DNA of 64,000 nucleotides from Paramacrobiotus metropolitanus. Taxonomy: Eukaryota > Tardigrada > Eutardigrada > Parachela > Macrobiotidae. A program made the translations under genes and the position numbers. The DNA is taken from contig NW_026570285.1 of NCBI RefSeq assembly GCF_019649055.1, positions 372,001 through 436,000 on the forward strand. The letters run 5' to 3'. Positions within the stretch are counted from its first letter, which is position 1; the number at the start of each line of letters is the position of its first letter. Of this stretch, positions 1 through 64,000 are shown piece by piece. The notes under the pieces were generated by a model. That model was not told the origin of the DNA and did no database searches. It saw only the letters and a program-made list of their open reading frames with translations.

Positions 1-648
1 TCTTCATCGTCTCCCAACAGATTCTTATAACGTGTATTATGGTGTTCATCATCCAGAAGGACATTTACAGAAACCTCATCGAACAAACTGCAGATGTAGC
101 GATGAAATTTAAAAAGAATGAGTTTACCACTTTTTTACGACAGATTAACAGACTCCACACGGTGTCCTGTGCCGTCAGCGAACATGTTAATATTGTTTAC
201 GGATGGGGATTCTGGCCATGTATGGGCTAGATGTTATGACGGCGTGTGGATGCGTAGTGGGCGTGATATCGCTGTTAATGAGCTCTCCAGCCGATATGAT
301 CAGTATCAGTGCTTGGCTGAATTTTGGGATGTGGTTCTGCTTCCACGTGTCGTACTGCACGGTGTTCTTGATTCCCCATTTCAAAGCCGGCGAACAAGTA
401 CAGTACCACTCACCGTAGCAGCAACGTGGTTTAAATTATTTACTACACCTGTTCATTTTTGTGTTTGCAGTGGGATGAGATTCAAGCGGCGCTTTATAAA
501 TTCCTACAAACAGCCAGTGCAGTGTCACTTGGTGATGACCTACCGTCGAGTTGTTGTTGTTTGTTTGTTTAATGGGCTGCGACGTCTGCGACGTCTGCGA
601 CGATCAGGTATAACCTGCACGAGGTCGTAGACTAGTCATAACAGAAAA

Positions 649-700
649 GACTTTCGCAGTAGCGAAAGACGTAAGACTTTCGCAGTAGCGAAAGTCTTAC
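649..700 (-). repeat. Two tandem stem-loops in the LINE 3' UTR
   Basis: Two hairpins lie in a row. The first pairs CTTTCGC (651-657) with GCGAAAG (662-668). The second has a perfect 13-bp stem, GTAAGACTTTCGC (671-683) with its complement at 688-700, and the same 4-nt loop. They sit between the ORF2 stop codon and the tail of the LINE fragment. Structured 3' UTRs are recognised by the reverse transcriptase of several LINE families; that role here is inferred. Confidence 0.75.
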
Positions 701-1024
701 GCAAAGAAAAACCGCAAAAATAAACAGTATAGTTCACAGTAAACAGAAATGATCTTTATGAATAAAACGTTTAGTCCACTTTAAATCCGTCCATTTAACA
801 GCAACGAGGGCTGCATCGAAGCTGCTAACGCTTATATACGCTTCCTTCGGAAGTATAATCTTGTTCCAAAGACTGGCCATAAGGAATGCAAAACTTCGTT
901 CGCTTAGGAGTTTTTGTCCATCCGAAGACACGGTTCCGACGGGATCCACTGCATAGGGATGATCATCCAGCGAAGTCATTTGACGTGTTCTAGCTGCAAC
1001 AGAATCAGAAGCAGCAGCAACTTC

Positions 1025-1084
1025 TTCACGGAATTTAAAGGACCTTTCACGGAATTTAAAGAAACTTTTTCACGGAATTTAAAG
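1025..1084. repeat. Three copies of a 16-bp direct repeat
   Basis: The unit TTCACGGAATTTAAAG occurs at 1025-1040, 1046-1061 and 1069-1084, at the 5'-truncated end of the LINE insertion. It may be filler added at the 5' junction or part of the element. Confidence 0.8.
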
Positions 1085-1419
1085 AAAATTTAAAGAACCG
1101 AGTGTTGACAACATCCAAGAGCGCACTGAGGCGCTGCTTTTTATTCGACGTAACCAGACCGTGGCAATCCACGCTGGAGAGTTCTTTTTCGTGACACGCT
1201 CCCTTCTGGCGCGGGTGAGTCAAACTGTAGCAACCCACACAGAGCTATGCTTCGGGAAATATAATGCGACTATCTCTATGCGTAATATTGTAGGCGGTTA
1301 CGTTAATAGTCTCCACATCAGTAGTCTGCTACGGCCTGCTACAAATCGATCATGGAATCAACGACAATTTTCCTGGACAAAGGATGGTTAATACTTCGTA
1401 TGACGCCTGGATGGTTTAG

Positions 1420-2010
1420 TTTAGTTATTCCAATATATGACCGTACTACTGTGAAATGTTGTTACAAGATATGAGATAGATCATGAGCATTCGGCAGTCG
1501 CTAGAGTAACTCGATTAGTAACATCAACAGATGCTTATAATTAGCGAATTCAGACACCTTTTCTCACGATCGGAAACAGAATTCCAGCCTGAAGGTATCA
1601 AAACAGACAGGCATTTTCTCCTAATAATCGACTAAAGCAGCAATACCAAATAAATTAATGTTTTATCCCCAAAAACTCTTCTAGGCTTTTTTATGTACTT
1701 GCTTACAAATAAAAAAGGGCACTGGCCAGAAATATCTTCGAAAGTGTGCAAAAATAACTAACAGGACGTTCACGACTTCCGGTGCGGCGTAACGCGTTTG
1801 CATCCATTACATTTACCTCAATAACAGCGTTAGATAAAATTACGCAGACCCATTAGCCTGATTGCTACAAAAAGTCGAGCGATTACGAAAGCGATTCAGC
1901 CAAAATTAGGCAGTATCAGTGCTTTTTTATCCCTGGAAGTAAGAGCCGTCGTAGGTTTAGTCCGAATTTTTCTTCCGGCAGAGAGTTTCTTCGGTTACGG
2001 TTATCAGATT
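1420..2010. other. Intergenic, no feature recognised
   Basis: AT-rich sequence between two oppositely oriented receptor pseudogenes. I see no open frame of note and no repeat shared with the rest of the window. Confidence 0.5.
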
Positions 2011-3592
2011 TCATGGAGTAACCGAAAACGTCGCGTTAGGATCTTTAATGGTCGCCCAGCTCGTATTCCCGCATGTCGGAATATCCACCAGAAAAAAACT
2101 GGCGCTGGGCTGTGGATCGATTTGCAATATTCCATAAAACACTAGAGCTGCCGAGACGATCACAGCTCCGGTCTACGGGAACATTCAAATTAGTACTACA
2201 CTAATACTACTGTAATTCTTCGAAATTGCTCTTTGTACTTTGTATTATGCTTTGTATAACCAGACACGCTTAGCAGCCTTGACCTTTAAACATCTTTGAG
2301 ACCCCAGAGATAATCTGCTAGTCATGGTTGTAAGTTCGTAACTACAAACATATGACCTTCATGGGGTCAATGTTTTTGTTAGTAACTCGGAATATTGCAG
2401 CGCACTTTCTGTGAACAAGCGACATGCATTCAAAAAATGTCACCTGTTTTAGCAGAGATCGATTGACCCCAAAAATATCTCCAGCGACGAGCTCAGCACT
2501 CTGATGCCGTCGAATAAACATAAGATTCTCCATTTTATCTTCCACGCTGACATCTTGTGTCGAGTTTTCCACTCCTTTTTCCGTAATATTCTGACGGACT
2601 TTGTAGATTAGGTCGTGGATGCTATGCCACTGTCGAGAACGATAAACACTTTGCTTAATAGACCAATCTGCTTGATAGCTTGATGGGCTTTGCTTTTCTA
2701 GTAGACCAAGCAAGTTTGTACTAATATATAAAATCAACATAGCCGCGCTACATGTGTTTCTACAGTTTGCCATTTTGCAGGATGTGAACCGAAGTTTAAC
2801 GTAAAATTTAACGTAAAAGGTTAAGCTTAACGTAAAATTAACTGACTGTTGCATATGCGTGCTCTGGTGCTGCGACAACAGGAACCAAGAAAACTGTGCA
2901 ATAAGAGAGATACACAGAAAACCATACGATAAAATACAGCCAAGCTCCCGGCGAGTTCTCCCTGGAATTGAGGAGCGACACTATCCCGGCAACACACCCG
3001 CACGCAGTTAGCTGATCCAAACAAATGATTACGAATATTGGCCAATCAAAGATCTCTTGACACTTTTCACTGGCGCGGTATACAATCACGTGAAAGCGGT
3101 GTACACTGGTGAATAACCGTGACACATTGACTTCCCTTGCACCCCCGTCGCAAATCTGTTCGGCCAGGACTTTGTAGCAGTCCCTCTGAATAATCGCACA
3201 GCCAATACAAATAACGAATATTTGTTGTGAAATGCCGAAAACGGGGCCGGTGCCGAGACACCAAAGCTCGGCCTGACCTTCTTGCAGCATCATTATTTTT
3301 GAAAAATCCAGATTTTCGTTTGAACAATTGTTACTTTCACCGTTTCAAACCGGTATTTCCAGTTAATACACTCGGTTAGCAAGGACAGAATTAATATTAT
3401 CGCGCCTAATGTAATTGCACGTAATCGCCATTTTCGGATCATCGAAGTAAGCAGCTCCGGCTTATCGTACGCCAAACGAATTAAATTTTCTAGCGATCGA
3501 AACATCTTGTGCAGTTTTGTGCAAGAGGAGTAAAAGATCACTACGGTGAGAAACCCGCGCAGAGTGTTAGCACAGTCCGCATACGTCATCAT
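2011..3592 (-). pseudogene. Gustatory-receptor-like pseudogene, copy 2
   Basis: This is a receptor copy on the minus strand. From 3592 to 3293 the frame reads from DCANTLRGFL through ECINWKYRFE (helices 2-3). A second frame from about 3300 continues FGISQQIF and WLYFIVWF (helices 4-6). The switch of frame at roughly 3293-3305 marks a frameshift. Exon 2 contains KMENLMFIRRHQSAEL and GVNRSLLKQ and ends at 2444 before gtgaca. Exon 3 is 2011-2172: acceptor cccgtag, SAALVFYGILQIDPQPS, stop TGA, in correct phase. The N-terminal third is missing, because another receptor exon relic begins just upstream. A short ttaacgtaaaa repeat (2796-2840) lies at the intron 1 region. Exons 2 and 3 still look intact. 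Confidence 0.8.
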
Positions 3593-3624
3593 TGACTACT
3601 GAGTACTGTAAGTTGAAATTATGG

Positions 3625-3790
3625 AATGGCTAAATATATTACGCTCTTCAGTCGTTGCCCAGCTGGTATTTGCGCATGCTGGTATCTCCACTGGAAGACA
3701 AATGCTGCTGGGCTGTGGATCGATTTGCAATATTCCATAAACATCAGAGCAGCCGAGGTGATCACGGCTGCCGTTCTAAGGGAATACTAA
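3625..3790 (-). pseudogene. Receptor exon 3 relic
   Basis: The minus strand reads AAVITSAALMF and then, after a one-nucleotide slip, YGILQIDPQPSS and NTSWATTE. This matches exon 3 of copy 2 (2011-2172) almost word for word. Copy 2 has tgttttatgg where this copy has tgtttatgg, so one T has been lost. It is an isolated last exon of a further receptor copy, upstream of copy 2 on the same strand. Confidence 0.75.
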
Positions 3791-3846
3791 AATTTAGTAC
3801 TGCTTCTCCCGTTCTCCGCAATAATAGCTCTTCGAACTTTATAGCA

Positions 3847-3966
3847 CTATGCGGTTTTGCGTAGTAGTTCGATTCCACGCACCAAATTGCCAATGGCCAT
3901 GTGGAAGAATGTCTTCCCGTTGCTCCAGCCGAAAATCCTCGTAAATGGACGAACATCCAGAATTTT
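3847..3966 (-). pseudogene. Myosin VII tail exon relic (FERM exon)
   Basis: On the minus strand this is the counterpart of exon 9 of the myosin tail gene (38308-38427). It has exactly the same length, 120 nt, with no indel. The translation keeps [15 protein letters not shown] and [11 protein letters not shown] against [23 protein letters not shown] in the gene. It is preceded by attcag, a usable acceptor. The neighbouring exons 8 and 10 are not found beside it, and a TAG falls at the exon end, so I call it a relic. It shows that part of the myosin tail was once duplicated here next to receptor genes. Confidence 0.8.
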
Positions 3967-3984
3967 CTGAATACGAAAGTCAAC

Positions 3985-4410
3985 TCTTATCCATTCTTAA
4001 TATAATGTCTGATGGTTCAAAATACAGAGGGTGCTCTATCTGTACTAAGAGACAGGTACCACACGATCAAACGAATGTCATTTCATCCGTGTTGCCATTC
4101 ACAAAAAGCAGTCACTCGGTTACCTTTGTCATGTCTAATGGTTCAGCATGAAGAAGGCTTCCATTAAGAGGTAACATGGAACTTTCTGTCCCAGTAAATC
4201 TAAAGTCTTATTTGGAGATTCCTAAGTCCTGTAATAAAAACGCAATAGCTCTTTGAACTTTCTAATGCCTGATGGTTCAATAAGCGGAAGGCGTTCCACT
4301 AAGAGGAGATCAGAGGGATGTTTTTCCATCCGGACGCAAAAAGATTCCTTTGATATTGTGGTGCTTAGCTCTTAGTAGAACGCATTTTGTATGTTAAACC
4401 ATCAGACGAT
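3985..4410. repeat. Degenerate repeats with a TGATGGTTCA core
   Basis: Three loosely related direct copies begin near 4005, 4128 and 4260 (aatgtctgatggttca, followed further on by a cattaagagg/cactaagagg motif). An inverted copy, aaccatcagac, lies at about 4397-4407 after ctcttagtagaacgc. The arrangement resembles remains of a small inverted-repeat element. I could not define its ends. Confidence 0.45.
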
Positions 4411-4959
4411 AGAAATGTCCCTGAGTGGGTATGCTATTATTAGTCAAATTGAAGTCTTGTAATAAAACTCTAGACTTATTCAACCAGAAAGCTCTACGCT
4501 TGCCCTGCTTTTCTGCAAACTTTGCACTTTCGCGTCCCGATCGATATAGCATATGCAGTTCCGACGCAATGGTAAAAAACAGATAGCTTCGCTGAAGGTG
4601 TATCTCGTCTATTTGATGCAACGCTAGGTTCGATAACCGCGCAAGATGTTGCGTTGTGCAGTAGTCATGCCCACGGATGCGGTTTGCAAAGCGAACCTCG
4701 ATTATAGGGCGGTTTTGCTGTATCACAACTACCTGTGTAGTATTGAAAGCACGTCGATGGTGCTGCACAGAAGTGCGAACAGAAAGCGACTGCTACCAAA
4801 CAATCTTTTATTGGAAATCGAAAGATGACAATAAAGGCATAATGCCCGACAAAATCTGCACACTCCCGAAAGGGAATAATGCGGCAAAGACCAAAAACAA
4901 AGCGACACTGTGATATTTCTGGGTTTATCCAGAAATAGAAAACGCGTGGAGCTGAACAC
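4394..4959 (-). other. Unassigned open frames, doubtful
   Basis: Two minus-strand frames lie here. One (4394-4768) is 124 residues and fairly charged. The other (4729-4959) ends in a hydrophobic stretch FLFALLCSTIDVL. They overlap in different frames near 4729-4768. I recognise no domain, no homologue elsewhere in the window and no convincing exon structure. They may be chance frames or remnants of a lost gene. Confidence 0.2.
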
Positions 4960-5544
4960 TAAATCGACAACAGAAAATCAACACGGCAGAATCGGTGATG
5001 CCCCAACGCCCCAATCGTAACCGCTATCCTGGGCGGTGGCACCGATCGCCTGACAGTATGTACTCGTAGTTTCGCGTCGACGTCACAACATGGTGCAAGG
5101 ACGATATATATCGAGCGGGGAAGTTTGAGGACTAGATGCATCTCAGTTATATTTGAGGACTAGATGCATATCAATATCTTGTTCGTCAATCCCTTCAGTA
5201 TATCCATATTGAACGCAGATTAAAAGGGAAAAGATTATGCCAGTGATCTGATTATTATTGGACCTGGGGATAGTGGGCGTGGTGCAGTGGTCTGTTCTGT
5301 TTCCTAGCTTGATGATCAATGGTCAGCATGCATTATACATGTACAAGAAACAGTTTCGGCTTCGCCTCCGCGTTTCTTGTGATCCACGGTCCGTTTGAAT
5401 GCAGAACTAGTTTAGTTCATTAGTAAATGTACTCATATTACCAGCCTTATCAGTTATTGTACAGCGTCTTGGGGAAAGACTCTAGAATCTAGATGGATTG
5501 CTGAAGTGTTCTTCCCAAAAATTATAAGTTGAACCATGCATAGA
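4960..5544. other. Intergenic, no firm feature
   Basis: No gene was recognised. The phrase GGACTAGATGCAT is repeated at 5129 and 5157 with a short gap. A tRNA-like phrase near 5280 is discussed among the rejected items. Confidence 0.4.
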
Positions 5545-6050
5545 CTGGACTGTGGTAGAAGCTCGGTCACTCTTTCACCTAAAGATTCTTCCCACTGGAC
5601 AGTGGTGGTAGTTCGGTAACTCACTCGTCTACTGATTTTTCTTACTGGCCAGCGGTGGTAGCTCTGTCACTCGCTCACCTAGAGATTCTGCTCATTGGAC
5701 ACCGGTGATCGCTCGGGCACTCAATCAGATCTAGTGATTTTTCTTACTGGACAGTGGTAATAGCTTGGTTACACACTGTTCTAGAGATTTTGCTCATTAG
5801 ACAGTGGTGGTAACTCCAACACTCACTCATCTAGAGATTCTGCTCACTGGGTAGTTCGGTCACTAACTCGACCAGTGATTTTTCTCGCAATGGTAGTAGC
5901 TCGGTCACTCACTCAACTAGAGAGTTTTCTTTCTGGTCAGTGGTGGTAACTCGGCCACTCACTCATCCACAAGTTCGGTCACTAACCTGGCCTCTGATTT
6001 TTCTTACTGGGCAGGGGCAGCAATTCGGTCACTCACGCGTTTGGTGTAAA
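5545..6050. repeat. Minisatellite, about 60-bp degenerate unit
   Basis: About eight or nine imperfect tandem units follow the pattern ggacagtggtggtagctcggtcactcactc..ctagagattttgct. Unit length varies from about 50 to 65 bp. The alternation of ctagagattctgctca and agtgatttttcttactgg segments suggests a two-part higher-order unit. It lies in otherwise empty intergenic DNA. Confidence 0.75.
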
Positions 6051-7413
6051 TTTGGGCTGTTGAATAACCGAGACTTATTTCGAGTTCAGCTTGTTTAGAA
6101 CGCTTTTAAGAAATACGAAATTTTTTTTCTTTTTGCGTATTTAGTTCTGAATAGTTAAACATTATGAGGAGTGAGTGAATAGTCACACATGAGTAAATGC
6201 AGCTCTAGTGAGTGTCTGAAGCTAGCAATATCAAACTGCCCGATAAACTTCCAGCACTTGTAAGTACAATTAGAACCTTGAAATAGCGTACAAAAGTGCC
6301 GACAACCAAAGCCGGGAGGCTAAATTTTTATTAATTTTGTGCTTGGTGCCGCACGAAAATAAGTACACTTTATTTATTTTTCGGTTTAATTAGTGTAATA
6401 TGTCAGTTTATGCTTTGTAATGCATCCAGGCAAATTTTTTCGAAGTCCCAAGGTCACCTTGAAAGTGGGTTGGATCGTCTGCGGCGTCGTGCCGCCATAA
6501 TTCTGGTCGAACGAATTTAAAACGAAAACCATGTGAGCCAGTTCTGGACCGAGGTCGATCTACTGGCATTGTCAGCTTTTAAAAAAATCGTTTTGATTAT
6601 TGAGATCGGGAAAATATGGGGCGCCGCGCGTAGTATAGTTCTTGTACTTGATACTTAATAAAGCAGCTGCTCGCAGTGTATGCACTCACCTTTGGCACTG
6701 CGTTCGGCGATAAGTGGAATTTAAATTATATAATCTTTCGAGGTTTTTCCCGCTGCGCGGGTGTGTCAGTATTCAATAAAACATCTTCCTTTTCTACAGT
6801 AGTTACATTATTGGTGAGTAGGACAATAATACTGAGGATTTTATACCAATTTTTAGAACGCCAACCTACAACCATTGTTTGGTTTCCCTAGCTTCCCATC
6901 GAAACGAAGACAAAGTAGTAGGTAATAAGAAATGAGTGTGCCACCGTTGCTGCTCGTATGGAAACACACAGAACACCTCTGCAAAGTGTAAAAGCTCGCT
7001 AATTATTCTTTTCATGTGCTTATTTGTGAAACTGTTAAGGAAGTTTAGGAAGCAATTAAGAATAAACGCCACACTATACGTTATAAATTCAGCAGTACAT
7101 ATTAGGGCACAAAAATCTGTATCAGGCTATCAACATATGCGTTTATCTTTCTTCGATCAGTGATACCATAACTCGTGGAGACATAACCTTTAAAAAGCAT
7201 TCCGCATACTTTTCTAATTTTTCCAAAAAAGAATTTGCATTCAATTCAGAGTACAGATAAGTTCAACACATTGCACTGCAGCTAATGCTGTTACAAGTCA
7301 TTAAAAACTGAAGTACAGTACAAGCGAAGACCTGGAAACATTCGTAAAACCAGCGAACGAAGGTTGACATGCGTGGCAGCATCCATGTCTTTTCACGAGC
7401 GGAGCGAAGGCCA
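6051..7413. other. Intergenic, no feature recognised
   Basis: The longest open frames are 68-75 residues with no recognisable domain. This is the 3' flank of the F-box gene on the minus strand. I see no clear transposon ends. Confidence 0.4.
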
Positions 7414-10024
7414 TTACCACGACAGCTGAATGATTGGCACAAACCGGCGATATCTCAATTCGTTCAACAGGGCATGCACGGCGAACCTGGACAATTTGTG
7501 CACGTCCTGTAGTCGCATCAAGATGTCGAAATAAGCCGTTGCCGGGAAGACATCATGGCTATATTGATTAGTGTGAAGATCCGGCGGCTGTATTTTCATC
7601 AGAACCTGAAACCGTAATACCTTATTAAACGGCGATTTTGGTGTGTGTTTCTAATACACTCCTGTATGTATTGCACTTGAGTGACATAAGAAAATTGCAG
7701 GTAGGTCAACATTTTAGCGAGTATTTGGTTATTTTTCGAACTCTCTTGAAAAAAATTAAAAAAAAACTGACCTTCCTTATGCGTCTGAAATCCGCGTAAT
7801 CTGTATAAATAAACGTCGCCTGAATCCAGGCGGCAACAGCTCTCAGATCATCGTCCGTCGGAATTGGAAAACTATCATTGATTAGATCCCATACATCGTT
7901 CAGTGCCAGAGACCAATCGCCACCGATGTGCCCACGGACAATCACCACTTGCAATTGCCGACTCTTGTTCACATTTTGCAAATTGACCGTTAGATTGCGA
8001 ATCACCAGGGTTTCACACACGGATGCAAATGCAGTTAATTTCGCATGCAAATCGACTATAAATTCAGAGACTAAGCGTTCTTTAAAATTTTTACTTTGAA
8101 CATTCCATTGTTGATTATGGAGAACAAGCGTTTTAGCTTTCTTGTAGCCTTTTTCCTGCATGATGCGCTGGAAGATGACAGCATTCGTTGTTGGCAGCTT
8201 GTGTCCGAAATGGGCCAATCGCGAAGAACTCGTAATGGTGATCAGTTTGCTCCATAGGTGACAGATGCTAGCGGCGTTCAGGTATTCCTCTTCGGCAACT
8301 TCTTCGTCTTTTAGATATCCATATTCTAGACTTAGTTGGTTAGGTAAAAGAGACGATGTCAGGACACCATTCCAAGCGCTGCATACGCCTCGTAGTCGAC
8401 ACTGCTGTGGAGTATTGCAATATTCGAAGATCTTCGCCAAGAGTTCAACCGGCAACAAGCTCAATCCGCTCTCCAAAGGTTCGGTATAGTCAACACTGCT
8501 ATATTTGACTACTTTGAAACCGCCATGGCAAAATTTTTGCTTCTGTTTCCATTTACGGCATTGTTTTGAGCCGCCGGTCTTTTTGCCTGTTATCTATGAA
8601 AAGTCAGCATAATCTTGCCGACACTTTCCTTAAAAAATGGTAAAACCTATATCGCTGTGGAGGTATGAGTATACTGTAAATTTTCAAACATAATCCTCCG
8701 CGCAACAGCTAAGCTAATATGGTCAATAAACTATTGACCATATTAGTCATTGAGCATATTAGTTATTGACCATAATGAGTGTGAAATTTTGCCAAACTAT
8801 TTTTTCATAACAAGCTGATGTGTTTTTGTGTTCCGAACGTTTGTTCGAGATGTTCTTGCGTTGCAGACAACTGAATGCTTTGGGCGGTAGAGTTTCCGGG
8901 TATCATTAAAGGTTAACGACTGAATTTAAATGAAATTTCGAACCTTTTTACTGTAGAAGTATGTACAGTAACGTTACACCTTTGCTCAAACAGATGGTCT
9001 ACAAAACTTATTATGCCTAAAATTTTTCTGACAATGCAACAATTCTTACCTCTGTTTTGCAGAAATCACCATTTTTGGCAAGCGCGGCCACGCTGCGATC
9101 GAAAGGTATCAGAATCTGGTTTCCCCGAAGAACGGTTGTGATAGGCCCATCTGGAAGTGCTATTCGGACCAATCCGAAAGAGTACAAGGAAAAATCTCCC
9201 ATCAAAAGAGTAGCGGAATATCGTTTCCATGGCTCACCTCTAGCGCAACTGATTTGCACTTCTACGGTGAACTCTTCTTCTTTCTCTACGTATCAGAAAT
9301 AAATTAATAGTGTATTCTAGGCAGTATTTTGATTTTTCAACGGTAGACTGCGCTAGCGTTGGTTTCGATATGTTAGTTGCAATGAAGTTTAATTATAAAT
9401 TATAATACATAAATTAAGTAGTTACTTATTACTGAAAACAAAACAGTCTTGTTGGTTGTTTAGTAATAATACAGCCTTGTTTAGTGATTACTTGGTAATA
9501 ACACATTCACCATTTTCTTATGGCTGATGTTTGTACTGAAAAGCTAAGTACAATCTCAACTCTTAATTTTGCTATAATTACGTATTGGTTTGCTCTTATT
9601 TTGTAAACAAAAGTGTAATGGTGCAGTATACTCAGTAAAGCGACTTCAGATCTCAACTCCTATGTCTAAATTAATACGTGCCTATTGAACGCGCGTACAG
9701 CATGTCAGCTTGACCTTTATCGAATAATAAGTTCTGATTCCGGCGGAGGTAGATGCTTCTGAACGGGACCAGGCGGCTACATTTATCCACACGCGACGTT
9801 GCTCCGCCAAAATCAATAAACAGCTCAGCGCTGGTGATGTTGCAAACTGTTCCGCTCAACAGTTTATCTTCAGCCAGAGTATCCACTACTCTATTGCTGT
9901 TTCCACCGCGTCGCAAGATAAAACAAGAATTCTTGCGATGCGGATTGCTGTGCTGCGATTTGCGTGCAAGAGGACGAAATCTCGGTCGAGACCAGTAGAT
10001 CCCTTGAACTGATCGGATCGGCAT
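7414..10024 (-). CDS. F-box protein with two N-terminal Tudor/Agenet-like modules
   Basis: Exons on the minus strand are 10024-9715, 9285-9050, 8593-7772 and 7605-7414. All junctions are GT-AG and the phases agree, giving about 519 residues. ATG at 10024 is preceded by an in-frame TAG. Exon 1 holds GTVCNITSAELFIDFGG followed by LVPFRSIYL, and exon 2 holds WKRYSATLLMGDFSL and LIPFDR. Both look like small beta-barrel (Tudor/Agenet-type) modules, which is an assignment by pattern only. Exon 3 opens with a basic segment (CRKWKQKQKFC), then an F-box, LSLLPVELLAKIFEYC through LRGVCSAWNGVL. F-box proteins usually bind Skp1 and select substrates for SCF ubiquitin ligases. The C-terminal half is of unknown fold. 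The weakest splice site is the exon 1 donor (gtcaag). Confidence 0.75.
8714..8746. repeat. Perfect 15-bp stem, 3-nt loop hairpin in an F-box gene intron
   Basis: CTAATATGGTCAATA (8714-8728) pairs with TATTGACCATATTAG (8732-8746) around a 3-nt loop. Partial echoes (gagcatattag, tattgaccata) follow to about 8775. It sits in the intron between exons 2 and 3. It could be a remnant of a small inverted-repeat element. Confidence 0.8.
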
Positions 10025-10767
10025 TGCGTGCTACGGTAATACAAGTAATTTATTGGCATTAATCGAGGTGCGGTACACTGACAGTATCAAAGCAACAAAT
10101 CGCAAAATCTAATAAGAATTTTTTCCAAATCCCAGCACGGAGGGAAAATGGCAGCAGTCAAAACTAACTGCGCACTTCAAGCTTATAAACTTAAACGCGT
10201 AAACTGAATATTAAAATTTGCAGCCTTAAATCTTGAAGGCGGTCGGTGATTCAGCTGCCTGGATGGAAAACTTCGTCGCATGATTTAAAGCGCCAGAAAT
10301 ACTCCGAAGTCCGAATTGCAGTCTCTCTGTACGTCAGTCGATTATTATGATATCGATTACAAGAATATTGTTACAATCATGACCCGCATTGTTTCCTCGA
10401 GCCGGATCTTCTCTCTCCAGCGTGAGCGGCCTGACTGCCCACTGGCGCCAAAAGCTACTTTGTACCTGCCAAAGTCTAGACTGGCTAGATAGGGCAAGAA
10501 TATGTGATCGCTCATACTCTGTACTCATACTCACAAGAGTCATCACCGGTTTTCACGTGACTATAAGTACTGTACGACTGTACGTAATCTTGGCCGCGCG
10601 GACGTCCTGCATTTATACTTTACTCCAGTGAGAGTGAGTTTCAGTGTATCAGTGAATGGTTATTCTCAAGGGATTTTAGCATACCAAGGCAAACACAACT
10701 CTGAGATTCTAATATATTATCATAATAGGTATGCAGTTTTGCAAGGATATCTTTAGAAGAGCAGTAT
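10025..10767. other. Upstream region of the F-box gene
   Basis: No gene was recognised in this stretch. It contains the presumed promoter of the F-box gene (reading leftward) and ends at the GTAT target site (10764-10767) of the LTR retrotransposon. I see no confident TATA element. Confidence 0.4.
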
Positions 10768-11137
10768 TGTCACGTAATGATTTTTATACAGATAATTGAG
10801 CGACAGCTCTGATTCACTTTTATGATGTTGCTTCTGTTTACTGATTCATTTGAGCGATATGCTCGCCCGTGCTATCTGATATTATTCTTTTCTACTTGTT
10901 TACCTACATATACTGCTGTTCTTTACTTCTAACGACATTCATACACGGATGCATGCATTCAGTACCACTTCCGACAGTACACTTCGTACTTCTACCTGAT
11001 TTCTTTCCTAATAACAATTCCCTGCCTCGCATTGCCTTTCTGTTACCGTTAATGCATATTATCATATGTTAGCATACCGGCCGGTTTAGCCGTGCCGTGA
11101 CCTTTAATTACTTTGCTCTGCCATAAATTATGTAACA
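10768..11137 (+). repeat. 5' LTR
   Basis: A 370-bp repeat, TGTCACG...GTAACA. It is identical to the 3' LTR except at about 11007 (c for a) and 11118 (c for t). Confidence 0.9.
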
Positions 11138-11140
11138 AAC

Positions 11141-11158
11141 TGGTCCGACGACTGAGAA
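11141..11158 (+). promoter_or_regulatory. Primer-binding site
   Basis: TGGTCCGACGACTGAGAA lies three bases after the 5' LTR. The TGG start fits pairing with a tRNA 3' CCA end. I cannot name the tRNA. Confidence 0.65.
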
Positions 11159-12455
11159 GTACCTGTCGGTTACTTCAGCTGTCAGTTATTATTTGTATTA
11201 TTGTTTCCTTTTCTTGATGCACGATGCTTTAATACGACGATACCATCATCCCTTCACAGCGGCTGCCGCTGCCACTGCCGTTACTTCTGTGCCGCATTCG
11301 AGCAGCGTAATTTTCCTAGCGCCAGCAAGCCGTATTGCACCGGGAACTGCTTTCCGCGCGCGCTTTCCGATTTTGTCGTTAGCAATACCAGCTTAACATG
11401 TTACGTCGTGAGTATCCTTGACAGTTGCCATTTTAAAAATCTAATGACAAAAATCTTAGTGCAATATTTCCATTACTTTATTGTTACGTCAGTGCTTGGG
11501 TTTTATTAAAATGTCTCTCGAAAAAGACTGTACGTATACGATGTATGATATTTGTGCATCCACTGTTAGTTCTGTTCGTAAAGATTTACTTTCATTTAAA
11601 ATCTGCATTGCTTTCGATAAACTGCGCGCTTTTATGATCTGAAAAATTTCCGCCTCACTTTGCTGTCAAAAAAAGTGGAACTAAAAAATGTTTATGATGC
11701 TTTCAGATTAACGCACATTTTCTGAATACGCACGACCGAGCTGTTTTCGAATCTAAGAATACTGTTTACTGATCCTGCTTCTTAATAAAAAAAAATTTCT
11801 GCGTAACCACTCTCCGTTGTTTCTCTGCTGTTTTGTTGTTTAAAGCAATTTCACCTTACGAATTTTTTAATGAACGCTGAATGGATTAAATTTACATCGA
11901 TGCCGCATCAGTGCTTCGGAAAAGCGATAGCTCCATATTACAACAATCTATACTTGACAGCATGTGTCGGTTACGATATTTCTGTTGGACAATCGAACTA
12001 CCAGTTCTCTGCTTATGAAATTTGATAATTCGTAAGCAAGATAAATAGTTCGTTTCTGATGTTTTTGGTGACCTTTGTTTTCGGAAAATAATATACTTTA
12101 CTTTTGTTGTTTATCGATTTGTGCCTTGATCTTATCTTATTTTGACTCGTTGAGTCAGTAAACGTTTGCATGCTGGGGCTATGCCCTACCCAAAATTTGG
12201 AACTGCCGAACCCAATTGCACTTTCTCTCATTGTTGGAAATTTTCAGAGATTATCGGACTTGTTTACTGATTACTGATTTGATGATAGTGTTCTTTTTTG
12301 ACTAATACCCTTTTGTGACCAATCCCTTACCGAACTTGGTTCAACGTTCCTGGCCGTTCCTAAAATAATCTCCAATCTATCTCATTAATCAGACTTGCCG
12401 AACCTTATTACTCAACGTTTTTTTTCTTGGTTGTTAAATCTGCAGCTTTACTGAA

Positions 12456-12992
12456 ATGAATCAGCCCAAAAGAACTGGCAAACACCCTCCCACTGTCCAG
12501 TCAGGAGAAGCAGGTCAAAGCTTGGTTGAGTCATTTTTGTTGGCCATGAAATCTTCAGGAAACCTTTTTACACGTCGGCATTCAGTTGCAGTCATGAAGC
12601 ACGAACTCCTCAAGGACTTGGTTCCATGTAGCCCGGTCGTCGATGTACTAGGGCCTGTAACAGTTATTAAAACTCCGGCTTTGTTATCAGTGGTTGCCAA
12701 AGTTAACAAACTTTTGAATGAGTGCAGTTCTCTTTTAAATCAGCTTAATGCGCCGTCCAAGCCCAAACGTAAACGCGAAAGCCGTGCTTGTAACTACTGC
12801 CACAAGGTTGGTCACCTTTATTCCGTGTGTTACTTAAACCTAAATAGCCGTAATTACAGGCCTGTTGAAAAGGGTAAACGTAACACTACTAACATTGGTG
12901 GTGCACGTCAACAGTCGGCAAGCGGTGAGCATTCGGCCACGCAAGCCAGATCACCGTCCCGTTCGGCAAGTGCACCGGGACAGCCACCCTGA
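12456..12992 (+). CDS. Gag-like protein with CCHC zinc knuckle
   Basis: This is a 178-residue ORF from an ATG to a TGA inside the LTR element. Residues around 111-124 form a zinc knuckle, CNYCHKVGHLYSVC (C-x2-C-x4-H-x4-C). It is preceded by a basic run, PSKPKRKRES, and followed by a Ser/Arg/Gln-rich tail. This is the nucleocapsid pattern of retrotransposon Gag proteins, which bind and package the element RNA. The N-terminal half (LVESFLLAMKSSGNLF...LLNECSSLLNQL) could hold a small helical domain. It is shorter than a full Gag, and the nested element begins about 20 bp after its stop codon. Confidence 0.75.
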   Translation: MNQPKRTGKHPPTVQSGEAGQSLVESFLLAMKSSGNLFTRRHSVAVMKHELLKDLVPCSPVVDVLGPVTVIKTPALLSVVAKVNKLLNECSSLLNQLNAPSKPKRKRESRACNYCHKVGHLYSVCYLNLNSRNYRPVEKGKRNTTNIGGARQQSASGEHSATQARSPSRSASAPGQPP

Positions 12993-13011
12993 TATTAATG
13001 AGGCTGTTGTA

Positions 13012-14158
13012 CGAGGGTTGTTAGTTATGTTCTGTCGTGCGTATATTAGTTATGAAACTAAAAATATGAAATAATTTTTAAAAAGTAGAGCATATCATAA
13101 CTGTAATAGTAGGTTAATGGCCGAGTCAATGGCCGCTCTCGGTGGCAGTCAGCGTGAGTCAGAGCACGACTCACTCGCACCAAATTTAATTCGCAATTAA
13201 TTCTGGAATTCTGGAATTTTAACAAGGGATGGCGAGAGGAGATCGGAACAGTCTGTTTGTTGAGGAACCTAAAACAGCATGCCATTCTGTTGAGCTTGGC
13301 AGACACCGATCCCCAAATGTATTTGTCCGATGGATGGACAGGGAAGCATAGACCAGATCCCCAGTAACAGATTCTGTATTGCGCGTGGATCTGATTTTTG
13401 GCAAGGCGGAGTACCGTGGGGCACCACTTACGCTGCTTAGTGGTTACTGGTGCTTTTGCATTTAATGCTCCTTAGGAAAGCCAAACTTCTTTCATTTAGC
13501 CATTAAACCTAAGACTACACTCACGACAGATCCTGATTTGCTTAGCGCCATACTTGGTGGAAGCAGCAGAACAGAACAGGGTTTTGTCAATGGAGCGGGA
13601 GACCAAGAGCCAAAAATCATTCGAAGAAACGTTTATGTTGATGCGCCTCGCAGCAATGAAATTATTCGCAGAAGCCTTTTCAGTCGGAAATAACTATCAA
13701 CCGTTTACAGTCGTCTGCAAATACCTTGGCAACTTTCTTTGAGAAAACGCAAAAAAATGGAGGCGGGAGTTGGTCGACTGGTGGAATTGGCACCACGACG
13801 GACCCAAACCAAAAGTCTCTTAAATATTAAAAAAATTATTACTCTTAATCCCTAGTTCGGATATTCCTGTAACCTAAATAATCGATAAGCTTGATCCTGC
13901 ACAGATTCAAAATTTTTCCGAATCGGAAAGATTCGTTGCAGAGAAATGAGATAACAAAAAATAACAAAATTAAAGGAAATTTCCAAGGCGCCATCGCTTA
14001 AAAATTTTACAACTTTTGTGTAGCATATTTGCAAATTTGGCAATAGATGAAAACGATGCCTTAAGAGTTTATTAATAGTAATAAGAAAATAATATAATAA
14101 TTGTATGAATCCAGAAATAAATAAAATATGAATGACACAACATAACTAACAACCCTCG
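13012..14158. mobile_element. Mariner-type element nested in the LTR element, non-autonomous
   Basis: Inverted termini start CGAGGGTTGTTAGTTATGTT and match exactly for 20 bp, then imperfectly for about 15 more. Both ends abut TA (13010-13011 and 14159-14160), the target of Tc1/mariner transposases. Length is 1147 bp, close to a full mariner. I find no transposase frame on either strand; the longest open frames are about 60 residues and unlike a DDE domain. It is therefore a decayed copy or a non-autonomous derivative. It inserted after the host LTR element existed. Confidence 0.7.
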
Positions 14159-14160
14159 TA

Positions 14161-17100
14161 TATATGCTTGTATATATGCCAAGTTCTATTGGATTATTTA
14201 CGAAACACTAAAAAAATGTTTATGAGACTTTTCCGTTTTCCAAATATTACTGTCCTGCCTTAATACTGCATGTGGATATGCGTTTAGCGCATCGTTTTGT
14301 AGGAATGTTATGACCGTCTAAAATGTAGTAAAAAAATAACCGTTTTGTTTTAGCTCTTTAACTTCGTAACCTTTTATCCACTTTTAATCACTTATCATTT
14401 GATTTCCTAAAATGTTTGGCTCAAATCATTGACGGATCCGACCTAACGTACAACTGGTTTTTAAACTTACTGTATGAAGTTTTTTGTCAAAGAGGGGAAG
14501 GGATAAAAGCGACGTACTAGATTCTGCAATAATTATCTATCCAGGAAGAAGCACATCGGCGAATGAATTATCTGAAGCAATGCACGTGTGCTTTTTATGT
14601 TTTTGAAAATTTATTTTGAGGAAATATGTTTTTGATATTTTATTTTGGTTTAATGCACGTGTTTCTTTTTGTGTTTTTGGAATTTTTATTGTTGAACTGG
14701 CCAGAGAATAAATGACTCCGCAAAGCGACGGCACTGGATAGACACAACTAGTAGGTCAAGGTGACAGATTGGACGAACGTTGTGCCCAATGTACATACTT
14801 TATTCGCATAGTTGAAAACTACCAGAGTGCGAGTCTGGATTAACGTTTCTGATATGCAACAAAATAAATCATTGTTAGCTCTAGAACTGCAGACTAGAAT
14901 TTGCATTGATTTAAAATAAACATTAATTAAAAGCTATAGACCGTTGCGCTGTAGGTGACGTATAGCAGCGAATCATCAGGTGAATACGTGGTTAACAAAA
15001 ATGTTGACTTAGTGTTTAAAAAGAAAGTGCACGTTCTTTTTAAAACTTTAGTATCACCTAGGGAAGAACTATAGACTCGTCCGGAGAGCGTAGTGACCCA
15101 GCCGGTAAAATAATGATTTGTTACATTTATTCAAAGGCAAAAGCCTCGGAGTCAAGTTAATGTTTGTTTAGTTGAAAAGAGTATACTCAGACCGGCGAAG
15201 CTATACCATGGACCGCAGTAAAAGTTGGCAGAATCTTAGTGAATCCCCTGTGTAGTGATAAAGTGCGAGTAGCGTCTACGCATAATGTGTTTAATTTGGA
15301 ATTTTGACAGCCCGAAACTGAAGAGTTTTCTTAAACTCAGATTGGTTTATGTAAGGTTGAAAGAGCCAATAAAAGGATTCTAATCTCGGAACTCAATGAG
15401 TAATGCGTTTTTGATTGTCCGATATTCCTGATAATTGCGTGTTTGAAAAACTATATTTTATTGCTTTTATTTGTACTCTTTCGAATGGTTATTTCTTTTC
15501 CAGGATGGTATTTGTATATGTTCGTTAAATGTTTTCTGCAGCATTGGTGTTCCGCGAAACGCAATGTTTTTGAAAAGCCTCCGAAATTACTGCAGCCCGC
15601 CCGCAGACCTGAACCCTCATAGGCCCGTTATTATAAGATGATATAAAAATTATACGCTCGAGACAAAAGTGTTAGCAAATGAAGTTGTTCAAAAATGACC
15701 CTTGTTGGGAATTTAAAAAAAATTTGCATGATCATAACGGCGGATTGTGCCAGATGTATTTATTTTCTCGCAACTTGCTGAACTGAGTTTCGTTTCCTTT
15801 CAAAATGGCTCTTGGTAAATTTTAGGACTGCGCAGACTGAGATTTACATTGATTCCAAACAAAAAAAAATTTTATTTCGAACTTTTCATTTATGACTGAA
15901 TATATAGATATTGCCATGGAAAATTTTATTGCGAATCATAACAGCTATCAAAAATTGCCGAAAGTGTAACGCTCCATCTGTGTTTGTGAAAATTATACAA
16001 AAGGCCGTAAAAATGAGAACGGCATTCTATTTACGGAAGCAGAGTTGAGCCGTGAATTCGTTTTTTTAGTTAGCGCTTGTAAGTGTCATTCCAGGCAAAT
16101 GCGTTCTGTGTTCAGCCTCCTTTGGGCCTGCACCACCTTGTAATCCACAAGCCTGATGTAAGCCGACCGGCTCAATTAGGCTTGGATCAACACACTATTT
16201 CCTGCGCGGACACACCCGTGAACTCCCTACATCTGACCGAATCGTTTCTCGCGTTGGACCAATTATGCACGACTGTGGATGGACGGATACCGTTTGGATT
16301 CCACACGTGTTCCCCGACCTTTTCGTCTCTTTACGTTGTTTCCGTACTGCTATGGACGCTGGGCCCTTTGATAACGGAGGACCGTCAACCAACAGCTCAA
16401 TATGGTCGCTCGTTTTGCCGCTCATGTATAGTCAGCCAGCAAATGAATTAAAATTTCAAAAAATATTATCCCAAAATTTCAAAAATATTCTATTTTATTT
16501 TGATTGTTTGTCTACTTTGCGTAATTAATTTTTTGTCGATTTTGTTCTTTTTAATTAAATTGTCAGGTTCTTGCATTATATATAGGCAGGTTTAAAATCG
16601 TCAGGATCATAGTATTAAATTTTCCCAATATAAAAGATCGCTTTTTTCTAGGAGAAAATTTATCAAAAGATACTGGTTTGGAAAGTTCTTTCGACAATAG
16701 TGAGATTTTATTCGAAATTTAAAAAAAGTTCTTGCAGATAAACTCGGTTCTATCCCCGGGAACCCAGTTACATCAGGTTCGCTAACTGAAGCTTTAGGTC
16801 GCCGCATTTTATCAGTTATTACAGCCTTGAAGAGGTGACCGAGTGCTCATATCGATTGCCCTGCATTACAACCATGGTTAGAGCATAGTATTTTTGTATA
16901 TAGATGGAAATCAAACTTTTCTTAGGCAAAATTTAATTTTGAAATTCAAATAATTTACGAATATTCTGGTGCAGCAGTTGGTTTGCACAGTGTCTACGCG
17001 AATCAAAATTGCTCACAGGCCTCACGATTAACCCACTCCAGTCTAGAATCGATGTACAAAAACCTGTCTGAAACAGCAATACCATCTGCTGTGAAGTCTC

Positions 17101-17848
17101 TGCGAAAAAAAAACAAAAAAAAACTTGTCTGCAACAGCATAAATTTGGCTGTAATGTCTCTGACCAAAACCTGTCAGCAACAGCACTGAAAATTGCTGTG
17201 AAAAAAAAAACAGAACAGAATTACGTAAAGGATCGTACACGCGCGACTCGATCGCAGAAGACGCAAAATTACCAGTCAGACACGAGTTTAGCATCGTAGA
17301 CTGAATGCACTGAAGTTGCATTAAAAAAGGGGAAAAGAGGCGTGTGTTTAGAAAAGCGAACGAACAATGTTTAAAACCAGTGACTTAATATCTATAAATT
17401 AGATTTTTGGTATCAATTTTGCCTCAGAAAGTGAGATGTCTATTTATTTGCTTGAATACGGTGTTCTGTTGTGGTTTTGGTGTATGGTTAACCGCGGATC
17501 AAAGTTCAAGTTCAAGTGCGACCGAATGATATCATCGACAGAACCGCATTTGTTATGAAAATGAGTCAGGGAATTTAAAATCCAAAACATTTATAAAATG
17601 AAAATTTGGTTCGAACCGGTTTTCCTCAAAAGGTTTCCAAAAATAAAATTCAAATTATTACGCTGTTGTATCTGTATTTCTTCCAACTGTATCGAGCATA
17701 ACTATTATTTCCATATTATAATTCGATGTACAATAAATTTGTTTCGGAAATTTCAAAGCATAAAAACAGCTGCTTAATCGTATTGCTGGTTGACTCGCTT
17801 TTCTGCTTTTCTTATAGTAATTATGGACTGCGGACAGTCCTTTCACAC
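14161..17848 (+). other. Non-coding interior of the LTR element
   Basis: About 3.7 kb sit where pol would be expected. No frame longer than 122 residues (16083-16451) occurs and none resembles pol proteins. A roughly 62-bp motif, acctgtctgaaacagca...gctgt..agtctctg, is repeated about three times at 17055-17205. Confidence 0.6.
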
Positions 17849-17857
17849 GGAGAGAAG
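17849..17857 (+). promoter_or_regulatory. Polypurine tract
   Basis: GGAGAGAAG lies directly before the 3' LTR. This is the usual site of plus-strand priming. Confidence 0.65.
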
Positions 17858-18227
17858 TGTCACGTAATGATTTTTATACAGATAATTGAGCGACAGCTCT
17901 GATTCACTTTTATGATGTTGCTTCTGTTTACTGATTCATTTGAGCGATATGCTCGCCCGTGCTATCTGATATTATTCTTTTCTACTTGTTTACCTACATA
18001 TACTGATGTTCTTTACTTCTAACGACATTCATACACGGATGCATGCATTCAGTACCACTTCCGACAGTACACTTCGTACTTCTACCTGATTTCTTTCCTA
18101 ATAACAATTCCCTGCCTCGCATTGCCTTTCTGTTACCGTTAATGCATATTATCATATGTTAGCATACCGGCCGGTTTAGCCGTGCCGTGACCTTTAATTA
18201 CTTTGCTTTGCCATAAATTATGTAACA
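17858..18227 (+). repeat. 3' LTR
   Basis: The partner of the 5' LTR, same length, two differences, followed by the GTAT target duplication. Confidence 0.9.
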
Positions 18228-18589
18228 GTATACTCTCTAATTTTCCCTACGTAAGATTGTAAGTAGAGCCATACCACCGCGAATTTACCGTTCGGCGTCC
18301 TATTTAGTGCAGAGAAAAATCCACAAGGAATAATACGACCGACCGCGAAATATTTTCATTCGTAATCGCTTTTCAAAATTTTTGATTACAAATTGTCGTA
18401 ATCCCGTCATCATGAAGCGCAGAATCTCTTTATCGAAGTGGCTAGTACAGTACACTTTGGTTTTGAACAATAGTATTCTGCTTTCCGGCTTTGTGACATT
18501 TCTGTCGGTCGACCGCTATTCGGTACACGGTGGCCTTTGGAACTGCACCGGGTGGGAGTAACCAGGTAGACGTGGCTTCCTGGTTGCCT

Positions 18590-19999
18590 GACTTTCCTAA
18601 CTGTGCTAACGCCCTGCGCTGGTTTTTTACCGTAGTTGTCTTTTACTTCACCTGTAAAAAACGGCACAAGAAAATTTAGCTTTTTTGACATGCAACAAGC
18701 CGGATTCGCTAAATTCGATGATCCAAAATGGCGACTCTGGACAACTGCACTAGGCGTCCTTGTGTTAATATTATCACTTTTAACTGATTATGTGAACCGG
18801 AAATACTGGGTTGAAACAGTGGCAATAATAAAATGTCAAACGAAAATCTGGATATTTTAAAAATTAATGATGCCGCAAGAAGGCCATACCTTGTTTGCGT
18901 CGAGAAGTCGCCGGCCCCATGGTTTTACTTTATCGTATGGTTTCTGTTTATCTCTTTTATTGCGCAGTCATCTTGGTTTCTGTAACGCAGCTTCAGAGCA
19001 GGTACCTGTTTATTAATTCCTGCACCTAAGTTAAAGGTGAACTTCGGCTCACATTACGAGAGACAATAGCAAACAGTAAAATACATGTAACAGTTGCAAC
19101 TGTTGGTTTTACCCGGGTGGCTGAAGAAAATGTGGGTCTACCGTTTTGGTTTGTTTCTCGTGGGCCGGTGGCCCCACCGTCAACTAATTAGGCTCGTTCG
19201 ATAGAGAATTTTGTTAGCTCCCAAAAATTTACAAAACTTTTTTGGCTGCATGACAAGTTGAAATAAAAAATGTCAGTTTAACATTTTAATGTCGCCCTTG
19301 CAGAAAAAAGATTGAAACAGATCACCTCTAAAAGCGTTGGTCAGAGATTTGCTTTCAAAAACCCTACATGCGGTTTTCACGAGAAATACTCGTGCGGAGT
19401 TTTCGTTATTCCGCTCACTGGCCCAATACGGGTGATAGAATATTGCTGTTCCTTACATTCAAAAAACAAGAAACAACCCCGCTTCCCGAAACCCTAACTT
19501 GAGATAAATTATCCTATTTAGCTGAAAAACAGTAATTTTCGATTTCGGAATGGGCAAATTCAAATTTCCGCTTCCAGGACATTCTCGAAATCTACCCAAT
19601 TTTTCAAAATAATTTACTAAAAAGTTCACTCTTAAGATAATCTTGGTTTGACTTAAAATTTCTATGTTAGAAACATTGCTCTTTTAAAAGAAACTAAGAT
19701 CGTGACAATCAAGTATTGGACGGATCTCGCGCACCATGGAAAATCAGACCGACATTTTGTTCAGCCGCATTAGTGAAAAATTATTGCAGTTGTTACAAAA
19801 CCACGTGCCTATCATTCTCGGCAGTGGCATGCAGTGCACGACCCGGTCTTCAGAACATCACGGAAAAGGAGAGGAAAACTTGGCATACCATAACAGTGTG
19901 GATGACAAAATGGAGAATCTTATGTTTATTCGACGGCACCAGAGTGTTGAGCTCATCGCCGAACAGCTCATTGGTGTCAATCGTTCTCTAATAAAACAG
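18590..19999 (+). pseudogene. Gustatory-receptor-like pseudogene, copy 3
   Basis: A plus-strand copy closest to copy 2. From about 18590 it reads NCANALRWFFTVVVFYF and then, after disruption, ILSLLTDYVNRKYWVET. It stops at KIWIF (18860), near the place where copy 2 is frameshifted. Sequence for helices 4-5 is missing, and the text jumps to PAPWFYFIVWFLF with stops (18930-18980). A possible donor gtacc follows at about 19000. An exon 2 equivalent, with KMENLMFIRRHQSVELI and GVNRSLIKQ, ends at 19999 before gtaaaa. No exon 3 was found. The internal deletion and stops make it non-functional. Confidence 0.75.
19010..19730. other. Intron-like gap inside receptor copy 3
   Basis: About 700 bp lie between the exon 1 and exon 2 remains. 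I see no homologous intron of this length in the intact gene (69 bp there), so this is probably inserted or diverged sequence. No element ends were recognised. Confidence 0.35.
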
Positions 20000-20288
20000 G
20001 TAAAATTGTTGAATATGTCTTTTCTTTCGCTAGGAATATTGCAACATAGTCTTCCGAATTACTTTAAAGAACATGAGCCGTTTAGGATCGTGTTTTTATG
20101 ATTGCAACATGGTTAGCTAGTTACACGTATCTGTAAGATATAAAAGTGGCCTAAAGGTCATGGTTTAGTCAAGACTTTTTAGCATACCTACGGTTATAAG
20201 AAGTGGTGGTGTTTAAGCGTCCTCGCGCTATTCGCTTCCAGTTTACCGAAGTTTTAATTGATTGCTACAGATGGTTTCTCTCGAACAG

Positions 20289-20465
20289 GAATACAGAATC
20301 GATGATTTACAGTACTGACCACTAAAATTGGATCAATGTTGCAACAAATGAACAAACAACACGGCCACTCCAGGCTCTGAAGTTGATGAAAACTAAATGG
20401 GTTATTATGTTGTCTGTTGGTCGCTGACTCGCTGGCCCGGTTCTATTGTGGTTTTTCCTACACTA
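20289..20465 (+). pseudogene. Myosin VII last-exon relic with 3' UTR
   Basis: The sequence follows gaacag and matches the last myosin exon (38503-38607), including IDDL, MNKQ, HGHSRL-like codons and a TAA at 20394-20396. It carries a 4-nt insertion and other indels. Similarity continues into the 3' UTR (ggcccggttctattgtg near 20436). It is a broken second copy of the end of the myosin gene, beside a receptor pseudogene. Confidence 0.8.
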
Positions 20466-20574
20466 CCCGGGTAGTGTTTCTTCCTTTACCTCGCCCCTCC
20501 TATTCAAGTTTTGACTAGCCGAAACAAAAAAGCTCGCAAAACATGCGTGGCTTCAGCCAAGGTACAATTTTGTC

Positions 20575-20787
20575 GCCGCTGCCTTCGAAACATACGGACC
20601 TTTGGGCGGCGGAGCTAAGAAGCTAGTGGATAAAATCGGACACCTCGTCGCGGCCACTACCCGGCAACCACGGGCGAGGGAATTTTTCCGGCAGCGGATC
20701 TCCATACAGATTCAAAGAGGAAACGCAATGCGCGTGATGGGCACAATACCGGATCATGAGAAATTAGAGGAAATTTTCTTGTTATAG
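20575..20787 (+). pseudogene. Probable retroelement ORF fragment with an IQRGNA motif
   Basis: The open frame reads FETYGPLGGGAKKLVDKIG, then QPRAREFF and RISIQIQRGNAMRVMGTIP, and ends at TAG. The same IQRGNA..V.GT motif occurs in a palindrome frame at 51298-51345 with different codons, so it is conserved at protein level. I associate this pattern with C-terminal parts of retroelement-type ORFs in invertebrates, but the family assignment is from memory and tentative. No start codon or remainder of the protein is present. Confidence 0.4.
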
Positions 20788-22211
20788 CCTGTTAAAACTG
20801 TTTTTGTTTAGTTGGTGTATAAAATTTGTAATTAACAAGGATAGCCAGACTCCATAAAGTTTTAACTCAGTAAGCAATGTCGTATAGAGTTTTAGCAATT
20901 TGTCTTCTAAACTATGTTTAATGTTAGCAGTCTTTATGTAGCTGGGCTGATGATTTGCATAACTATAATATGCAAGCATGATTACGTACAAATTACCGCA
21001 CTCGATATTGTCGCAGCGCCGGATTTGCAATATGCAAGCATCGAAATGTGTTGTATGTACAAACACATACTTACTTTAGCTCGGCCACTCTAGTCATCTC
21101 AGCCATTATAGTAAGTACTTGGTAGTGACGATGAGTTGGTAGTTAGTACATATGTGCACAAATATTCGCCAACCGTTATTTTCTATTGCAGCTATAATTA
21201 TGTAAATGTTTTATGCGCGTATTCTAATCAAATATCACGTAGTACAGATTTTGTAACTGAATTATGTGATATGGATACAATTTCGAAAGTTATGTACATC
21301 GTAATAGTACGAGCGTTTCGCATTAGCAAACTATTACTACGGCATCACGAGTCCAAACTAGTAATACGTACGGTGAAGTTTTACCGTTGGAAGTAACAAT
21401 GCAAACGCTGCATTTCGTTGAAAAATTTCGTGAAAGTAAAATACAGAATTGTAACCAACCATTGGTGTAATACGTATTGTCACGTAAAATTATGTGGAAG
21501 ATTATAAGCACTGGAATTTGTTTATTGCAGGGGCGGAGTTGGCCGCTCGCTATGTAGGGCTGACCATTGGCGGCGGAAGCTTTTGTATGGACATTCACCT
21601 AAGGCCCAGAAAGCGATATTTATGACTGTATCGCACACAAGAATTTTCCTGATGTTAGCATCTCTTCACTAGTTCATAGAATCACCGAGCCATCGCATGC
21701 CATTCATCGAGGCCTACCCTCTGCGAACAGCTCTGAATTAAGTATCGCACTTTTTGGGGATCACTGCTACCTCGATACGTAAGACTTTGACTTGGAACTC
21801 AAGTAAACGACCACGTCATGCTTTCCAGTAAGTTCCCACACGGCCATGGTTCAGTCTTGTATTTGCTGATGGCAGTAGAAATTTCGCTGTTTATTTAAGG
21901 GCATATTCAATAAAAAATAAATGTTACGGCGCCAAAGCATTCTGGAAGCCGAGCACGGTGCCAGCTGTACATGCATCAAATTCTGCTGAAGTAATAGGAC
22001 AACATACATATACAGTATGTACTGTTATTGTAGAACAGCTGGCCCGAGTTCGAAAACTAATCCAATTACCCTAGTCTTCGCGTTCGCGCACTCAACGACT
22101 TAAGTAAACTGATCATCTCGCTTTATCAGAAAGTAACAGTTAACACAAACGTTAGCAACACATAATTGATGCTCCTGGATACATAGCGACTTGATGGTTG
22201 ACCTTTTTGTC
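20788..22211. other. Intergenic, 3' flank of the Kelch-like gene
   Basis: AT-rich DNA with only short open frames. I see no convincing gene or repeat. Confidence 0.4.
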
Positions 22212-24807
22212 CTATCCAACGGAATTCGACAGCAATGCCAAAGCATGCACTACAAAACAGAAAAACTGCAAACAGAAATTTATGCATAAAAATGCCACAG
22301 GCAGCGCCACCTTTTTCATCCTCCCCACCGTGCAACCGAATCCGTGGACGGCTTTTGGCAAGCGACGTTCGTGCATGGTCCATTTATTTTTTTCTGCGTC
22401 ATACCATTCTAAAGAATCCTCAAATTCCCTGTTAGTGGAACCACCGAAGACGTAAATCTTCCCATCCGAATATCCACATCCAGCATCCCAGCGTTTAACG
22501 ATCATTCCACCTGAATTTTAAAAATGAATCGCACATTCACATATCGCTATTGAAATAACAAATCGCGCCGATACTGTAATATCAACAACCCACTTTTCTT
22601 GATCCAGGTGCCGGAATCAGCATCGTAAACTTCCACGCAGTTCAAGGGCATGGAATTGGCCATCCCACCTAAATAATCGCAGAGCACCGTAAACAGATTC
22701 AAAAACATGACCGCATCATAGACAGCAACCAAAGCTAATGCAAAATTAGTGTAAAAAAATCGAGCAAAATGCTTATTAAACAAACGTACCGATAACATAA
22801 ATCAGTCCATCGGAACTAACGCATGCGAAACTCGCGGTTCGAGCAGTGGGCATATCAGCCAACTTTTCCCATGCCTGACTTGCTGGATTATAGGAAAAAG
22901 CAACACTTGTAGCTTTATCGTTGACAGATCCACCAAACAAGTAAATGCGATCCTTAGCAGCACACATGCTAAATCCATAACCACACGCGGCCGGTATATC
23001 GCTTTCTCCGCTCCACACTTGTGTTTGGGAATCATAACGTTCTAGAGATCGTAACACTGCATGAACACCGTTTATGTGATTATAACCGCCAGCAACGTAG
23101 ATGTCATCACCCAACACAGCCAAGCAAAAATTAGTACGTGGAACTTGCATATGCGCAGCGTCCTCCCACACACTACGAAGTGGATCATAACAGATGACTC
23201 GCGAAGTAGTCTGCATGGGAATAAACGCTGTCGTTCCACCGCATACGAAAATCGAACCATCTTTCAGTGCCACCACACCACAGTCGAAAACACGAGATGT
23301 CATCTTCTGAAGAGAACCGAATGCAGACAGTGATGGAATAAATACAACTGCAGTGTCCAGAATCTTCCGGTCGCGATCAAATCCGCCAACGAAGACAATT
23401 ATGTCTACCAAATCTGAAACATTATTCCGTTGTACACTTGTGAGATAATCTGCCCATAGGAAAGCAACTACCCGGTATAAAGCTGCGATGCGGCTGTACG
23501 TACAATATAACCGGTATAATATAGTGTCAAAAAGTAAGAAACATCTGAGTAGGCGATAATGTTATGGCATAAAGTAATACAAACTAGCCCCACATTTTAC
23601 CATATGATTGGCGAGGTTGATCACACAGAACAGCATCCGCGCCTTTTCCTGATACCTCGCTAATAATACCGGCTTGGCAATGTCGCAGGCTGGCGGAAGC
23701 TGTTCCGTTAAAACCGTTAATAAGGGCTATGACATAATGCTCCAGGCTCTGCAGTCCAAGAAACGGAACGCGAATAAACTTTAACGCATCCGAAAGGTGT
23801 GCGCTGCGTCCCGCCTGGTCGTAATTAAACCAGCCCATCACCGCTTCAAAAACCTGATCCTCCGTCTCCACGCGTAGACCATCGAGCGCGCATAACTCTT
23901 GTAACTGAAACATCAACCAAACAAAAAATAACGTTTATATAATTGCTTTTTCTCGTTTCGCTGCTGATGGAAGACACACTTCTTTCACTTCCAGCTGCAG
24001 AAAGCCATCGGTTTTGGGCAGATGAAATGTAGGAGAAGCAGAGCCTTGGCTTTCCCAAGCAGATGCAGATTATCGTACAGCTCAGCCAGGAAATAAACCA
24101 ACAAGCAATTTAGTACTGATAAGTGGTTTTCCAGGAAATTCCAGCACTGTTTCCCAACTGAAGAGATGTCCAAGAAGTGAGCAGCGCACAGGACCGGCTT
24201 GACATTCTCCTCGTTGATGATAATTTCCATTGTATATGCATAATCCACCAACCTGATTATATACAAAGACTGAAGTACTGCCGTAGGTACCGAAAACAAA
24301 TAGCAATATTAAATATGTTTGTACAATTTCTTTTAACAGTTAGAAGCAGTATTCACCGATACGAATATGCAATGAACTGAAAACAAAAAACCTCTGGAAT
24401 TGACGACTCTTCGATCATTTCTTTCACATGACTGATAATTAGGCAGCACGAAGTCAATCACTTCACTGACTTTAGTAGCTTTTTGCTTACAGTAAGCCTC
24501 CACTCAATTTGACAGCCTCTTGCACTTACATATTCAGAGTCTCGGACCGAATGTTATTCAGCTGGATAATTCTCTGGGAAGACTCCTTCCAACCCGGGGC
24601 AAAAAGGAACGTTCTAAAGTAATTGCTGCACGCTGCAAGAACCAGACGATGACAGGAAATTCTAGGGGATGCATCCTCGCTGCCTTTGAGCTCCACATCA
24701 CAGGTACTCCCTGCCAACTTGAGATCGCGCAGCTGAGCAAAGAATTCCTGCATCCGATCAACGTACAGCTTGGCCTCCTCAGGGAGATCCAAACAGTTTA
24801 GCGACAT
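22212..24807 (-). CDS. BTB-BACK-Kelch protein (Kelch-like), one apparent frameshift
   Basis: Exons on the minus strand: 24807-24530, 24252-23980, 23904-23601, 23413-22790, 22668-22594, 22510-22212, about 617 residues. Exon 1 is a BTB domain (CDVELKG, SCHRLVLAACSNYFRTF, VDYAYT at the next exon). Exons 2-3 are the BACK domain (ETEDQVFEAVMGWFNYD). Six Kelch repeats follow, each with a GG pair: FVGGFD, VCGGT, VAGGYN, LFGGS, VIGGMA, VFGGS. Kelch-like proteins usually act as substrate adaptors of Cullin-3 ubiquitin ligases. All junctions fit in phase except within exon 2. There, near 24022-24032, the frame must shift by one base between KALLLLHF and HLPKTDGFLQLEVKE, or the protein ends early. The last 25 residues are hydrophobic and unusual for the family; an unrecognised final intron is possible. 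Confidence 0.85.
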
Positions 24808-25189
24808 GGTAACAGCGATCAGGTAAAGAGAGATCGCAGAAACACAAGTGGTAAGGGAGATAGACCAATAAAATTACAGCAATGCCCACGAGCGGTCGTG
24901 CACGTAACGACAGAACAAAAAAATCCGACTTACAGATGAAAACTAATCATGGAAACTTGGAGACAATGTTTTTAAATTTGTGAAACACGATTTTTTTCAG
25001 GAGTTTCGGCGATCGACAATATTAGTATGTTCAATATTAACACCCGACGTTTGAGCAGTCAGGAGACCATTTGCTTGTAGCTCACGTAACTGCCTTCAAG
25101 AGTGCACAAGGATGTGTGAAAGGAAAAAAAGCCAACTTCGAAGTCTCTGACTTGTCATTTAAAAGCTATTCAGATTACAAGTACTACGA
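24808..25189. other. Upstream region of the Kelch-like gene
   Basis: Short non-coding interval between the ATG of the Kelch-like gene and the first degenerate satellite monomer. It presumably holds the promoter; no motif is clear. Confidence 0.4.
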
Positions 25190-28100
25190 TCGCTCAATGT
25201 GATTCCAGTGGTATACGGGTTACATTGGTAGCGTGACGGCGATTGAACAAGGCAAAGCGTACCTTTTTTCGATTGTGGTGCTACAAAGGCCGACGGCGGT
25301 TCCATTAGTTCACTTGGTGCATAGGGTACGCTAGTATTATGCGAGCGATTCAGCATTCAAAGCGTATTTGTTTCACTTGTGAATTGCGGTTCTACCTACA
25401 GAGGTTCCACGGAGGTCTATTAGTTCAACGTTTTTAAAGGGTACGCAGGTATGATGCCAGGGTGTCAGCAATCAGCGCTTACTTTTCTCACCTGTCATCT
25501 TACAGTGGCACCACAGCGGATCCATTAGTTCGTGAGGTTTATAAGGTAATTGTGTATCACGCCACCAGAGTGTCAGCAATTAGCGCGTACTTATTTCACT
25601 TGTGATTCTACAGTGGTACCACAGCGGTTCCATTAGTTCACTGGCTGTACATAGTACGTTGCACTACGCCGGTTTGTCTGCAATCAGCGGGTACTTGTTT
25701 AACTTGTGATCCTACAGTGGTACCACAGCGGTTCCATTAGTACACTAGCTGTACAGGGTACGTCGCACTACGCCGGTGTGCCTGCAATCATGGTGGCTCT
25801 ACGTTAGATTCATTAGATAACCGGGTTTATAGGGTACGTCGTACTACGAAAGTGTCTCAGCAATCATCGCGTATTGTTTCACTTGTGATCCTACAGTGGA
25901 CCACAGCGGTTCCAGTAGCTTACTGGGTGCATAAGGTACGTTGCACTACGCCAGTGTGTCAGCAATCAGCGGGTACTTGTTTAACTTGTGTTTTTCACAG
26001 TGGTTCCACAGTGGATTCACTAGTTAACGGGGTGTGTAGAGTACGGCCATATTACGCCACCGTGTCAGCAATCAGCGCGCACTTGTTCCACTTGTTATCC
26101 TACAGTGGTACCACCGCGGATCCAGCAGGTACTTGTTTAACTTGTGTCAGCAATCAGCGGGTACTTGTTTAACTTGTGTTTTTCACAGTGGTTCCACAGT
26201 GGATTCACTAGTTAACGGGGTGTGTAGAGTACGGCCATATTACGCCACCGTGTCAGCAATCAGCGCGCACTTGTTCCACTTGTTATCCTACAGTGGTACC
26301 ACCGCGGATCCAGCAGGTACTTGTTTAACTTGTGTCAGCAATCAGCGCGTACTTGTTGCACTTGTGATCTTCACAGTGGTTCCACAGCGGATCCAGTAGC
26401 CTACTGGGTGCATAAGGTACGTTGCATACTCCAGTGTGTCAGCAATCAGCGCGTACTTGTTTCACTTGTGATTCTACAGTGGTGCCACAGCGGATCCAGT
26501 AGCCTACTGGGTGCATAAGGTACGTTGCCCTACTCCAGTGTGTCAGCAATCAGCGCGTACTTGTTGCACTTGTGATCTTCACAGTGGTTCCACGGTGAAA
26601 TCATTAGCTAACTGGGTTTATAGGGAACTTATATATTACGCTAGCGTGTCAGCAGTCAGCGCGTACTTGTTTCACTTGCGATCCTACTGTGGCGCCACAG
26701 CGGTTCCAGTAGCTTACTGGGTGCATAAGGTACGTTGCACTACTCCAGTGTGTCAGCAATCAGCGCGTACATGTTGCACTTGTGATCTTCACAGTGGTTC
26801 CACGGTGAAATCATTAGCTAACTGGGTTTATAGGGAACTTATATATTACGCTAGCGTGCCAGCAATCAGCGCGTACTTGTTTCACTTGTGATCCTACTGT
26901 GGCGCCACAGCGGTTTCAGTAGCTTACAGGGTGCATAAGGTACGTTGCACTACTCCAGTGTGTCAGCAATCGGCGCGTCCTTGTTGCACTTGTGATCTTC
27001 GCAGTGGTTCCACGGTGGATTCATTAGCTAACTGGGCTTATAGGTTACGTCGTAATACTATAAGCCAGTGTGTCAGCAATCAGCGCGCACTTGTTCCACT
27101 TGTTATCCCACAGTGGTACCACGGCGGATCCATTAGTTCGTGAGGTTTATAACGTAACTATGTATCACGTTAGCGTGTCTGCAATCAGCGCGTATTTGTT
27201 TCATTTGTGATCCTACAGTGGTACCACAGCGATTCCAGTAGCTTACTGGGTGCATAAAGTACGTTGCACTACGCCATTGTGTCAGCAATCAGCGGGTACT
27301 TGTTTAACTTGTGATCTTCACAGTGGTTCCACGGTAGATTCGTTAGATAACCGGGTTTATAAGGTACGTCGTACTAAGCCAGTGTGTCAGCAGTCAGCGC
27401 CTACTTGTTTCACTTGTGATCCTACAGTGGTACCACAGCGGTTCCATTAGTTCATGAGGAATATAAAGTAATTGTGTATCACGCCAGCGTGTTAGCAATC
27501 AGGGCTTACGTGTAGCACTTGTGATCTTCACAGTGGTTCCACGGTGAATTCATTAGCTAGCTGGGTTAATGGGGAACTCATATATTACGCTAGCGTGTCA
27601 GCAATCAGCGCGTACTTGTTTCACTTGTGATTCTACAGTGGTGCCACAGCGGTTCCAGTAGCTTACTGGGTGCATAAGGTACGTTGCACTACTCCAGTGT
27701 GTCAGCAATCAGCGCGTACTTGTTGCACTTGCGATCTTCACAGTGGTTCCACGGTGAAATCATTAGCTAACTGGGTTTAAAGGGAACTTATATATTACGC
27801 TAGCGTGTCAGCAATTGGCGCGTATTTGTTTCACTTGTGATCCTACAGTGGCGCCACAGCGGTTCCAGTAGCTTACTGGGTGCATAAGGTACGTTGCACT
27901 ACTCCAGTGTGTCAGCAATCAGCGCGTACTTGTTGCATTCGTGATCTTCACAGTGGTTCCACGGTGAATTCATTAGCTAACTGGGTTTATAGGGAACTTA
28001 TATATTACGCTAGCGTGTCAGCAATCAGCGCGTACTTGTTCAACTTGTTATCCTACAGTGGTACCACGGCTGATTCATAAGTTCGTGAGGCTTACAAGGT

Positions 28101-29292
28101 AATTATGAATCACGTTAGCGTGTCTGCAATCAGCGCGTATTTGTTTCATTTGTGATCCTACAGTAGTACCACAGCGGTTCCAGTAGCTTACTGGGTGCAT
28201 AAAGTACGTTGCACTACGCCAGTGTGTCAGCAATCAGCGGGTACTTGTTTAACTTGTATTTTTCACAGTGGCTCTACGGTAGATTCATTAGATAACCGGG
28301 TTTATAGGGTACGTCGTACTAAGCTAGTGTGTCAGCAGTCAGCGCCTATTTGTTTCACTTGTGATCCTACAGTGGTACCACAGCGGTTCCATTAGTTCAT
28401 GAGGAATATGAGGTAATTGTGTATCACGCCAGCGTGTTAGCAATCATCGCTTACGTGTTGCACTTGTGATCTTCACAGTGGTTCCACGGTGAATTCATTA
28501 GCTAACTGGGTTTATAGGGAACTTATATATTACGCTAGCGTGTCAGCAATCAGCGCGTACTTGTTCAACTTGTTATCCTACAGTGGTACCACGGCGGATG
28601 CATTAGTTCGTGAGGCTTATAAGGTAATTATGTATCACGTTAGCGTGTCTGCAATCAGCGCGTATTTGTTTCATTTGTGATCCTACAGTGGTGCCACAGC
28701 GGTTCCAGTAGCTTACTGGGTGCATAAGGAACGTTGCACTACTGCAGTGTGTCAGCAATCAGCGCGTACTTGTTGCACTTGTGATCTTCACAGTGGTTCC
28801 ACGGTGAAATCATTAGCTAACTGGGTTTATAGGGAACTTATATATTACGCTAGCGTGTCAGCAATCAGCGCGTACTTGTTTCACTTGTGATCCTACAGTG
28901 GTGCCACAGCGGTTCCAGTATCTTACTGGGTGCATAAAGTACGTTGCACTACGCCAGTGTGTCAGCAATCAGCGCGTACTTGTTTCACTTGTGATCCAAC
29001 GGTGGTTCCACGGTGGATTCATTAGCTAACTGGGTTTTTTAGGGAACTTTTATATTACACCAGCGTGTCAGGAATCAGCGCGTACTTGTTTCACTTGTTA
29101 TTCTACAGTGGTACCACAGCGGTTTCAGTAGCTTACTGGGAGCATAAGGTACGTTGCACTACGCCAGTGTGTCAGCAGTCAGCGGGTACTTCTTGAACTT
29201 GTGATGTTCACAGTGGTGCTACAGTGGATTCATTAGTTGAAGGGGTTTATAGAGTACGTAGATAATACGCCACCGTGTCAGCAATCAGCGCG
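25190..29292. repeat. Satellite array, 105-bp monomer
   Basis: About 39 head-to-tail monomers of 105 bp. Monomers contain a well-kept half (gtgtcagcaatcagcgcgta then cttgtttcacttgtgat) and a variable half. Two main classes tend to alternate: one with cagtggttccacggtg...gctaactgggtttatag, the other with cagtggtaccacagcgg...gcttactgggtgcataag. The second class often carries the palindrome GTGGTACCAC. The first few monomers (25190-25600) are badly diverged. The right end stops abruptly at the foldback element. Because 105 is a multiple of three, frames of 60-126 residues run through neighbouring units; I read these as a by-product of the period. Confidence 0.9.
25955..26346. repeat. 188-bp tandem duplication inside the satellite
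   Basis: The block beginning tgtgtcagcaatcagcggg at 25955 is repeated from 26143 with an offset of 188 bp. That is not a multiple of 105. It looks exact over its length and includes a fused monomer (gatccagcaggtacttg). It marks a recent out-of-register exchange. Confidence 0.75.
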
Positions 29293-29600
29293 TGTAGCCG
29301 GCAGATATATTGGCCTGTTGACTGTTGGCGAGCCCGGCAGGAAAGTGGTTTTCCTCCCATATATCTGCCGAACGGCACCCACATTTCTGCCGACCCGACC
29401 CTATGCATTGCCTATGGGACCTCCAATATATCAGCCGAACTGGCGCAACAGTGAAATTTGATACTTTTATTGAGCGCGAACCGGCAATAGCTCGGCCGGG
29501 CTGGATCATATACACATACAGTCGCCTGTTAGCATATTGTACCGGCAATAAACAGAGCGAAGCCAACGCTTTCTTGCGCCGTGTCTAATCCTTGCAGGAG
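29293..29600 (+). repeat. Outer left inverted arm
   Basis: Pairs with 33040-33351. Open frames of about 90 residues within it are not gene-like. Confidence 0.8.
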
Positions 29601-30954
29601 AGCGTTTCTGCAGAGAGAATTATCGTCCCAAACAAAGAAAATTGTTGAATATAGTTAGGCTCAAAATTCAGTTATGAAGATTTCAGCGAAGGTAATCTGT
29701 GACACACGCTTAAAAAAATCGAACTTTAAACCTTAACAAACATCAAATAACTGCACGGCAATGATGCATCATATATCTGCATCGAGCGGGCAATTTTGGG
29801 AGCGCAAAAACGTGCGACATTTTCCCTTATGGTGTGCTTTCATTCCAGTCTGTAACTTCACTTTGCAGTTTGCACCTTGTTGCTGCCTGTTACCTATATA
29901 TGTATTGCCTACCGAATTCAGTGCTTCAAATTAACTAAAAAATTAAAAAAGTTCCTATAATTAACGATTAATTTAAAACAGTTAGTTAACGCTACCAGTT
30001 GCAAGTTAATAACCGCCAGCCGGTCAGCGAATTAATCAATACTCTGTACACCATTTATCCGCAAAATTTTTAAATCTAATGGACCCGTTGTTAATTAATT
30101 AATTATAATTAGACTTTTTAACACGTCGTGGTAACTTAGAGACGTGGTAACTTAAGTTATGTTAGAGACTTATGCGCCCTACGCGCACTTTCTGGTTTAC
30201 GCTACCAGAATGTGTTTGCATGAGTCAGCATGACCAATTAACACTAACTATAATGTTATTAATTAGTTATTAAGATTGTGCACGTAGCAGTGTCGACGAT
30301 ACCCGATAGGTGTTAGCAATACTTATTAATGGATAATTATTGAGGTGTACGATCACGGCATATCGCAGTGAAATGTAAGCTTTAAAATGTGTGCACATGA
30401 GTTTGCATGAGAAATACAAAAAATGTATCCAAATTGGCGACTTTGACGCTCGAATATTCTACTCTCGAGTAGCTTTTTCTAGAGCAACATTTACGAATAT
30501 TTGGGGCGTGGATACAAACGTGCAAAAGACACCTCATCGCAATATGGACCAGTTATGAGCGCTTATCTTATCTCGTGCGTTACTCAGCTTTTGCAGAATT
30601 TTCACAATTGTCAGGATTTACTAAATTTCCGGTCTATTTTGAACCGGACTTATATTCATTTTTTCCAAATAACCATTTTTCTCACGCATGCAAGTTGTGA
30701 AGGGTGTGCATTTTTAGTAGACAGCTTTACTTAAAAATTGCTAAGCATTTAATTCAGCAACCGCCACTATTCAAACAATTTGGTATGCATCTACAATATA
30801 TGCGCTGATGAAACTGTTAACAAAATGAAACACGTTTACTGAAAATCCATAAGTTCTTTACATTCTTTAACACATAGGCAACTTGACCTTATAGACAGTT
30901 TAATTGGCGATGTCATGCAAAATTTGGGCACTCAAAATTAAAAAGTATGTTTCA
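29601..30954. other. Interior between left arms
   Basis: AT-rich non-coding DNA inside the foldback element. The longest frame is 77 residues (30501-30734), unrecognised. Confidence 0.4.
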
Positions 30955-31266
30955 TACAACAACCAATATACCTCTGTATCTGCCGAACTGCACCCACATT
31001 TCTGACGACCCGACTCTATGCGCTGTCTATAGGAACGCCAATAAATCAGCCGAACCGGCGCAACAGTGAATCTCGATAACTGTAATGATTGCATGCGGGC
31101 TTCAGCTTGCAAGGAGTGCTGCAGCTTGACATACGGATGACAGGGATATTGTACCAGAGCTACACAGGCAAGATCTGTTATACAATAGTTATTTATCGTA
31201 TTTCGGTGCATATTTTTTTCTTATTTTTACGGTAATACTGGTGGATGAAGACATCTGGCAGTAGCC
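30955..31266 (+). repeat. Inner left inverted arm (older copy)
   Basis: Shares tctgccgaactgcacccaca and ccggcgcaacagtgaa with the outer arm. It pairs at about 75 percent with 32401-32710, including the phrase aatactggtggatg near the inner end. Confidence 0.7.
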
Positions 31267-31729
31267 ACCGTAGCAAATATACATACAAATACAATAATAA
31301 CTTAATTAGTATTTGCGCGCTTCCTGTAATATTTCAATTTACCCAAATTTCGTCATGCAGTACTTATTAAACAGCACCTATGTCAACCCTTAAAAATTTG
31401 TTTAGGCCTAAAAAATGATGCATGTTTTTGTATAATTGCAATACACGATTTTTCTCCATGTATAAAATACATAGAGAAAAATCGTATGGATGCTTCCGTT
31501 AACGTTTTTATTGTGCGCAAGCAGGCAAGTACAAAATATGCATCGGTGTTATTTTACGTACTTGGTAAAATTAAATAAATTACTTGCTAAGCCCTTTTTG
31601 TGGTTTAATAAATTAGGTGAACAGTTATTAGACCGCACAACAGAAAAGGAAATTTTTAGTAAAAGTAAGGTCAGCCGCGTCATAACATGTCAGTTGTATC
31701 TCGCAAGTAACGTAAGAGGCGCAGAACGA

Positions 31730-32115
31730 AAATAAGTGGTTATAAACTCTAGTGAATATTAAACTCATCAAAATTATTTTGCTTATAATTTTGATTAAGC
31801 TCATCATAATTGAAAATCGCTGAGTTTTAATTATGATCAGCATAATCAAAATTCAATAATTTTAATTAAACTGGAGCATAATTAAAATTGCCCAATTTTA
31901 ATTTTGCTCATCATAATTAAAATTCAGTTTTCTTTTGATCTATCAGAAAATATTATTTTTAATTTGACTCATAATTAAGCTTAAGTATAATTAAAATTGA
32001 CCAATTTTAATTATGCTCAAGCTTAATTCAAAATTCGCAATTTTAATTATGCTCCAGCATAATCAAAATTGCCATAATTTTAATTGAATTAATCATAATG
32101 TTTAATTCCCAGCAT
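31730..32115. repeat. AT-rich alternating inverted repeats
   Basis: The phrases cataattaaaatt and aattttaattatg alternate many times, so the strand can fold on itself in several registers. The block lies near the centre of the inner inverted pair (centre about 31830). Confidence 0.7.
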
Positions 32116-32400
32116 AATTAAGAGTTTAATTATCACTAATAAACTCGAAAAGGCAACAGCTAACTAGAATATCGCTGACGTAGTAGTCGGTAGTACTCGT
32201 ACCAGTACATATATAATATTATTTGGAAATCACTACTTAGTTTAGATTAGCCACCCTGTAGATACTTTAACTTACGCATCGATTTGTCAAAGAAAATAAC
32301 TTTACACAAAGTAAAATCGTTTCGGGAAAATAAATAACTGTACCGAAGTATCAAACTGTCTGCGTAAGAAAAAAAGAAAAGTTTAGCAGTGATTATTGTA

Positions 32401-32710
32401 GCTAGCCAGATGTGCATCCACCAGTATTGCCGTATTTAATAAAAAATAATACGCACCGAAAAACGATAATAACCGATGCCTTGCCCATGTAGCGGTGATA
32501 CAATATCTATGCGGCCTTATTTCAAGCTGCAGAACTCCCGGACAGTTGAAGCCAGCATGCAATCATTAAGTAAGGATATCAAGTTTCACTGTTGTGCCAG
32601 TTCGGCAAATCTATTGGAGTTCCCATAAACAATGCATAGGATCGGGTCGTCAGGACTATGGGCGCAGTTCGGCAGATCTACTGGAGTATTGGCCGCTGTA
32701 TCAAAACCAC
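32401..32710 (-). repeat. Inner right inverted arm (older copy)
   Basis: Reverse-complement partner of 30955-31266, diverged by roughly a quarter with small indels. Confidence 0.7.
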
Positions 32711-33039
32711 TTTTTAAATGTGGGTGCTTTAATTAAACTGACAATATGTTGCTTATATGTGTTGCTAATTTTTATAAGTAATGCTTTTTAGAAAGCTTTT
32801 TTATTCGTTTACACTTTACAGTTTCATCATGCACAGGCTTATAGAATTTTTTTATGTAGGATCTATTGCCGAATAAAGTACGAGAGGATTTTTAAGAAAG
32901 ACTATGTAAGGATAATGTACACCTTCCACAGTTTGTAGGTGTCAGAATCGAATTTGGAAGAAATAAATCTATTCAATAATTACTATATTTCACGAAGATG
33001 TCTGTGCGTGTATCCACACTCAGCAACACGCTTCTCTGC

Positions 33040-33351
33040 AAGGTTTAGACACGGCGCAGGGGAAAGCGCGCGCCTTTTGTCTGTGTAGTGCCGGACTGCC
33101 GGTACAATATGTGGCTGTATGATGTATCTCCTGCTGAATCCCGGCCGTGCTATTGCCGCTTGCCGGCTTGCGCTCAACAGAAATATCAAATTTCACTGTT
33201 GCGCCGGTTCGGCTGATATATTGGAGGTCCCATAGGCAATGCATAGGGTCGGGTCGGCAGAAATGTGGGTGCCGTTCGGCAGATATATGGGAGGAAAACC
33301 ACTTTCCTGCCGGGCTCGCCAACAGTCAGGCCAATATATCTGCCGGCTACA
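33040..33351 (-). repeat. Outer right inverted arm
   Basis: Reverse-complement partner of 29293-29600. It ends ctgccggctaca. Confidence 0.8.
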
Positions 33352-33626
33352 AGCGCCAGTTAAATCCCTGTAGATGAAGCCGCACTTGACATGGTTGTCT
33401 CTCGTGCTCAGCATCTACAGCACGAGCGTCTTGATTATTTACATAAACACAGTGTAGAGAAAAAGACAAACTGTCCGTTTTCTCCGTTATACACCGGTAT
33501 GATCATAATTATTGATATGATGCTGGCTGAATGGCGTTATGATGGAGGACGTGTCAGATGCGCGTGGTTGACGATGGACGACGTTGTTGTTATGTTGTCT
33601 GATGTGGGTTGATCGGTGTGTTGCAG
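33352..33626. other. Sequence between the foldback element and the first myosin exon
   Basis: 275 bp ending in a good acceptor, ggtgtgttgcag. No earlier myosin exon is visible here. An in-frame ATG at about 33602 could in principle extend the first exon upstream. Confidence 0.5.
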
Positions 33627-36600
33627 TGGACGATGATGAGCAGGTGCTACTGGAGTTAACCTACCCGGAGATCACGGGGATCGCCTGCGTCAAGCCGGAG
33701 CAGCAGGCCAACGGGATCCGCACGCAGTCCATCTTCTTCAATCTGCAGACTATCCGCGGCGATTTCAGCTTCCGCTCCAGCAACGCCGAGGACATTCAGG
33801 AGCTGATCGCGTTCTTCCTGGACGGGCTGAAGCGGAAGAGTAAATACTGTGTGGCCATCCAGGATTTTAAGGTGAGGGAGAATTGCAGATCGACCGTGCT
33901 TAGATAGTTCAGGTTGTATTAATAATTATGTAGTGTGGGGTGCGGAAATGGTATTTGCTTCTTAAGCGACTTGTTAATGTAGCCGGTTTTGCGGATTACC
34001 GACGGTAGTTGACCGGATTACACGGCTTAATCGTACGGACACTCAGGCCGAGTGTACTTGTCAGTTGTTTTGTTTTTTGTTTATTGATAATTGTTACATA
34101 TTTTGTTTTTTATTTGTTTGTAAACATGGGATATACTTTTTTATTTTAAATTTTGTGAACAGGGGACATTTTTTTTGTATTTTTTAACATGGTTAGTTAT
34201 TTGAAACAGCTTTTAAATTCAGAACCGTAAACTACCCAGTCACGGTTATGTATATCGTATTCCTGGTGTAAAGTTACGATAAATATTAGCAATCGTAGAG
34301 CAATGGCAAACGGCCGATTCATATGAGTTATCCACATTGGACAGACTTGCAGTTAAGAAATGGTTCATGCGTTCTCTTTCGTAAATTATGCCAAATCGTC
34401 AAAATTTAACATTTTTGGGATTATTTTTTCTGCACTTTGAAGCCAAATTCTTTGTTGGAATTGTTGATTTTGAAAAGCCATAGCCGCAATAAATTGCAGT
34501 GATGTTCCATATCGTTTAAGACGAGTGGTACACTTGCGCTTATTTTTACATCCACGAGGCGGTTGCAATCTCTGTGGTCAACTTAACTACTGCAGTATAC
34601 CACCAAGATGTTTTGCGATCATTTGATAATTTTAATGCGGTTGTGTTGAACGGTCATTTCCGAAATAATGAGGGAATTAATTCTGAGCTTCGATCGGTAC
34701 CCCGATAAATATTCACTATTCAGCCGGTTAAGAAGATGAGTTGCCTTTTGAAAGATCTTTGGTCATTGCTGACAATTTTTTGCTGGAAGACTTTTCAAAA
34801 GTTAGAAGAAACCGTTGTAAAACCGCCAGAAACGAGATTTATCCGTAATACCAAGCGAACGCGACGTGATAACGAGAGGAGAATAAGTGCAACGGATAGC
34901 GCGTGTAACTGTATTCCTTTTCACTTTGATACCGACAAAGTACACCCTAACAAGAATATATTCTTGGGCCGTGTAGACTTTAAAGACTACGCGACTCAAG
35001 AAGATATTCCTGTTATGGTTGTGGTTATCCCGTTATGCACACGAAATTTCATTTTTAAGCTAGCAGATCGGGAATTATTTGATGTAATTCTTTTAACGTT
35101 TCAAGTCCAAGACGTATAAACTGATAAAATTTCTTGCATTGGTACCGTGCAGTTACAGAAATGGATGCAAAAGATAAAGATGCATCTCTTCAAGGAGTGT
35201 GAATTTTGTTTTAATATATTTTTGTCTTATTTTTGTGGAATATGCGTTTCAGTATAAGTTTACAGGTCAAGAAAATAATTAATTTTATATCGTAACATAT
35301 ATTATAAAAGCAAATAAAACCAAAATGCATACATATAAGGACACATACCGTATATTTCTTTTTTCTTTTACGTTGTTAATTGTACATAGTGTCGGGTACT
35401 GTCGGTTGTTTTATTGTACCATCATGCGTGTCTCCTGACAGGCTCCAACAGAGAACTCCTCCTTCCTCAGCTTCGAGAAGGGCGACCTGATCATCCTGGA
35501 GAACAACACCACCGGCGAGAGCTTGCTGAACGGCGGCTGGTGTTACGGGCGCTGCGAGCGCACCAACAAAGTGGGCGACTTCGGGTCGGAATGCGTGTAC
35601 TTGTTGCCCACCCTCAGTAAGCCGCAACCCGAACTGCTGACCCTCTTCACCATGGACCCCATGACCATCATGGACCTGAACAAGATCACGGTGCAGGAAC
35701 CCACCGCCAAGTTCCACACCCTGGAGCACTACGCCGCCGAGCACTTCCGTCAGCCGGCCAAGAAGGGCCCGGTCATGGGCATCCCGTCGCCGCTAACGAC
35801 GGTGCGCAAGAAGGACAAGGAGGAACTGTGGAAGCACACACGGGAGCCGATTAAGCTGCCGCTGCTGAAGAAGATCCAGGTGAAGGATGAGCTCAGTCAG
35901 GAGGCGTGTTCGGCGTTCCAGGCCATTATGAAGTATATGGGCGATCTGCCCAGCAAGAAATCCAGGTAAAGGAAAAGTGGCGCTCAGTCTGCTTTAATTT
36001 TTATCGACTTTTACCGGTGAATATTAAACCTATTTTGGTAATTTTTCATTATAAATTCTGCACAAAATTTATTTATGTCATCAAAATAACGCATTTACAG
36101 TTAATTATGCATGCATAATGTGTTTTAATATTTAAATTAATGTGTTTTGTAAATAATTTTTATTTTTTAATAAGGAGGGAAGTTAACATTTTTGAAAATA
36201 ATTTAATTTTATCCAGTTTTCGAGTGCGCTGATCGATCAGATTTATGCACAAATTTGCTGCTCAGTAATATGTAATCGTTTTTATTTTTTTGCTCAGTGC
36301 GAGTAATCTTCTTTAATTTGAGTGCTGTTGAATTTTCATAGTTGTTAATAATAAGGCAAGTTTATTAAAAATTTGTTTGGTTTTGAAGAGTTTCAAATGA
36401 ACTGACCGATCAGATCTTCGAGAAAGCATTAAAGGAAGACCTCCTAAAAGACGAAATCTACTGCCAGATTTTAAAGCAGTTAACCGACAACCGCAGTCGT
36501 GTCGGCGAAGAACGCGGCTGGGAGTTGTTGTGGCTGGTGACCGGCTTGTTCGCACCCAGTGAGAACTTGTTAAAGGAGTGCATGGCCATTCTGCGGTCCC

Positions 36601-38607
36601 GACAGCGCCATCAAATCGCACTGGACTGCATTAACCGGCTGCAGAAGACCAAGAAAGCCGGCACCCGCAAATATCCGCCACACCAGGTACGCCGTTCTTC
36701 TCATGATTTTTATTTGGAATTATTTAAGCGAAATGTGGAATAATTGTGCAGGTTGAGGTGGAAGCCATCCAGCACAAGACCACACAGATCTTCCACAAAG
36801 TCTACTTCCCCGATGATACGGATGAGGCGCTCGAAGTGGACTCCAGCACGAAAGCCAAACATTTCTGCCATAATATTTCCCATCGATTAAATTTACGGTA
36901 ATCCTGACAGGATTACTGATTTTACAACGCATTCTGGTTGTTTAATGTTGTTTTTTATACTGCTTGCACAGATCATCCGAAGGATTCAGTTTATTTGTCA
37001 AGATTGCCGATAAGGTCATCAGTGTGCCGGAAAGGGACTTTTTCTTCGATTTCGTTCGGCATTTGGTAAGACGTTTATTCAGTGAATTGATCCTGCTTTG
37101 AACTATGATGGGGCTATAAACTGTTACGGTCCAAAAAAATTCGCATTTCTCACTTTTTTGCATTGTGATAACGGTCTTGCATGAAGTGCACATTATTACA
37201 GACGGACTGGATCAAGAAGGCCAAGCCCAGCAGCGGCACGATCATCCCGCAGTTCACCTACCAGGTCTTCTTCATGAAGAAGCTCTGGACCAACACGGTG
37301 CCAGGGCGTGACCGGCAGGCCGACCTCATCTTCCACTACCACCAAGAACTGCCCAAATACCTCCGCGGCTTCCACGATGTCAAGAAGGAGGACGCGATGA
37401 AGCTGGCCGCGTTGATCTACCGCGCTAAATACGGCGAGAGCAAGAATGAACTGCAATCCATCCCCAACCGACTCAAAGGTATCGCCACGAATATCTTTTT
37501 ATCTTTTACACGGCAGATTGTTCGATATTACCATTTTTTTGTAATTTTGTTGTATTAAACACTTCCTAATTTTCTAAAATTTAAATTTTGTTTATTTAAT
37601 CAGTATGCAACAACGTGGGCCTTTTGATATGTGTGCCGGCTTTTGCCGAACAAAGGTTCATTACAATAGTATTAGTAATTAAACACAGTTAAATAACAAA
37701 TCGACCATTAAATTATTGATTGTCGCTTGTAATTTTTTTTGGAAGTAATTCAACGGACAGCTGTTAAGTGACTCTTTAGGTAAATGTAGATTTGATTCCG
37801 CTGGATTTAATCGGAGCGCAGAACTCATCCGACTGGAAACGCTCGATTACGGCGTCGTTTAACGGCGATACCGGCTATAGTGAGGATGACGCTAAAGTGG
37901 CCTTCTTGAAATACATCGCCAAGTGGCCGACATTCGGTTCGGCCTTCTTCGAAGTTCGGGTATGTGGAATCGCGGAAAAAAGAGTGGTTCGTTGACATAG
38001 TCATTTATCGTTGCGAATATTTTTGCAGCAAACAACCGATTCAAATTATCCGGAACGTCTGCTCTTGGCCATCAACAAGAATGGCGTCAATCTGATTGAC
38101 CCGGCATCAAAGGTAAAAGGAGATTTACTTCAAACAACAGAAACTAATAAAACATAAACAAATGCTATTAAAAATGTGATTAAAAAAATATATTCTAACA
38201 GAAAAGAAATTTTTTAAATAGTGTAAATAACAAAACAATGCAAGATATTTATGGGTAAGCAAAATTTGAAAAAGCTGCTCACTGAAGCCTGCTTGCTTAT
38301 GAATTAGAAAATCCTGGATGTTCACCCGTTCACGAGGATTTCCAACTGGAGCAGCGGGAACACCTTCTTCCACATGACCATCGGCAATTTGGTGCGCGGC
38401 ACCAAACTGCTTTGCGAAACCGCATTGGTAAGCCATGCGCGTGGTTCAGACTGAAGTTTTGTTGATTCAGCTTTAATCAGTAATCACGCTGCTCTTGAAC
38501 AGGGATACAAAATCGATGATTTACTGACCAGTTATATCGGATTGATGCTGCAGCAGATGAACAAACAGCGCGGCCATTCCAGTCGCCTGAAAGTGGACGA
38601 GAACTAA
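33627..38607 (+). CDS. Myo7a-like: Myosin VIIa C-terminal tail (FERM lobe, SH3, MyTH4, FERM)
   Basis: Exons: 33627-33871, 35442-35965, 36389-36686, 36752-36897, 36972-37065, 37202-37478, 37790-37959, 38029-38112, 38308-38427, 38503-38607. All are GT-AG and in phase, about 686 codons. Exon 1 is the last lobe of the first FERM domain ([24 protein letters not shown]). Exon 2 holds the SH3 ([24 protein letters not shown]) and the start of MyTH4 ([13 protein letters not shown]). Then [38 protein letters not shown] and [14 protein letters not shown] mark the second MyTH4-FERM, ending [16 protein letters not shown]. Class VII myosin tails bind cargo and adaptors in actin bundles such as stereocilia and microvilli. 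The motor, IQ motifs and first MyTH4 are absent from the window, so this is a 5'-truncated copy or the end of a gene with a very long intron. No lesion is seen. Confidence 0.88.
34736..35119 (+). other. 127-residue ORF in a myosin intron, unassigned
   Basis: Runs from an ATG to TAA within the 1570-bp first intron. It includes a basic patch ([13 protein letters not shown]) and [20 protein letters not shown] recognise no family and there is no splice pattern linking it to the myosin. It may be a chance frame or a remnant of an inserted gene. Confidence 0.25.
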
Positions 38608-39325
38608 ACGTGTCTTCGCCGCATGGCCCGGTTCTATTGTGATTTTTCCTAGTGTTCTTCCTTGTATGCTGTTTTATTTACGTTTTGTCCGCTGAGAAAC
38701 TGTACGTGCTTCGTTAAATAATTAGTTTTGATCGTGGTTTTGATTATACACATTGAACAACATGTACGAGTCGTTAGTGTGCAGTTTCTATTCAAATAAA
38801 GAGATTCAAACTATGTACGGCCCAGCGCGAACATTGTTAGAGTGGCCTTTATGGAACTTGTGACAATAGGAGTCGTAAAAGGTGTCTTTGGCAATGAATG
38901 TTGCAGTTATTTAACCCATAAATGTAGCTTTATTACATATATGCAAATATGCTGGAATTTTCGGTACTTTGAATTATTTGGTTTCAAGTTAAGCTTGGTA
39001 ACTAGCCAAAATCGGGCACCGGTAAACCAACGAATGTAACGTAATTTTTGCTAGTTAGGGAATAGGTAATGCAATACTCGCACAAGTTTTCTATTATTTA
39101 ATCAGGCTTTGGTACGAGCAAAACCAAAATGAAAACACACATTTTCACGACTTTCAGTAAGAATATTTCTTAAACGAAATGTCCATTTTTCTGACGCGAC
39201 ACAGATAAGAAACACCCGCACACGCCATAAGTGATTCGGCATTTGTACATTGTACGTAAGACAAGACCCTTTTTAAATAATGGACCCGTGGCCAAGGGTG
39301 TTTACGGCTTTGACAGCATTGACAT
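38608..39325. other. Myosin 3' UTR and intergenic spacer
   Basis: The 3' UTR shares ggcccggttctattgtg with the relic at 20.4 kb. A polyadenylation signal AATAAA lies at 38795-38800. The rest holds no recognised gene. Confidence 0.6.
38795..38800 (+). terminator. Polyadenylation signal of the myosin tail gene
   Basis: AATAAA about 190 bp after the TAA stop codon. Confidence 0.55.
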
Positions 39326-40459
39326 CTATCTTCGGGTGGTCGGATTCGCATTGGTTGACCAGAGCAGTTGCGCCATGTCTGTCATGTTATCATCCGTACA
39401 CGCTACGAAAACTTTGGTCTTCTGATGGTACCACTCTTCGAGGATAGCCGACCCCAGGTTATTCACTTCCTTTTGGTAGAACCAGGCAACGGCGAAATTC
39501 ATCATTTCCATGATCACCATCGGTATGAAGATTCGTTTATGCGCGTCCATAGAACGTTGACCGTCCAGCAGCTCCGTCGTAAATCCGACGAAAACAAGAC
39601 TAGCGACGTAACCCATATTGACAATCGGCACATACTTCCCCGAGCGAACTTCGTCGTACATCCTTTGACACGTCTTCCACCAATACGCTGTGGCTGTTGT
39701 ATACGTTGACATATTGGGCAATACAGCAGAACTTTGGCGAAAGTTTTGCAAGTGTACAAATATCCGTATTATTTCGATCATTGCGGCGACGGGGTGCAAG
39801 AAATAATGCATCTGAATGATGATTGCTGGCATTTGTAAGACCATCCACACTTTCTTCCGGGAAGGTTCCGGCTGCAAACGACAGTTTGAACTAGGTTACA
39901 GACGTTTACTTAACTAAAATGCGTAATTACATAAAACCCTTCCGCAATAAATATGAAAAAGTGCTTTGCAAAATTTAAAACTTGTGTTATTGAAATCCGA
40001 TTTACGAGCGCTCTGATTATTTTAATAAGGCTATTAACAGTTGGTTAGCTCTTCGATTTTACTGTTCCTTAAGCACAATATAGGGCATTTAAAGTTTTTC
40101 TGAATTAATGCGAGTTTGTATGTATATCATAAAATTAAGGGGGTGAAGCCAGAGCACTGCGCGTGAAATTTTATGCGGTTTCACAAAATTGATTTTATTT
40201 ATATTTTATTCTTATACTAGCGACTTACTATATCATTGATGATAAAGTCTTCGCTGAAACCGGCAGTCGCAACAAGTAAAAAAAATCGCACCAGAGTCGT
40301 CAAGAGCGTAAATGTTGCGAAACATAGGGCGACCTTAACACACTTCCATGTATTACGCGTAATCACGCATTTCACCGTGCAGTGCTCAGGAATCCGTGGT
40401 CCACTTTGCTGTCCATCGGATAGGTCGGCACTGCATATACGCAAATCATGATTAGCCAT
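39326..40459 (-). CDS. Orphan multi-pass membrane protein (about four helices)
   Basis: Two exons on the minus strand, 40459-40229 and 39871-39326. They are joined in phase by gtaagt and tttgcag, giving 258 residues from ATG (MANHDLRICS) to TAG. Hydrophobic segments: VALCFATFTLLTTLVRFFLL; around MVLQMPAIIIQMHYFLHPVA; VPIVNMGYVASLVFVGF; FIPMVIMEMMNFAVAWFY. There is a cysteine cluster before the first helix (IPEHCTVKCVITRNTWKC). I do not recognise a family. The size and helix number differ from the receptor genes nearby, and I see no sequence match to them. A longer 5' end is possible, because the frame stays open upstream to about 40564. Confidence 0.55.
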
Positions 40460-40695
40460 ATTCAAAACCCGTAACTGACAACCAATACTTGTGGAAATAA
40501 AAAATACAAGTAATAAAAATTTGGAAAGCCCCACGATGCATAGAAATACTATGGTAAGTGTCAAATATTTGACGTTATTAGATTCCTTACATCAGTACAG
40601 ACACATACACAGTCTATGGCCTCTGGAAAGACGGTCGACAATCGCTTGCACGATCGATATTGGTTCATGGCAGTGATACATTTTCTACATACATA

Positions 40696-40873
40696 CAAGC
40701 CCGGCCCGAAATTTTTAAACCGCTGTAAGCGCGACGCAGTGAATAGCGCACAGATAGGCTAGATTTTATCTACTCTTCACTGGATGCACTGGCGTAGAGC
40801 ACCTTGAATGGCTCAAGCCCACTTTTCTCAAATATCCCGCTTACAGCGGTTTAAAAATTTCGGGCCGGGCTTG
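40696..40873. mobile_element. MITE of Tc1/mariner type, 178 bp
   Basis: Perfect 36-bp inverted termini start CAAGCCCGGCCCGAAATTTT and enclose about 105 bp. Both ends abut TA. There is no coding capacity. It lies between the orphan membrane protein gene and the intact receptor. Confidence 0.85.
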
Positions 40874-41590
40874 TACTTCTATGGCCTAATGTACGAGACA
40901 TATTGCTGATGTGACTATGTGAGTGACAGACTGGCAGTGTGCGTCCGGCCGGTCAAGGGAAATTAGATGTAGCAGAAAAGGCAGCCAGTGCTGCTCAAAA
41001 GGGAAAAGCGTGGTATATAAAATGCGAAAGAATTGCAAACGGTTAACGTTCTTGTGCGGTCGTATCTACCGGCCATGCGCCATTGCAGTAAATTAACACT
41101 TCCGACGACTTATAACCGTGAAACCAAAAACCAAAAATAATTAAAAATTGGCTATGGGATGCTTTATGTGTCACGAGAAACCTACTAACCACAGTAGTAC
41201 TGATTTCTGTAGGTACACTACACGCGTTAGAATGTGACTGCGTAATCGTTGTTGCCATTGGGCGCTCTGGAAGTCATATTCCACGTACCGAAACTTAACA
41301 CTTCTTCAGCCGCTCACCAAAGTTGCAAATGAAGCAGTGGTACAATGTGCAGGACTTGCAGAATTGCGGGAGCAGCAGGACACAGAGATCCCAGGGGCAC
41401 TCATGTGTAGCTGTTAGCTAATAATAGCGCTCCACAACTCTTACGTCTGAGGACCGTTGTTTGCTGTAAAGTGACTATGGACTCACTCGTGGATAACTTG
41501 GATTGACTGATTCCCTTATAATGTTTTCTGACGATTTTGTGTAAAATCCACGCAGAAATCTTTCATGGAATAATGTTATTGTTATTAAAG
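40874..41590. other. Upstream region of the intact receptor
   Basis: Non-coding apart from the receptor leader. A TATA-like phrase, ggtatataaaatg, lies near 41011-41024 on the plus strand, about 570 bp before the chosen ATG. A role as promoter is possible but unproven. Confidence 0.35.
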
Positions 41591-43067
41591 ATGGACAAGC
41601 CAACCGTTCCGGTCGATGTTTTGTCGTATGTGTGCGTCTTTCAGAATCACTGGCTAAATTTCTCCGGCTTGCCGTCGTTCAGTGAAAAGCCCAGATCTTG
41701 TCATCGTTGGCTGATTTGCGTAACCGTTGCGGTATACTCCACGTTCATCCTGATTCTCGATCTCGCCGGCATTTTTCGCATGGGTTTCGATGCCAGAATC
41801 GTGACCGGCCGTGACAGCTCCCTCGTGGAGATCGTCGCTCGCTTGCCGGATTCGGCTAGCGTCCTGCGCGCCTTGATTCCTTTTGTTATATGTATGTTCC
41901 AGAGTCCGGCATTCAGCCGTCTGCACGAAGCGCTAAATCACCTTATCCATATATCCAACAGTCACCAGAGCCACTTGGCGCAGAAGTGCCGAAAGTGGCG
42001 GCGGTACGGTATCATCTGGGGGTCGGTGTCGGCCGTAATGGCCGTCACCGCGGACTACATCAACTGGCAGTTTTGGTACAATATGCGCGACAGCATGCTG
42101 TCGGGGCACACCAGCACATGGATGTTTACACCGGTGGAAATGCCGGTTGCTGGATTGATTGTCTTCTATTCACTCGGTTTAACGCCCATCTTCATCGTCT
42201 CCCAACAGATTCTGATAACTTGTATCATGGTATCTATCATCCAGAAGGAAGCCTACACTATTTTTAGTGAACACATTCGCAGCACAACTTCCGGGTTTAC
42301 CAAGAGAGAGTTCCCCAGTTTCTTACGGCAAATTCACCAATTCCATGCGACGGCATATGCTGTCAACGAATATGTTAATAGTGTGTACGGATGGAGCATT
42401 CTGGCCATGTACGGGCTCGATGTGATGGCGGCGTGTGGATGCGTGGCGGGAGTGATATCGCTGTTAATGAGCTCCACGATCGACAAGATCAGCTTTAGCG
42501 CGTGGCTAAATTTTATCGTATGGTTCTGTTTCTATGTGTCTTACTGCACAGTGTTCTTGATTCCCGTTTTTAAAGCCGGCGAACAGGTAAATATCAAAGA
42601 CATTGCATAGCAAGGCGGTGGAAATTGTCGGCAGTGTTTGATTATGTATTTTTAGTGGGATGCGATTCAGGTGGCACTGTATGAGTTTCTTGAAACAGCC
42701 AATACGATGTCCCCTGACGATGAAGTACCGCTGAGCGTCCCAAATATTCAAGAAAGAATTGAGGCGTTGCTGTTTATTCGGCGTAATCAGACGGTGGTGC
42801 TCCATGCTGGAGGGTTCTTTTTCGTAACACGGTCACTTTTGGCGCGGGTGAGTTTCCCGTAATTGTAAAGAATGTGTAAATTAACCTGTTAAAAGGTCCG
42901 CATAAAATAACAGAAAGATTATAAAAACACGCATATTGTAGGCGGTTACGTTGATACTCTCCACTTCATTTGTCTGCTATGGTTTGCTACAAATCGACCA
43001 TGGAACCAGCGAATACTTTCCATGGCAAAAAATGGCAAATACTTCCGACAATGTCTGGATGATTTAA
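41591..43067 (+). CDS. Gustatory-receptor-like seven-transmembrane protein (intact copy)
   Basis: Exons 41591-42586, 42656-42847 and 42942-43067, all GT-AG and phase 0, total 437 residues. ATG at 41591 (aagATGg) was preferred over the in-frame ATG at 41573 for its context; both are possible. Seven hydrophobic segments are seen, among them WLICVTVAVYSTFILIL, PVAGLIVFYSLGLTPIF, ILAMYGLDVMAACGCVAGV and FIVWFCFYVSYCTVFLI. The C-terminus has FIRRNQTV then FFFVTRSLLAR and a last helix ending VCYGLLQIDHG. The layout, with the final helix split over small 3' exons, is like arthropod gustatory receptors, which are ligand-gated cation channels in sensory neurons. The family assignment is by architecture, not by a database search. 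It is the only undamaged copy in the window. Confidence 0.75.
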
Positions 43068-43454
43068 CTTCGTTGCTGAAGATATTTATAGTACTGTGAA
43101 ACATGGCGGTTGCCTAAATAAAACTCGAAACCTCACGTAAAAGTTAGGATCATCGATAAAAAAAAGTCCTAGGATCGTCTATAAAAGCGTGAAGAAAAGG
43201 AGACCGAGACAATTACGAATTCACAAGTAGCGCAGTGCCTTTGAACTCATTTGCGTCTACTTGGTTCGATCAGTTGTTGATTTGTAGTGCATTGCACATG
43301 CTACAGAATGCCGTAGCGTAGAAAGCCAATCCTAGTGCGGTATTCCATGTTTTTTGAGTAACTGCTATCAGGCGCACTCATCATCTGTTACTGTAGGTAA
43401 ACATTATGAAGAAACCGGAGAGGACGTACATAGGCTCTTTGTTCATCACCCTGC
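43068..43454. other. 3' flank of the intact receptor
   Basis: Non-coding. This gap separates convergent receptor sequences; no signal was recognised with confidence. Confidence 0.35.
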
Positions 43455-43990
43455 TGTAATGACGGTATCTCCCATGGGAAAACACTGCTGCTGGGCGGAG
43501 GTTCGGTTTGCACTTTGCAGTATTCCATAAAACAGTACAGCTGCGGAGAAGATAATGGCGCCGATTACGGGAGAAATTTTTTATTTGAGTATGATTTATG
43601 CCACCGAAAAACAGTATCTGCGCTCTGTAGCACGCTGTACATCAAAGGTCATGTTCTGGCGCAAAGATTACACGGGAGTCATGTTTTTCTGTTATGTAAC
43701 CGGCTATATAAAGAGTGTCGTGTTTCCTGGGAAAATATACAAAGGTTTATAGGTTTCAAAGGAGATCAATCTACGGAAAACAGATTTCCACCGTTGAGCG
43801 CTACAGTCCGATGCCGCCGAATAAACATCAAGCGCTCCATTTCTCTTCTACGGCAAAGTTATAGCGTGAAAGTTTTCCACATAGTTTTCCGCTACAGAGT
43901 ACATTCTGAGTCATTTCTGACGGATTTTGTACAAGAGGCCGTGAACAGCTTTCCAGCACGACGAAAACGCAGCCTTTGTATCTAATGATA
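43455..43990 (-). pseudogene. Receptor pseudogene, exons 2 and 3, copy 4
   Basis: On the minus strand, HGLLYKIRQ and then, in another frame, EMERLMFIRRHRTVAL (about 43770-43860) match exon 2 of copies 2 and 3. Further on, IIFSAAVLFYGILQS (43500-43560) matches exon 3. Frame changes and stops separate them, and exon 1 is missing. The 156-residue plus-strand frame over the same bases is a shadow. Confidence 0.7.
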
Positions 43991-44339
43991 TTAGCTGACT
44001 ATATACGAGTGACCCTGTAGTGTTCTGGTGTATATAAGTATATGCTTTTGTCGTACTTAGCAACGCGGCGATTGTTGTTGTATTTCCTGGCTGTAGTTGT
44101 TCTGTGAGTTAGCTCTCGTACTGGCTGGCCAGCGTTCATGCCGTAATAAATATCCCTATTTGCTATACGTGACAGACCCACTTTTCCAGCCATATCTAGC
44201 CAGCCGAGATCCAGTGTGGCAGGTTGATTCTGGCGCTCGGTGAAGTCTGACCAAACTGACATTGCGGGTCACGATCACGAGTGTGAGCTTGTGACCACGT
44301 TATCTTACGAGAACCTTTCTCGTAACCGACTAACACACC

Positions 44340-44441
44340 GAGAGACGGCACCTCGGGATATTTGCAATGTTGCAGCATCCCATAAAACACCAGTGATGAG
44401 TGAAATGCCATTTCACTGAATGGCAAATTCACCCACCCCAA
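44340..44441 (-). pseudogene. Receptor exon 3 relic, copy 5
   Basis: The minus strand reads MAFHSSLVFYGMLQHCKYP, matching SAALVFYGILQ of exon 3 in copy 2. The remaining exons are not seen. It lies on the same strand as copy 4, about 800 bp upstream of it. Confidence 0.55.
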
Positions 44442-47359
44442 AGATTCACGAGTACCGAGGGCGGTTGGCCACTTAAATACTGATTCCCCCCTAGGGGTGC
44501 AAGTAAAATTTATTAAAAATTGATAGGTTAAGATTACCTATACGTTACGGAGCTACGCGTACGTCATCTTTATCTGCCGGCTACCGGTATACCTATACAT
44601 GCATGCAGAAAAACTAAAACCGATTAAAAGTAAATTTAGGATTTATTTCCACTTTAGGGTGCTACGCATACATTATCTATGTGCCCTTGTTTCCATATGC
44701 GTGCGTACGTACAGCAGCAATTTGAATAAATGTAAAAACTAAAATACGAATATATAAGTAATCATGGTGTACTGGTCATAAAAGAAAAACTAAAACGATA
44801 AAAGTCGTGCTGTACATAGATACCGTTTTCCGGGTATACAGAAGGGAGAAATCAAAGTTACGGTAACGCAATTTAGCCACCGTACCGGAGTATACTCGCC
44901 GCGCTAACCGGCGGCAGGCCTGCCACACAGCTTTTCTGCCTCTTTACACTGCTGATGAAGTGTTCAGTGTTTACATATTTCTGTGTATTGCAGTTATCAA
45001 TGTTTTTCAACTGAATAATATTATTACTAATAATTAGTTGAATTGCTAATAGATTTATATATGGCCATAAGGATTTCTATATGGTGATACTTACTATTGC
45101 TATACGCAAATGTCAGTACCATGCGTGTAAATATTCACATGTTATGTGCAATGGCAAACCTTAAATTTAGGCAAAATGTTTAAAGTTAAAAAACCGTGGG
45201 CACTACAGCGTGTTGTTATTATTAGTAGTGGTTATTTTGGAATTGACTGCTACACGCAAACATAAGTTCTATACATTCAGATACTTGTACGTTATCTTTA
45301 AATGCCAAAACTTAGAACTACGTAAAAAATTAATGATAAAAATCATGGACATTATAATATGATTGTTATTATTAGCTATGCTGCCTATTTCTATCGCCAA
45401 ATAATTATTTTTAATTTTTTAGCTCTAACTGCGTTGTTTCAAAATCACATACCCCGAAAAAAGATTGCCTTACCCTTTTAATATTTGGTCAAAAGTTATA
45501 ACTAAAAGAAAGAAGTTCAATGTTACATATGTAATTTGCAGTGTCTACCAATCACTTTGGCCGTTTTCATTTCGGCTGCAATTTACTTCGACCGCAGTAC
45601 ATTTCGGCGGAAATAAGGTTTACCGAAACTTAATCAGCATCTTGTCAGTTGTAATCAGGTCATTGTCACCTTAATAAACAAAAAATTTTTGGAGTGTATT
45701 TTGATGTTCTGGTGAAATAAATGGCATGAACGTGCATGTCAGCCGTACAATTTTGTTAGCGAAGGGGTGGTGGAATTTGTTCCTTCATCAAGCCTTATGA
45801 ACAAAATTTTCCGGCAAGTCGAATTATATTGGTCAGCGAGACTTACGTACTGCAGCATTGTGAACTTTTATAGTTCTACCGGCTGCAGTTTTTTAATGAA
45901 AACACGAGTTATGTTTGGCTCATAAGGCCTGTAATAAAAACTGATTACGTGGCAGACATTCGAATCGATATATATAATTATTATCACTAACGCTAACGTT
46001 ATTTTTCCTAATACAGATGCTAGCCCTAATACAAAACGTTATTGTTCCTAATATTACTTCCTAATATTATTACTATTATTCACCATTGAAATTTTTGGAT
46101 TATTTATTTCTAATTTTGTCATAACGCCGAAACCTTATTTGCACTTCTATGTCCTGATAGACCATTACGTGCGAGAGTTGATGACACAGTGCACGTTAAC
46201 GATGCATGAGCAGTACATATTATGCTTCTCATATTACGTAACGGTCTATAACAATTAGCAAGTGAGCAAAAACTGAAGTTAACTTAACCTCGAGTGAAAT
46301 AACGAATTAAAGTGTATGAATTGACACTATTACAAAGGCTGGCCCAACAATCCTGATTGGTCAATTAATTCGTAGTTTTGCTTTGTCAATGCCGCTTTAC
46401 AATAGCGCAGACAGAGGCTGCAGTCAGTCCTACTAGCACTGGCTTGGTGCATAAACCTTCTAAGAAAGTTAACCCGGTCTGTACGCCAGCACGTGTGACG
46501 TACGTTACAGCGGGTGGCTAGTGAAGTTTCAATCGAGCCTTTAAAACGTATTGTGCTATGTTAGCACAATATGGGTAAACGAGAATGCGCTTACGCATTT
46601 TATATCGCATAGTAGTCAAGTTTAGGAAGTTAGTACATATTAATGTAGAACCAAAATAACAAGTCTAAAATCTACAGATAAGTTTCAAATAATTAAAATT
46701 TACGTAATGCGTTAGCAAAAATTTGGTTACGTATAGCATGTGTGCAATGCTTGAAAGCCAATATGTGATGGCCTGTCGGCATTAGCCCCAGATAACAGTG
46801 ACGAACATGTTCAGATGAAATAAGGAGAAAGTCAATTAGTAAGAAGCTTCAGAACTGCGGACATTAAGTAAGCGTACTGTGCCACAATAATAAAAAATAA
46901 AATGTCAACGCATACGAGAGCAAAAGTGCAAGTACGTATTTATGCCTTAACTGTTTCGTGAGAATATTTCTAGATCACCAAGAAACCTAACCCTGAAGTG
47001 AAACCTAACATAGAGCTGAAAGTCTAGAGATTGATTTGCAAAATTAATTGACCCAATCTGTTACGTTATCAACGTGTTTAAAGCAGTGGGCGGGTGCGAT
47101 GCTTAAGCACAAATACGAATGATTATATGCGAATCATTCCATTATTATGCATTCCACATGCGACTCTGAGTTTTAACTGTTTTGCTTAAAATAAAAAATT
47201 GGGCGTAAGTAATTGTGTTTGCAGTCTGTGTATATTCTCGGAATAGTACATAAAGCGGTAATTTTAATTTTAAGTACCGTGCGCTTGCATGGTTTAATAT
47301 TTTATAAGGAGGGTGTAGTTCGCATCCGAAGTGTACTTTGCTTACCCAGTCCAGGTTGT
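44442..47359. other. Non-coding flank of the palindrome
   Basis: No gene was recognised. A segment at about 44858-44945 (gttacggtaac...cgcgctaaccggcggcagg) is a diverged copy of 51500-51585 in the left arm, so the palindrome shares repeats with this flank. Whether the left arm begins inside this stretch cannot be told, because the right arm runs out of the window. Confidence 0.5.
44858..44945 (+). repeat. Dispersed repeat shared with the palindrome arms
   Basis: Shares gttacggtaac, agccaccgtaccgg, cgcgctaaccgg and ggcaggcctgcca with 51500-51585. The mirror copy in the right arm is at about 58838-58923. Confidence 0.75.
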
Positions 47360-48460
47360 AATTACGCTATATGGAAGACTGCATGTTGGTGTTTTGCAAT
47401 AATCAATTTCTTTGAATAGTAAATCACTGACGTTTTTTTGAGGGTTACGTCAAGTCCAGAAAAGACTTCAGTCGATTTTCTATTGCATTATTGGATAGCA
47501 GTCCATCACCAAAATATCTGTCTCTAAATTTTTCTCATTTAGGCGCCAAATGGTGAGTGTGGTCATTATTACAGGATGAACCAGCCTTATAAAAATTCTG
47601 CACTTGAAACAGAAAATTACTTTTCGGGCTGTCCTTTTTCTTGTAGACACATTTTTGAAAAAAATCATTCCCTAATAAAGAATGCATTCGAGCTGATTAC
47701 GCAATCGAGGTTATTAACGCAACAGCACTTACATACTACAATAATATAAATATAAATATTGTTCAACTATATCGCAATAAACAAAACTATAATTAAGAAG
47801 CCCGTAGAAACGATTAAACGGTTTTCTGGCGTGACAAATTTGCTGCGCATAGTAGTTGTGTATGAGCACGGTGGGTGAGCAGCCCGTGTTCACACATCGG
47901 GAATTGGTAAACGTTCATAGTTGCAATTGCGTTAAAGGGGCATTACGTTATAGTTTAGCGTAATGTTGAAATACCAAACTAAAAACACACCAATAAATCC
48001 AAACAACAAATAAGCGTATCGGGCTGTATTATCATAAAAGTTAAAAAGTAATGCACGTGTAAGTTGCGTGAACAAAGCGTGTTTACATTTGTGACATTTT
48101 ATAATTATCAACAGCGATAATGGCCAGTTCCTAAATTACTAACGCACATTTACTAAGCGTTTCTTGAAATGAAGACCTGCAGAGGAACGTAACTATACCA
48201 TCGCATTTTTTACATTTCCCTAATTTGGTTCAAGTGCATGCTGTCTTTGCAGTTCTTACTGCATTTACGAAAGAGGTGCACCTAACTTACACTCATTCTT
48301 TTATAAACCTACTTGTATGTTTACCGTTAAGAAACCGTAAAGTACTCTGGTATATTCCCACTAAACCTGAAAAAGTATTGCACGTGCAGGATGCGTGACC
48401 ATAAATACGTGCTGGTACATATGATATTTGGTAATGGCAAAGCTTAAAGGATTCACGGTA

Positions 48461-48919
48461 CAGTAAAACCCTTTTACTACATACACCCTCCGTTCTTAGC
48501 TCCCCGAATGCTGTAAAGAGGTGTATGTTACATAGCGGCACCGCCCTTAGGGGCGGTTATTATATACCCCCAAGGGGGGTAGGCCATATATTGATCAATA
48601 GTAACTAAGAGCGGTGACGCTGTTTTGCTGTTTCGTACTGTCAGGTTCAGTACCGATCAGATTTAAAACAGAAACCGGAACTTTCTTCGAAATTTTAATG
48701 CGCTTATTCGGCCAGCTGTATGTTACGCAGGGGGTTGGCGGTATGTTAATTACTGTCAGCCGTTCCACACAAGGTGTATGTTATACTTATAGACAGGTGA
48801 ATGTTGTATAGAGAACTGCCCCTATTTTATAATCCACGGGACAGTCCGGTTCCCAACCGCATGTATATAATAAAGAGGTGAATGTTGTATAAGGGTGTAT
48901 GTAACGAGGGGTTTTACTG
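48461..48919. mobile_element. Pogo/Tigger-like MITE, left arm copy
   Basis: A 459-bp element with inverted termini CAGTAAAACCC.. flanked by TA on both sides. Internal phrases aaagaggtgtatgtt, gacaggtgaatgttgtat and aaagaggtgaatgttgtata repeat the terminal motif. A short palindrome, accgccc-ttag-gggcggt, lies near 48541. There is no transposase. Confidence 0.75.
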
Positions 48920-49724
48920 TACAAATAATCTGTTTCTTAACGAAAGCACTGTTATAAATATAATGCTTCCTCATTTCTTTTAAATATAGCTTTTAACTTT
49001 TGCTAACGGAACGGCTGACTTGAACTTGATCACAAAAGACAAGAACTTAAAGTGTTAGTTTAAATAATTATCAAAATTAAAATGTTTAATTCCAGCATCA
49101 AATTATTTTAGACATTAATGTGAATAGAGATACAAAAAAGTAGTGAGCTTTTTCTATTGAGTTCTGTACATAACTTGATTACATGGAATAAAAGCAGGAG
49201 TGTGGGCTTTTTGCGTATTTCTTCAAATGGTTATGTTAATGTACTACAGATACATAGTACTATATACGTGCTATGAATGTTGATTTTAAGCGTTCAACCA
49301 TTTCAAGAGTAGGAAAGTTTTAAACGCAATTTGCACTGCGTGCTGCACAAAATTTAAATACCTACCATGTAAAAGACGAGGAATGAGAAATGTAATTACT
49401 TTCGCAGATTGTAATAGTTATTACAATCTACTCAGATTGTTAATAATAAGATCGCGCTGAGTTAGATTTACAGCTTAGGACGAAATGGTCGCATAACCCC
49501 ATACCCGGCATTCTGTACGCATGCGGTGCAGTGCTTTTGTACGAACCGGATATTGTGAACTCAATCGTACAGTGCACTGCGCTGTAGTTGCTTTTAATTC
49601 ATTTTTTACTAAAAGTTGAATCAGCTCGTGTATAATGGACGGAAAAAAAAGGTTTCTATTTTCTCGTAAAATGTTGGACATTTCAGTTACGTAGTGGTCA
49701 CAAATACTAAACTAATAAAAAGCA

Positions 49725-49830
49725 TTTACTTACCTATAACACAAAGGTTTTCTCAGCTGTACAGTACAAGAAAAACATAGCAGCGTACACAGCAGTCGCG
49801 TATATAACATCCGCAGACAAATTTCAAATG
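49725..49830. repeat. Arm repeat module, copy 1
   Basis: Contains acttacctataac, ctgtacagtacaag, acatagcagcg and taacatccgcagacaaattt. Related copies are at about 52283-52400 and 54345-54470, spaced by roughly 2-2.5 kb. Confidence 0.6.
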
Positions 49831-50875
49831 CTGGATTGCATTTTCCAGTAATATGGTATAAAAATCGTCGTCAACGTTAACATAAAATTTCGCTCAGGTG
49901 CGCCGAACATATTTTCTAACAGATGTAGAGCAATTTGTATTTGACTCTTAACTTTCTTAGAAGAAAAAAGACTCATGAAGTGAAATATTGTTTATTTAAA
50001 GCAAACGTCTGATAAATCGTTTTAGCGCTGCGTGTAAAGTAAGCTTGGCAGGGCAATATCGGAAGCCTGCCAAGCACATCCTAAAACTAATTTTTGGTGT
50101 GGCTCGTTTTCGGTTCGTACTTGACGCGCTAATGAATTAGGCTGCGATCTGGCGGCACAGTGAACTGGTGTTTCTTAATGCTGGCTTAAAACTGTATAAA
50201 AGATCTCAGCTGCTTTGTGACCTTCGCATCTTTTATATTCAGAACAGTGGTAACTTCCTCAAAGCGCTGAATGAGCAATAATTCGAGTTGAGATGCTTTA
50301 AGAGCATTGTTGTAGTGTGCAGTGCCCAGCAGGAAGAATACAAGTCAGTGTTGGATTTTTGCACGCTGTTACAATATTAGCAAGGCATAACACTACACTA
50401 CGTGGTAGCAGCGCTGTTTAATCAACCGCCTAGAAATGATGACCGCCAGTCGTAATTGGAAGAGCAAACAAAGCTGTCTTCCGTCCGTTTCTGCACATAT
50501 ACTCAGCCAGCCGCGTGCACCTGTGCGACTGCTCGATGTCCACTGCCGCTACGTCAAAACTTCCCTGGTCAGCGCTAGTGCTGCGCATCGGCCGTTCACA
50601 GTTGCACACAGTGAAACGGACGGAGGGCAGCGATGTTTACCTACTTCGTTAAGGATTGGAGCGTACATCGGTTGCAGGTTGAAAAAGTACAGAGAAAGAA
50701 TTTCATTGCTATCACGTAGTGTGTATTTTGCCATGGTATTAGTCAGAATCTGCACAGATATTCAAAAGTGCTTGAAACTTAGTGCTTCAAACTTACAAGT
50801 CTGCAGAATTAAATAAACGGATTACGCAATGATATGGGCGAAGTTAATAAAATGCGCACGTGTACAATTTGGAAA

Positions 50876-50882
50876 TACTGTA
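50876..50882. other. Transposon excision footprint TACTGTA
   Basis: The left arm reads ggaaaTACTGTAtatg where the right arm carries a 938-bp element between two TA dinucleotides. The three bases CTG equal the last three bases of the element. Excision of a Tc1/mariner transposon leaves TA plus three terminal bases plus TA. Confidence 0.85.
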
Positions 50883-51078
50883 TATGTGCTTGCAAATCCG
50901 ATATTACGTAACAGGCAGGAACAACTAACACGTAAGCATACCCCGGGATAAAGATAGACAATAAATGGTAAATACTCGTATTCGAATAAATTTGCAAAAT
51001 TAAATAAACATTGCACTATGTCAATATCTATGGATTTTAGAATAAATTTTAAAAAAATGTTGGATTGTTGCGTCTAAT

Positions 51079-51405
51079 ATGTTTAATAATTTTAAGCATA
51101 TAAATAAATCATTAAAAGACGAAAGTGCACCGGGCCCAGAAATTTCCTCCCCCATGCTATTGGTAAAATCACTCCCCTCCCCCGGAAAAATTCACCGGGA
51201 ACCCACTGGAATAAAAAACAAAAATAAATTGAATGAAATTTCGTTATGGTGTACTACTTATAAAATAACAAAACTGAAAAATAATAATTGTACTGCAAAT
51301 ATTCAGCGTGGGAACGCTGCTTCTGTTCTGGGAACGGTAGGTGTTCTAAACAGCTTGCAGAATTGTTCTTTTTGTTCTAAATTGGTTTATCAAGTTCAAG
51401 TGTAA
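51079..51405 (+). other. 108-residue frame with IQRGNA motif in the left arm
   Basis: Contains NIQRGNAASVLGTVGVL near its end, resembling the fragment at 20575-20787. The rest is unlike a protein (Lys/Asn-rich). The mirror frame in the right arm (59018-59344, minus) differs at two residues. Probably a fossil of the same retroelement family. Confidence 0.3.
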
Positions 51406-52282
51406 ATTAAGAAAGGTATTGTATGATGTAGATCAGTATAAGACTACGAGCTAGAACAGTCATATTATATCGTAGTGCTACCCGGTATGCTGTGGTGGTA
51501 AGTCAACGTTACGGTAACCTGACATAGCCACCGTACCGGTGTATACTGGGCGCGCTAACCGGTGGCAGGCCTGCCAGCCAGCTTAATTCAGCGTGCATTC
51601 AGTGCATATAACGCATTGGCAGGACGACCGCACATCCATACTTTTGTTTCTTGTCTACTTTTCTCTGCTAATGGGCTGTACTCTATGCTTACACAGTACA
51701 TATAAAAAAATCAATGTAAATTGTAGCACAAAAGTTGATTACATTTTTGAAAATGCTCCAAATTTTTATTTTCCTAGCTTATGTGGACTTATGTGACTTA
51801 TGACGTACCTATCTGGAAGCAATAACTTGCCGGTAACAGCTCAGAACTAGGTAGTGTCCGTATAATACTTAAATACTATCTAGAACAGAAAATGCCTTAC
51901 ACATGCACGGTACAAAACCTGATTTCTGATAGGGATCCAGTTAGATGGAAGTGATATTCTGCACTATTTATTTGAACATTTTTCCATCATGAGTTTTATT
52001 ATTTTATTTTTTTAATTGTAGCGTTAATACGTCAACATCATATGCAACCTGCGTCTTAATAGAAGAACCCGTATGGACAATTTGCAGTGCTTTCAGCTGC
52101 ATGTACTTTTAACCCGTGTTTAGTCAGCAAGTTGGAAACAAATACGAACGAAATACGGTTACCAACGTAAGCCAGTACGCACGTGTAGAAAAAATTGCGT
52201 GGGAATCTGACTTTTACCCATGTAGAAAGTTGCTCATTTTAACTGAGTGAAAGGTCACAATTACTGTGCTAATAAATATTGC

Positions 52283-52400
52283 TCACTTACCTATAACGCG
52301 TAAATGGTAATAAAAAAAAGGTTCTCTGAGTTGTACAGTGTAGGGTGACCTTCTCTTTCAGAAGCATAGCACATCCGCAGAGAGATTCCAAAGGCAACGA
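52283..52400. repeat. Arm repeat module, copy 2
   Basis: Contains acttacctataac, gagttgtacagtg, gtgacctt and agcatagcacatccgcagag. It is followed by a stretch (tatatagcctcgctggcc) that also has a diverged partner after copy 3. Confidence 0.6.
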
Positions 52401-54344
52401 TGTATTTATGGAAATGGCTACTATACAATTAATGCAAAAAACGATTTTTAAACTGCAAAGCGCTTGTTTATATAGCCTCGCTGGCCCCACTCATTTTTGT
52501 GGTTGCTCGTTACTTGGACTTTATACATCCACTGGATCCGCTACGCAGGCAATAACTGAGTGACAGTCATTATAATCCTGGTATAAATGTAGCCCTGTCC
52601 TTTTTGTACTGATTTCTCTATATTTTTATACTGATTTTAAAGTCACGAGTACAGTACAAAAAAGTTGATTATGAATTGCATCCAAATTGCTTAGTATCTA
52701 CAATAAGGACATTTTTTGATATGTAGTCTACCTGACAAAATCTTTAGTACGGTAAATACTTGGATGTTTAAATTTTTATTTATGCATAAAAGTGTACATA
52801 AGCACTTACATTTAAACTCTGCAAGTAGCTTCCGTTTAGTTCGCACTGATAATGTAAATGATTTACGATACGATAATCTGCTTCTTAACAGGGTCACAGC
52901 TGTGGAGTACATAATCGGCACATCGTTATTTGATGCAATGTTTGTGCGTGAGAAAAATGATAATAATCACACGCTTGTGCAGTTGCAATCATCCACAACT
53001 AAAGATTTATCCACAACCTTTGGCTCAGAATTATTGACATGATACATTCTTTTCCACGGTTGTATTCACATCACTACTGAAGCATTGTTCATAAAATATC
53101 GCCAATCTCTAAATTTTGTTTCCAGATAATACTAAACCGAGCCGATCGGTTTCTCATAAATTCAGTGCAACAGAAGGAAAAACAGTTGCGAAATTCATGT
53201 CGCTATTTCGATCCTCTGGAAACTGTGGATTTCCTGAAAATATGCAATATTTCTATTAATCTGATACGATGAATGACTACCTTTCCTGCTTTATTTCTGT
53301 ACGGTACTAAATCGTCTCTCGTTGCAGTTAAGGCTATTATTAATGGTGAGCAATTAATGGGGTCATCATAAGACATTAACCCTTTATTTAAAATCCTAAT
53401 GCAAATGTGGTCATATAATACTTGTATTCTGATAAAAAACCTGTACAGAATACTTATGCTACTAACAGTATATCAACTTTTAAGGCGTATTTACTTTGAA
53501 AACATTAGCAGGAACCAGATGCGATGAATAGTGCAGCAACATGATAATTGAGAGCTTTGTTTTATGTATTATAAAAAGGTTGATTGCGTGTTAATAGTTT
53601 TATTTGACACTTAGTATATAAACTCGTAAATTAACCGAATTTCCAATGTGAACCCTATTTAAAAACGCACACCCGTGGAAAGCGGCTAAATATTTTCCGT
53701 AAATTATGAACGTGAGTTGATTATACAGTACAACTAATTACCTTCGGTGCAAATGCAACTAATTACATCCTTCATTTTATTTATCCAGATGTTTAATATT
53801 CCAGTTGTAAAATAGGTGTATGCAGCTTCATAATACGGAATAGTAATTCTGGAGTTTCTGCTTTGTTCAAACAACCTAAAACAATATAGCAAATTCGGGA
53901 GAGCAATAGTTGAGCTGCAGTGATTTTACTTGCACTACTGATGAAGTTCGCGGTAATTGTTTTACTTAACAAGGGTGCTACACTTTACTTAATTAAATAT
54001 CAAAGGCCACTAAAGCTTGAAATACAAGCTAATAACTGCATCTGTTTTAACGAATTCTTGTCATCCGTTGTGATAATAGCTTTTGCCATTATATTGCGGT
54101 AGTGATTATAAGTTTTTAATTTTGTCAATTTACATTTATAGTTTGGTATTATCATATCTAGTTACACAGAAAAATTTTAAATTCGTTGCTTACAAAAGTT
54201 AAAAATAGCCTGAGATGCAATTTAGGTAAACTGGTAAAAGTTGTGGAAAGAGCAAAAATCTGAGTATTACGCCCATAATTATGTCCACATTTCGTGTTCA
54301 ATGAAAGGTCATGAATACACTGTAATTATTATTTTCTTCCCTGC

Positions 54345-54740
54345 ATGGTCGGTAACGGCATTCTGCTGATAACGAAAGGTCACCTGAGCTTTACAGTACA
54401 GGATGATCTTTCCCCTTTAGCAGCATAGCATAACATCCGCATCTGAATTTACCTAGAGATGTTATGCTATGCTACTGGAAAGGTCATCTTTACCTTTATG
54501 ACCGGTCTCCAGGATTATCCTTCCTTTCCAGTAGCATAGCATGGCATTTGTAGATAGTTTCCAGATCCCAGGTGACCTTTTCCTTCCAGCAACATAGCAT
54601 CACATCCGCAAATAGATTTCAAAGGCAATGTTAAGTCTATTCAAGTGACTACAGTTAACTAACGAGAAAAATGATTTTTTTAAACGAAACTTGCCCTTAA
54701 ATAGCCTTGTTGGCCTAGTCAGCTTGGAAGTGGTTAGGTA
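54345..54740. repeat. Arm repeat module, copy 3, expanded into hairpins
   Basis: The phrase agcatagcat with tttcc before it or ggaaa after it occurs four times in alternating orientation. A perfect 20-bp stem pairs 54464-54483 with 54523-54542. A second imperfect stem pairs about 54403-54443 with 54456-54488. It is followed by aaatagccttgttggcc, similar to the sequence after module 2. A mirror copy lies at about 55682-56077. Confidence 0.75.
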
Positions 54741-54781
54741 CAGGGATTCTATAAAGCGGAACCTTCATTATAATTTGCTTC

Positions 54782-55640
54782 GCCAGGATCAACTGAGCGG
54801 CATTGATTAAGTTCCGGGTACACGCCAAAAACAATACAGCAGCTCCAGACTTTAAAGTCGTAATAACATGCTTAAAAATTTGTATTTATAGCTGCACCTG
54901 CTATAGTAAATTCGGTAATTACTAAAGTGATAAAATAAACTTTGATCGTAGATAAACTACTGAATCGCGATACCATTTATTATGTTGGCTATGTCAACTG
55001 CATCTGTTCAATAATTTCTGGTCGTCCTGTAGGACTCGTTTTTTTGGACGCGTTTACGGTGAAGATTATGATTATTCGGGACAGCTAATAAAAAAATTTT
55101 AAATTTATTTTTCACTCGATATTATCAAATTTGAAGGTTAAAACTGTTTTTTTCAGCTTGAGGTATAATCTAAGTCATCTTATGAACAAATACGGTTTTG
55201 CCAATACACAATCCAGTTTTTCAGTGCACAATTAGCTGGCAGTCGTATTCTATTAAAGCGGTAATTTAACCATAAAATTTTTTGCAGGATAACTGAATTT
55301 GGTGACGATCACAAAGAACTTTCTACAATCAGAAGCATAAGGGAAGCAATTTAACTTTTCCGTAAACAACTTGAATTTTACGACAATTACTGTATTTCAA
55401 ATGCTTTTGTAGGAAGCCGCTGAAGTTGGTGGAATGTCAGCACAAAACCTTGGAAATCTGAAGAATTTACCACATTTTTTGAAACCCTGTTAGGTGACAC
55501 TGGTACTAACGCCTATATTCAGTTATGCGCCCAGATCAGCTCGTACTGTAGAAATAGAATTCCATGCTGTAACGACTACAAGGGGCGTAATTATTAGTAA
55601 AAAAACTGAACATAAAATGCTTTTGAGGCGCCCCTTTTTT
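54782..55640. other. Spacer of the giant palindrome
   Basis: 859 bp of unique AT-rich sequence between the arms. There is no recognisable gene or element. Arm identity ends cleanly at both sides (gcttc|gccagg on the left, ttttt|gaagc on the right). Confidence 0.85.
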
Positions 55641-58600
55641 GAAGCAAATTATAATGAAGGTTCCGCTTTATAGAATCCCTGTACCTAACCACTTCCAAGC
55701 TGACTAGGCCAACAAGGCTATTTAAGGGCAAGTTTCGTTTAAAAAAATCATTTTTCTCGTTAGTTAACTGTAGTCACTTGAATAGACTTAACATTGCCTT
55801 TGAAATCTATTTGCGGATGTGATGCTATGTTGCTGGAAGGAAAAGGTCACCTGGGATCTGGAAACTATCTACAAATGCCATGCTATGCTACTGGAAAGGA
55901 AGGATAATCCTGGAGACCGGTCATAAAGGTAAAGATGACCTTTCCAGTAGCATAGCATAACATCTCTAGGTAAATTCAGATGCGGATGTTATGCTATGCT
56001 GCTAAAGGGAAAGATCATCCTGTACTGTAAAGCTCAGGTGACCTTTCGTTATCAGCAGAATGCCGTTACCGACCATGCAGGGAAGAAAATAATAATTACA
56101 GTGTATTCATGACCTTTCATTGAACACGAAATGTGGACATAATTATGGGCGTAATACTCAGATTTTTGCTCTTTCCACAACTTTTACCAGTTTACCTAAA
56201 TTGCATCTCAGGCTATTTTTAACTTTTGTAAGCAACGAATTTAAAATTTTTCTGTGTAACTAGATATGATAATACCAAACTATAAATGTAAATTGACAAA
56301 ATTAAAAACTTATAATCACTACCGCAATATAATGGCAAAAGCTATTATCACAACGGATGACAAGAATTCGTTAAAACAGATGCAGTTATTAGCTTGTATT
56401 TCAAGCTTTAGTGGCCTTTGATATTTAATTAAGTAAAGTGTAGCACCCTTGTTAAGTAAAACAATTACCGCGAACTTCATCAGTAGTGCAAGTAAAATCA
56501 CTGCAGCTCAACTATTGCTCTCCCGAATTTGCTATATTGTTTTTAGGTTGTTTGAACAAAGCAGAAACTCCAGAATTACTATTCCGTATTATGAAGCTGC
56601 ATACACCTATTTTACAACTGGAATATTAAACATCTGGATAAATAAAAATGAAGGATGTAATTAGTTGCATTTGCACCGAAGGTAATTAGTTGTACTGTAT
56701 AATCAACTCACGTTCATAATTTACGGAAAATATTTAGCCGCTTTCCACGGGTGTGCGTTTTTTAAATAGGGTTCACATTGGAAATTCGGTTAATTTACGA
56801 GTTTATATACTAAGTGTCAAATAAAACTATTAACACGCAATCAACCTTTTTATAATACATAAAACAAAGCTCTCAATTATCATGTTGCTGCACTATTCAT
56901 CGCATCTGGTTCCTGCTAATGTTTTCAAAGTAAATACGCCTTAAAAGTTGATATACTGTTAGTAGCATAAGTATTCTGTACAGGTTTTTTATCAGAATAC
57001 AAGTATTATATGACCACATTTGCATTAGGATTTTAAATAAAGGGTTAATGTCTTATGATGACCCCATTAATTGCTCACCATTAATAATAGCCTTAACTGC
57101 AACGAGAGACGATTTAGTACCGTACAGAAATAAAGCAGGAAAGGTAGTCATTCATCGTATCAGATTAATAGAAATATTGCATATTTTCAGGAAATCCACA
57201 GTTTCCAGAGGATCGAAATAGCGACATGAATTTCGCAACTGTTTTTCCTTCTGTTGCACTGAATTTATGAGAAACCGATCGGCTCGGTTTAGTATTATCT
57301 GGAAACAAAATTTAGAGATTGGCGATATTTTATGAACAATGCTTCAGTAGTGATGTGAATACAACCGTGGAAAAGAATGTATCATGTCAATAATTCTGAG
57401 CCAAAGGTTGTGGATAAATCTTTAGTTGTGGATGATTGCAACTGCACAAGCGTGTGATTATTATCATTTTTCTCACGCACAAACATTGCATCAAATAACG
57501 ATGTGCCGATTATGTACTCCACAGCTGTGACCCTGTTAAGAAGCAGATTATCGTATCGTAAATCATTTACATTATCAGTGCGAACTAAACGGAAGCTACT
57601 TGCAGAGTTTAAATGTAAGTGCTTATGTACACTTTTATGCATAAATAAAAATTTAAACATCCAAGTATTTACCGTACTAAAGATTTTGTCAGGTAGACTA
57701 CATATCAAAAAATGTCCTTATTGTAGATACTAAGCAATTTGGATGCAATTCATAATCAACTTTTTTGTACTGTACTCGTGACTTTAAAATCAGTATAAAA
57801 ATATAGAGAAATCAGTACAAAAAGGACAGGGCTACATTTATACCAGGATTATAATGACTGTCACTCAGTTATTGCCTGCGTAGCGGATCCAGTGGATGTA
57901 TAAAGTCCAAGTAACGAGCAACCACAAAAATGAGTGGGGCCAGCGAGGCTATATAAACAAGCGCTTTGCAGTTTAAAAATCGTTTTTTGCATTAATTGTA
58001 TAGTAGCCATTTCCATAAATACATCGTTGCCTTTGGAATCTCTCTGCGGATGTGCTATGCTTCTGAAAGAGAAGGTCACCCTACACTGTACAACTCAGAG
58101 AACCTTTTTTTTATTACCATTTACGCGTTATAGGTAAGTGAGCAATATTTATTAGCACAGTAATTGTGACCTTTCACTCAGTTAAAATGAGCAACTTTCT
58201 ACATGGGTAAAAGTCAGATTCCCACGCAATTTTTTCTACACGTGCGTACTGGCTTACGTTGGTAACCGTATTTCGTTCGTATTTGTTTCCAACTTGCTGA
58301 CTAAACACGGGTTAAAAGTACATGCAGCTGAAAGCACTGCAAATTGTCCATACGGGTTCTTCTATTAAGACGCAGGTTGCATATGATGTTGACGTATTAA
58401 CGCTACAATTAAAAAATAAAATAATAAAACTCATGATGGAAAAATGTTCAAATAAATAGTGCAGAATATCACTTCCATCTAACTGGATCCCTATCAGAAA
58501 TCAGGTTTTGTACCGTGCATGTGTAAGGCATTTTCTGTTCTAGATAGTATTTAAGTATTATACGGACACTACCTAGTTCTGAGCTGTTACCGGCAAGTTA

Positions 58601-59542
58601 TTGCTTCCAGATAGGTACGTCATAAGTCACATAAGTCCACATAAGCTAGGAAAATAAAAATTTGGAGCATTTTCAAAAATGTAATCAACTTTTGTGCTAC
58701 AATTTACATTGATTTTTTTATATGTACTGTGTAAGCATAGAGTACAGCCCATTAGCAGAGAAAAGTAGACAAGAAACAAAAGTATGGATGTGCGGTCGTC
58801 CTGCCAATGCGTTATATGCACTGAATGCACGCTGAATTAAGCTGGCTGGCAGGCCTGCCACCGGTTAGCGCGCCCAGTATACACCGGTACGGTGGCTATG
58901 TCAGGTTACCGTAACGTTGACTTACCACCACAGCATACCGGGTAGCACTACGATATAATATGACTGTTCTAGCTCGTAGTCTTATACTGATCTACATCAT
59001 ACAATACCTTTCTTAATTTACACTTGAACTTGATAAACCAATTTAGAACAAAAAGAACAATTCTGCAAGCTGTTTAGAACACCTACCGTTCCCAGAACAG
59101 AAGCAGCGTTCCCACGCTGAATATGTGCAGTACAATTATTATTTTTCAGTTTTGTTATTTTATAAGTAGTACACCATAACGAACTTTCATTCAATTTATT
59201 TTTGTTTTTTATTCCAGTGGGTTCCCGGTGAATTTTTCCGGGGGAGGGGAGTGATTTTACCAATAGCATGGGGGAGGAAATTTCTGGGCCCGGTGCACTT
59301 TCGTCTTTTAATGATTTATTTATATGCTTAAAATTATTAAACATATTAGACGCAACAATCCAACATTTTTTTAAAATTTATTCTAAAATCCATAGATATT
59401 GACATAGTGCAATGTTTATTTAATTTTGCAAATTTATTCGAATACGAGTATTTACCATTTATTGTCTATCTTTATCCCGGGGTATGCTTACGTGTTAGTT
59501 GTTCCTGCCTGTTACGTAATATCGGATTTGCAAGCACATATA

Positions 59543-60480
59543 CAGCGTGGTAACGCCAAGTTGAAGACAGCGCATATTTAATTCGCCCCCTCACTTCCCT
59601 GTACTTGTTGGTCCTGCTCAATTATTATGGATAAAACTATGGTTCACGGTTCACCTATTCGAAAAAAAATTTTCGCTGTCTTTTGTATAGATCTCATATT
59701 ATTTATATTTTAATTTCATTTCCGGTGAAATTTCGACTGACCAGCGTTTTCAGGATATTTTGGCTTGAAACTTTTTAACGCTCTTCGTACTTTTCAGTGT
59801 TTGGTTTTTTTTCTCATGTACTTTTCCGCCTATTTCAAGAAAAAAATAAGGTGGTTGGCTTTCCTTATCTTCCACAGGAAAGAGGATTTTTTTTAAAATA
59901 TGCTGTTTTCAAAAACCGACCGGGATTTTTTAGGTCGCCGTGGTAAATTCCCTGTACAGTTGTAAGGCATTACTCGGCTTCTCCCGGCCTGTTTTCGCAC
60001 AGACACAACTGTTAGGTGTCCTAGTTTTGTGTCTGCTCAGGGGGTAGTCGCTATTAACTACACTTGTCCAACAAAATCTGGGACCTACTGTGTCATCCAG
60101 GAATCTTCCCTTTGGGAGACCCTGCAGAATCGGAAACCAATTCGAATATGGAACAATTTTGTTTTGTTCGTTGGCACAAATATCAGCCTTTACGGTGATA
60201 AAAAGTACGAAAGAGACCCAGACGATCTGGATTTTTTGCGTAATTTTTTTGTTGATCCACCCCCTTTGCATTTTGCGAAGTGGTCACTGGTCAAATTCCA
60301 GTGACCACTTCCGGAAAAAATCCGAAAATTCCAGAAAGAGTTTATCCACAAAAACAGAGTGTTTTTCCAGTTCTCCAAACATAGCGTTACTAGTTTTAGC
60401 AATAAGAGGGTTAAAAGTACCAAACTCTGAAATTTTAATAATTGGCAACCAACTGTCTTCAACTTGGCGTTACCACGCTG
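59543..60480. mobile_element. Tc1/mariner-type element present only in the right arm
   Basis: A 938-bp element with perfect 28-bp inverted termini beginning CAGCGTGGTAACGCCAAGTT. It is flanked by TA at 59541-59542 and 60481-60482. The interior has open frames of about 90-113 residues on both strands without a DDE transposase pattern, so it is non-autonomous. An internal phrase, gcgaagtggtcactgg.. with its complement ccagtgaccacttccgg (about 60277-60316), forms a strong hairpin. The left arm carries an excision footprint at the matching site. Confidence 0.85.
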
Positions 60481-62439
60481 TATTTCCAAATTGTACACGT
60501 GCGCATTTTATTAACTTCGCCCATATCATTGCGTAATCCGTTTATTTAATTCTGCAGACTTGTAAGTTTGAAGCACTAAGTTTCAAGCACTTTTGAATAT
60601 CTGTGCAGATTCTGACTAATACCATGGCAAAATACACACTACGTGATAGCAATGAAATTCTTTCTCTGTACTCTTTCAACCTGCAACCGATGTACGCTCC
60701 AATCCTTAACGAAGTAGGTAAACATCGCTGCCCTCCGTCCGTTTCACTGTGTGCAACTGTGAACGGCCGATGCGCAGCACTAGCGCTGACCAGGGAAGTT
60801 TTGACGTAGCGGCAGTGGACATCGAGCAGTCGCACAGGTGCACGCGGCTGGCTGAGTATATGTGCAGAAACGGACGGAAGACAGCTTTGTTTGCTCTTCC
60901 AATTACGACTGGCGGTCATCATTTCTAGGCGGTTGATTAAACAGCGCTGCTACCACGTAGTGTAGTGTTATGCCTTGCTAATATTGTAACAGCGTGCAAA
61001 AATCCAACACTGACTTGTATTCTTCCTGCTGGGCACTGCACACTACAACAATGCTCTTAAAGCATCTCAACTCGAATTATTGCTCATTCAGCGCTTTGAG
61101 GGAAGTTACCACTGTTCTGAATATAAAAAGATGCGAAGGTCACAAAGCAGCTGAGATCTTTTATACAGTTTTAAGCCAGCATTAAGAAACACCAGTTCAC
61201 TGTGCCGCCAGATCGCAGCCTAATTCATTAGCGCGTCAAGTACGAACCGAAAACGAGCCACACCAAAAATTAGTTTTAGGATGTGCTTGGCAGGCTTCCG
61301 ATATTGCCCTGCCAAGCTTACTTTACACGCAGCGCTAAAACGATTTATCAGACGTTTGCTTTAAATAAACAATATTTCACTTCATGAGTCTTTTTTCTTC
61401 TAAGAAAGTTAAGAGTCAAATACAAATTGCTCTACATCTGTTAGAAAATATGTTCGGCGCACCTGAGCGAAATTTTATGTTAACGTTGACGACGATTTTT
61501 ATACCATATTACTGGAAAATGCAATCCAGCATTTGAAATTTGTCTGCGGATGTTATATACGCGACTGCTGTGTACGCTGCTATGTTTTTCTTGTACTGTA
61601 CAGCTGAGAAAACCTTTGTGTTATAGGTAAGTAAATGCTTTTTATTAGTTTAGTATTTGTGACCACTACGTAACTGAAATGTCCAACATTTTACGAGAAA
61701 ATAGAAACCTTTTTTTTCCGTCCATTATACACGAGCTGATTCAACTTTTAGTAAAAAATGAATTAAAAGCAACTACAGCGCAGTGCACTGTACGATTGAG
61801 TTCACAATATCCGGTTCGTACAAAAGCACTGCACCGCATGCGTACAGAATGCCGGGTATGGGGTTATGCGACCATTTCGTCCTAAGCTGTAAATCTAACT
61901 CAGCGCGATCTTATTATTAACAATCTGAGTAGATTGTAATAACTATTACAATCTGCGAAAGTAATTACATTTCTCATTCCTCGTCTTTTACATGGTAGGT
62001 ATTTAAATTTTGTGCAGCACGCAGTGCAAATTGCGTTTAAAACTTTCCTACTCTTGAAATGGTTGAACGCTTAAAATCAACATTCATAGCACGTATATAG
62101 TACTATGTATCTGTAGTACATTAACATAACCATTTGAAGAAATACGCAAAAGCCCACACTCCTGCTTTTATTCCATGTAATCAAGTTATGTACAGAACTC
62201 AATAGAAAAAGCTCACTACTTTTTTGTATCTCTATTCACATTAATGTCTAAAATAATTTGATGCTGGAATTAAACATTTTAATTTTGATAATTATTTAAA
62301 CTAACACTTTAAGTTCTTGTCTTTTGTGATCAAGTTCAAGTCAGCCGTTCCGTTAGCAAAAGTTAAAAGCTATATTTAAAAGAAATGAGGAAGCATTATA
62401 TTTATAACAGTGCTTTCGTTAAGAAACAGATTATTTGTA

Positions 62440-62899
62440 CAGTAAAACCCCTCGTTACATACACCCTTATACAACATTCACCTCTTTATTATATACATGC
62501 GGTTGGGAACCGGACTGTCCCGTGGATTATAAAATAGGGGCAGTTCTCTATACAACATTCACCTGTCTATAAGTATAACATACACCTTGTGTGGAACGGC
62601 TGACAGTAATTAACATACCGCCAACCCCCTGCGTAACATACAGCTGGCCGAATAAGCGCATTAAAATTTCGAAGAAAGTTCCGGTTTCTGTTTTAAATCT
62701 GATCGGTACTGAACCTGACAGTACGAAACAGCAAAACAGCGTCACCGCTCTTAGTTACTATTGATCAATATATGGCCTACCCCCCTTGGGGGTATGTTAA
62801 TAACCGCCCCTAAGGGCGGTGCCGCTATGTAACATACACCTCTTTACAGCATTCGGGGAGCTAAGAACGGAGGGTGTATGTAGTAAAAGGGTTTTACTG
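62440..62899. mobile_element. Pogo/Tigger-like MITE, right arm copy
   Basis: Mirror copy of 48461-48919, one base longer, also flanked by TA. Its presence in both arms at the matching site shows it was there before the arms were duplicated or that it was copied by conversion. Confidence 0.75.
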
Positions 62900-64000
62900 T
62901 ACCGTGAATCCTTTAAGCTTTGCCATTACCAAATATCATATGTACCAGCACGTATTTATGGTCACGCATCCTGCACGTGCAATACTTTTTCAGGTTTAGT
63001 GGGAATATACCAGAGTACTTTACGGTTTCTTAACGGTAAACATACAAGTAGGTTTATAAAAGAATGAGTGTAAGTTAGGTGCACCTCTTTCGTAAATGCA
63101 GTAAGAACTGCAAAGACAGCATGCACTTGAACCAAATTAGGGAAATGTAAAAAATGCGATGGTATAGTTACGTTCCTCTGCAGGTCTTCATTTCAAGAAA
63201 CGCTTAGTAAATGTGCGTTAGTAATTTAGGAACTGGCCATTATCGCTGTTGATAATTATAAAATGTCACAAATGTAAACACGCTTTGTTCACGCAACTTA
63301 CACGTGCATTACTTTTTAACTTTTATGATAATACAGCCCGATACGCTTATTTGTTGTTTGGATTTATTGGTGTGTTTTTAGTTTGGTATTTCAACATTAC
63401 GCTAAACTATAACGTAATGCCCCTTTAACGCAATTGCAACTATGAACGTTTACCAATTCCCGATGTGTGAACACGGGCTGCTCACCCACCGTGCTCATAC
63501 ACAACTACTATGCGCAGCAAATTTGTCACGCCAGAAAACCGTTTAATCGTTTCTACGGGCTTCTTAATTATAGTTTTGTTTATTGCGATATAGTTAAACA
63601 ATATTTATATTTATATTATTGTAGTATGTAAGTGCTGTTGCGTTAATAACCTCGATTGCGTAATCAGCTCGAATGCATTCTTTATTAGGGAATGATTTTT
63701 TTCAAAAATGTGTCTACAAGAAAAAGGACAGCCCGAAAAGTAATTTTCTGTTTCAAGTGCAGAATTTTTATAAGGCTGGTTCATCCTGTAATAATGACCA
63801 CACTCACCATTTGGCGCCTAAATGAGAAAAATTTAGAGACAGATATTTTGGTGATGGACTGCTATCCAATAATGCAATAGAAAATCGACTGAAGTCTTTT
63901 CTGGACTTGACGTAACCCTCAAAAAAACGTCAGTGATTTACTATTCAAAGAAATTGATTATTGTAAAACACCAACATGCAGTCTTCCATATAGCGTAATT

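Follow-up and report, generated by a model that had tools for sequence, protein, structure and literature searches.

The window analysed here, a stretch of 64,000 nucleotides from the tardigrade Paramacrobiotus metropolitanus, holds the greater part of a palindrome of 22,575 bp that occupies positions 44394-66968 (window coordinates) and so runs past the window end, inside an 820-kb contig that continues well beyond both sides. The outermost bases of both arms are the 27-nt motif TGATGAGTGAAATGCCATTTCACTGAA, at 44394 and 66968, and CACCAG flanks both palindrome ends as a perfect 6-bp target-site duplication (TSD). This end motif itself includes a short hairpin. The features are as follows (TIR: terminal inverted repeat):

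44388-44393, unstranded: CACCAG, left 6-bp TSD of the giant element, its right counterpart lying outside the window at 66969-66974
44394-54781, plus strand: left arm, TIR of ~10.4 kb with end motif TGATGAGTGAAATGCCATTTCACTGAA
50876-50882, plus strand: TA-CTG-TA in the left arm, read as an excision footprint (direct sequence; single TA at sibling empty sites)
54782-55640, unstranded: central spacer, 859 bp, most of which also matches the C4 and C149 relatives (88%)
55641-64000, minus strand: right arm, the other TIR, running on to 66968 outside the window
59541-59542, unstranded: TA target-site duplication, left copy (sequence)
59543-60480, unstranded: 938-bp element in the right arm, assigned as non-autonomous and of Tc1/mariner type (28-bp TIRs, flanking TAs, ~10 sibling copies)
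59543-59570, plus strand: 28-bp TIR of the 938-bp element (sequence)
60453-60480, minus strand: 28-bp TIR of the 938-bp element (sequence)
60481-60482, unstranded: TA target-site duplication, right copy (sequence)

Elsewhere in the window lie a moderately diverged tandem array (25570-29293; ~105-bp unit, ~28 copies), two direct copies of 370 bp that are 99.5% identical (10768-11137 and 17858-18227) and open frames with a 7tm chemosensory receptor (41522-42610), kelch repeats (22776-23561) and an F-box (7706-8593).

Base-by-base alignment of the two arms gave GGAAATA-CTG-TATATGTGCT for the left arm at 50871-50890 and, in reverse complement, GGAAATA-[938 bp, CAGCGTGG...CCACGCTG]-TATATGTGC for the right arm: the site structures of the original prediction (TA-938 bp-TA on the right, TA-CTG-TA on the left) were hence read correctly. 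The resulting net difference of 935 bases is the sole large one over the ~10.4 kb aligned, with the remaining differences comprising six isolated substitutions, one short complex change and twelve 1-base indels (arm-to-arm identity 99.9%). Many of the 1-base differences adjoin single-base runs, the pattern expected of sequencing or polishing error, whilst the complex change (44828-44835 / 66527-66534), where the right arm has a second GCTGTACATAGATAC copy and the left arm TTCCGGGTATAC, looks like a local template switch. With only six events, the clustering of arm substitutions around the site was judged too weak to count. An assembly-wide search found neither a third copy of the site nor a related unoccupied copy of it, and the stretches read on contigs C4 and C149, searched for a homologous site as outgroup, proved unrelated to the window arms and contain a dispersed repeat, so that the arm differences were not polarised. 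The sequence CAGCGTGG is also present in both arms at 51304/59112, outside a full TIR.

The ends of the 938-bp element form a perfect 28-bp inverted repeat, CAGCGTGGTAACGCCAAGTTGAAGACAG. The genome holds other copies with these termini: about ten siblings, at 94-99% identity overall and 98-99.5% within the same subfamily. TA flanks both sides of every full-length copy, as well as of L021, a copy with an internal deletion, and of three longer copies described below; the full-length siblings, set against related empty sites, display the TA target-site duplication of Tc1/mariner elements. A relative of the window element that is only 67-68% identical, and presumably older, lies at C57:612736-613664.

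The ends of the three longer copies, of ~1,290 bp, are almost those of the 938-bp element. The one at C36:742719-744008 (1,290 bp) has 27 of the 28 TIR bases in common with the window element, the single mismatch being A versus G, and contains an uninterrupted transposase frame of 362 codons; in the C467 copy the frame is shifted, and in the C117 copy the start is altered. TIRs common to a transposase-coding partner are what a Tc1/mariner assignment calls for, and the length of the frame agrees with the ~340-360 aa of a DDE/D transposase of this group. The 362-aa protein shows a weak though significant match to the Sleeping Beauty transposase (E 8e-5); its match to Pfam DDE_3 is sub-threshold only. 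Its second and third catalytic residues are 37 residues apart, as they are in five relatives (35-98% identity), in one of which the third residue is N; a spacing of 37 between the second and third catalytic D is named DD37D/maT (PMC8472432, PMC2874221). An AlphaFold model of the partner transposase, built from a three-sequence alignment, reached a pLDDT of 52, too poor for use. Since the 938-bp element shares only ~30 terminal bases with the coding partner, it is, to judge from its termini and target site, a non-autonomous Tc1/mariner element. The intact C36 frame is a candidate for the mobilising transposase that the original prediction proposed to look for, and an enzyme of this D,D37D (maT-like) type, the activity of which is predicted, probably carried out the excision.

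Does the left-arm site record an excision, or was it never occupied? At none of the TAs in the left-arm sequence did insertion of the element reproduce the right arm, while insertion into the TA-only GGAAATATATGTGC did; the left arm is therefore not the ancestor of the right. The joined flanks of eleven further insertions, siblings as well as long partner copies, served as queries against the genome, and related never-occupied places emerged for three insertions: a single one for L011, five for L021 and, for L015, four that were read. Each of these has a single TA with neither CTG nor CAG inserted, and TACTGTA or TACAGTA was found at none of the never-occupied relatives of the three sibling insertions. 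This bears out the premise of the original prediction that a never-occupied site would lack the three extra bases, and at the sibling sites it removes the objection that related unoccupied copies might already read TACTGTA. The ends of Sleeping Beauty also start with CAG. Its consensus footprints are TACAGTA and TACTGTA (PMC4378557), the latter being identical to the left-arm site, in agreement with the earlier claim that this is the known product of Tc1/mariner excision; such footprints arise by end joining (PMC2874221). At 50876-50882 the element is replaced by TA, three terminal bases and TA, the 3-nt footprint of Sleeping Beauty/mariner type, and an excision reading of the left-arm site is well supported.

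The palindrome that carries this site has relatives with the same ends at three further places: C55:829409-854239 (24,831 bp, TSD ATGGCC), C149:132645-155865 (23,221 bp, flanks CTCCTC/CTTCTC) and C4:3683066-3701629 (18,564 bp), where a recognisable TSD is absent. Single ends are found on C186 and C11. Exact 6-bp TSDs are hence present in two of the four copies, an outcome very improbable by chance (~4e-7). Given the conserved ends in other copies and the exact 6-bp TSDs, the palindrome is a single transposon copy with TIRs of ~10.4 kb. A fold-back artefact at a contig end was considered and rejected: the palindrome lies in the interior of the 820-kb contig, with distinct flanks and a TSD. When the longest open frames of the arms were scanned singly no family scored above the cut-off, an Rfam search of the window gave no match, and a literature search yielded no example of the end motif. 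In case of the C55 copy, symmetry was not found in a short sample 5 kb inside the ends, and sequence of another kind, perhaps coding, may for that reason lie within this copy. The window palindrome exemplifies how one insertion of a giant transposon, and not a segmental duplication, can underlie a long and almost perfect palindrome in an animal genome; a transposon origin is worth checking before any such palindrome is taken for an ordinary inverted duplication.

The C4 and C149 relatives are palindromic too, and their arm blocks are mostly 86-89% identical to those of the window palindrome (C65). Within each locus, sampled interior arm blocks are identical: C149:140960-142211 against 146202-147456 showed no substitution in 1,250 positions, and C4:3687354-3687733 against 3696972-3697348 none in 377. 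The sampled C149 and C4 blocks differ by 11-12% from the window arms (134 substitutions in 1,251 positions for C149 against C65). Over the outermost 51-60 bases, the two C149 arms differ at one position, as do the two C4 arms. Identical inner blocks, differing outermost bases and decayed or absent TSDs in C149 and C4 fit, within this small sample, a copying of the interior from arm to arm after insertion. The inner extents of the three palindromes are unequal, with a C149 centre of ~4 kb and a C4 palindrome in which the greater part of one inner arm appears to be missing; each palindrome may for this reason have arisen separately, although the shared spacer and shared ends favour a common origin.

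Our best explanation of the locus, which we consider likely, is the excision of a Tc1/mariner-type element from one arm of a giant long-TIR transposon, in stepwise order. The long inverted repeat would already have been present, as part of an old giant long-TIR transposon family, when a TA in one arm received the young 938-bp element. Arm-to-arm copying (by gene conversion, or by the giant element's own replication) would then have spread it to the second arm, given that the element was apparently once present in both. Its excision from the left arm would have left CTG between two TAs, with the break end-joined, and later arm-to-arm copying would have yet to erase the difference, as follows from the present state of the arms; the remark of the original prediction that gene conversion has not since removed it holds in the same way. 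The giant element and the footprint can both be read directly from the DNA, and the age order of the first two steps probably holds on the strength of relative divergence: relatives at 86-89% identity are palindromic, as against 98-99.5% identity within the element subfamily, so that the inverted repeat probably predates the 938-bp element by a wide margin, assuming one shared origin of the C65, C4 and C149 palindromes.

This order departs from the original prediction, in which inverted duplication of a single-copy region bearing the element was followed by the element's jump out of one arm. Arms that are 99.9% identical, and that both apparently held the element at some time, are in keeping with such a history; the inverted repeat, however, makes up the body of a family of transposons marked by conserved ends and 6-bp TSDs, and relatives diverged by 11-14% are also palindromic while the 938-bp subfamily has diverged by only 1-2%. 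We regard this history as unlikely, and the statement that the element was present in the common ancestor of the arms as unproven and probably wrong in detail, with relatives at 86-89% already palindromic. The accompanying date, excision after duplication, is probably right, but falls short of strict proof since the footprint could have come from another chromosome or the arms from different haplotypes. What stands is its weaker form, namely that the excision postdates the last copying event at the site, without support from the argument on the ancestor of the arms.

The second of these reservations can be put as a history of its own, with the two arms drawn from different haplotypes or individuals and an element allele and a footprint allele placed in opposite arms. 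The data stem from a single assembly and many 1-base arm differences sit beside single-base runs, so the arm difference may reflect polishing error, somatic mosaicism or a join of haplotypes; against this, unique and distinct flanks, an exact 6-bp TSD, contig sequence past both sides and relatives of the same architecture point to a real palindrome. We hold a mixture of haplotypes to be quite unlikely; if true, the footprint would be a real excision polymorphism and its timing relative to the palindrome meaningless. To a similarly small degree we would credit a replicative history, in which the giant palindromic elements are replicating linear transposons, gene-less Maverick-like derivatives that regenerate one arm from the other at each copying: the 938-bp element would have been copied to the second arm in this manner, with the footprint among the few later differences, and arm identity would mark the birth of each copy, as LTR identity does for retrotransposons. 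Very unlikely, in our estimate, is a left arm that never held the element and received the footprint by conversion from an excised right-arm allele on a sister chromatid or the homologous chromosome: the family does show signs of arms homogenising one another, and a tract converted in this way would bring the footprint along, but an extra step is required, and one genome cannot discriminate between the two. A history without any transposase, be it a chance deletion of 935 bp or insertion into a pre-existing TACTGTA, is scarcely credible even though TACTGTA is frequent by itself (17 places in the window), since both breakpoints of a deletion would have to hit the exact element ends, the right arm is not obtainable by TA insertion into TACTGTA, and CTG/CAG is absent from the sibling empty sites.

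Under the preferred reading of an excision from one arm after arm-to-arm copying, a nested element kept in one arm and excised from the other orders the events in a sequence that otherwise erases itself: insertion, arm-to-arm copying, excision. If this were confirmed by reads and populations, the site would measure the rate of arm copying against the rate of Tc1/mariner excision.

In comparison with known systems, both the footprint and the 938-bp element fall within known kinds, of which they are ordinary representatives. Footprints of the Sleeping Beauty/mariner type have the same TA-three terminal bases-TA structure, CAG/CTG ends and end-joined double-strand break (PMC4378557; PMC2874221); unlike those of Sleeping Beauty, the event here is a natural one, visible between the paired arms of a single palindrome within one genome, and its likely transposase belongs to the D,D37D and not the DD34E type. 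With maT (DD37D) the system shares the TA target, a single transposase frame of ~360 aa, the D,D37D spacing and bounding inverted repeats (PMC8472432, PMC2874221), whereas the window element is non-autonomous, with only ~30 terminal bases common to the coding copy, and the likeness to maT is one of spacing, not of sequence comparison.

The giant element falls between foldback-type and Maverick-like features, and we leave it unclassified. Very long inverted repeats with conserved termini, a short centre, no coding capacity seen and a terminal TSD are shared with foldback-type elements such as FB, Galileo and Tetris (PMC4079207, PMC4168063), and for Tetris it has been proposed that copies become homogenised internally (PMC4079207, PMC4168063). 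The arms of ~10.4 kb are, however, several times longer than the Drosophila foldback examples compared (PMC4168063, PMC4079207), among them the D. willistoni Galileo copy with the second-longest TIRs (1,575 bp; PMC4168063), the TSD measures 6 bp as opposed to 8-10 bp in Tetris, and no substantial array of the internal tandem repeats typical of FB, Galileo and Tetris TIRs was present in the arm. The 6-bp TSDs (CACCAG, ATGGCC) and the total length of 18.6-24.8 kb resemble Maverick/Polinton elements, of which intact vertebrate copies span 12.7-24.6 kb (PMC8097293); by contrast, vertebrate Maverick TIRs do not exceed 1,447 bp, which the arm length does not fit, and end in (AGT)2 or (AG)3, not in TGATGAGTG (PMC8097293), and no Maverick genes (pPolB, integrase, ATPase, capsid) were seen among the arm ORFs scanned. 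Finally, sex-chromosome and Caenorhabditis palindromes likewise have arms that resemble each other far more at one locus than across relatives, the pattern that arm-to-arm conversion would produce (PMC1803023), but the palindrome described here differs from them in being bounded by transposon ends and a target-site duplication.
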